Part shown: in pieces, positions 1 to 64,000 of the stretch | How the letters are laid out: each line of letters begins with the position of its first letter | Position numbering within the stretch: the stretch's first letter is position 1 | Assembly: GCA_021234155.1 (NCBI GenBank) | Contig: JAJEKV010000010.1 | Span: 20,982,833-21,046,832 of the forward strand | Direction of reading: 5' to 3' | Source of the DNA: Isoetes taiwanensis | Lineage: Eukaryota; Streptophyta; Lycopodiopsida; Isoetales; Isoetaceae | DNA length: 64,000 nt | Program-made: the position numbers and the translations under genes | Notes under the pieces: generated by a model | What the model was told of the DNA's origin: nothing | The model's database searches: none | Seen by the model: the letters and a program-made list of their open reading frames with translations, nothing else

Positions 1-148
1 TTGGGTGTGGCCTTGCGTGCAGTTTTTGCTCGTATTGGCAATGTTCGACCTAGGGCTATTACGATAGACCTTGACAATGCAGAACGAGTGGCACTTGATG
101 AGGTCATTGCAGTAGGTCGGGGGGGAGGGGGGGGGGAGGTGGTACGAA
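1..148 (-). pseudogene. 3' part of the gene interrupted by the CACTA element
   Basis: On the minus strand this segment is open throughout. If the transposon and one GAA copy are removed, it continues the frame of the minus-strand gene at 13713-12668 without a stop. The encoded stretch starts T-L-R-T-T-S, then a proline run, then a Ser/Thr/Ala/Arg-rich region. A plus-strand ORF over the same bases looks like a shadow. The 3' end of the gene lies outside the window. Confidence 0.6.
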
Positions 149-189
149 CACTACAAGAGAATGACTGCCAGGCATCAGAATAAGCATCA
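149..189 (+). repeat. CACTA left terminal inverted repeat
   Basis: These 41 bp match the reverse complement of 12627-12667 except at offsets 18, 21 and 24. The first 17 bases are identical, and the inner half runs into the first CATCAG units. Confidence 0.95.
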
Positions 190-620
190 TATAGCCTTCA
201 TAAAACAGAATACTCACATGCTCTATGATCTGATGATTAATCTGATGTATATTTTCTGATGCATAATTATCAGAATAAGCATCAGAACAATTGTCAAAAT
301 AAGCATCAGGTAATCATCAGAGAAATCATCACAGCACACATCAGGAAAATTGTCAGTTGAATCATTAGACTAATTGTTAGACTAAGCATCAGATGGTTAG
401 GAAGATTTATCATCATATTAAGCATCAGGTAAAACATCAAATTGTAGTCAGATTAATCGTCATACTAAGCATCAGGAAAAACATCAGATGGACAGTCAGA
501 GTAATTGTCAAAATAAGCATCAGGAAAATCATCACACTACTTGTCAGTTTAAGCATCAACTATTAGCATCAGATAAATCCTCATGTTGTTGGTCAGGATA
601 GCAGTCACTATATTAATAGT
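170..620. repeat. Left subterminal CATCAG/GTCAG array of the CACTA element
   Basis: There are dozens of short degenerate units built on AAGCATCAG, AATCATCAG and GTCAG, with AT-rich spacers giving a spacing of about 12-18 bp. In characterised CACTA elements such arrays bind the TNPA/TNP1-type protein and control transposition. It is not a CRISPR: units are too short, too degenerate and too closely spaced. Confidence 0.9.
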
Positions 621-867
621 CAAACGAGGAATTAGATTTGTTGTATGTAGATATTGTGGTGAATAGAATCAAATAATAAAATCTATATAATGCAAAATTA
701 AAACCAAGACAATATATATCTCAAAATGCAAAAACATTATTATTGCAAAACGATTGTCATTACATAGAAAAAGAGAGCATGTGTACCCTTACATGCCCTT
801 TTGAAGAGATTTATACTGTGCAATGTTCCTTGTCACAGTTGCATCCATAAAATCAGGACTCAAGTTC

Positions 868-3800
868 CTAATACCCTTGCCCTTGCACTTTTTGTTTTTT
901 TTTCCTTGAAGTGGATGCATTGTCACTCTTTTTAGTGCCTTCCTCCGCGACCTCCTTCCTAATCCCCTTCTCAGCCGACATATCACGAGCCCAATCGGGT
1001 GTACCCTCATGCGCACCCTCCACGTCAATGTTATCTTCATCATAATCAATCTCATTCCCGTCCACCATGGCTGCCCCTCCACCATGAATCTCATCCCTAT
1101 GATGTTCTTCATCTTCCACTCTATCGGCGTCTCCAACTATTTCAATGTCACTGTTACCTCTCTCCTTCTCGGCATGGACATCACATTCCACTATTTCTTC
1201 TTCACCTCGATTTTTGTGCACATCTTTGTTTGCCGCCTAAAAAAAGGGGATGCATACAAGTTAGAAGAAACAATTATAGTTATCATAATATGGACAATTT
1301 CACATATCAAGAAAATGATAAAAAAATGAAGCTTAAAACAACCGTCTTGCAGAAACTACTGAGCTGGACGTTATTGGCTTTATGTATATACATTGCAAAA
1401 GCACAAACAATGAATATCCCATCGAGATTTATCATTTTGCACACATTTGAATTTAGCTTGTGGAAGCTGCAGGCAATAATACGGCTACAGGCAGTATTTG
1501 GATTTCAAGACCCATTATTCCAGCCATACATGCTTAAACACTGGCAAATAGAAACGCATGACTACATCTGTCAATTGTAAGTCCTCATCAACTGGTTTGG
1601 CTTCCTCAAACGGGATGCAAATTTTTTCCACTAATATGCTTCCTCAAACGGGATGCAAATTCTTTCTACTGACATGTAAGGTAAGCCGACTAAGTAGATT
1701 TGACATAAAGGAACTTTTCGTTTTCTTTGAATACAGAAACTGTAAGCTACCTTGTAAAATCAGGTGCACTGATTATTTGCAAAATGGCTCGGCATATATA
1801 GGAAACGTTAGAGATTGAAGCTGGGTTAGGAGCAGGGCACATGAACAAAGAATCTGTCTTGCAACTTAGGTGGAGTGGAATCAGAACAATGCTTTGTCTT
1901 TCTGTGCCCAGCATACTATGAAATAAGAGGAAGGTAACCATTGTCTTTTCAGGGACCCAACCACTTTGAGGCAGCTCATGAACTTTCCAGACCAGAAATG
2001 CCTTGCTTTATATATGCATGAACTCACGAAACTCAGAAGAATGTGCTCAAACAAAAAGAAGCTGATCCAAAATTAAAGCAAACAGTCCCATCGATCCGAG
2101 ACATCGGATCGCCATTCTAGAATGGGACGAGCATGCATGTTTTGCATGCATGCGGGCGGCGCATGCCCATTCTGGTTGGGAGTTCGCTATTTTAGGCGCG
2201 TTTCTGCTTCGACTTCTCATCGGTGCTTCCTCTTCTCTCTCAGCAGTACCTTATTCTCTTTGAATTGTTTCCAGGCAGGGGAGGGGCTTCTTCCTGCCTG
2301 GTTTGGCCAATTTGGCGTTTCTTTCCTGCTGTCCTTTTCGGCCTTTAGCCTTCATCCTGTGACCTTCGTCCTCGATCCTAGTTTGTTAAGGAAGTCCTTT
2401 GGTATTCGGGCGGTTTGTTGGTTTCATGCGAGTCCCATTCTAGAATCCCATCGATCCGAGACATCGGATCGCCATTCTAGAATGGGACGAGCATGCATGT
2501 TTTGCATGCATGCGGTGGCGCATGCCCATTCCGGGTTGGGAGTTCGCTATTTTAGGCGTTTCGCTTTCGACTTCTCATCGGTGCTTCCTCTTCTCTCTCG
2601 GCAGTACCTTATTCTCTTTGAACCCACCCTCCCCCTTCTTTGTTATTGTATTTTTATCGGCGTGGCACGCTACAGAATCACCCCTCCACTCTGGGAGGTT
2701 TGTTTTGTTTTGTTGTTTTGTTGGTGATGTGCAGGCACAGGTTAGCGAGCGGCATCTGTTTCAACTTTTCCATTCGTGGGTTTTGGGAGCGATTTTTATG
2801 CCTTCCGTTTGTCCAAGCCCCTTGCCGAAGGCTTATCACTAGGGTTTTTCCTCGAAAACCCGAAAGGGCGGGGTTTTTTAATCCCGGTGATAAGCTTTCG
2901 GCAGGTACACTAGCCCAGTCTCTATTAGCATTGTATTTTGTTGGGGTCCAAATGATATAATTGGATTTTCCCTTTATTTTTTATGGGTAGTTCGCATGTG
3001 TGCGGCTACCCACTATCCACCATTGTAGAAAATCTGCTGAGATGAACGAGCAAACAGTCCTATGATTTTGGATTCTAGAAAAGGAATTCATAAAACAGTC
3101 CCTAAATTCATAAAGAAATCCTATTTGCATTGATTCACCACTTAAACAAGTAAGGCGAACTTCAAAATTACCTTCTTTTGCCGTTTTCGCTCCTTATTCT
3201 TCCTTGCCCCCTTCTTTCCTAAATGATCTACCGCCTTGAACTACAAACAAAAGCAAGAATGAATATTATCTATCTAAAATTAACCATTTTACTACAACAT
3301 TTTTGAATACTACATAAAACTCCAAACTTACATTTCCGGGAACTTTTCTTTGGGCAATTAAAGTTTCTCGAAAAGCTTTGTATGACCCTTTCTCCACTAT
3401 CAGTCTAATAGTTTTTGCAGAAGGATAACTGCCCCAATCGCGATACTACATAATCACGAGTTAGTCAAATAATTGTTTATGAATTAAAATAGCCTAGACG
3501 TTCTTACATAGTCTGCTTTATGCCAGCATGCTCCCGTCGTCCAAAGCCATGTGTCCCCTTTCTTGCAGCAGCTGCCCTTATCTGTTGATCATGATTTCTT
3601 CCTTTGTTTTCAACAAATCTGTCCCAAACTTCAGGTTTGACATGCAAGGGAGCATCTTGAGCACCACTTCTCGTCAACCAAGCCCTATCGATAATAATGA
3701 ATGATGAAGATTTAAGCCAAGATAATAAAAATAAGATAATAAATATGAAACATATACTTACTTCCAATGATTAAATTTCTGGCCAGCCCTTTTCAGAATG

Positions 3801-4195
3801 TCGCGACCCATCATTCCTTTACCATATCGGCTTTCCATATGTGCAACCAATTGCTTCTTCCTGCTCATGCTCACTTTCTTCCAGTCTCTGTCTATTGCTG
3901 TGCAATAGAACTTTACAGCATTGCCAAGTGCTGTATCCCATTCTTGACCCTTTGCATCTAAATGTAAAGTACCTCCTTTCACGATAGTGACCTACACACA
4001 ATAATGGTTAAAATTATATTAGATTATATTTCTGGAATCTACATAGAGAGACATTATACCTCACGGTTCTTAGTGAGAGCGGAAAACGTAACGTCATAAT
4101 CATCTTCCAATTCCTCGTCCTCCTCCTCATTTATAATATCATCTTCTCCATCATCCACATCAGTAATAGCAGCAGACGCATTGACGGATTTAACT
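868..4195 (-). CDS. TNP1-like accessory gene of the CACTA element
   Basis: Six minus-strand exons with good splice sites can be read: 4195-4060, 3991-3762, 3684-3508, 3445-3332, 3240-3172 and 1236-868. A first exon upstream was not identified. The order is an acidic Asp/Glu region, a segment with D-R-D-W-K-K-V and K-K-Q-L-V-A-H-M-E, then K-P-E-V-W-D-R-F-V-E-N-K, a G-S-Y-K-A-F motif, a K-A-V-D-H-L-G-K-K-G exon, and an acidic tail ending in a Lys-rich nuclear-type signal. The central part fits plant En/Spm 'transposase_24' (PF03004) proteins, which in known elements bind subterminal repeats. One exon join (3508 to 3445) is out of phase as read, so there is an indel or a mis-set boundary. The last intron contains a nested 960-bp insertion. 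Confidence 0.65.
2089..3048. mobile_element. Nested insertion with a 12-bp target duplication
   Basis: The 12-mer AGCAAACAGTCC flanks this segment at 2077-2088 and 3049-3060, the kind of duplication left by LINE/SINE-type insertion. Inside are two tandem copies of one unit (from about 2089 and from about 2445). Each starts with a hairpin (GATCCGA/TCGGATC), a perfect palindrome CCATTCTAGAATGG and GCATGCA/TGCATGC. A stem of about 19 bp with a GGGTTTTT-rich loop lies at 2820-2905. No convincing coding sequence is present. The nature of the element is unknown; it sits in the last intron of the TNP1-like gene. Confidence 0.65.
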
Positions 4196-4255
4196 CTAGA
4201 AACAAGTAATATTAAATTATGCTTAATCTGCAAATTCAAACACACCCTATGCACG

Positions 4256-6104
4256 ACGTAAGCCTACTGCAAAGCTGAATTATCAGTAGCAAATCCCTCA
4301 GGGAATATGCATATAAGCAATGTTCTGCAGCTGCACAATTTAAGTCAAACAAATCAGCTCAAATTGCCACATGGTTTATGCATATGTGATGTCATTAGAG
4401 TGCATTGATTAGGTTCAAATGAATACTTGTAATGTTTTATTATCTGGAGAAGTGGAACCAAATACAGATGACTCAAAGTAGCAAATACTACATATAGATT
4501 ACTGCAAATCAAATTGTCAAGTGCAACTGTTTTTTTGGTGCATGATTCGTTCTAAGGCCTGTTTTTATTACCTGGCATGTACCCCACTAGAATTCCTTTC
4601 TGACTTCCCATAATGTTTTTGCTTAGCAGGAAGCCGAGGCACCACCACATAATGAAGTTATTTCTCACGGGTCTATGAATGAGGGGGCCCATCTCAGTAC
4701 AGGTGGATTAAGAATGGGTGGCAAGGCAAATGATGGTAACGAGAAAGATCATGGGAATAAACTAACTCCTAAGAAAGAAAGATACAACCTCATGAAGGTG
4801 ACCTGCAAATACAACATTCTAGGACATAATCAACCTCAAAGTTTAATATAATTATAATAGACAAAACAGAGAAAAGCTTTGCAGGGATGAGCTCAAAAGC
4901 AGTTTAGCCACTCTAACATTTGGTCCCTTTAAGCATTTGGTCCCTTTCTGTCAGGCTTCTTTTTTTACTTGTTTTTTGTGTCACTGCTAATGTTACTCCC
5001 TTGGGATCAGTGCAGTTCCGTCTTTTTTGTGCATCTTTCTTCTCATTAATCTTCCCTGTTTAGCTCATCCTTGGCGAGTGAAAAATAAAGTTCTTTCTGC
5101 TTTTTTTTATCCTGTTGGTCTCCTGTGCTAAGGGTGCTTCTTCGTCTTTGAGAAAGTCTATGAATGGACAGGGCCACATGTTTCTGGGTGATAATGCCAT
5201 CTTGGGTCTCTAACGAGGCAATGGCATGTCCTGTTATAATGTAATAAGCCGTATGGATACAAGGCAAAAGAAAGAGCTTTACAAAAAGATACCTGCAAGA
5301 ATTAGAAATGGGGCATCTTTATTGACAATACCCTGTACACCTAGTCAGCACTAGTTTAATTAATGGGTCTAGTCAGCATACGTGCCCATCTACTGTCATG
5401 CTTACACATCAGCATTTGCCACTATAACCTGCTGCATACCAAGTTTACTGTGATGTCGGCATGTCTATCATGTCATCTTTTATGCCTTAAATTATTTATG
5501 TTTTGACAGAAGGTGCTACTTTTGAGTATCTAGCTGTGCCTACCACATTAGGAAAGCAGGAACTATTAGCGCCCATCGGCATTAGGCTTAGTATGAGTGG
5601 GAGATATGTTAAGGCATCCATTTCCTTCATTTCTTCTTTCTGATTTTGTGATGCCTATAACAGTCCATCGCATACCTTGCACTTCCATGATTGGACGACT
5701 ACCTTCTACTCCTACCTGCTTTCAATGATTAGATCACAGAAACTTCTAGCTCAGTCCTCTGTTCTCCTTCCTCCGATCGTCAAGAAATGCAGTCTGTGAA
5801 ATGGCGGGCAATTTTCACAAAGAATTTGGAGGTAATCATTGCTTATAACAATAGACGAAAACAAAAGTATACCATTAATGCATGTGTTCGTTCAACAGAT
5901 TTTAAACGAACAGATTTTAGTTCATTAATTAATTAATGTGGTGCAATGGTAGAACCGGAGAATCTATATATGTGTGTTATCATTTTTTCAAGTTTTGTTA
6001 CTAAAATAAATATAAGTTTATGCCATTGGGTTCTATAGCAAATTTTTGCAAAGAGGAGTAAGATACCAATTGAGCATTGCCAGTACCACCTTTATTAAAC
6101 GAGG
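4256..6104. other. Intergenic region between the divergent CACTA genes
   Basis: This AT-rich stretch lies between the minus-strand TNP1-like gene and the plus-strand SET/TNP2 genes. It probably holds both promoters and any unseen 5' exon of the TNP1-like gene. I see no supported ORF; a minus-strand ORF at 5046-5267 has no recognisable motif. Confidence 0.5.
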
Positions 6105-7508
6105 ATGAGCACGTCCGAGCATCCCACTGACTCTGGTTCGTCAAGCAGTCAATCGTCAATTCCATCCATCGAGGAATTTCCAGCAATAAGGTTTGAGCTC
6201 CCTTTCTTTTTTTATTATTTAAACCTCTCTCGTGTTGTGACGTTTCATTTGTTCACCTATTTTTTATCATTGTTTCTAGAAATGAAACTTCTTCGTCATC
6301 TCGTTCAAGCAAAAGTAAGGCAGCTAAAACTTGGTTTCGCGATGATCCATTGGAGCGACTTGCCAAGCAGTACGGTGATTGTTGGTGTAACCGATGCAAA
6401 GGCACTAGCAGAAGAATGTATAGCACCAGACAAGATCACAAAATGAAGTATGGTTGGATGACCAATGCCCCACCTTCGTCTGAGCTTGAATTGAAAGCAC
6501 AAGAAGAAGTAGACGAGGTAAGAATGGGCTTTAAAGAATTATATTATTTGTTTCATACTTTTTCCTAATTTAGGTATTATATAAAACTTGTCATAGTATT
6601 TGGAGATGCTTCACAAGGATTCTGAACATGCCCAGAAAGTAGATAGTCCTACGTCCTCATCTGGATCATCTGGCCCATTACCCCTATATTGTACAAGTTC
6701 CAGTTCCAGTTCCAATTCAAGGGAGACTCAAGAAGTTGAGAGAGGTCGTACAAGGGGAAGTACATTAGCAGCAAAGCTTAAAGCCCGTTTCAATAAAATC
6801 TCATACAATGTTGCTCATACATGTGAAACTGAAACTGACATGGTTGATCAACTTCCTTGTCATCTCAGAACCTCGATTGCTCCATTTATTCGATCAACTC
6901 TAGGTTGTTGGGAAGGGGAACTGCCACCAATGTTGGAAGAGTTTATGTATTGGGGCCATAAGTACATGATAGCACCTTCCATAAAAATACCAGAAGCTGG
7001 AAGGGGTTTGTACATAATGGAACATGTGAATGTCCCATCTGGACATTCGATAGTGTTGATGGTTTATGGTGGTCCCAAGTATCCTTGGGGGCTATGGCAT
7101 AAACTTGCTTCTTTTATGCCCAGTATGTCTACTTATGCTATGGCATTGAATGCAGCATCGTTGAGTGAGCAAAAAAATCATGGAGCACATGCTTCACGTA
7201 GTGCACTTGTATATGTTGATGGTCGGCCAAGTGTCCATGGTAACATTGCAGCACTTATAAACAGCTCTCGAGGCCATCCTGAATTAACAAATGCAGAATT
7301 TGAAGAGACAACAGATTATGAACCACGGTATATGAATGGGTATATTGGACCATATGTGAGGGTTTGTGCCATACGCAGCCTTCATCCTGGAGAGGAACTG
7401 TTTGTAAACTACCCGTTCAGAAGAGGTATCCCAAGGCGAGTAGAACGCCAAAAACGTGGTGAACCTATTGTTGTACCCTATGGAAGGAAACGTCGTATAG
7501 ACACATAG
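6105..7508 (+). CDS. SET-domain protein carried by the CACTA element
   Basis: Three exons join cleanly: 6105-6190 (phase 2), 6280-6517 (phase 0) and 6597-7508, giving 411 residues. The N-terminus is Ser-rich. Exon 2 encodes C-W-C-N-R-C followed by a His 16 residues after the last Cys, resembling the Cys/His N-terminal motif of many TNP2 proteins. Exon 3 has a Ser/Arg linker and then a SET-like domain at about residues 235-382. It shows G-R-G-L-Y at the start, Y-G-G-P in the first strand pair, G-N-I-A-A-L-I-N-S-S where the family has the RxxNHSC-type signature, and G-E-E-L-F-V-N-Y where it has GEEL-x2-DY. SET domains methylate protein lysines. The altered N-S-S and the Asn in the last motif leave activity uncertain. 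There are no pre-SET cysteine clusters. It lies immediately upstream of, and may share its first exons with, the transposase gene. Confidence 0.75.
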
Positions 7509-8185
7509 TCACGTACCATTGTGGTTTCTTTCTCATAAATATGAAATATATATTTTTTTTTTTAAGATTAATTTTTTTAAGTTACTAATGTTAATGACTC
7601 AAGATGGGTTAAATGGCTTATTGTGTCTTATTTATAGGAGATTGAAGTTCATATCAGAATCTTAAATTATAAAACAGAATGCAAAACGCATAAGAAAGCT
7701 TAGATAGACTATGATAGTTATTATGACTAGTGGTTTACAAGACACTAGTGCCTTAAGAGAATGAAGAAGATGTCAAGATTTTACCATGGTAATTGCATTC
7801 GATTATAATGGTTCAGATGATAAACATAGGATATTTGAATGATATGTGAGATTATCTCAATAGACATTGACACTCGAAGTTATTGGCATATGAATTACTT
7901 GTTATGTTTCTTGTAATGCATATAAGACATGCAAGCAATTTGTGACAAAGGTCCATTTACTATACATGAAGTTTTTGTGTGATTTGGAAATAAGGCACGC
8001 TTAGAAAGATGATCTAATGAACATTAATAATCCCTATCTTATGTCATGGTGAATTAAGCTTAAACTAAAGGATAATGATTATTAACATCATATTTTATTG
8101 CATTTGATTGTTAACATAAAAAATTCTTATATTATTTGCAATGCTACGTACAAACACTCATGAATTATCTTGATTTCTTATACAG
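7509..8185 (+). other. Probable intron or spacer between SET exon and TNP2
   Basis: This is AT-rich sequence with no ORF of note, ending in TTATACAG, a good splice acceptor for the first clear TNP2 exon at 8186. The TNP2 frame has no ATG at this exon start, so an upstream exon must be joined here. Confidence 0.5.
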
Positions 8186-11100
8186 TTAAGTGATGATGAA
8201 GACTCCTCCGCACAGAGTGGCTTCCATGCTGAGAGTGGTTTGATGGATGCTATTCAAAATTACTTCCCAACAACTAACTCAGACAATCATGTTGATGACG
8301 ACGAGGAAAGACCTATCACACTCCTTGAGAACGAAGCGGGCAAACCATTGTACCCAAATGTGAAGATATCGCGTCTTGCTGCATGCATACTGATTTTAAA
8401 CTTACGACATAAATCTAGTTGGAGTAACAATAGCGTGGATGAACTTCTCAGGTGTGTTGGCTCAAGATTTCAAGTAATACAAGTAAATTTTTTTTTATAG
8501 TTTTATTTTCAATTTATTATTTTATTTTGGTACCTTTGTTTTTTTTAATTTTTTTCCAGATTGCTAGCTGATTATATACTTCCAAATGATCATTGTCTTC
8601 CAAAATCAAGAAGGGATGTCAAACAACTTTTGCAAGAACTGGGTTTGCAATACAATTGTATTCATGCATGCGTAAATGATTGTGTACTCTTCCGCAATGA
8701 ATATAGTGACAGCAATGTATGTCCCAAGTGCAATGAGCCAAGATATGAAGAAAATGCAAAGTCTAAAGTGCCAAAGAAAGTCTTGCGACACATGCCAATA
8801 ATTCCACGATTGCAAATTATGTTTAAATGTCCTTCCTTAGCACAATTCATGGATTTCCATGCAAAAAATCGAAGCAATGATGGGATCTTGAGGTACCCAA
8901 CTGACGGCGAGGCTTTGAAGCATATAGAAGACAAATGGAAGCACTTCAAGGATGAACCTAGGAATGCTCGTTTGGCTTTGGGCATGGATGGAATATGTCC
9001 ATTTAGCACGTTGTCGTCTACTCACAGTGTTTGGCCTATAGTTGTTATAAACTACAACATACCACCTTGGATGGCAACTAAGGCAGGCCATCTAATGCTA
9101 ACTCTTATCGTTCCAGGTACATAGCTATGATCTTTATGTAAGTTATGGTCTTCTAATTTGTATTGCAATGACATCAAGTGAAGGATATGAATGTGTATCT
9201 AGAACCTCTTGTAGAAGAACTAGACACCTTGTGGAAAGGAATACATATGTATGACATTTCCAGGCAACCACACAATTTCATCTTCCATGGGATACTATGC
9301 TTCACAATTCATGACTATCCCGGACTCGATGTTGCATCAGGTATGATGCTATCATTCATTATTTATTTAATCCTTTTTTTCAAACGTAGTTATAAAAATG
9401 AAATGGTACTTTGAAGGATTGCAAACTAGCGGATCATGTGGATGTCCATCATGTGGCCAAGAGTTAACATCATACAGATCAAAACACCTATCAAAGATGA
9501 TATACACATGCCATAAGAAGTATCTACCAGTAGGTCGTCATCTTCGTAATGGTGATACATCATGTGTGCCTGTGAGAAGAACCCCACATGATTGGTTGAA
9601 AATCTGGAATGATCGTGACCCAAAGAGTTCTGCGCCTCCACCTGGCATGAAGAGATTATCCATATTCTACAACTTGGATGAATTAAAGATTGCACATCTC
9701 TTGGATCCTATGCATATTTTTAAGAATGTCAGCCATTCACTTTGGCGACATCTTACAGGAGATTGGGAGACTCTAAATGCTAGAAATGATCTAAAGGAAC
9801 AAGGCATCAAAAGGGAATTGTGGCCGGTCACAGAAGAAGGTAGAGCTCCTCACTTTCGTCGAGGTCCTTGGGTATTGAAAAGGGATGAACTCAAACAAGT
9901 AAAAGCGTCTATTAAAACTCTACGCACTCCAACTGGGTACGGATCTTCTCTTAGTGGGGATCTTAGAGGCTTAAAGTCACACGATTGGCATAAGTTTCTA
10001 CAGGTACGTATAAATGTAATGAATGAAGAATCATGTTTGTGAGACTAGATACATGAGTTTATATAAGTATGCAACTATCAAGGCTAATTTTATATTCTCT
10101 TAATTCCAGCATATTCTACCATGCGCCTTAGAGAATTGCCTGACACCTTCTATCCGAAAGGTCATCTGTAGACTCGCCAGCTTTTCCAGGTGGATTTCTT
10201 CTAAACAGATCATAGCTGCTGATATCCCAAGCATGGAAATAGAGATTGTAGAGATACTATGCCAATAGAGCATCTATTTCCCACTAGTTTCTTTGATCTT
10301 CAGGTATGTATGCTTGCAGAACTAAATTTCCATTGGCAATCTCTTTTACTGAATGCAATCTTAGGTACATCTATTGGTGCATTTGCCACAAGAAATATTG
10401 CTCGTCGGTCCAAACCCTTCTAGATGGATGTTCTTTTTAGAGAGATATATGAAGGTACTGAAAGGCTTTGTGCGTCAAATGGCAAGGCCCGAGGGATGTA
10501 TAGCAGAAGGACATCTTATTCAAGAGACACTATTTTTCTTGACAGACGCCACCACATCTATAGATCCAAATGCACCAAAGATTTGGAAGAGGGACTCCCC
10601 TAATTGGTTAGAAGGTGAAGTCTTGCAAGGTTTGGGTAAGCAACGAAGGTTAAGCGAAGAGATGTTTGAAGGCATAAATAAATACGTCTTAAACAATGCA
10701 GACGGCCTCATTAGATGGGTGGAATCGTATAAACTTGAGAAGGCACAAAGAGATAGTGACAGGAACACATATGCTATAAAAAATCGTCGAGGACGGCATA
10801 GAAGAGTGCAATACCCTCCAGAACTAAGGCCCCTACCTGATACACTGCCCCATTGGTGGTTGTCATCAAAGCTTATGGAAGCTAGAGACAATGGAGAAAA
10901 GATTCAGGAGGATGATCTCAACATCGCACTCGGTTGTGATAGATCGATAAGTCTCTACATGTTATTGTTTTCAACCATTTTTGCAGCCAATCTTATAAGT
11001 GCCGCATTTTAATATTATTTATCTATTTGCAGGCTAGGTTTCATAATTCGATGTGGGCATATGGCCAGCATTTTCGAATTGATGGCATTGACAAAGCCCG

Positions 11101-11749
11101 GGTCACTTTTGATTCTGGAATAATTGCCTCGTTTAACCAAAAGAGTCAATCAAGTGCTAGGGATAATAATCCTGTTGATGGAGAGCTTGAATATGTTGGG
11201 GTTATTACTGATATTATTGACGTTGATTTTCGTTCGTTTCGACAGACTATATTAAAAGCCAAATGGTTGAAACCTCTATATCGTGGAAGAAACCAAACAA
11301 TGCGACGACATCCATCCGGTTTTTTTGAAGTCGATTCAACACAAGTCTTAGTAGATGTAAGTGAACCATTCGTATATCCACATCAAGTTCAACAAGTGTT
11401 TTTCCATGTCAACCCTCAAAACAGTGCATGGTGGATTGTAATCCCTACGGAACCAACATCCCGTCGACATATTTCCAACACAATCCTTGAGGACAGAGGG
11501 GAGGACCAAGAGGAAGAGGTACAGCATGAGCAAGACTTAGAATTTGTAGAGCCACGGAATATAGAAGATTATGAAGGAACAAGCAATGAAGAATTGAGAT
11601 CACCGATGCACTCCCCTATGGTGGAGGAAGATTATATTGATGAAGAGGAAGACAGTGAGCTTCAAATGCCAAATATGCGACGAAGGTTGCTTTTACAACT
11701 AGATGATGATGAATGGGAGGACATTCAACATGATTTATTGGATGAATAA
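8186..11749 (+). CDS. TNP2-like CACTA transposase
   Basis: Exons read as 8186-8451, 8560-9116, 9179-9340, 9417-10003, 10110-10303, 10365 to about 10950, and 11033-11749; the donor of the sixth could not be fixed. The Transposase_21 (PF02992) core shows L-A-L-G-M-D-G-I-C-P-F, then H-D-Y-P-G-L-D, then L-L-D-P-M-H-I-F-K-N-V, matching the acidic motifs of TNP2. A C-G-C-P-S-C-G pair lies between the last two. A DUF4218-like region follows (R-L-A-S-F-S-R-W through A-R-P-E-G-C-I-A-E-G-H). A DUF4216-like segment near the C-terminus has Y-V-G-V-I-T-D-I-I-D-V-D-F, and the tail is acidic. The protein cuts and pastes the element via its terminal repeats. One base is missing in exon 5 near 10265, creating TAG at 10266-10268; otherwise it is intact. 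Confidence 0.93.
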
Positions 11750-12190
11750 ATAGGAGATTGTATTTATATTATATTGAGTTTAAATACATTTATAACAAAG
11801 CATTTCTTTTGGAAAAAACCACTCTCCCTCCCCCCTCGTCCCGGTGACCAATTACCAAATGGTCTTCTTCTTGTCATATTTTATCTATTTGCTAAAGTTA
11901 TAAAGAATAAATAGTAGCAAAAACTACAACTAATCAAATAAATCTATAGCCAACCCCCTTTTATTTTCTTTTTACAATTAGCATTATTCTCTTTATTCTC
12001 CAAACATGACATAGAGTTATTTCATGCAATTATATAATATGATCTAATGCACTAATCAAGGGCAACGAAACAAAAATGACTCCATTCTAGTCACAAGTTC
12101 TTCTATGAAACCTAAACTTGCAAAAGACTTTTGGGATCAAGTTATGGAGATGGTTATTGGAAGAACTATGCAATAAGCAACTAATGAAAT
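11750..12190 (+). other. 3' region of TNP2, AT-rich
   Basis: This holds the presumed 3' UTR and spacer before the right subterminal array. A short C-rich run lies near 11825-11845. No gene is seen. Confidence 0.5.
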
Positions 12191-12640
12191 AGATATTATG
12201 CCTGATGTATATTCTGATGAGTAAAGCATCAGATAAATTAACAATAGTCAGGTTTAGCATCAGAAAAATAGTCAGGTTATTAGTCAAAAGAATAGTCAGG
12301 TTTAGCATCAGGAAAATAGTCAGATTATTAGTCAAAAGAATAGTCAGATTAATAATTACTCGAATAGTCAGGTTGCTAGTCAGAAAAATCGTCATATTAT
12401 TAATCAGTGCAATAGTCAGAATGTATTCATCAGGATATTCATCAGTATACTAGTCAATGCAATACTCAGGTTAACAGTCAGACCTTGCATCAGATTGTGC
12501 ATCAGTATTTGCATCAGTTGCATATACATCAGACTGATAGTCAGCATATTCATCAGTAATCAGCATCACTTTTATGCTCAGGTCACTCATCATCAGGATC
12601 ATCAGATATATATCTGGTAGGCCACCTGATGCTTATTCTG
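12190..12640. repeat. Right subterminal CATCAG/GTCAG array of the CACTA element
   Basis: This array uses the same unit vocabulary as the left one (TAGTCAG, AGCATCAG, AATAGTCAGGTT). Units here are mostly in the same orientation as at the left end rather than mirrored. Short spurious ORFs run through both strands and are not genes. Confidence 0.9.
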
Positions 12641-12667
12641 ATGTCTAGCGGTCATTCTCTTGTAGTG
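12627..12667 (-). repeat. CACTA right terminal inverted repeat
   Basis: The repeat ends in CTCTTGTAGTG on the plus strand, mirroring CACTACAAGAG at the left end. It is directly followed by the GAA target duplication. Confidence 0.95.
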
Positions 12668-13713
12668 GAAGGGTAAACGGTAGAATGGGAATATGGGAAG
12701 TGGGTAATGAAGGGCCCTCGACCTCAATGGGCAGCGTCCCGATGTGGAGGTCTACATCAACGAGTGGGACAGTGGAGGTGCATGAAGCAAAGGGACGTGT
12801 CTCAAGCCCTATCCCTACGTGTGACGCAAGATCCATTGTGGCTCCTAAATCAATCCCACCAGGCTCACCTGCGGCACTAACTGCTCCTCCAACTAGTACT
12901 CCATCTCTTCCGCATACATCCTCAACCTGCCATGCATGTCTCTCAAGTGGAGCCTCTCCCTCCTCTGCATCGATATGGCCATCACGGGCCAAGAGTCTAC
13001 TCTGGGTCTCACGAAAACGAGCCTCTGCATCTTCTTCTCGTATCTGCACTAGAGCCTGAATACGGTCTGCTATTCACTGTGAGCCCCCCTGTGGGTATCT
13101 CTGAGCTAACTCCTGAGGAGAGTACACCCTCGTGTTCCTCTCCCGCTCGGCCATGACCTATCTCTGCAGCCCCGCCCTGTAATGACTATCCTGCTGGCAG
13201 ACAAGATACTCTGGCCTAGCACACCTCGCCTGTCTGCGAGCTCGGCACCTCTCCCTCTCCCTCTCCTGTGCAGCCTCATTCTCAAGATCAAGTGGCCGTG
13301 TCCTGCGTGCACCTGGCCGACGAGCAACCCAAGGAACCTCAGGATGCTTGGTCTTCTGGTGCTTCTGCGTACCATTCAACAACAAACTCATATAACCCTC
13401 TCCACGGCTGAGGGTGTGTGAACAACCCTTGTGCACACAAAACCACCTATCCTCTGATCTTGTTGGCAACCCAGGAATGGTTATGAACAACCGTCTGATC
13501 CTCCAACATCCATGGAGTACATCCCTAAATTAATAAACCTGAGACCTAAATCTATGTACCTAACATTATATTCTAAAAAATATATGCATGACGAACGATA
13601 AGATCCTAGGTACACGACACTTACCTGTCAGGTGCAAACATCCTAATCTGCGGTGCGTGTGGTGGTGGTGGCATGACGCCCTCGGCCTCTCGAGGCTGGT
13701 CCTCCCTATCCAT
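12668..13713 (-). pseudogene. Interrupted minus-strand gene with a C-x4-C / H-x4-H motif
   Basis: Exon 1 runs from ATG at 13713 to 13625 (donor AG^GTAAGT). Exon 2 starts at 13524 after a TTTAG acceptor and joins in frame. The protein begins with a short Pro/His-rich segment. It then has a possible zinc finger with the pattern W-F-C-V-H-K-G-C followed 20-25 residues later by H-Q-K-T-K-H. An Arg/Glu-rich, probably helical region and a Pro/Val-rich tail follow. I do not recognise the family; BED/C2H2-like fingers occur in both transposases and host DNA-binding proteins. Two in-frame stops break it: TAG at 13160-13158 and TGA at 13076-13074. The CACTA element cuts the frame at 12668. GC content is higher than in its neighbours. 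Confidence 0.6.
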
Positions 13714-14220
13714 ACCTAAGGTAAGAGATAAGAAGAAGAAGCATTAATATTATAAAATGTTAACGAATACTAAATGAAGCGGCATACTTAAACACAAAAT
13801 CATAGCTCATATGCATAAAACAGATTAAGAGAATGGAATTCCTCATTTACCAATTTGCAACTATGATTTTAGAACTATCATGATAAATTTAGATTGAACT
13901 CAATAAAACATATAATAAGAATAAGAAGTCTTCAAGCATCAATTTGCAATCACGAGTTCAGGATAAACTAGTACTTTAGATCTTTGTTTCGACAAAAATA
14001 CAAAAAGAGAGAAAGAAGGACATTATCCATTGGAACAAAATCAGAGAAAACAAAATATTCATTTACAGTTGTTGGAACTCGTGGAAAGCACTATTCATTT
14101 GAGAATAAACAATGTTCATTAGGGATTGAGAAAAATGCGGTAGCAAAATATAACTATTCACAAAAATTACAAGAATGGATAATTCTTTTTTATTACAACT
14201 TTGGAAAGAACAAGAATAGA
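13714..14220. other. AT-rich spacer, no gene seen
   Basis: This lies upstream of the minus-strand gene start and may include its promoter. Short ORFs on both strands have no motif or codon bias that I can support. Confidence 0.4.
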
Positions 14221-14224
14221 TATT

Positions 14225-14635
14225 TCCTGAGCGGTTTTTCTGAGCGCCGCCTTCCGTGCGTGTCTGGGCGATTGGCGTTGGGGGCGTCTGTTTTCCAGCA
14301 CCCAGTTGTGAAGAGGTTACGGTTCGGAGTTGCTTGGTGAAGTTTTGCCTGCTGGAGGTATGAAGGTCAGCTTTTTGCTTGTGCAACAACATGGATTTTT
14401 GGATCGGTGAGCAGCCATAGTCATCCTGGCAACGGTTTTTTCCCAGGTGGTTTATAATCCGGGTCATGATGGTTGTGTTCTAGCTCACGTTGTGCTTTGA
14501 TTTAAGGGCTTCGGCCCATGTTCTTGTTTGGACTTCGGTCCAGGACTTCGGTCCCTTATGTACTTGGTCCCATAACCCGATTGGGTTCCGTGGACGTTAA
14601 AAATTTTTCCTTCCTTCCTTCCTTCCTTCTATAAC
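14225..14635 (+). mobile_element. 3' end of a retroposon with a (TTCC)n tail
   Basis: A GC-richer segment ends in CCGTGGACGTTAAAAATTTT and then a (TTCC)n run. The same 3' terminus, CTCCGTGGACGTTAAAAAAA, recurs at 25238-25255 followed by (TATTC)n. A related inverted piece lies near 36795. A shared 3' end followed by a variable microsatellite is typical of some LINE/SINE families. The body includes hairpin-like GGCTTCGGCCC and GGACTTCGGTCC stems. No ORF is supported, so LINE and SINE cannot be separated. Confidence 0.55.
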
Positions 14636-14690
14636 AAATTTTGGAAGGTTTCTCTCTATAACAAATTTTGGAAGGTTTCTCAAAAAAACA
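14626..14690 (+). repeat. Short tandem duplication
   Basis: CTATAACAAATTTTGGAAGG and the following TTTCTCT are present twice in tandem just downstream of the (TTCC)n tail. Confidence 0.8.
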
Positions 14691-15129
14691 AAACCCTGCT
14701 TACAGAACACAGCCACCAGCCACTCAAGTGGGAAAGTTTCTTAAGCAAAATGAGCTCTTGAGAGTCTGGAGAGTCTGATGACTGGATGATCAGTTATAAA
14801 TAAATCTTCAAACAAATCTGCTATCTCATTTTTTAAGAAAGAAATAGTAGAAGATAACAATATTTTACCTGTTAAGAACTCAAACTTGCAACAAAATCAG
14901 TAACCTGGAAATAATGAAGGAAAGTTGCACCACAGCTGTCTAAATTCTGGATCAATTTATAAAAATTTTACTTCAAATTCTCCTTAGACGCTGGAAAACC
15001 GGGCTTGTAAATGTGAAACTGGTTCTTCAAAAATCTTTCTGATCTCCACAACAAACAGCCGTATCACAATTTTGTAAATGGGAAGCTGGTATCTCTAAAT
15101 CTTTCAAATGTTTCTGATCTCAACAACTG

Positions 15130-15780
15130 GTGAATCGGCTTGTAAATCCGAAGCAAAATACCTCTGAATCGGCCTGCATCTCAACAACTGGTGAATCGGC
15201 CGAAGCAAAGGATAATATATATCTTCTTTTTCTAGCTGAGTGCCAGATAATTCCTGGGCTCTATATAAACAACGAAAAGAGGATGCTGGAGGCGAGACTT
15301 GCTTGGCAAGGCTATGAAACATCTGGAGCTTCACTTCATTTCGATTGTTTGAAGGGGGAGTGGTTAGGTCTATGAATCGGCCAGACTAAATCCGAAGCAA
15401 AATATCTATAAATCGGCCTGTGAATCCGCATGCAAATCAGAAATGAGGGGCTGGTCTTCAAAATAGAAAGCTCGTCTTCAAAATTCGAAGCTCTCTTCAA
15501 CAAACAAGAGACTGGTCTTCAAAATCGGCACTTCAAAATCGGCACTGGTCTTCAAATCAGTCTGTGAATCAGCATGGAAGTTAGAAATAAGAGGCCGATC
15601 TTCAAAATAAGAAGCTCTTCTTTAAAACCCGAAGCTCTCTTCAATAAACAACTGGTCTTCAAAATCAGAATCAAAACTAGTCTTCAAAATCGGCACTGGT
15701 CTTCAAAATCGGAATCAGAATCGAAACTGGTCTTCAAAATCGGCACTGGTTTTCAAAATCGGCGCTCCTTCTATGACTTC
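15130..15780 (+). repeat. Degenerate CTGGTCTTCAAAATCGGCA array
   Basis: Repeats of about 18-20 bp built on GGTCTTCAAAATCGGCACT, mixed with AAGCTC and GAATCGGCC pieces, span this region. The left boundary of the large direct duplication (about 15497) falls inside the array. Short ORFs through it are repeat artefacts. Confidence 0.8.
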
Positions 15781-15924
15781 AAGAATGCCCTGAAAAAAGA
15801 AAACATGCAACAGAAATAGAATTGCATACGAAAAGACGAAAGGATTAATTCTAGCCATAGACATTAATTTTAGGTTCATTATGAATGGCTGTTAACGTAG
15901 ATAAAAAAATATCATAAACTAATA

Positions 15925-16150
15925 ATAGATATGGGGGATTCTATGGAAACCTCGCCAAGTTAGCAATATTGGAAACTAATAATAGATCTGGGGGATTCTA
16001 TGGAAACCTCGCCAAGTTAGCAATATTAGAAACCTCCCCAGGTTAATCTTGATGGAAACCTCCCGAAGTTAGCAATGGAAACCTCCCAGACTTCGAAAGC
16101 TGGGGAGGTTTCCTCGATGAAAATTTGGGAGGTTTCCATTTCTTGGGGGG
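15925..16150. repeat. GGAAACCTC repeat cluster with inverted copies
   Basis: A unit of about 58 bp (AAACTAATAATAGAT through CCTCGCCAAGTTAGCAATAT) occurs twice in tandem. GAAACCTCCC units follow, then inverted GGGAGGTTTCC units that could fold with them. The second copy lies at about 47,415-47,640. Confidence 0.75.
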
Positions 16151-16159
16151 GGGGGACCT

Positions 16160-16700
16160 AACCAAATTCGGGCGTATATAATTTGAGCGTTTTCTCGGCC
16201 TCGAGCAGTTTTTGGCGCCAGGTCTCTGCTGACGATTATGAGAGCAATCGAGCATCCGCGTTACGATCTTAGGAGGTACAGCTTTATTTCGCTTTTAATC
16301 TTTGTATTCAAGGGAACCCAAAAAATCAAGATGGAGAGCGGCAGCTTAAGCTGGGAGCGACATGAAAATCTAGTATGTGCTTAGAGCGCTTGACTATATG
16401 GCCTGCATTTGATCCAATAATGACAGACGAAAATGCCAAGTGGGGAATTCCAGAGCAAGATTTTAGTTTGAATTGGGAAATAGCATCTGCAGAGCAGCAA
16501 GAATGCCTTCTCTAGAAGAGCAAGAAGTTGGTGCCATTCGTTTGGCACAGTGAACTGCTGCAAAGAGCTTTTTTGAGTTTTTGAAGGGTTCACATTGCCA
16601 GGAAGATGAAGACGATAATAGAACCTGCCTCCCTGTCTCAGGTTCTTCGTCTGGATATTCTTGAAAATGATTACAAGTAAGTGGTAATTTAGAAGAAACA
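16160..16700 (+). pseudogene. Possible 5' exons of an unidentified gene
   Basis: After a TATA-like GTATATAATTTGAG (about 16177) an ATG near 16239 opens a 13-codon exon (M-R-A-I-E-H-P-R-Y-D-L-R) ending at a good donor, AG^GTACAG. Further on, 16405-16520 reads F-D-P-I-M-T-D-E-N-A-K-W-G-I-P-E-Q. The second copy at 47,985-48,085 continues as E-V-G-A-I-R-L-R-N-E-G-T-A-A-K-E-L-F-E-F-L. The two copies break the frame at different places, so the original may have been open. I do not recognise the protein. It may be the start of the TNP1-like relic downstream or of a captured host gene. Confidence 0.3.
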
Positions 16701-18040
16701 GAGGAACAGTAAATATGATCTTCTTCGGCTTCCTATTTGTAATTGTCTTCTACTGTCTAGAATGTAGGACTTTTGAGAAGCCTATAAAGGATATGTTAAA
16801 AATATGGAACTAGTTGTTTGGAATTTATCCTAGTTGAGAGAGCCTCAGATTCTTTCAAGTTTTCAAATTCCTGCACACATTTTGATAAGTTTCAAATGAT
16901 TTCCTCTGACCGCAGTGAAGTAATAAGCAGGTGATGGAAACGTGGCTCTTTGTTGCTTGCATGCTGCTTTTGATAGGATTTTGCAGTATTTGTGCAGAAG
17001 GAATGCTTATGCTTCACAAGATTCTGTTTGTGAAGGATTAACTTATGTAGACAGTAACAGATTGTTTATTTAAAGATAAAAGCATAGTGTGTTGTCGTGA
17101 TGGATTACAGTGGAAAGGGGTAGATGCTGGGGTAATCTTATAGATACACTGATTGTGTTAGCATCTTTCCATGTCATACTCTCTAGATGACTAAACATGC
17201 CATATGTTGCTGACATGGCTCTACTATAAAGCCATAGTCATGCCTTTCTAGATTTATTCAGTTCTCTCACTAGTGTAGCTACTTCGTGTATCTCATTTGC
17301 CTTCTTGCATATTCACTCCACATCTTCAGATTGCTTGAAAATCTAGGAAAAGGTATGATGTAGAAAGGTCCATGGGCATTAATGCTAGTGTACAGGTGGA
17401 GGTGGTCATGGTTTTTGGTATGAACTAACTGTTGCAGGTGTAGATTGTACAATTTGACATCATGGAATGACAGGTCTGAACAGTCATTTAGGGAATGAAT
17501 ATTCAAATAAAGGGGCATAATCATGGTTTAAAGTTGACTTAGGTTAAATGTAATTTTCATAACAATGAGTGCTGTTTCCGAAAATGATTAGAAATAAGTG
17601 GTAATTTAGAAGGAACAGGGGATGCATGTGTTGATAATTCCTTTGTCTACACTTTCAGGTTTGGTAGCATGTGTATCACATATGTTTGAGTTTTGCCTTT
17701 TGTTTGTTTGCCTACATGACTTATTTGCTGCTTTTATCCTCTTTAGTGGCCCCAAGCAAAAGTTCCAAGAAGGGAGGAGGTAGCTCCCGAGGTAGACAAG
17801 AGACCACCGAAGACGCCTCCACTAATTTGACATGATTGGGGGATTGAAGCAAGATGAATTGGAGAAGTTCAAGCCTGTGATAGAGAAGCAGCTTCAGCTT
17901 ATCACACCAGCAACAAAAGCCCTTAGTTATAAAGCAAGGCGGAAGCTCTTTTAAAAGGGTTAGATCAAAGTATAGTACTAGAGTTGCATGGTTTGATGTG
18001 TTGGAATGATTTAATTTTCCTTCTAATTAATGAAGGAACT
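16700..18040. other. Unassigned sequence of the duplicated block
   Basis: This is mostly AT-rich intron-like sequence. At 17745-17950 there is a short Ser/Gly/Lys coding-like stretch (A-P-S-K-S-S-K-K-G-G-G-S-S-R-G-R) after a TTTAG acceptor, followed by L-K-Q-D-E-L-E-K-F-K. Stops interrupt it in both copies. No family is recognised. Confidence 0.35.
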
Positions 18041-18349
18041 GACTCGAGTGTTGCAGTGTAAAATTTATCAAGGTTACCAACATTGATGGAGACGAAGAAG
18101 AAAATGAGGTTATAAAGGATGACGAGGATGAAAACTTGACGCTTACAAGGTTTTCCAAGAAACATCAGGTTGTTTGATTTTTTGCATTCTTTTTATATTC
18201 TTGTTTGATTTTGTATATTATGGGCTTATTGCTACAGTCATATAGAAGCTAGATATTGGAGCACAAATACTTGCCACAGCAGTCCATTTCCCATGAACTG
18301 CCCTGAATACGACGTCTGACTCATCCTGATATTGAAGTCCATGTGATTT

Positions 18350-19340
18350 CCCTTGATGAACCCAAATGGGTTCATTCGTACACTTTTTTTGAAATTCTAT
18401 TATAGCTCCGGGATAAAGAATTTGTCTACATACTCACAATATGTTGTCATCCATGAGTGTACATATAAGGAAAAATATATGAAAAATATAGAAAGCTTCT
18501 ATTACCAGCCATAATGTGGAGTCGAATGCAAAGGGGTCAAGTTTATTCTCAAAGTCTTTAACATTTCTCACATTATTTTGCAAATATGATTTTTCCTAGG
18601 AATTCTAATTCTTCCATCTTGTAATTCATGATATGAGAAATCTATCACAAGAAGAATTAAAAAAATCTATGGTAGAATTTTCGAGAAATAATTCCTTAAA
18701 GTTTGAAGTTCAAAAGTTCTTTATGGACCCAGTTAGGTCCCTCGAGGGTCAAAATTTTGAAAATTCATAGTACTACTCCACTTTTTGAAAAAATGAAATC
18801 CATTTAGCAAGACATGTAGTACTTAGTATCTACTTCCATTGAAAAATAATAGTACCTTCACATTCTTATTCTATTTCAAATATCATGGATATGAAATGGT
18901 TCCTGGATGTCTATTTTTCAGAAATTCCTTAGGGACCCGACTGGGTCTCTCAAGGATTGAAATTATAATTTGCTCATTGATATATCAAATTTTTATGAAA
19001 TCACATGAAATTTGAAAAATGAGTAGCATTTGTAGGCTATGTTCATAGAAAATTAATGTTATCTTGAAATTTGTATTCCATGTTGAGTGTCATGAGATTA
19101 TATCATATCATCGAAACCATTGAATTGAGTGTATTTCAAGGTGCGATTTATGCCAAACTTGTGAAGAATTTTATTTTGTCATTGAATATGGTGGTACAAC
19201 TTCGAGTTAATCTTACAATTCATGTGTTCATATTTAAAATCTCATAAGTATCATGAAGAACTAGTCCCTAATATGGAGAAGGGATTGAAGGACCCATACG
19301 GGTTGATGAACCCAAACAGGTCCCTGAGACAACTCTAGTG
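18350..19340 (+). repeat. Degenerate repeats with GGACCC...GGGTCC hairpins
   Basis: Five short stems built on GACCC/GGGTC or AACCC/GGGTT lie at about 18357, 18725, 18934, 19290 and 19305-19325. TGAACCC-AAAT-GGGTTCA is one. They sit in similar AT-rich context with TTTGAAAATTCATAG-like phrases, so this looks like an eroded tandem family of 200-350 bp. There is no coding signal. The second copy is at about 49.8-50.8 kb. Confidence 0.45.
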
Positions 19341-19379
19341 TTAAATCCTCTGAATTTTTCCGTTTCGGAGGCATTTACT

Positions 19380-21650
19380 CGCATGTGCTTTGCAGGCTAT
19401 CTACTTGTATTAGTTGTGGAGGCACAGAGTTCCTTTGCGATAAAAGATCTATAAGGAATGATCCTATATAATTTAGTTTGTACTTCCTGTTCTGCCTCCT
19501 CGTATACTTAATGTTTAGTCTGATAATTGTAACGTGAAAACCTTAATAGCACTTAATTACATTCACCACAAATAACGAAGTCATAAACAGAGTGTACTTT
19601 TCAAGATGTTCTGATTTAATTGTGAAAGAAAATATATATGGTACTATGATTTGCAGTAAAGCTGCAAGTGAGCTAGAGAACACTGTAGGTGCACACTGGT
19701 ACTCCATCTAAGATCAACTTTATGAGTTCCGACAGGAATGGAGAACCATCATAGTTAGTACCCGACCATACAGTAAAGTCGTTGATATCATATTTTTGTC
19801 TTATCAATAAGCTCATGTGAAGGTAGTTTATACCTAGATTCATAGGGGTTTCTCTTTGTCTAGATATTAGCCTTTTGTTCTTCATAGAAATGGGATCTTA
19901 GCTTTTTATTTCGTTTAATAGTGGACACATTATTGGATTTAGCAGCTGCAGCTTTCATGGTGGCATTGCAAATTAGGCATCTCCTGATAATGCCGGCTGC
20001 ATGCACATTTCTGTTGCCACTGTCCTTGTCAATTTGCCTAGGTGCTTATGCCCCTTCACCTTGCCTTTGGGTGCAACATTGATGTGCATGGGCATTGCTT
20101 AGTGCTTAGTCATTTGTTATTCTATAGTTAACTAATGAAAGGCTGCACAAGGGTTGGGGTAGGCACATTCTATTTTGAGAATTCTACTCTTTAAAGTCTT
20201 GTACCGCTGATAAAGATAAATTTTGATTTATGCTATTCTTATGGAGGGCAGTAGGTACCTCTTGTTGACCCATAAGGATAGTACATCTAGCCCCACTAAT
20301 TTGACCATCTTGACTACTCAAAACCCTCACGTCAAAATAGCTCTGCTGTGGGCATTAAATTTGTACTAATCAATGTGATGTTCTAACTCAAACCCATTAC
20401 TGTTATGCCCAGTGAATATTGTAGCTTGATACGCGTTATACTCTGGATTTTTTTCACTTTGAATAAGCGTATATGCAAAGTTCGGAGGAGCTAGATAGGA
20501 ATTTTAAATGTTGAAATCGAAGGGGATGATTCCCTTTCTTAAATGCCATTTCTAACCTACACTTGTCATTTTTGAAAATTTTTACTTTACAACATACATG
20601 TGTTAGACGGGAAGATGCATGACCTATAAAGACCTAAATGCATTGTTTTCCATATCGACTGATTTTAGATTGAAGTTGCAAACATTGATCATCTAAATGC
20701 AAAAAATGAATTTTATTTTGCATAAAAGGATCATCTCAACTAATGCACCCTCTGTTAAGGATGCAGAATTGAACCTCCCAAATCGTGTCCCTGTTAAAAG
20801 GCACAGAACCAAGAAGATGCCAAGGAGTGTACATGCTGCCATTTGAAGCGGAAGGTATGCCCTCTTCAACATGCCCTGTTTATAAAAATCTGGTTTAGGG
20901 CAATGGAGTATTGGAAATGGTTTAGGCCAATGGACTATTGCAAATGGACTATCCCTGCTGGTAGCAGATTCCATGAATTATAGAGATATGGTTGCCTTCC
21001 AATGAGACAGATTTCGGTGCCGCATCCGATGAGATGACAGGGAGTAGCATCTACACTCATCGTCGATGTCTAATGAGAGTCTAGACCCTGCCTCATAAGA
21101 AGTTTGCTGTTGGCTTGGAATAACACATGGCTAGAATTTTGTTAGCTGTCGTAGGATCCTTTAAGATCTCCCTTTCACATTGAATTATTAGGCTTATTTG
21201 TTCCAATCAACTCACTTTTATTCAAGACATGCACTTACCCTTTTGTCCTTGGTAGATGTCTAGCAGGCCTATAAAATGCTAGGAGTTTTGGCATGTTTTT
21301 CTATCATATGCAATAGATAGGTAAAACATTGCTTACAGCCCTTCGACGACATGCTTGAAGTGTGAGAAGTGAAAACAAAATTCTGTGTCAAATGCTGTGA
21401 ATAGTTGGTTGTTGAGTTCCTGTCTACCCATGAATTGCCTTTCATTCTATCAAGTCCCAGGGATGCGCTCTCAGTCTTGCATGTAGGTAGCATTTCTTTA
21501 TGCCTTTTCTTTCTTGAAGAGCCATTGAATTTAGTGTACCCTGAACTTAAGGATCTTTTCTTTAATTGAGCTTCCCTACTTTAAGAGTTTTTTATCATTT
21601 TATCATGTTGGCTTGCAATGACACATGGCTTTAACGCATGGCTTTCTTTG
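19380..21650. other. Unassigned intron-like sequence
   Basis: This is AT-rich and carries only short ORFs that are the same in both duplicate copies without recognisable motifs. It contains the first of two diverged local repeats (20446-20690). Confidence 0.4.
20446..20690 (+). repeat. Diverged local direct repeat, unit 1
   Basis: This resembles 23150-23390: GATTTTAAATGTTGAA, ATGCCATTTCTAA, GAAGATGCACGACCTA-like and CATCGACTGATTTT blocks occur in the same order in both. The divergence is much greater than between the two large copies, so this repeat is older. Confidence 0.7.
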
Positions 21651-23149
21651 CATGTAGTTTAAAGCTTTAGATCACATTGGCAAAAAAGGTGGAAGGAAGA
21701 ACATGGAGGAAAAAAGGCAAATGAAGGTAGCTTGTTGTAATCTTAATTGAGTCACAAATTTCGCTTATTTTTTAAGGTGTTTCATTGGTCTAACAAGAGG
21801 ATAAAAAGGTTACTAATGACATTTTTCTCGTTTCAGGAGTAAAAGAAAGAGAAAAGTAAGAGCATGGACGTGCATGAAGATATTCAAGCTGATGCTGATC
21901 ATTTAGAGTTCAAAGCAGAGGTAGCCGCTCGTGTTAATCATTTTGGGTTCGATATAGAGGGTGCGAAGTCGGATTGTAATGAGTTTGACGGTTTAGGATT
22001 GGAGGGCAGGGAGGTGACAACCCCACTAAGGTTGGTCAAGAAGGTGATGATGGAGGCGTGCTTTACAGAGGTAGAGGTAGATGAGCAGACATTGTTGAAG
22101 TCAATAATGCTGGTACGCCTGATTTGGCACAGAAAGGGATAAAGAAAAAGAAGCAGAAGAAGAAAAACAAGAAGAAATTCAAGAAGTTCAAGGGGAGAAA
22201 CTGGAGTGCTGTTTTTGGTGATGCTACTGCTGCTCAAAATACTGCCCAGTACAAATTACTTCAAACGCGCAGCTGATTCTCGAACAGAATTTTCTTCTTT
22301 ACTAGACTTGGAATTGAGCAAGACTTACTGATGAAATTTTTTTGGCATGCTTTGCAGCGAGGATCCTCTATCAACGTCTTAGTTAAGAAGGTTGTAACAT
22401 TCACCTATAATATAAAATATTCTCTTAGCCTTAAGCGTGTATTCGTTTTCTTTAAATGCTCTCTCTCTATCCTTGTTCTCTTTTTATAAAAGGCTTAAAT
22501 CACCATATAAATATTTCTGATTTTTATTTATTCTTATTTTCCCTTCTCTAGTTTTGCTTACTCTGTTTTACAGCAGAACTTGAACGGTTTGAAGTGTTTT
22601 ACAGCAGAATTGAACTTCATTTTTTTTAATTGTCGAATATTTTAGTTATGTAGCCAATCGGCAGCCGCTTCAAGATGCATGCTATTAGATGTATTAAGGC
22701 TTCTGAGAGGGGTATGCAGAGCATATGTTTGCATCAGATTTAGAGTTCTCATTTCATGTCACAGGGCTATGTAAGCAACAATTGACAGAAGCAATTGATC
22801 AGCTCTAAAGGCGATCGTAAACAGGATGTAAATACTTACATCTTTTATGGGTCTGCAGTAAAACAAGGGCACTTTTAGAAGGGAAACTTATTCATTATCA
22901 TATCAAGAGCCATGATTTAGGATCTAAATTGGCTGGTAATTACCACAAACACGTGTAGTGAAATACCACGCAGATCTAGTGACCATAATCTGAATGATAA
23001 TGAAAGCTAACCATGCACACCATGCACATTTCTCTATTTTCGGGAAATATGCACAATATGGCATTAGGTTATGCCACCTTGTAGTTATGACCTTGGTAAT
23101 ATGAGAAGTTCGAGCGCATGTGCAATGGTTCAGTTTTTACCATAAACAG

Positions 23150-23390
23150 GTCGGAATTTTTGACTTTGAATGCGCCTTTATCTGCAAAGTTTGGAGCAGC
23201 TACACAGGGATTTTAAATGTTGAACCTAAGGGGAGGACTCCATTTCGTGAATGTCATTTCTAATCTACAGTTGCCATTTCTCAAATCTTATCTTTAATGC
23301 ATACATATGTTATTCGAGAAGATGCACGACCTAGAAAGATTCAAACACATTGTTTTCTCCATCGACTGATTTTGGTTTGAAGTGTTGACA
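23150..23390 (+). repeat. Diverged local direct repeat, unit 2
   Basis: This is the partner of 20446-20690, about 2.7 kb downstream and in direct orientation. It could be an old pair of terminal repeats or a dispersed repeat. No primer site or coding sequence between the pair supports an LTR element. Confidence 0.7.
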
Positions 23391-23659
23391 CAATACTTCA
23401 TGCTATGTAGATGATAACAGTCATATGAGAGCATTGGAGCCTAAGCCAATCCTAGATAATATGGAGCCTAAGCCAACCATTGGTCATTTCCTACCTTGTG
23501 TACTGAGCTTGGTGCAAATAGTTTGACTCAACTCGACATCTGAAGGTGGGTGAGATACAAGGTTCTTATATCATGGATTCAATGTTAACTGAACTTGCAG
23601 CAAATAACCACTTTAAACAACTCTACTTGCATTATAAACCCTAATAGTGGAGTTATGAG

Positions 23660-23870
23660 AAAAATGTCGAACATATTAACCAAAAATTTGATGGAGGATA
23701 TGGCGACGCAAATACTGTTGAAAATTCTGATGCATATTGTGACGTTTAATTTGACGAAAATTGTGATGAAATATTTGACAAATAATCATGTGTAATTCTG
23801 ATGTATAATACGATGAATATTTTGATGAAAATATTGATGAACATTGTGAGAAAAAATTCATGGAATTTTT
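23660..23870. repeat. Degenerate TTTGATG/TTGACG array, CACTA-subterminal type
   Basis: Units such as AATTTGATGGA, TTCTGATGCATATTGTGACG and TTTGATGAAAATATTGATGA repeat every 12-18 bp. The same vocabulary resumes at 24590-24650 beyond the LINE insertion. This style matches the subterminal arrays of the intact CACTA element, reverse complemented, and fits the right end of a decayed relative. Confidence 0.5.
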
Positions 23871-23871
23871 T

Positions 23872-24575
23872 TTTTTTGAAGAACGACAAACTTTATTGAA
23901 ACTCCAAGCCAAAAGCAAAATACAAATGCAGAGGTGGGAATAAAGTCTCAGAGGATAATCATGATCCACTGAGTAGAACCACCAGCCTATGTATAAGACA
24001 GCACACTCAAGTAGGACTCAAATATCAACTGTCGCTTGGCAGGAGCAAGCGAATGCCTTAGCGATTCTAGCTTGTGCGTCCTGGAGGACAATTGCAGGAG
24101 GAATATCCAAACCGTGAAAGATACACAGTCTTCTGCACTTCCAGATGGACCACAACAACCATCCTGATGCTAAATGAAATGCTTGGCTCCGCAACTTACT
24201 CCAAGCATCCGGATAAATAGCCAGAAACACTTGCTGACTTGTCAATGTCACATGAAAAAGAGAAAGCAGCCAAAACCAAACAGGCTGGAGATGGACACAT
24301 AAAAAGAAACAATGCTCAATGGTCTCGTCCCTTTGATTGCACAGTGGGCAGAGTGCTGACACTCGAGGATCAAATCTGTGGACAAGCACGTTCACACGAG
24401 GGCATCTATGAAGAATCTGCCACCAAAGCACCGCCACCTTAGGATGGAGTAGTTTATCCCAAGCCCAAGTCCACATACGTCTCCAACTAGGAGGTGAAAG
24501 CTGAAGGGACCACCTAGTGGATGGCGGAAGGATATCACTATTGACAAGCAGCTTATACATAGAGTTCACAAGCCT
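23872..24575 (-). mobile_element. 5'-truncated LINE fragment (zf-RVT end), first copy
   Basis: On the minus strand this encodes the C-terminal end of a non-LTR reverse transcriptase ORF2 over 24569-24018. It shows W-R-R-M-W-T-W-A-W-D-K-L, H-P-K-V-A-V-L-W-W-Q-I-L-H-R-C-P, then C-P-L-C-N-Q-R-D-E-T-I-E-H-C-F-F-L-C, the C-x2-C-x7-H-x4-C zinc motif of zf-RVT. The 3' end finishes AATAAAG...TTCTTC plus poly(A) (T-run at 23870). Only about 700 bp are present, so the copy is dead. It lies within the subterminal-type array. Confidence 0.85.
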
Positions 24576-24779
24576 AAAGTTTGAAGAGAAATCTGATGCT
24601 TTTTAATAAAAAATTGTGACGCAAGAACTGGCACAAAATTTGATGATTTTTCGTTAGATAATATCCGTCAGATATGCCAAACATATGAGTGTGGGCAGTC
24701 ACCTGTTTTGTGAAGGGTTTCCAATTCCGGTCGAGGAGAGCTTTCAAAAAAGTAGTATCATGCACAAGGAAGTAAAAGA

Positions 24780-25000
24780 ATATTGAGGATATCTAAGGAA
24801 TTTTAGAGAATCTAAGAGAATATTGATGAAATCCAATGAGATCTTAGAGAATGTGAGATGATGTCAAGAATCTTGAGAGAATTTAAGAGAATTTTGATGG
24901 AATCTTAGGAAATCAACAAGGATCTTGATGGCACTTTCAGAAAAATGTTGAAGGAATCTTAGGCATGTAGAGGAATCTTAAGGGAATCTTCAGTATGCCT
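24780..25000 (+). repeat. Degenerate GAATCTTAG repeats
   Basis: Many imperfect units of GAATCTTAG, GAGAATCTAAG and GAATATTGATGAAAT repeat every 15-25 bp. No coding signal is seen. The second copy is at 56,255-56,475. Confidence 0.7.
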
Positions 25001-25079
25001 TGTAAGCATAATCCATCAAAACACAAGCCATAGATGTATGTTGAAGTTTCTTATGTTGAAGGGTTTTTTTTGCACCACT

Positions 25080-25290
25080 TTCAATAGACACAATTCAAAT
25101 CAATAAATGAGCCGATAAAGAGAAATGCTCATGACAGCTTTGGTCGTCGTGATATATTTCTTGTAATGGTATTATAGCCTTATCCCTTTTTCTCTGGCCC
25201 TTTCACTATCGACCTGTCCCTCAAGCCTATTGGTCTCCGTGGACGTTAAAAAAATTATTCTATTCTATTCTATTCTATTGTAATAGAAAT
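25080..25290 (+). mobile_element. Retroposon 3' end with a (TATTC)n tail
   Basis: The segment ends CTCCGTGGACGTTAAAAAAA and then (ATTCT)n. The 3' terminus is the one seen at 14560-14600, followed there by (TTCC)n. The second copy is at 56,560-56,755. Confidence 0.5.
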
Positions 25291-25299
25291 AGTTTTTTT

Positions 25300-26470
25300 G
25301 ATAAATGCCATTACTGTTTTTGTAGTATTTAAAACATAATAGAAGAATTTTTATTACTAAAATTATTATCATCAACATTGCTTTTAGAGTTGAAAAGTAG
25401 AATTATGAATAGATGACGTCCTTTCTTCAAAGTCAACTGCATTACCAATATTCCTAGCTGTAGATTTAGAATTGAATTGAATTAATCTAAATTGAATTGA
25501 ATTGATTAGGAAGTACAATGTAGTATCTGAATTACGAGTAAGGTTAAGGAAGTCAAACGAAAAACAAGGTCATACGAAATTAATCTATTACTCTTTCTAG
25601 TTTGCTGCTAAAACGAGAGATTACACTTCTGCTTCTTTGTTTTATAGCCATTCTAATGATGCAAATCTAGAGCCATGTCTTACTTGCATATCTAAAATCT
25701 AGCTGAGAAAGTAATATTTTAATAACCACAATCATGCCAATATTCTTTGAATGCAGAACCTCAACTAAAATCTATCAGCAGCTTCTAAAATGCTCCACAA
25801 AGACAATTTTCAAAAGATATCCTCAAATGTAAAGGAGGAGAAAGACCACGAAAGGAATAGTATAGGGGAGGATCGCTAATAGTGGACCATGTACAATAAT
25901 GGACAAGGGTAAGATTGATCAATTTTTTTGATTGTGGCTCAACATAAAATTTTTGTTTCACTCTCAACCATTGAATAAAGTGGGTAAAGTGGATTCAATC
26001 CTGAGCATGTAATTTTGATCTACAATAGGGTATTTAAAGGATTCATACTATTTATAGATAGATCCATTTCATGTGGAGATCCAGGACTCTATGTACCCAA
26101 TTATTTAAAAAAAAGTATATGCTTTACCTCATATCAAGAGCTTTCACTTGCTAACGTTTTTTGAAATTTAGTTTAAAAAAAAAAAAAAAAAGAGCATCAT
26201 CTTCCATAACACACCGAAACACAAATTTTTCATTTTTTTTTTCCGATACAAAATGCGGTCAATAAAGCATGGCCGCCATAACATCATCTCCGAAAGAAAG
26301 AAATGAAAAGAGGCCCAATCTACCTGTCTTAGCTTCAATATCTTCATAACAGTATACTGCACTACAATGATTTTTTGCATATAGTTTGCAATGCTGCCTT
26401 TCGCAGGTCTTCTGGCTTATTCAACAATGGCTAAACTCTAGAAGTAACCAAGACTGTCCCGCTCCTCTTT
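25300..26470. other. Unassigned AT-rich sequence
   Basis: No supported gene, with poly(A) and poly(T) runs near 26,180-26,240. Short ORFs lack motifs. Confidence 0.4.
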
Positions 26471-26479
26471 CCTCTTCTG

Positions 26480-26745
26480 CTGCATGAATCCAAAAAGTGT
26501 GGAACCAAAACTTTTATCTGAAACTAATTCCTAGCAATCTAGTTTTTATCACTCTAGTAGAAACAACCAATAGAAATTGAAAACAATGAGGGAAGATCCG
26601 CCGAATCGGCCATGGTGGATCTTAAATTCATCGTGCAAAGTAAGCCATGGCGGTCGCTCTACCTATCCGCCATTGCTAGAAAATAAAAATGAGATTATGC
26701 CGCCTGGGGATAAGAATAACCGATTTAGAACCAATTTAGCTGTGC
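26480..26745 (+). repeat. Local direct repeat, unit 1
   Basis: This contains ATTCCTAGCAATCTAG, GAGGGAAGATCCGCC, CATGGTGGATCTTAAATTC, AAGCCATGG and GAGATTAT in order. The same order appears at 27850-28095. Confidence 0.75.
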
Positions 26746-27849
26746 TAACATCTTGTACCTTTATCATTTTACTTCAAGTTTGTTGTTATACTTGGACTTT
26801 CAAAATGGCAATACCTTACCAAGTTGACCTTCTTCACTTTTATCTACCTTTGTTTTAGTGTATGGTTTGTGGCTGGACTCAATCAAGAAGGAAAAATTTC
26901 TCATAGATGCTTATATAGTTTTCGGCAAGGAATTATAAATTTCTGGGTAAAATGTTGAAGCAGTCCACTATTTAGGAAAAATTAGAAGATTTTTAGAAAG
27001 CGTAAAAAGTCCGGGTAGTAGCTCCTATGACGATCTGGCCCATACATGTCATCTGCCACATGAAGAAAGGAGAGCGTTCAGTATGGCCTAATTTCTTCTC
27101 TAAACTGCGAACATTGACTAGATGCGAATGGAAGCCTGCATCTCTTTTTCCATTACTTCCTTCCAGTTACCACAACGTTTAGACTTTATTGCTGCATCAT
27201 ATCATTTACGATCCTCCACTAATTGTGGAATTCAAAAAGGCAATTTAAAACTCATTTGCCTATAAACATAACATGCATGACGTATTTAATTTTTTTTTCC
27301 TTAATCTACTTCAGGTTATGTGCGGTATCTATGGCTCTCCTGCATTATGGCTAAATCCCGCATTGTGGCTAAATCTTGGCCATTTCGGCCAAGACCAACA
27401 TGCAATATTCCACCTGAAGTTAAATCCTAGCTGATATAATGGAAACGTCCAAAAAGGAAACTCATTCCTTTAAGATCATTCATTGAAAACAAGGTGTACA
27501 AAATATGCCAAATCCCTAAATTTAAAAGAACACTAAACTAGTAAAAAAAGCTACTCCGTAGGAATCAAACCTGAGTAATGCCACTGAACGCTAAAGCAAA
27601 GGATTCAAGAAGAAAGCTGAGAGCATGTTTATTCGATAAGATTGTTCTCTAACAAACAAGGAATACATGCCTGAGGCTTCTTCGGATAAGCTGCATAAAT
27701 ATACATAAAGATGCACAAATTTGTACTCAATTTTTCTTCCAAACAATGGATAAAGGCTTGCAAAAATTTAGTGCTTCTTCTGCTCGACCCTGACGAAGAT
27801 ATATACTAGATCTCACAAACAAAAAATCATAACATGTAAAAATCTGAAA

Positions 27850-28095
27850 CCACAATTTCTATCTGAAACGAGTTCCTAGCAATCTAAGTCTTTACCACTC
27901 TAAGAGAAACAACAATTTGTAGAAATAAAAATAAATGAGGGAAGATCCGCCAGAGCCGACCATGGTGGATCTTAAATTCTTCTACATAAAACAAGCCATG
28001 GCTAGTGCTCTCCACCTGTTCGCAATCACCAGAAAATAAAGGTGAGATTATACCACTTCACGAATAAGAAGAACTGATTTAGCAATTCCACAGAT
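27850..28095 (+). repeat. Local direct repeat, unit 2
   Basis: This is the partner of 26480-26745, about 1.37 kb away and in direct orientation. It ends roughly 90 bp before the left end of the candidate 8.35-kb element. The pair may be old terminal repeats of a small element; I see no coding sequence between them. Confidence 0.75.
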
Positions 28096-28182
28096 CCAGC
28101 GCCACCTTACGCCCCTTCGAACCATGCCTCTGCTGCCCAGAAAAACAACTGCCATACCATTCTGGAATAAACAAGATTGCGT

Positions 28183-28243
28183 ATTAAACGGGAGCAAATC
28201 ATTGAAACGAGAGCAAAAGGAATATTCCGCAAAGATTCCCTTT
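28183..28243 (+). repeat. Candidate left inverted terminal repeat
   Basis: Two blocks, ATTAAACGGGAG and CAAAGATTCCCTTT, are shared in inverse orientation with 36494-36537. The 35-bp spacer differs from the right end. Confidence 0.55.
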
Positions 28244-28549
28244 TTTTTTACGAAAAAGGGGGTAAAATGAGGTTAAAAAAAAAAAAGATGCATGAAATTC
28301 TATTTTGACCCCCCCCGAAATGACTAAATTTTTTTTGCAACGAAGGAATTGACTTTTTTAAAGTGTCACTTTTCTTAGCAAAAAGAATGTTCTTAAAGTA
28401 TGTTTTAAGAGAGAAACTCTAATTTCAGAGGATAAAATATTTAACAAAAAATTGAAGTAAGTCTGTAATTGAAACTGTAGTATTCTCAAAATTTGAAGAT
28501 AGAATCTTCATATTCACATCAAAATTTACAGTCTTTTTCTAAGACTCAG

Positions 28550-31500
28550 TTATGTGCAAAAGTGTGAGGAGTGATGAGAGAGGGATCCAGGACGTCCTCA
28601 TGTTCATTTATGCCATCGTCATCACCTTCACTTCTTTCTTTGTCACTTTCGAGGAAGTGCTTGAGTTATCTTCCTCATCACTATCAATGACGGTGAAGCA
28701 TTGTCACCACCTTCTTCATCATCTTCTTCATAATTACAAGCTTTTTTAAGCAAATTGATAGTCTACGGCGTGTAGCGATTGTCGATTTCAATTTAAAATC
28801 ATAGCACAATATAGTCCGTCATTAAGGTTCAACTTCGTCCCTACAACCCACCTTCTTGGACTTTCTCCCTTTTCCTTGGCTTCTCATTTCTAACTCATAT
28901 CTACCTTCAAAAGCATTTTCTGGCGTGTTGCAAGCCAATGAATCTTGAGTTTAGTGACTAAGCCTTCCTCCTTGGTATTTGTCAAGCACTTTTTTTATCC
29001 TATCGAGCGGTCGACCTTTGTCATCCTCCTCGGTCGGAAGAGCAATTAGCATACCTTTGGTAATTTACGTGATATTACCTTGGGGCTCATTCCTGCGTCT
29101 TGGTCCGAGGTACATGACTTCGGTCCTCCTCGTCTTCTACTTGAGGTGCAAATGTAGCTTGCTTGGACCTGCTTGGTTTGGGGTTGATGGAAGGTGTTAG
29201 GCCATTGAAATGGTTCTTGCAACTGTCTTAGAGCTATGTTTTTGTACAACAATTTTCTGTTAGAAAGAAATTACTCCACCACATCCGATCTTCTTCTAAG
29301 AAGTACTTAAAACTCGAGGAAATTCCATTTTCAATGGCTTTTAAGGATGACTCGGGGTACTTTTCTTCTGCTTGGACTCCTTAGGATTTTTGAGAGGAAG
29401 TTGCTCAAAGACGTTCTATGAAGGAAGTGCGGAATATATTTAAGGAAGCGTAATCCCTACGGCGGACTCGGTCCTTAGTTGTGGTATACTTCTTCCCACG
29501 TAAGAAGCTTTGGCCATCCTTCAAGTAGAACTTGATATGATGTTGAAAGGTGAGATCATTCAACTTGTTCACGGCTTGTTCTCTGTTTGAGCGTTGAGAG
29601 AAAACAAACTCTACGAAATCAGCGGTCTCTTTAAGAAGATCGACCCTTTGGAGTAGGAGTGTAAGAATCTTCAATAATTGAACTAAAGAAGGGAAGGCAG
29701 AAAGCCTTCTTCCTTCTAAAGCGCCTGAAAAATCTCTTGAACATTTGGTCAATCGATCATGAGTGTGGCCTACAAGTAAGAAACCCGAGCTTCACTTTTC
29801 TAAAGATCCCTAGCTCCACTAACATGGCACGATCGCATAAAAGAGTGTTTGATTCTTGTTCTCCCTTGTAGTATTGTCAAGTTGCGGATAAAGCACCGGT
29901 GGTAATTGCTCTTGCTTTCGCCACAGGACCTTGTTAAGAATTGTAATTGTGAGGTTGGGGTCACCATGCAAGTTTGGATCGTCAAAAAAACTTTGCACCT
30001 TAGACTTCCTTTGAAGACCATAGCTCCTACAAGGTGGACCTTAACAAAACATTCCTCTGGCACATCTTTAGGAATGTTCAAGAAATGTGGTAGAGTTGTT
30101 TTTTTTTGGTCCATTCCATCAATCACAACAGACATGTATTGCAGTGGACGTTCAAGAGCTTTTTTTCTATGCTTGGCAAGCTTTCTTCTCTCTGCTGCTT
30201 GTTGTTCACGATGTCTGGCAAGGTTCTGTTGCACAATATCTGTAGAAGAAATCAGGTCAAAGCATTTTCTCTAAAACAAGTGAGAGATTGGAGAACATGA
30301 ACTTACTTCTTTCGACCTCTGTCTTTGCAGTTTCTCGTTGACTCTTTAATTCTGCACACCTCGAGCAAACAGACATTCTATGTTTTCTAGGAATTTTCAC
30401 AAGACCGAATTCACTTTTCCACAGTCTGGTGAAGTGTGAGTAAGAGATGTGCTGAAGCTGAGTGCAAGTCTCTTTGTACTCATTAAAACATCCTTTTGGT
30501 GATGTTATCAGTTAAATGATACATGTTGCTGTTAGGTAGCTTCTCACATGTTTCTCTAAAATATTTCTCCATCCAGGACACAGCAGCAAGGGCATGCATG
30601 GTTACAACTCTTCTTGGTCCACAATGATCATCGATTGCTGGATTTTTGTCCAGTCTTTTGTGTATTCTAGACATTCTTGTGGACCCTAAACGGTGGACAA
30701 CCATAAAACATTTCTGGCAAACTTCTTGACGGTTAATGTAGTGCAAGAAGGTGTTGCGGTGCGGTCTTACATGATAAGCTAAGTAGGCATTACGGTGCCG
30801 CCAATGTCATGGAACTGTAGTTGTCTCTAACTGCTCGTAATTTAGCCATGTTAAGTCTGTTGATGCAACCCAATGAGCAGCATTTAGTTCTCAAAAGTCT
30901 CCTCATTTTCTGTTCATCCATAAGATTTCTTCTTCTTGCAGAGGAGCAAGCCCTCAAACCAAAATCCACCTTGAATTTCTTTGAAGATTGGCTTGAGAAC
31001 ATGTAATCTCTTTGTTCCTCGTTGGTGTCTTCATCTTCTGATGAAACTTCTACTCTGGGGGTGACTTCCTCTGTCCTGAGTGGTGTGCTTGTAGAGGAAA
31101 ACAGACCACGTGAAGTTGTTCGGGAATAGCTGGGTGTGTTAAAGGGTGGTGATGGCCCATAAGAGGTTGTGGCATGTTGTTCTTGTACCATCTTGAAAAG
31201 GAGTTCTTGCAAACATCTCCTTTAGAGCGGATTTGGAATTACGCAAATCCATGTGTCACAACCCTTGTTGTGTGAAGAGGAGTGCATCTTTGGAGCTTAG
31301 ATCCTCATTTGTAGTGAAGTCACGGTGAGAGAAATTGTAGTGAATCTCCACGGTCTTACGTGTTTTTACGTGTTCCTTGTATGTTTGCACGAAGGAGGCG
31401 AAACTACAAAAGGGGGGGGTAGCTTGTTCTTGAGCACCCTTTGTTGTGGAGCTTCTGCAGGTCCCGGGGATGGAGCAAAGGGTGGTGGCAGCCCGCTCCG

Positions 31501-31757
31501 AACTAGTGGTGATTCTTTGGAAGGAGATGCCAGTGTGCTGTCTACAGGACTTGGTGACGGTTGGAAGGGTGGTGGAAGTGCATTGCGTCTTTGGACTCGG
31601 TGTGTCTTGAGAAGCAAGAACGATGAAGCGAGAGGTAGGAGTCGGAGAATTCCGGTCTTGAAGAAAAGCGGCGTTGGTCCCAAAGCGTGTCCTCGAACGC
31701 GAGGGCGAGCTTGAGACAGCGAAAGGTGGTGGAAGTTTGTTGACGGCGGTTTGTCAT
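28550..31757 (-). pseudogene. DUF7869-like DDE protein gene, first copy (frame-broken)
   Basis: This is the duplicate of the gene at 60022-63227. Several exonic stretches are open, for example 31212-30790 (acidic linker through C-C-S-L-G-C-I-N-R-L) and 30234-29950. The frame breaks many times between 29.9 and 28.55 kb and around 30.48-30.6 kb. Comparison with the second copy places most breaks at CTG, CAG or CG sites. In the linker (about 31050-31130) this copy is open and the second is broken. The breaks may therefore be sequence error and not decay. Confidence 0.75.
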
Positions 31758-32139
31758 CTTAAGAAGCGCAAAGCGAAGTGTAGAGTTTAGATAATGTTTC
31801 TCTCGCAGAGCTTTTCTTATTCCGAATACAAGCCCGCCTACTAAAAGTAGAACTTCCCGCAACAATTAAGCGAAAGGCAAACTAAAAGCTATTCGAATAC
31901 ACTAGAGCGAGAACGGTAAAGGCCAAGCGTATTCCACTTCACATAGAAAAGCGAGCAAGGCGGAATGGACACCTTTAAAAAGGAAATTTTGGCCTTGATG
32001 GGTTGCGTATTCGGTCTCGAAGCTGAAGTCGCCCGGCGCCAGTATGCTCGGAATATAATATTGAGCTGTATTCGATACTCATAGAGAAAACATGGAGAGG
32101 TGAGTAAGAAAGTACAAGGTACAATCATTTGTGTAATGC

Positions 32140-32475
32140 GTTTCTTATTCGAATACATTTACGCCTTCCCTCGAGCGAAAAAGTGTATTCGGGAATACAC
32201 ATTAAGCCTTCCCTCGAAGGCGAAAGTGTATTCCGAATACACTTCCCTGCGTGTATTCGAATACACTTTGCCCGCCTTCGGCGTAAGTGTATTCTCGAAT
32301 ACACAGCTTTTTCGAGAAAGCGTAAAGTGTCCGAATACACTTGCTTGGAGGAAAGGCGAAAAGTGTATTCCGAATACACACCGCCTTGGAGGAAAGCGAA
32401 AGTGTATTCCGGGAATACACGCTCGCCTTCCCTCAAAAGCGAAAGTGTATTCCGGAATACACATTCGTGTTCTTT
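32140..32475. repeat. Palindrome array between the divergent genes (first copy)
   Basis: About nine copies of the palindrome GTGTATTCCGGAATACAC, with variation at the two to four central bases, are spaced about 42 bp apart. The spacers carry a second inverted repeat, CGCCTTC/GAAGGCG. The array lies between the minus-strand DDE gene (start 31757) and the plus-strand methyltransferase gene (from about 32810), where both promoters should be. Overlapping ORFs on both strands come from the palindromes. Single related sites (TATTCGAATAC) also lie at 31889 and 32060. Confidence 0.9.
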
Positions 32476-32809
32476 GTTTTGTAAGTTTGTTTTTCCGTGA
32501 TTTTGTAGTATTTGTAATTGTTTTTACGCTTTTTTAAAACTTGTTTAGACTGTTTTTGTCAAGATTGCGGTGTTGTTTTGGCATTTTGGTCCTCTTTTGC
32601 CCTTGTTTTTCCTTTTCGCAAGACATTTTGTATACGGAATAGTTTTTGCCTTTGCTTTCTCTAACAAGATCGTGTTTACACACAATTTACCTGAACAAGA
32701 AGGCGACAGAAACAACACAAGAGAACCGTTAAAATCCCAGCGAAACCGCACCCACAGAGAAGGGTTGAGGGAGACATCTGCGCGCCATCTCTGAAAACTT
32801 TCAAACTCA

Positions 32810-35800
32810 ATGGTTTTTACAAGGGTACTTACGGAAAGTCAAGCACACTTACTTTCCTACATGTATGCTGTCGGAGTCTTTGGAGCAAAAAATGCGATGA
32901 TGAGAGGGAATTTGTTTGCATGGGCACCATCCGGTCCGTGAGTGAAGTAGGTGGGGGAGTCCAGGCCAGCGAGGGAGGCTGTCTTTTCAGACATCCCAAG
33001 GCTTTATTCATGTTGATGAATCCTATTTTAGAGTGGTGAAAGTAAATCCTCGTCCCTTCTGTACAAGTATGTTGCTCACTACATGCCAAGAGGTAATTTC
33101 GGTGCCATCATCAACTATGTTGAGAAGCACAACGGCGAAGACTTCCCTACAGCGAGTCCGAGCCAGAGGAAGAGGATGAGCAACCGAGCCCGGCAGTTCC
33201 TCATCACAATCACGGGAGTCCATCCGCGGTCCGTGAAAGGCCACCGTCACCACCACCAAAGAAGCGGCCAAAGGGACACAATTGCTGCTAAAGAGCCTAA
33301 AAAAGCGGGCGGCCTTAATTGCTGGGAGGATATTTCGAGGAACCTAAGAAGAAGAAGGGGAAGGGTAAAGCACCGGTGTTGCTATAAAAAAAAAAAGTTG
33401 ACAAGACTGGCTGAAAAGATGGAAGAGATTAACTTGCACAAGTTTGTGCAAGGTGTAATTATTTGCCGATCACTTCAATGAAGCTTCCACCGAAAAATGA
33501 AGCTGGTGAAAGGCCACTTCAGGTTATAAAATTTATGTCGATCACTTAAGGAACACGAAAAGGCGAGAATAAGGAGCAATCAAATGCTCATGTGGCCCCA
33601 ATTGTTGTCCTTGTTGGTGAGGGAAGAGTGCAAAACCCCGGGGACTATGGCGAGAGAAAAGCGAGACCTACACTCACTACGTCTTGGGAGGCAATCACAC
33701 TTTAAGGCAAGAAGGCAACTTTATAAAGAGAAGAAGAACCCGAGGTACCTCTCTAGTCCTCTGGCGGTATTTTTCTTGTGGTCTTACCGATGAAGAAGCG
33801 AAAATCGTTGCCAACACCCACAATCGCGACAACGAATATAAACTAAAGATGAGCCGTCGACAAGATCCGGTTCATGCAATGGGGGGAGTGCGTAATATTC
33901 AAGGAAAAATACGGTGAGGACTGAAGAAGCCGGCATTTTCCTTGGAGCTTAAGGAGGCGTGTGCTATTGAATGCTGCCTGAAATATGACGAGGCCAACAA
34001 AAGGCAGTCTCTCATTGGCCACGACAACTGGTTCCAGTTAGCTTTTAGAGATGGCAAGGTAAGCACAAAATGTATTCGAATAGCAAATCAACTATTTGCG
34101 TGAATCTTCTTGAGCAGATTTGGGAACTCAAGACCGGATATTTACAATGTTGGCGAGGGAGTTAAAGAGCAAGGAAAAGGAGGCGACTAAGAAAAAAAAG
34201 CTCGGGCATACAAAAAAAAAAATGACCATTACCGTCGGCGGAAATGCGGGGCTTCTCACGGAGACTTCTCGGCGACTTCTCCAAAAAGTTGTTGATAAGG
34301 AGTTTAGCCTAGAAGAAATGTCAAAGGAATTACACAAGTAAGTTCTCGACACAAACATTAGTTATTGCATGTTAGATTCCCAAAAACATCGTGGCTAGTG
34401 TATTCGAATACACATGCCTTTCTTTACAGGGCAATGTGTATTAGGAATACACATTGCTTGTCTCTAGAAAGGCATTGTGTATTCGAATACACATTGCCCG
34501 TGTGAAGGAAGGCATGTGTATTAGGAATACACATTGCTCCTCTGAATGTTGGCTGTGTGTATACGGAATACGCATGCGTTCCTTTAGAGAAGCAATGTGT
34601 TTGTCCTGTAGTAGAACTATTTTACGCATATTGTTTTGGTAGCATCAAAAGTTAACCGGTTTGTATTCGAATACAATTAGCTTGACTTGTATTTGTTTTT
34701 CTTTTACGTTGCCTTCATTCTTTCGTTTAAACTCATTGTTTCCTTAGCGTGTTGCAGCCAAAAAAGCGTCATAACATGTCAAACATGTTTGATGGAGCGA
34801 CTAAACGTCGACACACATGGGAAGGTGCAAGGAACTCTACCCAATTGCCACATCCGTGACGCATTGTCAATATTCACCAAATTTTGAGGGCTGGGTAATT
34901 ACACTTAGAATTCCTTCTCTCGCACAAGCGATCTCTTGGCCGGTTGTTGTTTTGTTTTTCTTAGAGCAAAAAGAAAAATAAAGACCTACCCGAGGGCTTT
35001 ATGAATTTGGTTAGAAACACACGGAAGAGAGGTCGTTAGCTGAAAGAAGAACTGTTGAGCCAGAACCATCCGACTACGAGAGATTCTGCATGTTTGATCA
35101 AAACAATTTATATTCAATCATTCATGGTGATTGCACGAACCTTGTCGGAACGGTTAAGCCACAGGACTTTACTTTGGTTATTGCTGATCTTCCCTATGGG
35201 TTTAAGCTTAAAGGCAATGGAATCGACGACCGACCCTTCAAATTTTCAGAGTTTAATGCTTTTATTGAAGGAATTAAGCAGATCTCAACGGCCAAACATT
35301 GGCGTTTAGTTACGTTCCATTCGAGCATGCAGTCTGGCTTGGTGGAATCAGCTTTCAAAAATCACTTTGGTTCTCCAGTTCAGGCAGGATATGAAAACCT
35401 TGTCTGGTAAGTCTTATTCCAGAATACAATTACTTTTCTCTTTAATTACGTAGTGTGTATTAGGAATAGTATTTCTGTTTTACGGTTTTGAAGTGTTTTC
35501 TTGTTTTTGCTAATATCACTTTATATGCTTCACTAGGTACAAAGCGAACATCAACTACCATGGTGGAGGACCAAGGTTGCTTTCGGCAAGGTAGAGTACC
35601 TTCATGTAGCTTATTGGAGTTTTGATGGGAAGAGGACCATGGACCACTTTAACACCTTGCCTTTGTCAAAACTTTTCAAAGCGTCCTAGAGTTTCCAGCA
35701 GTCTTCACAGAAATTGCGGGACCCAAGTGCACAAAGGCGGATTGTGAATCACTACGAAACCACAAAAGCTCATCAACCATCTCTGGACATGTTCGCGCGT

Positions 35801-36193
35801 CCGGAGATTGGGTACTTGATGCTTTCTGCGGTTACGTACTACTATCGCATGTGCACTTAAGAAGGGCCAAGCGTGTAGCCGTGGATATTGATAAGGAGGC
35901 ATTGCATTTTGTGAAGATGAGACTGGCTGCCTTACCTACTTTACCGGATGAAAATCAGGAGTTAGGGGCCAAGTCTTCATCGATTATGCTAAACTAACGT
36001 CCTCGGAGATCTGACCTCCATTCTCGACTCACTAGGCGATGAGGCAACCTTTGCGAGCTTAAAAAGTAGCTTTAGCTACCATTCCGAAGAACAAGGAGGA
36101 TACAAAACTCAAGTCCCGGTAAAGAAGCGAGATAGAAACAGAAGGGGCGAGATGGCGAGAGCGACAAAAAGAATGAGGAGGACTATGATGTAG
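32810..36193 (+). CDS. ParB/Srx-like domain plus amino-methyltransferase, split gene
   Basis: Pieces in consistent order on the plus strand read as one gene with frame breaks. First comes an N-terminal region of unknown fold with an acidic, Pro-rich linker (about 33145-33290). A ParB/Srx-like domain follows (33515-33900): K-I-Y-V-D-H-L-R-N, then Y-V-L-G-G-N-H-T-L-R, then C-G-L-T-D-E-E-A-K-I-V-A-N-T-H-N. Next is a Lys-rich linker (34120-34340). After the palindrome-bearing intron, the catalytic domain shows A-D-L-P-Y-G (motif IV, DPPY type) at about 35190. A further exon starts at 35538, and D-A-F-C-G (motif I) at about 35820 is followed by V-D-I-D-K-E-A. Motif IV before motif I is the permuted beta-type order. 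A basic tail ends at TAG 36191. It would methylate adenine or cytosine amino groups of DNA. Similar fusions are familiar in phages and bacteria. At least five frame breaks; no second copy to compare. Confidence 0.7.
34395..34600. repeat. Palindrome array in an intron of the methyltransferase gene
   Basis: Five palindromes of the same family alternate between GTGTATTCGAATACAC and GTGTATTAGGAATACAC, about 46 bp apart. The spacers (GCCTTTCT, GGAAGGC) differ from those of the intergenic array. Single related sites follow at 34660, 35420 and 35453. Confidence 0.85.
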
Positions 36194-36493
36194 ATCTTTG
36201 ACTCACGCATATTAAAATTATCATTATTTATTACAATGAATCTTCAATATTGATGTACAACAATTTATTAAAACATAGTACTTTTTTTTCCTTTCTATTA
36301 CGGTGCTTGTTTTTGTAATGCTTTCGGTCTCTTCAAGTCTATGCCTAAATTTTGCTACTTTTATGATTTGTGTTTCATAAGTACAAAGTTTTCGTCTAAT
36401 AATGGGCCAAAATGGCATGAAAAAAAATGCAAACCTCTAGAAATTCTTAACAACTATCAAAAAAGGCTTATTTTAGAAACTTCGTGTTTTTTT

Positions 36494-36537
36494 AAAGGGA
36501 ATCTTTGAAGCGGGGTGATGCAACACTCCCGTTTAAT
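36494..36537 (-). repeat. Candidate right inverted terminal repeat
   Basis: This is the inverse of the blocks at 28183-28243, 300 bp beyond the end of the methyltransferase gene. Confidence 0.55.
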
Positions 36538-36539
36538 TC

Positions 36540-38450
36540 TGTCGATGTTAATACCAACAGGTAGAGTAAAAATCTAATTCTAATAGCACAATACACATAG
36601 TTCTAAATGCCAAAAAACACCCACAAGTAGCAACTTTCAAGCCCTTACAATGGTTTCCTTATTTCTTTACAATGTCTTTTCTCCATAGAGCCTCAGCATT
36701 TAAATGAGCAACATTTAAATGAGCTTTAGCTTATCCATCACACAAAAGAAAGAGAACAAAAATCTTATTTTGTTCGATTGAAATGAATTTTGCCATCCAC
36801 GGAGACCAAAAGTCTTATGGGATTCAAACAGAGAAACAATGCACACCTTGATTCGGGAAATTCCCCAGAACCCTTGTAACCTACCATATGAATCTGAAAA
36901 TTCACACTATAGTTTTAAGATAGCAGGAAAATTTCCTGTTAAAAATAGCGATTTCTCTGGTTACTTTTAACCGGAATTGAGTGCGAGCATGGAGGTGGTA
37001 GGCTAGGCCAGATCCAGCAAGAAATATGCCATTATGCTTTAAAACTTTCCTGAACTAAGATGCAAACTATCTATTTAATGCATTAAACTGTAAGACATAG
37101 GCATATGTCTAATATCTTAAAAGGAACATTCCTTGGTTTAATCTTTCATATAGTATTGCCATATCTTTAATATTATTATGAGCTATAGCATGGGAAAATT
37201 CGTATAATGTAAAATCTCGTCAATGATTTAATCACACACTTAAGATACTATAATATCCGTGGCAATAATGTTGAGTAGGCATGATAAAGAATAGAATAGA
37301 ATAGAACAATTGTTTTCAAAACTATATATTCTATCCATGTTGCATGCTTTGTTGGGTGAATATGGAATTGCAAAAAGAAAGTACTCTTTGCGGTCTGGTC
37401 ATCCGAGCATTTGGTTTAGTGGTAACACATTCGTCTTAGAACAAATATATCTCGAGTTAAAGCTATTGCTTGTGATACTTTGCTTCGGATGCAACTGTAG
37501 GTTCAATGCTTTCCTTTGCTTAGTTTAACATATTTGTTCCAGGTATACATAACGAGTTATATCCATTACTATGAAATATTCTTATCGATTTTCATGGAGT
37601 ATCTCAAGATGCTTACCTCTATTTGGCAAGGTGATAAGGAAAAGGATAATATCCTATAGTGCAATTCCTCAAACATCTAATGTAGGAAGGTCCATCATTC
37701 TAGGGAAGTTCACAATTTTTTACGTATAACTTTGTTTTGCATGCATGGGGAGGGAGTTCTTGACCCATTTACATTTATATATATGTTCGTATGGGGTCCT
37801 TTTCTAGGGTTTTGGGCACTAGCCTAGGTAAACTTTATTTGCAAGGGGGCAAAATTAGCTTCTTAAAAATCCATATCAGGTTTTACCACCCCTTGAGCGT
37901 GAGATGGCATATTCCCCTACGTTATGAGTACACCTTGCCATCGTTAGATTAGAATACCATCATTAGGATAGAATACTGGGCTTAGAAGAGTGATGTTATC
38001 AGCTTAACAATGATAATCTTCGCCCTAGTGTTTAATAGACACCCCTTTGTGATTATGCACAAAGCCCACTTCGATGATATGGTCCCATGGGTTATAGGGT
38101 TAACAAAATTCACATTCCAATCTTAATCATGCTTGTCTTTCATTGTTGAATACAATATTTGAGATGGATAATATGTGAGCACATGCAAGAATTATGTGAA
38201 TAAGGCCTCCTTCCTCGGGTTGTATAGAAGTGGCTGAATTCATGAAAAAATTAGGAATACAAAGCAACTGTCAAGCAATTCAGTTTCCACTATTTAGTGG
38301 GAATAACAAGTCGAATTTAAGTCAAAGGATGGGATTTAAATAAGCCTGTTCGAGTTTGAGCTGAGACTTTTGTAAAATCTAATAATGTTGAGCTCTAAGA
38401 GCAAAAAGAATGATATAAGTATGATGTTTTTACAAAGGCGGGCCGATCCA
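36540..38450. other. Unassigned AT-rich sequence
   Basis: No gene is seen apart from the tRNA-like relic near 37.4 kb. An inverted fragment of the retroposon 3' end (CCATCCACGGAGACC) lies near 36795, and (AATAG)n lies at 37288. Confidence 0.4.
37395..37475 (+). ncRNA. tRNA-like relic (SINE head?)
   Basis: TGGTTTAGTGG is a perfect match to the pol III A box consensus and is followed by TAACACATTCGTCTTAGAAC, as in a tRNA D-arm and anticodon arm. The B box region (CTCGAGTTAAAGCT) is degenerate and the acceptor stem does not pair convincingly, so this is not a functional tRNA. It may be a SINE promoter or an old tRNA pseudogene. Confidence 0.3.
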
Positions 38451-38455
38451 ATGAA

Positions 38456-38650
38456 TCAAGGGCATTTTACAAGCCGGAAACTATAGCCTAAGAATTTGCC
38501 GTCAAAATTGGTGCATTTGGAGGATCCGGGCGGAGGCACTGCTCTTCGTAATCCTTGTATAATGGGCTGCTGGAATTGGGGTCTACTGCAAATTACGAGC
38601 TGCGATGCTGATAACAGCAGAAATATGAGAATCCACCATTTGACGCCCAT
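38456..38650 (-). CDS. Putative small secreted peptide precursor
   Basis: This ORF encodes 64 residues from ATG at 38650. The N-terminus is a clear signal peptide: a short K-W-W start, the hydrophobic core I-L-I-F-L-L-L-S-A-S-Q-L-V-I, and a C-S cleavage context. The mature part begins R-P-Q-F-Q-Q-P and contains G-L-R-R-A-V-P-P-P-G-S-S-K-C and a second Cys three residues from the end. A dibasic site followed by a Pro-rich motif recalls processed plant signalling peptides, but I cannot place it in CLE, IDA, EPF, RALF or PSK. A TATA-like TATATTTAA lies about 150 bp upstream on the minus strand. No mobile-element sequence is seen close by. Confidence 0.55.
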   Translation of the reverse strand: MGVKWWILIFLLLSASQLVICSRPQFQQPIIQGLRRAVPPPGSSKCTNFDGKFLGYSFRLVKCP

Positions 38651-38799
38651 TTTCAAGTTTTCGAAGACCCGTTAATTGTTTTGAAGTTCTATTCAAACGG
38701 GCTTCGATCCTTCCCTTCAAAATAATAAATGAAGCAAATTGAGCAAGCTTCAGACAAGCAGTTTACAGTGCAAAGCGTAGAAGCATTTGGTTAAATATA

Positions 38800-41370
38800 A
38801 GCATTTTTGTTGGGCAACGCGTTGGCGGTTGACGTTTTGGCATTCAAATTCGAATTCAAATGTTTGAATGAGTCCAGTCTAAATTAATTACCACGTATTA
38901 AAGTCAAACAATGCAACTTTTTGACAATCAAAGAGTGTTTACACATCATGCTCATCTCATACATACTAGCACCTTCTTCATTCCTTGTTATTTCACAAGA
39001 CATTCTCACGCATTGCTATTTCATACAATATTATCTATACTGGCTTTAATTTTTGGCGTTGTCGGCAAATATTCTCTCCTTCTCCATACATTCTCATCCT
39101 TTAGCCAACCTTTTGAATGTCTTACCTCCCACAATTACAAGGTAACCTTCCTCAACTTACCTCGTCTCTGAGTTCAATTCATGCCCAAGTACTATAGTAA
39201 TACGAGGCCTCAATGCACATGAATTACTACATATATAAGAGATGGCGAATAATTGTTTCTGCCAACTTCATTGCCACATAAACTAATATATAGACCAAGA
39301 ATATAGCATTCTAGATTAAGATGAAGACAAGAAGAAATATGGCATTTTGTTAAAGTTAAAAGTTCTCAAGACCATATTCAATGGATGCAAGGACTCAATA
39401 TGTACTACATCAAGCATCTTAAATTATGATCTAGGAAAATACATGTTTCGAATATATGTTCAGACTTGTTTTCAACAGGAGACTTTGGCACAATAAATTA
39501 GTGAGAGCTCAAACATAATAACATGTTAGAAGTATTTTGGCCAGAAACATATTAGAGGGTTGCTTGGGATTTGGATGTGAAGCACAAAATAAGGTTAAAA
39601 GAAGTTTTTCTTCACACCCGGATGGTTATGATTAATTGGAGAGATTAATTTTTAAAACTAACATGGGTTCCTTATTTAAGAACACATGGCTCCTTTTTCA
39701 TAGAAGTCCTTTGTTGGTGGATTTTTCCATCTCAGTGGGTACAAAGGCATGGTCGGTTTCAGAACTCCCTGAACATGATGGAATTCCAATCTAGAGATGC
39801 AAATTCAATGTTTGCCACCTTCCACTTCATGATCACCTGCACTCCAATGTTTGCCATGAACTTCCCATTTGGCTACTAGGCATAGCCATACCTTAGAACC
39901 TTCTATTACCTTTTGCACATACCAATCAAAAAGGCATCCGAGGTAGGTTTGTTTGGCTTTTGGGTTTGGAATCATAGTCTTGGATTTGTGGGCTCAAATC
40001 CCATATGGCATCATGGCTATAGTTCCAACCACTCAACCTTGGGAAGCCAAAGCTATAACTTGATATTTTTTCCATACCTATGGTTTTGGTACATCAATCT
40101 TGTTAATTTGGGATTATCAGGTTTGGTGGAAAATATTTTTGGAATTTTTTAAGTGATTTCCCTAAGGTATGGATTGGAAGGCTGAGAAAAATTTCGATTT
40201 GCCAAAAATCGGTGAAAGATTTTTGGGGTCTACGTTCAAAAATTTTCCATTACGCATTTTCGGCATGTATGCCACGAATATTTCCCTTTACGCACTAACG
40301 CGAGTTCCTAGAACGGGCGTTTGCTTCATAGCTTTATTCCGGCATATACAAGATGAGATGGGCGGCCGGCTGCCGGATTTCCATTTATCAATGCCGTTCA
40401 GCTCCGTTGAGTCCTTTTCATCTCTTGCGGATCTAGCCTCTCAAATCGTGGAGCTGCATACATTTTAATCTTCGCACAACTTGATCTTGCTTTCGATTCT
40501 TGAGTCTTTTCCAACATCTTTGGCAACGACAAGGCATCCGTTATTACCGTGGAGCGAATGATCGCCACAAGAAGGTGTGTGGTTTGTTTTAGTATGCAGT
40601 GGCTTTGGTAGGATTGTAGTTTGTGTCATCGAAATTAGTTTTACCCAAAATTTGAAAATCATCCTTGACTTTTAATCGAATTGTGAAGTAATGCTAAATG
40701 AGGACTATTCTATTCTATTCTTTAGTTCTATGCATAGCGGGGTTCTAAGCAATTTCATCTTCATCTCGGTTTTATGCTTCCCTTATTTTTTTAAGATTGA
40801 TATCTGTACATGTTATTTTCGGAATCAATGGTGTTGGAGGTCAAAGCTGGCTAGATAGTTCCTAACATGAAGAATGAGCTCACTCCCTACCGATTGACTA
40901 TGAATACCATCGGAGATTAAACCATATGGAGATTTGCTATTAGGCTGTGGTAACAGATTGGTTATGGACTAAGCAAGAATAGGTGGGTAAATGATTATCT
41001 TTGTCCCATTATTTTTCTTCTTGCTAACATTCTTTGTAAACTCTTAGGTTTTAGGTTTTATTGATATCTCTTTCTTTGATTGTGTTCTAGGGTAACATGA
41101 TAAGCAAATGGGGAAATCAAAGCTACACTTATGATTGCTTTCTGATGGGCCACGATTTTCTTCTCCAGTCCATTGTTTTTGTTAACTGCAAGGGTGGCCC
41201 TTAACCGGTGAGGTAAGTAGAACTAATTCATTTTGTTATCTTTCCCACTCAAATCATGGCTTCGCTATGAGAAGATTGGACTAAACCTCTACTATAGGTC
41301 GTATCATTCTTTTTAAGTAATTCCCACATCTATGTGGCCTTTGCCCTTCTGGATTCTAAGTGAAAATTTC
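38800..41370. other. Unassigned sequence
   Basis: No feature is recognised. The longest ORF, 40169-40468 (+), has a start codon and somewhat higher GC but no motif that I know. A short (TATTC)n lies near 40705. Confidence 0.4.
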
Positions 41371-41373
41371 AGG

Positions 41374-42740
41374 TGATTGTTACCATTGTCCGTAATTATT
41401 TGGGGTGGGAATGAGGAGCATGCTGTGGTTAAGATTGCATGGTCCAAATGCACTAAGCCAAAATTTGTAGGTGGTTTGGGTATGACAAACTTCCATCTGC
41501 AGAGTCAGATTCTGATTTTTAAGTTCATTTGGAGGATCCTTAAGGATATGGTTGACTCACCTGGAGTGCGGTTGGTGAAGCAGTCACTTGCACATTGTGT
41601 TCCTTTTGGGAAAGCTTCATTAAAACCTCTTCTTCCTTGGGGTCTCTTTTATCAGCTATGCCCTTTTCCTAATGCCTCCCCTTTTTTGAAAGGCTTGCTG
41701 GAGCCTTGCGAGACAATACAGACCTTATTTCGTATTGATCTTGTTGCATGTCATCAGTTGAGTGCCCCTTGTTGGTGGATACATGTGGAAAATAATCTTC
41801 TACTTTGTGCCTCAGTTCATCCATTAACTCAACGGTGCTGGAGGTTAGTAGGAATCTTGACAATTGCGGCACGGTGTGATTCTGGCCAGTTAGCGACATG
41901 GCAATTCTTTCAGACAAAATTCTTATTGTCTCGATGGGACAGACGTATTTGGCAAAAGGTTGCTAGTACTCTGCCATTGGTTGCTCCAGAGGCTATTGAA
42001 GGGCGCATGTGGGTTTACCACCAGAGTGTTCAAGAGCATAGACATGTAAACTCTATGCATAGGTTGCTTGTCAATGGTGATATCCTTCCGCCATCCACTA
42101 AGTGGTCCCTTCTGCTCTCGCCTCCTAGTTGGAGACGTATGTGGACTTGGGCTTGGGATAAACTACTCCATCCTAAGGTGGCTGTGCTTTGGTGGCAGAT
42201 TCTTCACAGATGCCCTCGTGTTAATAAGCTTGTCCACAGATTTGATCCTCGAGTGTTAGCTCTCTGCCCACTGCGAAAATTGAGCATTGATTCTTTTTAT
42301 GTGATCATCTCCAGCCTGTTTGGTCTTGGCTGCTTTCTCTTTTTCATGTGACATTGACAAGTCAGCAAGTGCTTCTAGCTATTTATCCGGATACTTGGAA
42401 TAAGTTGCAGAGCCAAGCATTTCATTTAGCATCAGGATGGTTGTTGTGGTCCATTTGGAAGCGCAGAAGATTGTGTATCTTTTAGGGTCTGGATATTCCT
42501 CCTGTCGTTGTCTTCCAGGATGCACAAGCTAGAATCGCTAAGGCCTACCATTGCCCTTTGCTTGCTCTTGCCAAGCAACAGTTGATATTTGAGTCCTATT
42601 TGAGTGTGTTGTCTTATGCATAGGCTGGTGGTTCTACTCAGTGGATCATGATTATCCTCTGAGATTTTATTCCTGCCTTTGCTTTTGTACCTGGCTTTTG
42701 GCTTGGAGTTCCAATAAAGTTTGTCGTTCTTCAAAAAAAA
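41374..42740 (+). mobile_element. 5'-truncated LINE with RT thumb and zf-RVT region
   Basis: The plus-strand frame 41377-42351 starts in the reverse transcriptase thumb (I-I-W-G-G-N-E-E-H, then W-S-K-C-T-K-P-K-F-V-G-G-L-G-M). It runs through the connection region to W-R-R-M-W-T-W-A-W-D-K-L and H-P-K-V-A-V-L-W-W-Q-I-L-H-R-C-P. The zinc motif is disturbed after A-L-C-P-L. The non-coding end has AATAAAG at about 42714, then TTCTTC and poly(A) at 42731. It is the same family as the minus-strand fragments at 23872 and 55346 but longer by about 650 bp. The missing 5' end and lack of endonuclease make it non-autonomous. Confidence 0.85.
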
Positions 42741-45474
42741 AAACCTCATGTGTACATGTTTATTTTTTTTGCAACAAAGCAACTACCATTCATTCCAAGT
42801 TGTTGGTGTACACCTTCAATTACAAATCGATAGATCTCTAAATATCAAGATCTTCATGGAAATAACCCCATTCAACAATCATAGCATCTTTAAGTATGGA
42901 TTAAGAAGACAAACATATAGAAAAAGTTACCCAAGAGATCAAGCCAATGGGACTTACAAAAATATGTTCAATCTGAAATATATTTTGCTTGCAAAAGTCC
43001 TGTGAAAATGCCAAATTAAAAAGGAAAGATGGGGCAAAGAAATAAATGACACCGCGAGATTACAAGATTGAATCAGTAGCCTTGCTCGAGACACGATCAA
43101 AATGGAGGATGTCCGTAGGTACATTGCGCTCACTAAAAAGTAAAAGTCCATTTGTCGAGAATTCCATAAAGGAATGAGCACATCCAATAAAACAACATGG
43201 AAAAGGACTTTGAAAATTGGGGCGAGAATAGTGCCTTTGTTCCCATCTCGCGTCCCTCTCATTTCTTTGGCTAAATGCAACCATTTTAGGACCTAGTCCC
43301 TATCCCTCAACTGGCTTCATCTGTAGATTATGTATGGCTTCTTGATTGCTTACCAATGGGGAGACATATAAGAGACAATATAAATCCCATTGTTCAGAAC
43401 TTCTTTTTTGGTCCTCAGCATAAGTCTTGTGAATTCACTGGCATTCTGATTTGTGAACAACTACAAGCACCAAGGTCCATTTCTCATCAACTACAATGGT
43501 TCATATGTGGCATGAGAGACCATTCCCTAATAAAACCCATGTCGCCAAGCCTCGTCTATCCTATGGGCAAGAATCATGAGGCAACAACACCTGGTTCAAG
43601 TCCCCTAGTCAAACGCACAAATTATCAAATACAATAACATTATTTGTTCAACATACGAGCAATGCTAGTCAATAGTCAACAGGCTTTATAATGTGTGGCA
43701 ATATTGGCCGGCCCTATTGTTCTTTTTAAATTTGATAGCTATGTCATAAATAGCTAGGCTTTGCATATATGTGTAAGGCATGTGGGATGTAAAAGTCCAC
43801 AAAAAATAAGTCACACATCATCGCTCTTAAATAGTCATGTTTCATTTTTTGTTCTTGTTTGGAACTTGTTACTTTTAAATGGAGGTTATTCTGAGACAAC
43901 CATGGCTAGAGCTCCTACCAAGTTTTGGTTCCTACTAACTCCAGATCCCCTGTTTTGCCATAGCCAGAAAACCTTACGAATGTGGTAGTTTGATGCCGAT
44001 TCAAAGAATCGGGCGTCCAATTCCTAAAACTTCGCCTTTAATTGTTGCTTACGATGCCGCAAATATTTATGGCTCGATTTTCAAATCTCTTTCTCCTTAC
44101 AAAGCTTGGGGTCCAATTTGTTTGATTTCACTAGCATTTTCTTCTTTCCACTTATAAAAGTTGGATTAACATAGCCACATGTTGGGCGGCTTCAAATTGA
44201 AAGATTTGATTGGCCTTGTCTTCAAAATAAAACGACATCGACGGGAATTTGTATCAACTTTCTTGGGGAGAACCAGGAGAGTAATATTAGTACATTGTAT
44301 ATTCCCTATCAAGTGGATCAATCCTTGATGACAAAGAGTCCAATCGTATCACTATTATCAAACATAATAAGAACAAAGTTTTTTGCCAACAACTTGATGG
44401 ATTGAAAAGAAGGAGTTGGAAGACGCTTTCAAAAGCCGAGATAACCAAATTTGAAACTCGCGGAAAAATCTAAATAGCCACTAGTAAAATATCAAGGATC
44501 CACAGTGAGGATAAGTTCAACACTTATTTAATATGACCTTGATGGTCCGTTCCCAACTAATGTGAATACAAGCTGGAACTATATTTTGACAATGAATAGT
44601 AAAATATGTCATCCCTGGAGGCAATTGTTGTTGAAGTTGAGCCGCCAAGCTTTTCAACATGTTCAAGGTTGTCGACACTCATCCTTACCCCTCTGCAGAT
44701 AACACTTGTAAAGCAACTATCCTGCCTTTCTAGATGCACTAGATATATCCTTACAAAACCAATCACTAAGTCTTTGATATGAAACTTTTGTAATGTAATC
44801 GATGACTTCCAAGAATCATCGTGGATTCTCTCAGAAAAGGCATCTTGAATTGTATTCAATATTGTTTCTTTCCAAAAAGATGTTTAACGTTAAATCCAAT
44901 TACCGTAAATCTCTGCCCCATGATAATAAACTTAGTCATTAACATCAAACCCGCATTCCCGTGATCATCCTATTACACATATCTACAATGTAGTTCAATC
45001 CCATTCTACATGCTCGACGCTTAAGCAGCCCAAATAAGCCCAAGTCTATATATGCACTACAACTAAGCTAGAGTGAATTGATATTTTAGGTTAGATTGCC
45101 TACTCATAAATCTCAACATGGAGTTCTTTAAAATATAAGCATGCTAAATAGCATACAAAAGTGGTTGTATTTTGTGTTTGAAAAATGTCTAAAGCTAAAA
45201 TGAAACATAGGTAGAGGAAAAGACTCCCATAGAGCATGTTAAGAAACTATTTGGTTCCTTTGATTTGTATGAAACATTGGTCTTGAAAATTTCTCCTAGC
45301 ATGATTTTGGGGTTTGAGAATGCGCAGATGAAATCATCATTTATGTGCATATAATAGCTTGGCTATCTGCATACCCCTTGTGTACAAAAACTATGTACGT
45401 AAGGGATTTATTCTCGTTGTTTACTTAATTTAACTTTTAAAAGCTCTAGGTCTGAACCTTTTGTAGATTTCACT

Positions 45475-45695
45475 TTGTCAATACTACATATATAACCTGT
45501 CTTCACATAGACAAGAAATTTATGGAGGTGGCTGAAGGAGGCCGCGACATTTCTCCCTGCTCTAACCTCGGGAAATCAAAATACCTAGCAAGTTTCCCTG
45601 CACTGTTTAGTAATGGATCGAGACAAAGATAATATGCACAAAATGTAAGGCATTCTTGAAGTATTTGAACACACATGATTTGAAACTGCTGTTGT
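45475..45695 (+). repeat. Diverged direct repeat, unit 1
   Basis: This shares ACATATATAAC, GACAAGAAATTTATGGAGG, AAGGAGGCCGC, GACATTTCTC and GTATTTGAACACACATGAT with 45872-46110, in the same order. Confidence 0.7.
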
Positions 45696-45871
45696 CTGCT
45701 GCCAAGTGATATCCGCCAAGATCAATGTGCACGCATGGATATATGGTATATATGTTAGCTTGGCGTATTCAAGCAATATCCCTCCTTCTTTTGGTCCCAT
45801 AAAAACCATATATGGAGGATAACTACTTTTTGCAAGTTTTAAGGCTAACTTTTGTATTCTTTTGCTTCTTG

Positions 45872-46110
45872 CCAATACCGCATATATAACTGTCTTAATT
45901 AACATATGTCTTAACATGACAAGAAATTATGGAGGTGGCCAAGGAGGCCGCTGACATTTCTCTTGTTCAACTCCGCTGAAATCAAACTTACCACAAGTTT
46001 CAGATCTGTTTATATTAATGGATTATGGAGACCGTGATAAAATGCAGAAAACAAAAGGTACTGTTAAGTATTTGAACACACATGATTTTAAAACCGTGTG
46101 GTTGTCTGAG
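45872..46110 (+). repeat. Diverged direct repeat, unit 2
   Basis: This is the partner of 45475-45695, offset by about 400 bp, with many point changes and small indels. It looks like an old tandem duplication. It has no coding content. Confidence 0.7.
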
Positions 46111-49100
46111 TTCTAATGCTCATAAGATAGATGGTTACTAGCCTCACTTTGATTGGTAGTTTTCTATCTGATGTCTAGATGGATATGTGAATTGTGGAAG
46201 CACTTAGCATATTTTATTGGGTGTTCAGATGGATACTCTTTTGGCTTTATTGATGTATTACCTATGAACGGAAAGTTAAGGCTCTATATTTACAAAAGCT
46301 ATGGTGCAGCGCATGCCCTCTGTCCCATATGATAGAAAAATTGTATGATAGAAAAGAAAGGGCATAATATGCAATCCGCAGGTTGCTCTACCCCGCTTGA
46401 ATGCTTGATAAGGACAGAATCGGCACTTTAAGTTAGTTCTTACAATCCAAACTGGCATCTCAGCATACCTGACCAGCCTTTTGGAAAATAGCAGATTATA
46501 AGATTGATCGCAATGCGCGACAGGCAAGAGCTTCCAAATTAAAGCGCTGCAAAATCAACCGCAGAAGCTTCCATCCGCGTCTTACTTCCGGTGCTTGAAT
46601 TTTAACACATGAAGCAAGAAACTGACTTCGATATGGCAATACTTCAGCAGGATTAACGGACTTTCAGTTAAACGGTTTGGCTAACATTCTGCCCTTTATA
46701 ACTAGCCATTCTATCTGTTGTGAAAAACTTGCTGACCCAAAATTCATTTTGTTTGGAGGAACGGTTCCATAGTACAATTAGTTCCAAATTAGAGCAAGTA
46801 AATCTATTGTTTTAAAACCATATCAGTCTATTAGTGCTGTCTACAGTAAGTTTTAAGTGTAGAATTTTCGGAACATTGTTGAAAATGGATAGCTTGGGAA
46901 GATATATAGGCTGAAGGATTTATCAAGTTCAGAAAATCAATAACCCATCCAAGGCGGGCACGAAAAAGCCTGAAATTAACGCCAGTAGCCTTGGCGTCAA
47001 CAAACAAGAGATCGGCTCAAAATCGCGACTTCAAAATCTAGATCGTCTTCAAATCACCGTGGAATCGAAGATGGAAGTTAGAAATAAGAGGCCGATCTTC
47101 AAAATAAGAAGCTCTTCTTTAAAACCCGAAGCTCTTCAATAAACAACCGGTCTTCAAAATCGGGAATCAAAACTAGTCTTCAAAATCGCACCGGTCTTCA
47201 AAATCTGAATCGGGGATCAAACCGGTCTTCAAAATCGGGTGATCGGTTTTCAAAAATCTACGGCCCTTCTATGACTTCAAGAATGCCCCGAAAAAAAAAC
47301 ATGCAACGTAAATAGAATTGCATAATTAAAAGATCTAAAGGATTAATTCTAGCCATAGACATTAATTTTAGGTTCATTATGAATGGTCCGTTAACGTAGA
47401 TAAAAAATATCATAAACTAATAATAGATATGGGGGATTCTATGGAAACCTCGCCAAGTTAGCAATATTGGAAACTAATAATAGATCCGGGGATTCTATGG
47501 AAACCCTCGCCAAGTTAGGGCAATATTAGAAACCTCCCCCTGGTTAATCTTGATGGAAACCTCCGAAGTTAGCAATGGAAACCTCCCGGTTCTCAAAGTC
47601 GGGAGGTTTCGATGAAAAATTTGGGAGGTTTCCATTTCTTTGGGGGACCTAACCAAATTGGGCGATATAATTTGAGCCGCCGGCCTCGGGAAAGCAGCTT
47701 TTTACGCGGGTCTCTCGCCGACGATTATGAGAGCAATCGAGCATCCGCTGTTCGATCTTAGGAGGTACAAATTTATTTCGCTTTTAATCTTTGTATTCAA
47801 GGGGAACCCAAAAATCAAGATGGAGAGCGAGCTTAAGCGGGAAGCCGACATGAAAATCTAGTATGTGCTTAGAGCTTGACTATATGGCCTCGCATTTGAT
47901 CCAATAATGACGACGAAAATGCCAAGTGGGGAATTCCAGAGCAAGATTTTAGTTTGAATTGGGAAATAGCATCTGGCAGAGCAGCAAGAATGCCTTCTCT
48001 AGAAGAGCAAGAAGTTGGTGCCATTCGCTTGCGCAATGAAGGAACTGCCGCAAAAGAGCTTTTTGAGTTTTTAAAGGGTTCACATTGCCGAAGATGAAGA
48101 CGATAATAGAACCTCGCCTCCCCTGCCTCGGGTTCTTCGTCGGATATTCTTGAAAATGATTACAAGTAAGTGGTAATTTAGAAGAAACAGAGGAACAAGA
48201 ATATGATCTTCTTCGCTTCCTATTTGTAATTGTCTTCTATTTGCCTAGAATGTAGGACTTTTGAGAAGCCTATAAAGGATATGTTAAAAATATGGAACTA
48301 GTTGTTTGAATTTATCCTAGTTGAGAGAGCCTCGATTCTTTCAAGTTTTCAAAATTCCCCGCACACATTTTGATAAGTTTCAAATGATTTCCTCTCGAAT
48401 CGCAAAGGAAGTAATAAGGTGATGGAAACGTGGCTCTTTGTTGCTTGCATGTCGCTTTTGATAGGATTTTGCGCATTTGTGCGTATGAATGCTTATGCTT
48501 CACAAGATTCTGCTTGTGAAGGATTAACTTATGTAGACAAGAATGCATTGTTTATTTAAAGATAAAAGCATAGTGTGTTGTCGTGATGGATTACAGTGGA
48601 AAGGGGTAGATGCTGGGGTAATCTTATAGATACACTGATTGTGTTAGCATCTTTCCATGTCATACTCTCTAGATGACTAAACATGCCATATGTTGCTGAC
48701 ATGGCTCTACTATAAAGCCATAGTCATGCCTTTCTAGATTTATTCAGTTCTCTCACTAGTGTAGCTACTTCGTGTATCTCATTTGCCTTCTTGCATATTC
48801 ACTCCACATCTTCAGATTGCTTGAAAATCTAGGAAAAGGTATGATGTAGAAAGGTCCATGGGCATTAATGCTAGTGTCACAGTGGGAGGTGGTCATGGTT
48901 TTTGGTATGAACTAACCTGCTGCGGTGTAGATTGTACAATTTGACATCATGGAATGACAGGGTCCGAACACCATTTAGGGAATGAATATTCAAATAAAGG
49001 GCATAATCATGGTTTAAAGTTGACTTAGGTTAAATGTAATTTTCATAACAATGAGTGTCTTTGTTTAGAAAATGATTAGAAATAAGTGGTAATTTAGAAG

Positions 49101-49529
49101 GAACAGGGGGATGCATGTGTTGATAATTCCTTTGTCTACACTTCGTGTTTGGTAGCATGTGTATCACATATGTTTGAGTTTTGCCTTTTGTTTGTTTGCC
49201 TACATGACTTATTTGTCGCTTTTATCCTCTTTAGTGGCCCCAAGCAAAGTTCCAAGAAGGGAGGAGGTAGCTCCCGGTAGACAAGAGACCACCTAAAGAC
49301 GCCCCACTAATTTGACATGATTGGGGGATTGAAGCAAGATGAATTGGAGAAGTTCAAGCTCAGATAGAGAAAATTTTGACTTATCACACCAAAGAACAAA
49401 AGCCCTTAGTTATAAAAAAGCAGTAAGCTCTTTTAAAAGGGTTAGATCAAAGTATAGTACTAGAGTTGCATGGTTTGATGTGTTGGAATGATTTAATTTT
49501 CCTTCTAATTAATGAAGGAACCGACTCGA

Positions 49530-52500
49530 GTGTTGCGTTGTAAAATTTATCAAGGTTACCAACATTGATGGAGACCTAAGAAGAAAATGAGGTTATAAAG
49601 GATGACGAGGATGAAAACTTGACGCTTACAAGGTTTTCCAAGAAACATCGAGGTTGTTTGATTTTTGCATTCTTTTATATTCTTGTTTGATTTTGTATAT
49701 TATGGGCTTATTGCTACAAATATATAGAAGCTAGATATTGAGCACAAATATTTGCCACAAAGAAATCCATTTCCCATGAACTGCCCCGGAATCTGACGTC
49801 TGACTCATCCCGATATTGAAGTCCATGTGATTTCCCTTGATGAACCCAAATGGGTTCATTCAGACACTTTTGAAATTCTATTATAGCTCCTGATAAAGAA
49901 TTTGTCTACATACTCACAATATGTTGTCATCCATGAGTGTACATATAAGGAAAAATATATGAAAAATATAGAAAGCTTCTATTACCAGCCATAATGTGGA
50001 GTCGAATGCAAAGGGGTCAAGTTTATTCTCAAAGTCTTTAACATTTCTCACATTATTTTGCAAATATGATTTTTCCTAGGAATTCTAATTCTTCCATCTT
50101 GTAATTCATGATATGAAAATCTATCACAAGAAGAATTAAAAAATCTATGGTAGAATTTTCGAAAATAATTCCTTAAAGTTTGAAGTTCAAAAGTTCTTTA
50201 TGGACCCAAATAGGTCCCTCGAGGGTCAAAATTTTGAAAATTCATAGTACTACTCCACTTTTTGAAAAAATGAAATCCATTTAGCAAGACATGTAGTACT
50301 TAGTATCTACTTCCATTGAAAAATAATAGTACCTTCACATTCTTATTCTATTTCAAATATCATGGATATGAAATGGTTCCTGGATGTCTATTTTTCAGAA
50401 ATTCCTTAGGGACCCGACTGGGTCTCTCAAGGATTGAAATTATAATTTGCTCATTGATATATCAAATTTTTATGAAATCACATGAAATTTGAAAAATGAG
50501 TAGCATTTGTAGGCTATGTTCATAGAAAATTAATGTTATCTTGAAATTTGTATTCCATGTTGAGTGTCATGAGATTATATCATATCATCGAAACCATTGA
50601 ATTGAGTGTATTTCAAGGTGCGATTTATGCCAAACTTGTGAAGAATTTTATTTTGTCATTGAATATGGTGGTACAACTTCGAGTTAATCTTACAATTCAT
50701 GTGTTCATATTTAAAATCTCATAAGTATCATGAAGAACTAGTCCCTAATATGGAGAAGGGATTGAAGGACCCATACGGGTTGATGAACCCAAACAGGTCC
50801 CTGAGACAACTCTAGTGTTAAATCCTCTGAATTTTTCCGTTTCGGAGGCATTTACTCGCATGTGCTTTGCAGGCTATCTACTTGTATTAGTTGTGGAGGC
50901 ACAGAGTTCCTTTGCGATAAAAGATCTATAAGGAATGATCCTATATAATTTAGTTTGTACTTCCTGTTCTGCCTCCTCGTATACTTAATGTTTAGTCTGA
51001 TAATTGTAACGTGAAAACCTTAATAGCACTTAATTACATTCACCACAAATAACGAAGTCATAAACAGAGTGTACTTTTCAAGATGTTCTGATTTAATTGT
51101 GAAAGAAAATATATATGGTACTATGATTTGCAGTAAAGCTGCAAGTGAGCTAGAGAACACTGTAGGTGCACACTGGTACTCCATCTAAGATCAACTTTAT
51201 GAGTTCCGACAGGAATGGAGAACCATCATAGTTAGTACCCGACCATACAGTAAAGTCGTTGATATCATATTTTTGTCTTATCAATAAGCTCATGTGAAGG
51301 TAGTTTATACCTAGATTCATAGGGGTTTCTCTTTGTCTAGATATTAGCCTTTTGTTCTTCATAGAAATGGGATCTTAGCTTTTTATTTCGTTTAATAGTG
51401 GACACATTATTGGATTTAGCAGCTGCAGCTTTCATGGTGGCATTGCAAATTAGGCATCTCCTGATAATGCCGGCTGCATGCACATTTCTGTTGCCACTGT
51501 CCTTGTCAATTTGCCTAGGTGCTTATGCCCCCTTCACCTTGCACTGGGTGCAACATTGATGTGCATGGGCATTGCTTAGTGCTTAGTCATTTGTTATTCT
51601 ATAGTTAACTAATGAAAGGCTGCACAAGGGTTGGGGTAGGCACATTCTATTTTGAGAATTCTACTCTTTAAAGTCTTGTACCGCTGATAAAGATAAATTT
51701 TGATTTATGCTATTCTTATGGAGGGCAGTAGGTACCTCTTGTTGACCCATAAGGATAGTACATCTAGCCCCACTAATTTGACCATCTTGACTACTCAAAA
51801 CCCTCACGTCAAAATAGCTCTGCTGTGGGCATTAAATTTGTACTAATCAATGTGATGTTCTAACTCAAACCCATTACTGTTATGCCCAGTGAATATTGTA
51901 GCTTGATACGCGTTATACTCTGGATTTTTTTCACTTTGAATAAGCGTATATGCAAAGTTCGGAGGAGCTAGATAGGAATTTTAAATGTTGAAATCGAAGG
52001 GGATGATTCCTTTCTTAAATGCCATTTCTAACCTACACTTGTCATTTTTGAAAATTTTTACTTTACAACATACATGTGTTAGACGGGAAGATGCATGACC
52101 TATAAAGACCTAAATGCATTGTTTTCCATATCGACTGATTTTAGATTGAAGTTGCAAACATTGATCATCTAAATGCAAAAAATGAATTTTATTTTGCATA
52201 AAAGGATCATCTCAACTAATGCACCCTCTGTTAAGGATGCAGAATTGAACCTCCCAAATCGTGTCCCTGTTAAAAGGCACAGAACCAAGAAGATGCCAAG
52301 GAGTGTACATGCTGCCATTTGAAGCGGAAGGTATGCCCTCTTCAACATGCCCTGTTTATAAAAATCTGGTTTAGGGCAATGGAGTATTGGAAATGGTTTA
52401 GGCCAATGGACTATTGCAAATGGACTATCCCTGCTGGTAGCAGATTCCATGAATTATAGAGATATGGTTGCCTTCCAATGAGACAGATTTCGGTGCCGCA

Positions 52501-53760
52501 TCCGATGAGATGACAGGGAGTAGCATCTACACTCATCGTCGATGTCTAATGAGAGTCTAGACCCTGCCTCATAAGAAGTTTGCTGTTGGCTTGGAATAAC
52601 ACATGGCTAGAATTTTGTTAGCTGTCGTAGGATCCTTTAAGATCTCCCTTTCACATTGAATTATTAGGCTTATTTGTTCCAATCAACTCACTTTTATTCA
52701 AGACATGCACTTACCCTTTTTGTCCTTGGTAGATGTCTAGCAGGCCTATAAAATGCTAGGAGTTTTGGCATGTTTTTCTATCATATGCAATAGATAGGTA
52801 AAACATTGCTTACAGCCCTTCGACGACATGCTTGAAGTGTGAGAAGTGAAAACAAAATTCTGTGTCAAATGCTGTGAATAGTTGGTTGTTGAGTTCCTGT
52901 CTACCCATGAATTGCCTTTCATTCTATCAAGTCCCAGGGATGCGCTCTCAGTCTTGCATGTAGGTAGCATTTCTTTATGCCTTTTCTTTCTTGAAGAGCC
53001 ATTGAATTTAGTGTACCCTGAACTTAAGGATCTTTTCTTTAATTGAGCTTCCCTACTTTAAGAGTTTTTATCATTTTATCATGTTGGCTTGCAATGACAC
53101 ATGGCTTTAACGCATGGCTTTCTTTGCATGTAGTTTAAAGCTTTAGATCACATTGGCAAAAAAGGTGGAAGGAAGAACATGGAGGAAAAAAGGCAAATGA
53201 AGGTAGCTTGTTGTAATCTTAATTGAGTCACAAATTTCGCTTATTTTTTAAGGTGTTTCATTGGTCTAACAAGAGGATAAAAAGGTTACTAATGACATTT
53301 TTCTCGTTTCAGGAGTAAAAGAAAGAGAAAAGTAAGAGCATGGACGTGCATGAAGATATTCAAGCTGATGCTGATCATTTAGAGTTCAAAGCAGAGGTAG
53401 CCGCTCGTGTTAATCATTTTGGGTTCGATATAGAGGGTGCGAAGTCGGATTGTAATGAGTTTGACGGTTTTAGGATTGGAGGGCAGGGGAGGTGACAACC
53501 CCACTAAGGTTGGTCAAGAAGGTGATGATGGAGGCGTGCTTTACAGAGGTAGAGGTAGATGAGCAGACATTGTTGAAGTCAATAATGCTGGTACGCCTGA
53601 TTTGGCACAGAAAGGGATAAAGAAAAAGAAGCAGAAGAAGAAAAACAAGAAGAAATTCAAGAAGTTCAAGGGGAGAAACTGGAGTGCTGTTTTTGGTGAT
53701 GCTACTGCTGCTCAAAATACTGCCCAGTACAAATTACTTCAAACGCGCAGCTGATTCTCG
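49530..53760 (+). pseudogene. Decayed TNP1-like gene, duplicate copy
   Basis: This is the duplicate of 18048-22270. It carries the same K-A-L-D-H-I-G-K-K-G exon (about 53,135-53,204) and the same stop after the downstream acceptor. It differs from the first copy by an extra T and G near 53,470-53,490. Confidence 0.45.
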
Positions 53761-55345
53761 AACAGAATTTTCTTCTTTACTAGACTTGGAATTGAGCAAG
53801 ACTTACTGATGAAATTTTTTTGGCATGCTTTGCAGCGAGGATCCTCTATCAACGTCTTAGTTAAGAAGGTTGTAACATTCACCTATAATATAAAATATTC
53901 TCTTAGCCTTAAGCGTGTATTCGTTTTCTTTAAATGCTCTCTCTCTATCCTTGTTCTCTTTTTATAAAAGGCTTAAATCACCATATAAATATTTCTGATT
54001 TTTATTTATTCTTATTTTCCCTTCTCTAGTTTTGCTTACTCTGTTTTACAGCAGAACTTGAACGGTTTGAAGTGTTTTACAGCAGAATTGAACTTCATTT
54101 TTTTTTTTTGTCGAATATTTTAGTTATGTAGCCAATCGGCAGCCGCTTCAAGATGCATGCTATTAGATGTATTAAGGCTTCTGAGAGGGTATGCAGAGCA
54201 TATGTTTGCATCAGATTTAGAGTTCTCATTTCATGTCACAGGGCTATGTAAGCAACAATTGACAGAAGCAATTGATCAGCTCTAAAGGCGATCGTAAACA
54301 GGATGTAAATACTTACATCTTTTATGGGTCTGCAGTAAAACAAGGGCACTTTTAGAAGGGAAACTTATTCATTATCATATCAAGAGCCATGATTTAGGAT
54401 CTAAATTGGCTGGTAATTACCACAAACACGTGTAGTGAAATACCACGCAGATCTAGTGACCATAATCTGAATGATAATGAAAGCTAACCATGCACACCAT
54501 GCACATTTCTCTATTTTCGGGAAATATGCACAATATGGCATTAGGTTATGCCACCTTGTAGTTATGACCTTGGTAATATGAGAAGTTCGAGCGCATGTGC
54601 AATGGTTCAGTTTTTACCATAAACAGGTCGGAATTTTTGACTTTGAATGCGCCTTTATCTGCAAAGTTTGGAGCAGCTACACAGGGATTTTAAATGTTGA
54701 ACCTAAGGGGAGGACTCCATTTCGTGAATGTCATTTCTAATCTACAGTTGCCATTTCTCAAATCTTATCTTTAATGCATACATATGTTATTCGAGAAGAT
54801 GCACGACCTAGAAAGATTCAAACACATTGTTTTCTCCATCGACTGATTTTGGTTTGAAGTGTTGACACAATACTTCATGCTATGTAGATGATAACAGTCA
54901 TATGAGAGCATTGGAGCCTAAGCCAATCCTAGATAATATGGAGCCTAAGCCAACCATTGGTCATTTCCTACCTTGTGTACTGAGCTTGGTGCAAATAGTT
55001 TGACTCAACTCGACATCTGAAGGTGGGTGAGATACAAGGTTCTTATATCATGGATTCAATGTTAACTGAACTTGCAGCAAATAACCACTTTAAACAACTC
55101 TACTTGCATTATAAACCCTAATAGTGGAGTTATGAGAAAAATGTCGAACATATTAACCAAAAATTTGATGGAGGATATGGCGACGCAAATACTGTTGAAA
55201 ATTCTGATGCATATTGTGACGTTTAATTTGACGAAAATTGTGATGAAATATTTGACAAATAATCATGTGTAATTCTGATGTATAATACGATGAATATTTT
55301 GATGAAAATATTGATGAACATTGTGAGAAAAAATTCATGGAATTT

Positions 55346-56046
55346 TTTTTTTTTGAAGAACGACAAACTTTATTGAAACTCCAAGCCAAAAAGCAAAATA
55401 CAAATGCAGGGGGGAATAAAGTCTCAGAGGATAATCATGATCCACTGAGTAGAACCACCAGCCTATGTATAAGACAGCACACTCAAGTAGGACTCAAATA
55501 TCAACTGTCGCTTGGCAGGGGCAAGCGAATGCCTTAGCGATTCTAGCTTGTGCGTCCTGGAGGACAATTGCAGGAGGAATATCCAAACCGTGAAAGATAC
55601 CGCAGGTCTTACGCACTTCCGGATGGACCACAACAACCATCCCCGATGCTAAATGAAATGCTTGGCTCCATAACTTACTCCAAGCATCCTGATAAATAGC
55701 CGAAACACTTGCGACTTGTCAATGTCACATGAAAAGAGAAAGCGACCAAAACCAAACGGTGGAGATGGACACATAAAAGAAACAATGCTCAATGGTCTCG
55801 TCCCTTTGATTGCACAAAGGCGGCGAGTCGACACTTCGAGGATCAAATCGTGGACAAGCACGTTCACGCGAGGGCATCTATGAAGAATCGCCACCAAAGC
55901 ACATACCTTAGGATGGAGTAGTTTATCCCAAGCCCAAGTCCACATACGTCTCCAACTAGGAGGTGAAAGCTGAAGGGACCACCTAGTGGATGGCGGAAGG
56001 ATATCACTATTGACAAGCAGCTTATACATAGAGTTCACAAGCCTAA
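55346..56046 (-). mobile_element. 5'-truncated LINE fragment, duplicate copy
   Basis: This is the duplicate of 23872-24575. The reading frame is disturbed after H-P-K-V by several small changes near 55,720-55,900, mostly at CTG/CAG/CCG positions, so the zinc motif is no longer readable in one frame. Confidence 0.85.
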
Positions 56047-56759
56047 AGTTTGAAGAGAAATCGATGCTTTTTAATAAAAAAATTGTGACGCAAGAACCGG
56101 CACAAAATTTGATGATTTTTCGTTAGATAATATCCGTCCGAGATATGCCAAACATATGAGTGTGGGCCGATCACTGTTTTGTGAAGGGTTTCCAATTCCT
56201 ATTAGAGGAGAGCTTTCAAAAAAGTAGTATCATGCACAAGGAAGTAAAAGAATATTGAGGATATCTAAGGAATTTTAGAGAATCTAAGAGAATATTGATG
56301 AAATCCAATGAGATCTTAGAGAATGTGAGATGATGTCAAGAATCTTGAGAGAATTTAAGAGAATTTTGATGGAATCTTAGGAAATCAACAAGGATCTTGA
56401 TGGCACTTTCAGAAAAATGTTGAAGGAATCTTAGGCATGTAGAGGAATCTTAAGGGAATCTTCAGTATGCCTTGTAAGCATAATCCATCAAAACACAAGC
56501 CATAGATGTATGTTGAAGTTTCTTATGTTGAAGGGTTTTTTTTGCACCACTTTCAATAGACACAATTCAAATCAATAAATGAGCCGATAAAGAGAAATGC
56601 TCATGACAGCTTTGGTCGTCGTGATATATTTCTTGTAATGGTATTATAGCCTTATCCCTTTTTCTCTGGCCCTTTCACTATCGACCTGTCCCTCAAGCCT
56701 ATTGGTCTCCGTGGACGTTAAAAAAATTATTCTATTCTATTCTATTCTATTGTAATAGA

Positions 56760-59655
56760 AATAGTTTTTTTGATAAATGCCAACTGTTTTTGTAGTATTT
56801 AAAACATAATAGAAGAATTTTTATTACTAAAATTATTATCATCAACATTGCTTTTAGAGTTGAAAAGTAGAATTATGAATAGATGACGTCCTTTCTTCAA
56901 AGTCAACTGCATTACCAATATTCCTAGCTGTAGATTTAGAATTGAATTGAATTAATCTAAATTGAATTGAATTGATTAGGAAGTACAATGTAGTATCTGA
57001 ATTACGAGTAAGGTTAAGGAAGTCAAACGAAAAACAAGGTCATACGAAATTAATCTATTACTCTTTCTAGTTTGCTGCTAAAACGAGAGATTACACTTCT
57101 GCTTCTTTGTTTTATAGCCATTCTAATGATGCAAATCTAGAGCCATGTCTTACTTGCATATCTAAAATCTAGCTGAGAAAGTAATATTTTAATAACCACA
57201 ATCATGCCAATATTCTTTGAATGCAGAACCTCAACTAAAATCTATCAGCAGCTTCTAAAATGCTCCACAAAGACAATTTTCAAAAGATATCCTCAAATGT
57301 AAAGGAGGAGAAAGACCACGAAAGGAATAGTATAGGGGAGGATCGCTAATAGTGGACCATGTACAATAATGGACAAGGGTAAGATTGATCAATTTTTTGA
57401 TTGTGGCTCAACATAAAATTTTTTGTTTCACTCTCAACCATTGAATAAAGTGGGTAAAGTGGATTCAATCCCCGAGCATGTAATTTTGATCTACAATAGG
57501 GTATTTAAAGGATTCATACTATTTATAGATAGATCCATTTCATGTGGAGATCCAGGACTCTATGTACCCAATTATTTAAAAAAAAGTATATGCTTTACCT
57601 CATATCAAGAGCTTTCACTTGCTAACGTTTTTTGAAATTTAGTTTAAAAAAAAAAAAAGAGCATCATCTTCCATAACACAATCAAAACACAAATTTTTCA
57701 TTTTTTTTTCCGATACAAAATGCGGTCAATAAAGCATGGCCGCCATAACATCATCTCCGAAAGAAAGAAATGAAAAGAGGCCCAATCTACCTGTCTTAGC
57801 TTCAATATCTTCATAACAGTATACTGCACTACAATGATTTTTTGCATATAGTTTGCAATGCTGCCTTTCGCAGGTCTTCTGGCTTATTCAACAATGGCTA
57901 AACTCTAGAAGTAACCAAGACTGTCCCGCTCCTCTTTCCTCTTCTGCTGCATGAATCCAAAAAGTGTGGAACCAAAACTTTTATCTGAAACTAATTCCTA
58001 GCAATCTAGTTTTTATCACTCTAGTAGAAACAACCAATAGAAATTGAAAACAATGAGGGAAGATCCGCCGGAACTGGCCATGGTGGATCTTAAATTCATC
58101 TGTGCAAAGTAAGCCATGGCCAGTGCGCTCTACCTATCCGCCATTGCTAGAAAATAAAAATGAGATTATGCCGCTTCAGGGATAAGAATAACCGATTTAG
58201 AACCAATTTAGCTGTGCTAACATCTTGTACCTTTATCATTTTTACTTCAGTTTGTTGTTATACTTGGACTTTCAAAATGGCAATACCTTACCAAGTTGAC
58301 CTTCTTCACTTTTATCTACCTTTGTTTTAGTGTATGGTTTGTGGCTGGACTCAATCAAGAAGGAAAAATTTCTCATAGATGCTTATATAGTTTTCGGCAA
58401 GGAATTATAAATTTCTGGGTAAAATGTTGAACAGTCCCACTATTTAGGAAAAATTAGAAGATTTTGGGGTGCGTAAAAGTCTGGTAGTAGCTCCTATGAC
58501 GATCTGGCCCATACATGTCATCTGCCACATGAAGAAAGGAGAGCGTTCAGTATGGCCTAATTTCTTCTCTAAACTGCGAACATTGACTAGATGCGAATGG
58601 AAGCCTGCATCTCTTTTTCCATTACTTCCTTCCAGTTACCACAACGTTTAGACTTTATTGCTGCATCATATCATTTACGATCCTCCACTAATTGTGGAAT
58701 TCAAAAAGGCAATTTAAAACTCATTTGCCTATAAACATAACATGCATGACGTATTTAATTTTTTTTTCCTTAATCTACTTCAGGTTATGTGCGGTATCTA
58801 TGGCTCTCCTGCATTATGGCTAAATCCCGCATTGTGGCTAAATCTTGGCCATTTCGGCCAAGACCAACATGCAATATTCCACCTGAAGTTAAATCCTAGC
58901 TGATATAATGGAAACGTCCAAAAAGGAAACTCATTCCTTTAAGATCATTCATTGAAAACAAGGTGTACAAAATATGCCAAATCCCTAAATTTAAAAGAAC
59001 ACTAAACTAGTAAAAAAAGCTACTCCGTAGGAATCAAACCTGAGTAATGCCACTGAACGCTAAAGCAAAGGATTCAAGAAGAAAGCTGAGAGCATGTTTA
59101 TTCGATAAGATTGTTCTCTAACAAACAAGGAATACATGCCTGAGGCTTCTTCGGATAAGCTGCATAAATATACATAAAGATGCACAAATTTGTACTCAAT
59201 TTTTCTTCCAAACAATGGATAAAGGCTTGCAAAAATTTAGTGCTTCTTCTGCTCGACCCTGACGAAGATATATACTAGATCTCACAAACAAAAAATCATA
59301 ACATGTAAAAATCTGAAACCACAATTTCTATCTGAAACGAGTTCCTAGCAATCTAAGTCTTTACCACTCTAAGAGAAACAACAATTTGTAGAAATAAAAA
59401 TAAATGAGGGAAGATCCGCCAGAGCCGACCATGGTGGATCTTAAATTCTTCTACATAAAACAAGCCATGGCTAGTGCTCTCCACCTGTTCGCAATCACCA
59501 GAAAATAAAGGTGAGATTATACCACTTCACGAATAAGAAGAACTGATTTAGCAATTCCACAGATCCAGCGCCACCTGCCACGCCCCTTTCGAACCATGCC
59601 TCTGCTGCCCAGAAAAACAACTGCCATACCATTCTGGAATAAACAAGATTGCGTA
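56760..59655. other. Duplicate of 25300-28182, no gene seen
   Basis: This is almost identical to the first copy, including both units of the local direct repeat (about 57,955-58,220 and 59,325-59,570). It ends at the second copy of the left end of the candidate 8.35-kb element. Confidence 0.5.
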
Positions 59656-60021
59656 TTAAACGGGAGCAAATCATTGAAACGAGAGCAAAAGGAATATTCC
59701 ACAAAGATTCCCTTTTTTTTACGAAAAAGGGGGTAAAATGAGGTTAAAAAAAAAAAGATGCATGAAATTCTATTTTGACCCCCCGAATGACTAAATTTTT
59801 TTTTTTCTGCAACGAAGGAATTGACTTTTTAAAGTGTCACTTTTCTTAGCAAAAAGAATGTTCTTAAAGTATGTTTTAAGAGAGAAACTCTAATTTCAGA
59901 GGATAAAATATTTAACAAAAAATTGAAGTAAGTCTGTAATTGAAACTGTAGTATTCTCAAAATTTGAAGATAGAATCTTCATATTCACATCAAAATTCAG
60001 AGTCTTTTTCTAAGACTCGGA

Positions 60022-63000
60022 TTATGTGCAAAAGTGTGAGGAGTGATGAGAGAGGGGATCCAGGGCGTCCTCATGTTCATTTATGCCATCGTCATCACCT
60101 TCACTTCTTTCACAAGCCACCTTCGAGGAAGTGCTTGAGTTATCTTCCTCATCACTATCAACAGACGGTGAAGCATTGTCACCACCTTCTTCATCATCTT
60201 CTTCATAATTACAAGCTTTTTTAAGCAAATTGATAGTCTTCTGGCGTAGACGATTGTCAGATTTCAATTTAAAATCATAGCACAATATAGTCACGTCATT
60301 AAGGTTCAGCTCGTCCCTACAACCCACCTTCTTGGACTTTCTCCCTTTTCCTTGGCTTCTCATTTCTAACTCATATCTACCTTCAAAAGCATTTTCTGAG
60401 CGTGTTGCAAGCCAATGAATCTTGAGTTTAGTGACTAAGCCTTCCTCCTTGACTGTGTCAAGCACTTTTGCTATCCAGAACGGTCGACCTTTGTCATCCT
60501 CCTCAGTCGGAAGAGCAATTAGCATACCTTTGGTAATTTCTGTGATATTACCTTGGGGCTCATTCCTGCGTCTTGGTCCGAGGTACATGACTCGGTCCTC
60601 CTCGTCTTCTACTTCAGGTGCAAATGTAGCACTGCTTGGACCTGCTTGGTGCTGGGGTTGATGGAAGGTGTTAGGCCATTGAAATGGTTCTTGCAACTGT
60701 CTTAGAGCTATGTTTTGTACAACAATTTTCTGTTCGAGAAAGAAATTACTCCACCACATCCGATCTTCTTCTAAGAAGTACTTAAAGCCTGAGGAAATTC
60801 CATTTTCAATGGCTTTTAAGGATGACTCTGGGGTACTTTTCTTCTGCTTGGACTCCTTAGGATTTTTGAGAGGAAGTTGCTCAGCACGTTCTATGAAGGA
60901 AGTGTCTGGAATATATTTAAGGAAGCGTAATCCCTCACGGCGGACTCCAGTCCTTAGTTGTGGTATACTTCTTCCCCTGTAAGAAGCTTTGGCCATCCTT
61001 CAAGTAGAACTTGATATGATGTTGAAAGGTGAGATCATTCAACTTGTTCACAGCTTGTTCTCTGTTTGAACGTTGAGAGAAAACAAACTCTCTGAAATCA
61101 GCAGTCTCTTTAAGAAGATCGACCACTGGAGTAGGAGTGTAAGAATCTTCAATAATTCGAACTAAAGAAGGAAGACAGAAAGCCTTCTTCCTTCTAAGGC
61201 GCACAGAAAATCTGCTGAACATTTGGTCAATCTGATCATGAGTGTGGCCTACAAGTAAGAAACCGAGCTTCACTTTTCTAAAGATCCCTAGCTCCACTAA
61301 CATGGCACAGTATGCAAAGAGTGTTTGATTCTTGTTCTCCCTTGTAGTATTGTCAAGTTGCAGATAAAGCACTGGTGGTAATTGCTCTTGCTCGCACAGG
61401 ACCTTGTTAAGAATTGTAATTGTGAGGTTGGGGTCACCATGCAAGTTTGGATACGTCAAAAAAACTTTGCACCTTAGACTTCCTTTGAAGACCATAGCTC
61501 CTACAAGGTGGACCTTAACAAAACATTCCTCTGGCACATCTTTAGGAATGTTCAAGAAATGTGGTAGAGTTGTTTTTTTTTGGTCCATTCCATCAATCAC
61601 AACAGACATGTATTGCAGTGGACGTTCAAGAGCTTTTTTTCTATGCTTGGCAAGCTTTCTTCTCTCTGCTGCTTGTTGTTCACGATGTCTGGCAAGGTTC
61701 TGTTGCACAATATCTGTAGAAGAAATCAGGTCAAAGCATTTTCTCTAAAACAAGTGAGAGATTGGAGAACATGAACTTACTTCTTTCGACCTCTGTCTTT
61801 GCAGTTTCTCGTTGACTCTTTAATTCTGCACACCTCGAGCAAACAGACATTCTATGTTTTCTAGGAATTTTCACAAGACCGAATTCACTTTTCCACAGTC
61901 TGGTGAAGTGTGAGTAAGAGATGTGCTGAAGCTGAGTGCAAGTCTCTTTGTACTCATTAAAAACATCTTTTTTGGTGATGTTATCAGTTAAATGATACAT
62001 GTTGCTGTTAGGTAGCTTCTCACATGTTTCTCTAAAATATTTCTCCATCCAGACACAAAGAAGAAGGGCATGCATGGTTACAACTCTTCTTGGTCCACAA
62101 TGATCATCGATTGCTGGATTTTTGTCCAGTCTTTTGTGTATTCTAGACATTCTTGTGGACCCTAAACGGTGGACAACCATAAAACATTTCTGGCAAACTT
62201 CTTGACGGTTAATGTAGTGCAAGAAGGTGTTGCGGTCTGGTCTTACATGATAAGCTAAGTAGGCATTCTGGTCTGCCAATGTCATGGAACTGTAGTTGTC
62301 TCTAACTGCTCGTAATTTAGCCATGTTAAGTCTGTTGATGCAACCCAATGAGCAGCATTTAGTTCTCAAAAGTCTCCTCATTTTCTGTTCATCCATAAGA
62401 TTTCTTCTTCTTGCAGAGGAGCAAGCCCTCAAACCAAAATCCACCTTGAATTTCTTTGAAGATTGGCTTGAGAACATGTAATCTCTTTGTTCCTCGTTGG
62501 TGTCTTCATCTTCTGATGAAACTTCTACTCTGGGGGTGACTTCCTCTGTCCTGAGTGGTGTGCTTGTAGAGGAAAAAACAGACCACGTGAAGTTGTTCCC
62601 GGAATAGGCGGGGGTACAGTGTTAAAGGGTGGTGATGGCCCATAAGAGGTTGTGGCATCAGCTGTTCTTGTACCATCTTGAAAAGGAGTTCTTGCAAACA
62701 TCTCCTTTAGAGCGGACTGGAATTCTGCAAATCCATGTGTCACAACCCTTGTTGTGTGAAGAGGAGTGCATGCTGGAGCTTCGTCCTCATTTGTAGTGAA
62801 GTCCTGGTGAGAGAAATTGTAGTGAATCTCACAGTCTTCTGTGTTTTCTGTGTTCCTTGTATGTTTGCACGAAGGAGGCTAAAACTACAAAAGGGGGGTA
62901 GCTTGTTCTTGAGCACCCTTTGTTGTGGAGCTTCTGCAGGTCCCGGGATGGAGCAAAGGGTGGTGGCAGCCCGCTCCGAACTAGTGGTGATTCTTTGGAA

Positions 63001-63227
63001 GGAGATGCCAGTGTGCTGTCTACAGGACTTGGTGACGGTTGGAAGGGTGGTGGAAGTCTGTTACGTGCTGGACTCGGTGTGTCTTCGAGAAGCAAGAACG
63101 ATGAAGCGAGGTAGGAGCCGAGAATTCGGTCTTCGAAGAAACGACGTTGGTCCCAAGCGTGTCCTCGTAACCGCACGAGCTTGAGACAACGAAAGGTGGT
63201 GGAAGTTTGTTGACGGCGGTTTGTCAT
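60022..63227 (-). CDS. DUF7869-like DDE transposase-type protein, second copy
   Basis: Two exons: 63227 to 61782, then 61713 to 60022, with a 67-bp intron (GTAAGT donor, TTCTACAG acceptor), about 1,045 residues. The N-terminal third is Pro/Ser-rich and acidic. Cysteine motifs follow (C-C-S-L-G-C, C-Q-K-C, C-S-R-C). The core shows V-V-I-D-G-M-D-Q, then L-Y-L-Q-L-D-N-T-T-R-E-N-K-N, then L-V-G-H-T-H-D-Q-I-D-Q-M-F-S-R-F-S. I read this as an RNase H-like Asp/His set, as in the family annotated DUF7869 (recalled, not searched). The C-terminal part has G-R-P-F-W-I-A-K-V-L, like an SH3/BAH-type reader, and a Ser/Glu tail. Indels break the frame near 62,575, in the 62,830-62,960 G/C runs, and near 60,950. 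It probably transposes the element; this is inferred. Confidence 0.7.
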
Positions 63228-63609
63228 CTTAAGAACGCAAAACAATTGTAGAGTTTAGATAATGTTTCTCTCGCAGAGCTTTTCTTATTCCGTATACAAG
63301 CCCGCCTACTAAAAGTAGAACTTCCTGCAACAATTAAGCGAAAAGGCAAACTAAAAGCTATTCCCGAATACACTAGAGCAGTAACAAAGAAGGCCAAACG
63401 TATTCCACTTCACATAGAAAACGAGCAAGACGGAATGGACACCTTTAAAAGGAAATTTTGGCGCCTTCGTTCGCGTATTCCAATCTCCCGAGCTGAAGTC
63501 GCCAGGCGCCAATCAATATAATATTCGTGAGTCATTTCGATACTCATAGAGAAAACATGGAGAGGTGAGTAAGAAAGTACAAGGTACAATCATTTGTGTG
63601 TAATCTTTT

Positions 63610-63945
63610 TATTCCGGAATACATTTACGCCTTCCCTCGAAGGCGAAAGTGTATTCCGGAATACACATTCGCCTTCCTCGAAGGCTTAAAGTGTATTCCG
63701 TAAATACACTTCCCCTCGTGTATTCGAATACACTTTTCGCCTTCGAGGGAAAAAGTAGTGTATTCCCAATACACTTTAAGCCGAGAGAAGGCAAGTGTAT
63801 TCCTGAATACACTTCGCCTTGGAGGAAAGGCGAAAGTGTATTCCGGAATACACTTAGCCTTGGAGGAAAGGCGAAAGTGTATTCGGATATACACGCTAGC
63901 CTTCCCTCAAAAAGTGTATTCCGGAATACACATTCGTGTTCTTTT
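63610..63945. repeat. Palindrome array, second copy
   Basis: This has the same layout as 32140-32475 with nine sites. Several are perfect GTGTATTCCGGAATACAC; others differ only in the centre. The methyltransferase gene that should follow is outside the window. Confidence 0.9.
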
Positions 63946-64000
63946 GTTTTGTAAGTTTGTTTTTCCGTGATTTTTGTAGTGACTGTAATTGTTTTTTCTG

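What the first reader, a model, noticed from the sequence alone, without database searches (positions are those of the whole stretch)
28183..36537. Candidate new transposon class pairing a DDE-like protein with a ParB-methyltransferase
Seen: two short blocks at 28183-28243 recur inverted at 36494-36537. They enclose a DUF7869-like gene and a divergent ParB plus amino-methyltransferase gene, with palindrome arrays between them. Known: DDE-like enzymes move elements, and some eukaryotic elements (for example DIRS-like) carry methyltransferases. Inference: this is one self-contained element in which the methyltransferase modifies its own DNA, to mark, silence or protect it. I know of no described superfamily with this content.
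Basis: partly seen in the sequence, partly recalled or inferred. Interest (0 to 1): 0.9.

Follow-up and report, generated by a model that had tools for sequence, protein, structure and literature searches.

The report
Jumping gene with self-addressed DNA methyltransferase
This is a real plant jumping gene, recently multiplied, that carries besides its presumed transposase a DNA-methylating enzyme joined to a bacterial-type DNA-binding domain, and each branch of its family has its own repeated palindrome that may be that enzyme's docking site.

Summary
In 17 of 17 end-paired copies the ends coincide and a 4-bp duplication flanks them. It encodes a DUF7869 protein and, divergently, a ParB-like plus N6/N4 DNA methyltransferase protein; diverged relatives share the pair. 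It is not a new class: a 2025 paper describes a Sola1 transposon of Ectocarpus with a ParB-methyltransferase gene opposite the transposase (PMC12477816), and the 4-bp duplication fits Sola. Homology to Sola1 was not testable here. The host is almost surely Isoetes taiwanensis (inferred).

That paper's main text does not mention what I add: palindrome arrays. Four groups of relatives carry four different palindromes, mostly about 30 or 42 bp apart, never inside detected coding DNA (0 of 167), exclusive by clade (22 of 23 loci), intact although synonymous sites are near saturation. A non-autonomous lineage without working genes still moved (exact duplications in 5 of 5) and keeps the array in 6 of 6 copies. 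Best reading: parS-like addresses by which the ParB-methyltransferase recognises its own element. Binding and methylation are untested.

The parts
28170..36549 (.). whole transposon (8,380 bp)
   Evidence: termini found; family ends and 4-bp duplications in 17 of 17 paired copies
28166..28169 (.). left copy of the 4-bp target site duplication (AATA)
36550..36553 (.). right copy of the 4-bp target site duplication (AATA)
28170..28194 (+). left terminal inverted repeat; the family's left and right ends agree at 22 of 25 positions
36526..36549 (-). right terminal inverted repeat; this copy differs from the family's usual right end in its outer bases
28741..31002 (-). presumed transposase gene with DUF7869 domain; matched parts 30305-31002 (N-terminal), 29615-30118 (DUF7869), 28741-29456 (C-terminal); frame broken in this copy
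   Evidence: tblastn map; PF25273
32183..32462 (.). palindrome array 1 (8 units of GTGTATTC..GAATACAC type, one partial) between the coding parts of the divergent genes
32908..33971 (+). 5' part of the ParB-methyltransferase gene: N-terminal domain 32908-33148, ParB-like domain 33422-33971; frame broken in this copy
   Evidence: tblastn map; NCBIfam ParB sub-threshold
34398..34675 (.). palindrome array 2 (5 units), between the ParB-like and methyltransferase coding parts
35090..35934 (+). methyltransferase part: DLPYG half 35090-35380 and FSGSGTT half 35591-35934; frame broken in this copy
   Evidence: tblastn map; PF01555
59642..64000 (.). second copy of the element, by duplication of the whole neighbourhood; runs out of the window to G000:C908:21050788

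Best explanation
A cut-and-paste DNA transposon of the Sola type (4-bp target duplication; [quoted passage not shown] The protein most likely binds, as a dimer, the element's own palindromes, which stand in arrays between the divergent genes and in non-coding DNA within them, and methylates the element there, keeping its promoters active or its copies recognisable against the host's cytosine-methylation silencing. Protein and palindrome differ together between groups of the family. SHOWN: element, ends, duplications, recent multiplication, gene pair, purifying selection in clade A, clade-specific conserved arrays, retention of the array by a mobile non-autonomous lineage. INFERRED: that the ParB-like protein is what binds the arrays, that it methylates there, the chemistry, and the benefit to the element.
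For: Ends and 4-bp duplications in 17 of 17 paired copies. DUF7869 and N6_N4_Mtase well over the Pfam cut-offs. Among the 150 scored hits of each family, 24 DUF7869 hits have a listed methyltransferase hit within 15 kb against 0.4 expected by chance, 22 of the 24 divergent; of 16 further DUF7869 loci a part of the partner gene was found in 13 (8 of 8, 5 of 8), and in 9 of the 12 that were chosen without knowing of a methyltransferase nearby. Four palindromes: 22 of 23 loci (7 near-identical copies, the window's included, plus 16 relatives) carry their own group's motif; the only overlap is between the one-step-related B1 and B2; labels fit the transposase tree with the least possible number of changes, 4. 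Genome counts against the reversed pattern: 2585:0, 7218:0, 1551:0, 13:0. Spacing mostly 41-42 bp (A) and commonly 27-34 (B1). 0 of 167 sites overlap detected coding DNA, 44.4 expected if uniform. In 19 clade A comparisons synonymous differences are 0.59-0.93; non-synonymous ones are 0.03-0.14 in 13 of the 19. The exact 18-bp core is still present 2-6 times in each of the six clade A relatives. Six copies of a non-autonomous lineage without working genes keep the array; 5 of 5 with both ends readable have exact 4-bp duplications.
Against: No binding or methylation data. ParB_N (PF02195) has no match in the genome; profile comparison with phage P1 ParB and Dmt found nothing; the ParB-region model is too poor to use (pLDDT 39.7). 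The transposase could be the protein that binds the arrays; its N-terminal part differs between clades as much as the ParB-like domain (pN 0.335 and 0.302, L050 against L062). L061 has a clade-B transposase but no array and no detected partner in its 9 kb; L059 and L063 show arrays but no detected partner in the stretch fetched. The six array-keeping non-autonomous copies share one layout, so retention is one event plus maintenance. L046, a 4.4-kb derivative, has no array (but also no matching duplication). In six of 19 clade A comparisons pN is 0.16-0.32, and the close B1 pair L060-L062 shows weaker constraint in the transposase (dN/dS 0.29, 0.48); frameshifted or very short rows explain at least part. 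Motif-clade agreement alone could be shared descent. 14 of 50 listed motif-A sites are not within 9 kb of a listed terminus or gene hit (gene lists cut at 150).
Confidence: 0.53

Rival explanations
1. The arrays are internal binding sites of the transposase (enhancer or pairing sites for transposition). The ParB-methyltransferase is a separate accessory with targets elsewhere.
For: Non-autonomous copies without working genes keep ends plus array (6 of 6), which is what a transposase site in cis would predict; the motif follows the transposase tree; the transposase N-terminal part differs between clades as much as the ParB-like domain.
Against: The arrays lie in the middle of the element, far from the ends, between the genes and in non-coding DNA within them. 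Short palindromic sites are what dimeric ParB-type proteins read in bacteria (recalled).
Confidence: 0.28
2. The ParB-methyltransferase is a self-regulator: it binds the array between the genes to repress or tune both (copy-number control), and marking of the element is secondary.
For: Array 1 stands between the coding parts of the two divergent genes, the place of an operator.
Against: A second array between the ParB-like and methyltransferase parts, and arrays in non-autonomous copies without working genes, are not needed for this.
Confidence: 0.12
3. The arrays are neutral satellites that spread by slippage or conversion, and the methyltransferase is a passenger.
For: Array length varies between near-identical copies (3-13 motif-A sites at up to 3 mismatches; assembly errors add to this); motif-clade agreement could be descent.
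Against: Synonymous sites near saturation yet the exact 18-bp core still present in all six clade A relatives; four different palindromes with a similar layout; B1 and B2 differ symmetrically in both half-sites; purifying selection on both genes in clade A; retention in a mobile non-autonomous lineage.
Confidence: 0.06
4. The DUF7869 element is a superfamily distinct from Sola1 that acquired the same kind of accessory gene independently.
For: No direct comparison with Sola1 transposases was possible; the Pfam family is still called a domain of unknown function; no held paper names DUF7869.
Against: 4-bp duplication, size and terminal repeats fit Sola (PMC10741241), and the gene layout resembles that of Sola1-1_Ec32 (PMC12477816).
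Confidence: 0.2

Closest known systems
Sola1-1_Ec32 of Ectocarpus (PMC12477816, passages read)
   Same: DNA transposon with an opposite-strand gene for a ParB-like plus N4C/N6A methyltransferase protein; that paper proposes binding and modification of its own sequence
   Different: Ectocarpus element is 21.5 kb, this one 8.4 kb in a vascular plant (host inferred); 'palindrom' does not occur in that paper's main text (its supplements were not readable here); homology between the two transposases not tested
Sola superfamily in plants (Physcomitrella Sola1; PMC9033089, PMC10741241, passages read)
   Same: 4-bp target duplications, terminal inverted repeats, size range
   Different: a methyltransferase gene and palindrome arrays are not mentioned in the passages read
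Bacterial ParB-parS partition (phage P1 record)
   Same: a ParB-like domain together with short repeated sites on the same mobile DNA (resemblance in layout)
   Different: ParB membership not established; domain fused to a methyltransferase; a ParA partner was not looked for
Retrotransposons carrying cytosine-5 methyltransferases (PMC5890265; listing and abstract start only)
   Same: a mobile element carrying a DNA methyltransferase
   Different: those are retrotransposons with C5 enzymes; this is a DNA transposon with an amino-methyltransferase

Membership tests
Sola superfamily | 4-bp target site duplication (PMC10741241) | tested here: met
   17 of 17 paired copies; window copy AATA; L068 and L070; L072-L075. 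L046 does not match
Sola superfamily | terminal inverted repeats of 11-1124 bp, size mostly 2-9 kb (PMC10741241) | tested here: met
   22 of 25 terminal positions agree; 8.4-8.5 kb in the window copy and L041-L045
Sola superfamily | DDD transposase | tested here: inconclusive
   D43, D123 and D165 of L050:7239-8936 are invariant and stand in a plausible strand/helix order, but D46, D61, D96, D162 and D208 are invariant too; mean pLDDT 40.1, and no RNase H fold among the 50 structures listed
Sola superfamily | sequence homology to Sola1 transposases | not testable with these tools
   Repbase sequences not held; PMC3093488 and PMC2727372 not held
ParB N-terminal domain family | match to Pfam ParB_N (PF02195) | tested here: not met
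   no match in the whole genome; 10 of 14 control genomes match
ParB N-terminal domain family | similarity to curated ParB models or ParB/sulfiredoxin-fold proteins | tested here: inconclusive
   TIGR03764 ParB in 4 of 8 members, best E 3.1e-4 (first member 15.7 bits against a cut-off of 143.75); DUF6551 in 3 of 8, best E 0.0019; sulfiredoxin chains only at E 1.2 or worse
N6_N4_Mtase (beta-class amino-methyltransferase) | match over the curated Pfam cut-off | tested here: met
   66 bits against 26.7; the 150 scored and listed genome hits are over the cut-off
N6_N4_Mtase (beta-class amino-methyltransferase) | catalytic motif IV before AdoMet motif I | tested here: met
   D(L/I)PYG precedes DAFSGSGTT where both halves are readable, for example L049 and L050; motif names and the canonical DPPY form are recalled
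N6_N4_Mtase (beta-class amino-methyltransferase) | methylates adenine N6 or cytosine N4 | not testable with these tools
   needs modified-base data or an assay
   4-bp duplications in 17 of 17 pairs

The most novel reading that the evidence does not exclude
A eukaryotic transposon family carries its own evolving address code: a ParB-like DNA methyltransferase and a private palindrome array change together, so that each clade of the transposon recognises and chemically marks only its own copies, gene-less hitchhikers included. This would be a self/non-self epigenetic system of a transposon, working like bacterial ParB-parS but ending in DNA methylation.
Probability: 0.38. Interest if true: 0.85.

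Novelty: new variant of a known kind. Interest (0 to 1): 0.68.

Why it matters
ParB-linked amino-methyltransferases in algal transposons have been reported (PMC12477816), with self-modification offered there only as a possibility. This family offers concrete candidate targets, four natural motifs in one genome and thousands of sites, so the idea that a transposon marks its own DNA becomes directly testable by binding assays and modified-base sequencing. It also brings such elements into a vascular plant (host inferred), at high copy number and with signs of recent activity; the presence of 6mA in plants is itself disputed (PMC12695648, passages).

Tried and rejected
Viral contigs held no relative of the transposase and one trivial 13-residue match for the methyltransferase; phages held no match to the ParB-like domain but many distant methyltransferases. 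Predicted structures of the ParB-like region and the transposase were poor (pLDDT 39.7 and 40.1), so fold matches were not used, except to note that the transposase C-terminal part resembles BAH domains weakly. P1 ParB and P1 Dmt did not match; Dmt turned out to hold other methylase domains. The second copy in the window was first taken as a further insertion and rejected (matching flanks, duplicated neighbourhood). The broken frames were considered as true decay. Assembly error is the likelier cause in the near-identical copies: the window copy and its duplicate L047 share few minority states (19, against 52 for the window copy with L043); 12 of 40 scored left ends, the window's included, are identical over 241 bp while interiors differ by roughly 4-9%; and the assembly was built from nanopore reads and short-read polished (PMC8566536, passages). 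This is an inference.

Full report
OBSERVATION. The termini lie 12-13 bp further out. In 17 of 17 copies for which I paired both ends, the element begins AACAA(GA/AG)TTGCGTATTAAACGGGAG, ends CTCCCGTTTAATTTGCAATCGTGTT, and is flanked by an exact 4-bp duplication of varied sequence. The window copy is 28170-36549 with AATA; its right end differs from the family form in the outermost bases. Exact left ends (two positions degenerate) number 506 and right ends 223 in the genome, reversed controls 0. A first look found 1,422 candidates for the left 241 bp; 40 were scored, and 12 of these, the window's own included, are identical over the whole length: the family multiplied recently.

HOST. The genome has 1,658,258,908 bases in 1,110 contigs. 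The Isoetes taiwanensis assembly is 1658.30 Mb in 204 scaffolds plus 909 unscaffolded contigs, from nanopore reads polished with racon and pilon (PMC8566536, passages read). The window also carries repeats of kinds common in plants (zf-RVT, tnp2 transposase). I take the host to be I. taiwanensis; this is inference. In near-identical copies the genes are broken by scattered differences that vary from copy to copy, which I attribute mainly to unpolished repeats.

GENES. Pieces of the minus-strand gene match DUF7869 (4.8e-52) and of the plus-strand gene N6_N4_Mtase (6.3e-18). Relatives have longer open frames: transposase-side frames of 784, 987 and 857 aa in L049, L054 and L055, and a 473-aa frame with the N-terminal and ParB-like parts in L050. 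The ParB-like label rests on a sub-threshold NCBIfam match in 4 of 8 members and on the analogous published protein; Pfam ParB_N does not match anywhere in the genome. D43, D123 and D165 are among the invariant residues of ten transposase sequences, consistent with a DDD enzyme, but five other aspartates are invariant as well and the model is poor.

DO THE GENES TRAVEL TOGETHER? The two genome searches scored 150 hits each, of 9,910 and 1,444 first-look candidates. 24 of 150 DUF7869 hits lie within 15 kb of a listed methyltransferase hit (0.4 expected), 22 divergent; the lists are truncated, so this is a lower bound. I fetched 16 diverged DUF7869 loci: four (L049-L052) because a methyltransferase hit was near, twelve (L053-L064) without that knowledge. 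A part of the partner gene (N-terminal, ParB-like or methyltransferase) was detected in 8 of 8 and 5 of 8; L059, L061 and L063 showed none within the 9 kb fetched. Of the twelve chosen without regard to the methyltransferase, that is 9.

PALINDROMES. Perfect palindromes (arms of 7 or more) show one repeated motif per group: A GTGTATTCCGGAATACAC; B1 GTATAAATTTATAC; B2 GTATGAATTCATAC; C CTATGCGCGCATAG. Across 23 loci, A sites occur only in clade A loci, C only in clade C, B1/B2 only in clade B; L061 has none. B1 and B2 differ at one position in each half-site, and at one mismatch they overlap in L053 and L057. The two 20-kb stretches of the window tested outside the element have none. Genome-wide exact counts, forward strand, against the reversed pattern: A 2585:0, B1 in its 16-bp form GGTATAAATTTATACC 7218:0, C 1551:0, B2 in its 16-bp form 13:0. 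Of the first 50 listed A sites, 36 lie within 9 kb of an exact terminus or a listed gene hit; 14 do not. Spacings under 150 bp are mostly 41-42 bp in A (L042, L045, L050-L052), scatter around 40 in the one C locus measured (28-48, then 99 and 82), and are commonly 27-34 in B1 (L058, L060) with many exceptions; 42 and 31.5 would be whole helical turns (inference). 0 of 167 sites in 15 loci overlap detected coding stretches, 44.4 expected if uniform. Detected coding stretches are not complete exons, so some sites could lie in undetected coding DNA.

SELECTION. In 19 comparisons within clade A (pairs of L045, L049, L050, L051, L055 over five domain stretches) synonymous differences are 0.59-0.93; non-synonymous ones are 0.03-0.14 in 13 and 0.16-0.32 in 6. 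The six include frameshifted rows (L045, L055) and one of 28 codons. The close B1 pair L060-L062 shows dN/dS 0.03 in the ParB-like stretch and 0.08 in the first methyltransferase half, but 0.29 and 0.48 in the transposase and 0.37 in the second methyltransferase half, where L062 is frameshifted. In the four comparisons of L050 with L049, L051, L052 and L055, DNA alignment recovers mainly the genes, the ends and the arrays; the closer pair L049-L051 aligns nearly throughout. The exact 18-bp core is present 2-6 times in each of the six clade A relatives. So the arrays have been conserved or homogenised where most neutral DNA has not. Trees of the DUF7869 domain (18 rows) and ParB-like domain (11 rows) fit the motif labels with the least possible changes, 4 and 3; B1 is not one branch because L061, without motif, falls beside it; L041 (both trees) and L064 (ParB tree) have long, unsure branches. 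The tree test shows clustering by descent, not by itself co-evolution.

CIS FUNCTION. A 2.3-3.1 kb non-autonomous lineage was found through L068. Of 11 further places that match its array-flanking stretch in full (40 of 387 candidates scored) I fetched five. All six copies keep the left 800 bp and the array (4-9 motif-A sites at up to 4 mismatches); the right 82 bp is shown for four, a right terminus for five. Of the genes there remain a 60-84 residue tail of the transposase and, in four of six, a 35-residue piece of the partner. In the five with both ends readable the 4-bp duplications are exact (TTAA, TATT, GAAT, TAAC, TTTA). These copies moved after losing the genes, and the array went with them, as expected of a cis-acting site; they share one layout, so this counts as one derivative lineage. 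The 4.4-kb derivative L046 lacks the array but has no matching duplication, so it is not evidence of movement.

INTERPRETATION. Best explanation: a Sola-type transposon whose ParB-like methyltransferase reads the palindromes and marks the element. Palindromic sites in arrays suit a dimeric DNA-binding protein, and the family's second protein has a putative DNA-binding domain of a kind that reads such sites in bacteria (recalled). The main rival is that the transposase reads the arrays; my data do not separate the two.

KNOWN OR NEW. The combination is described for Ectocarpus Sola1-1_Ec32 (PMC12477816, passages), which cites green and red algal cases (the red algal paper is not held; the other was not looked up). 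Sola in plants is known (PMC9033089, PMC10741241, passages). In searches of the held open-licence library I found no account of such an element in Isoetes or another vascular plant (listings only, apart from the papers named). None of these searches used the word palindrome; that the arrays are undescribed rests on the main text of PMC12477816 alone, supplements unread. Novelty: new variant of a known kind.

Noticed in passing
window 15497-32525 and 46997-63996: A direct duplication of at least 17 kb, 96.3% identical, that includes the transposon's left part and runs out of the window; could be a true segmental duplication or unmerged haplotypes.
   Followed up: partly
window 8564-11746: Pieces of a CACTA-type transposase (Transposase_21 tnp2, one piece over and one under the cut-off; DUF4216 under the cut-off).
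   Followed up: partly
window 24021-24566: zf-RVT fragment of a plant LINE; a similar stretch lies inverted at 42039-42743.
   Followed up: no
window 6603-7505: Open frame with a SET domain, just over the Pfam cut-off.
   Followed up: no
L050:7239-8936, residues about 400-500: C-terminal part of the transposase resembles BAH chromatin-reader domains in a fold search (best E 1.1e-3, poor model); Pfam finds no BAH there at E 0.1.
   Followed up: partly
L069 (G000:C21:10900-20200): Head-to-tail row of truncated units; two of its three left ends are preceded by palindrome sites and by TATTCTGGAATA, as if copies had inserted into palindromes. The window copy is also preceded by TTCTGGAATA.
   Followed up: partly
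G000 termini: 506 exact left ends but only 223 exact right ends, so there are derivatives with other or decayed right ends.
   Followed up: partly
arrays in L049-L055 and L068: Several palindrome units read CCAG or CTGG in place of central CCGG, as expected from decay of methylated CpG.
   Followed up: no
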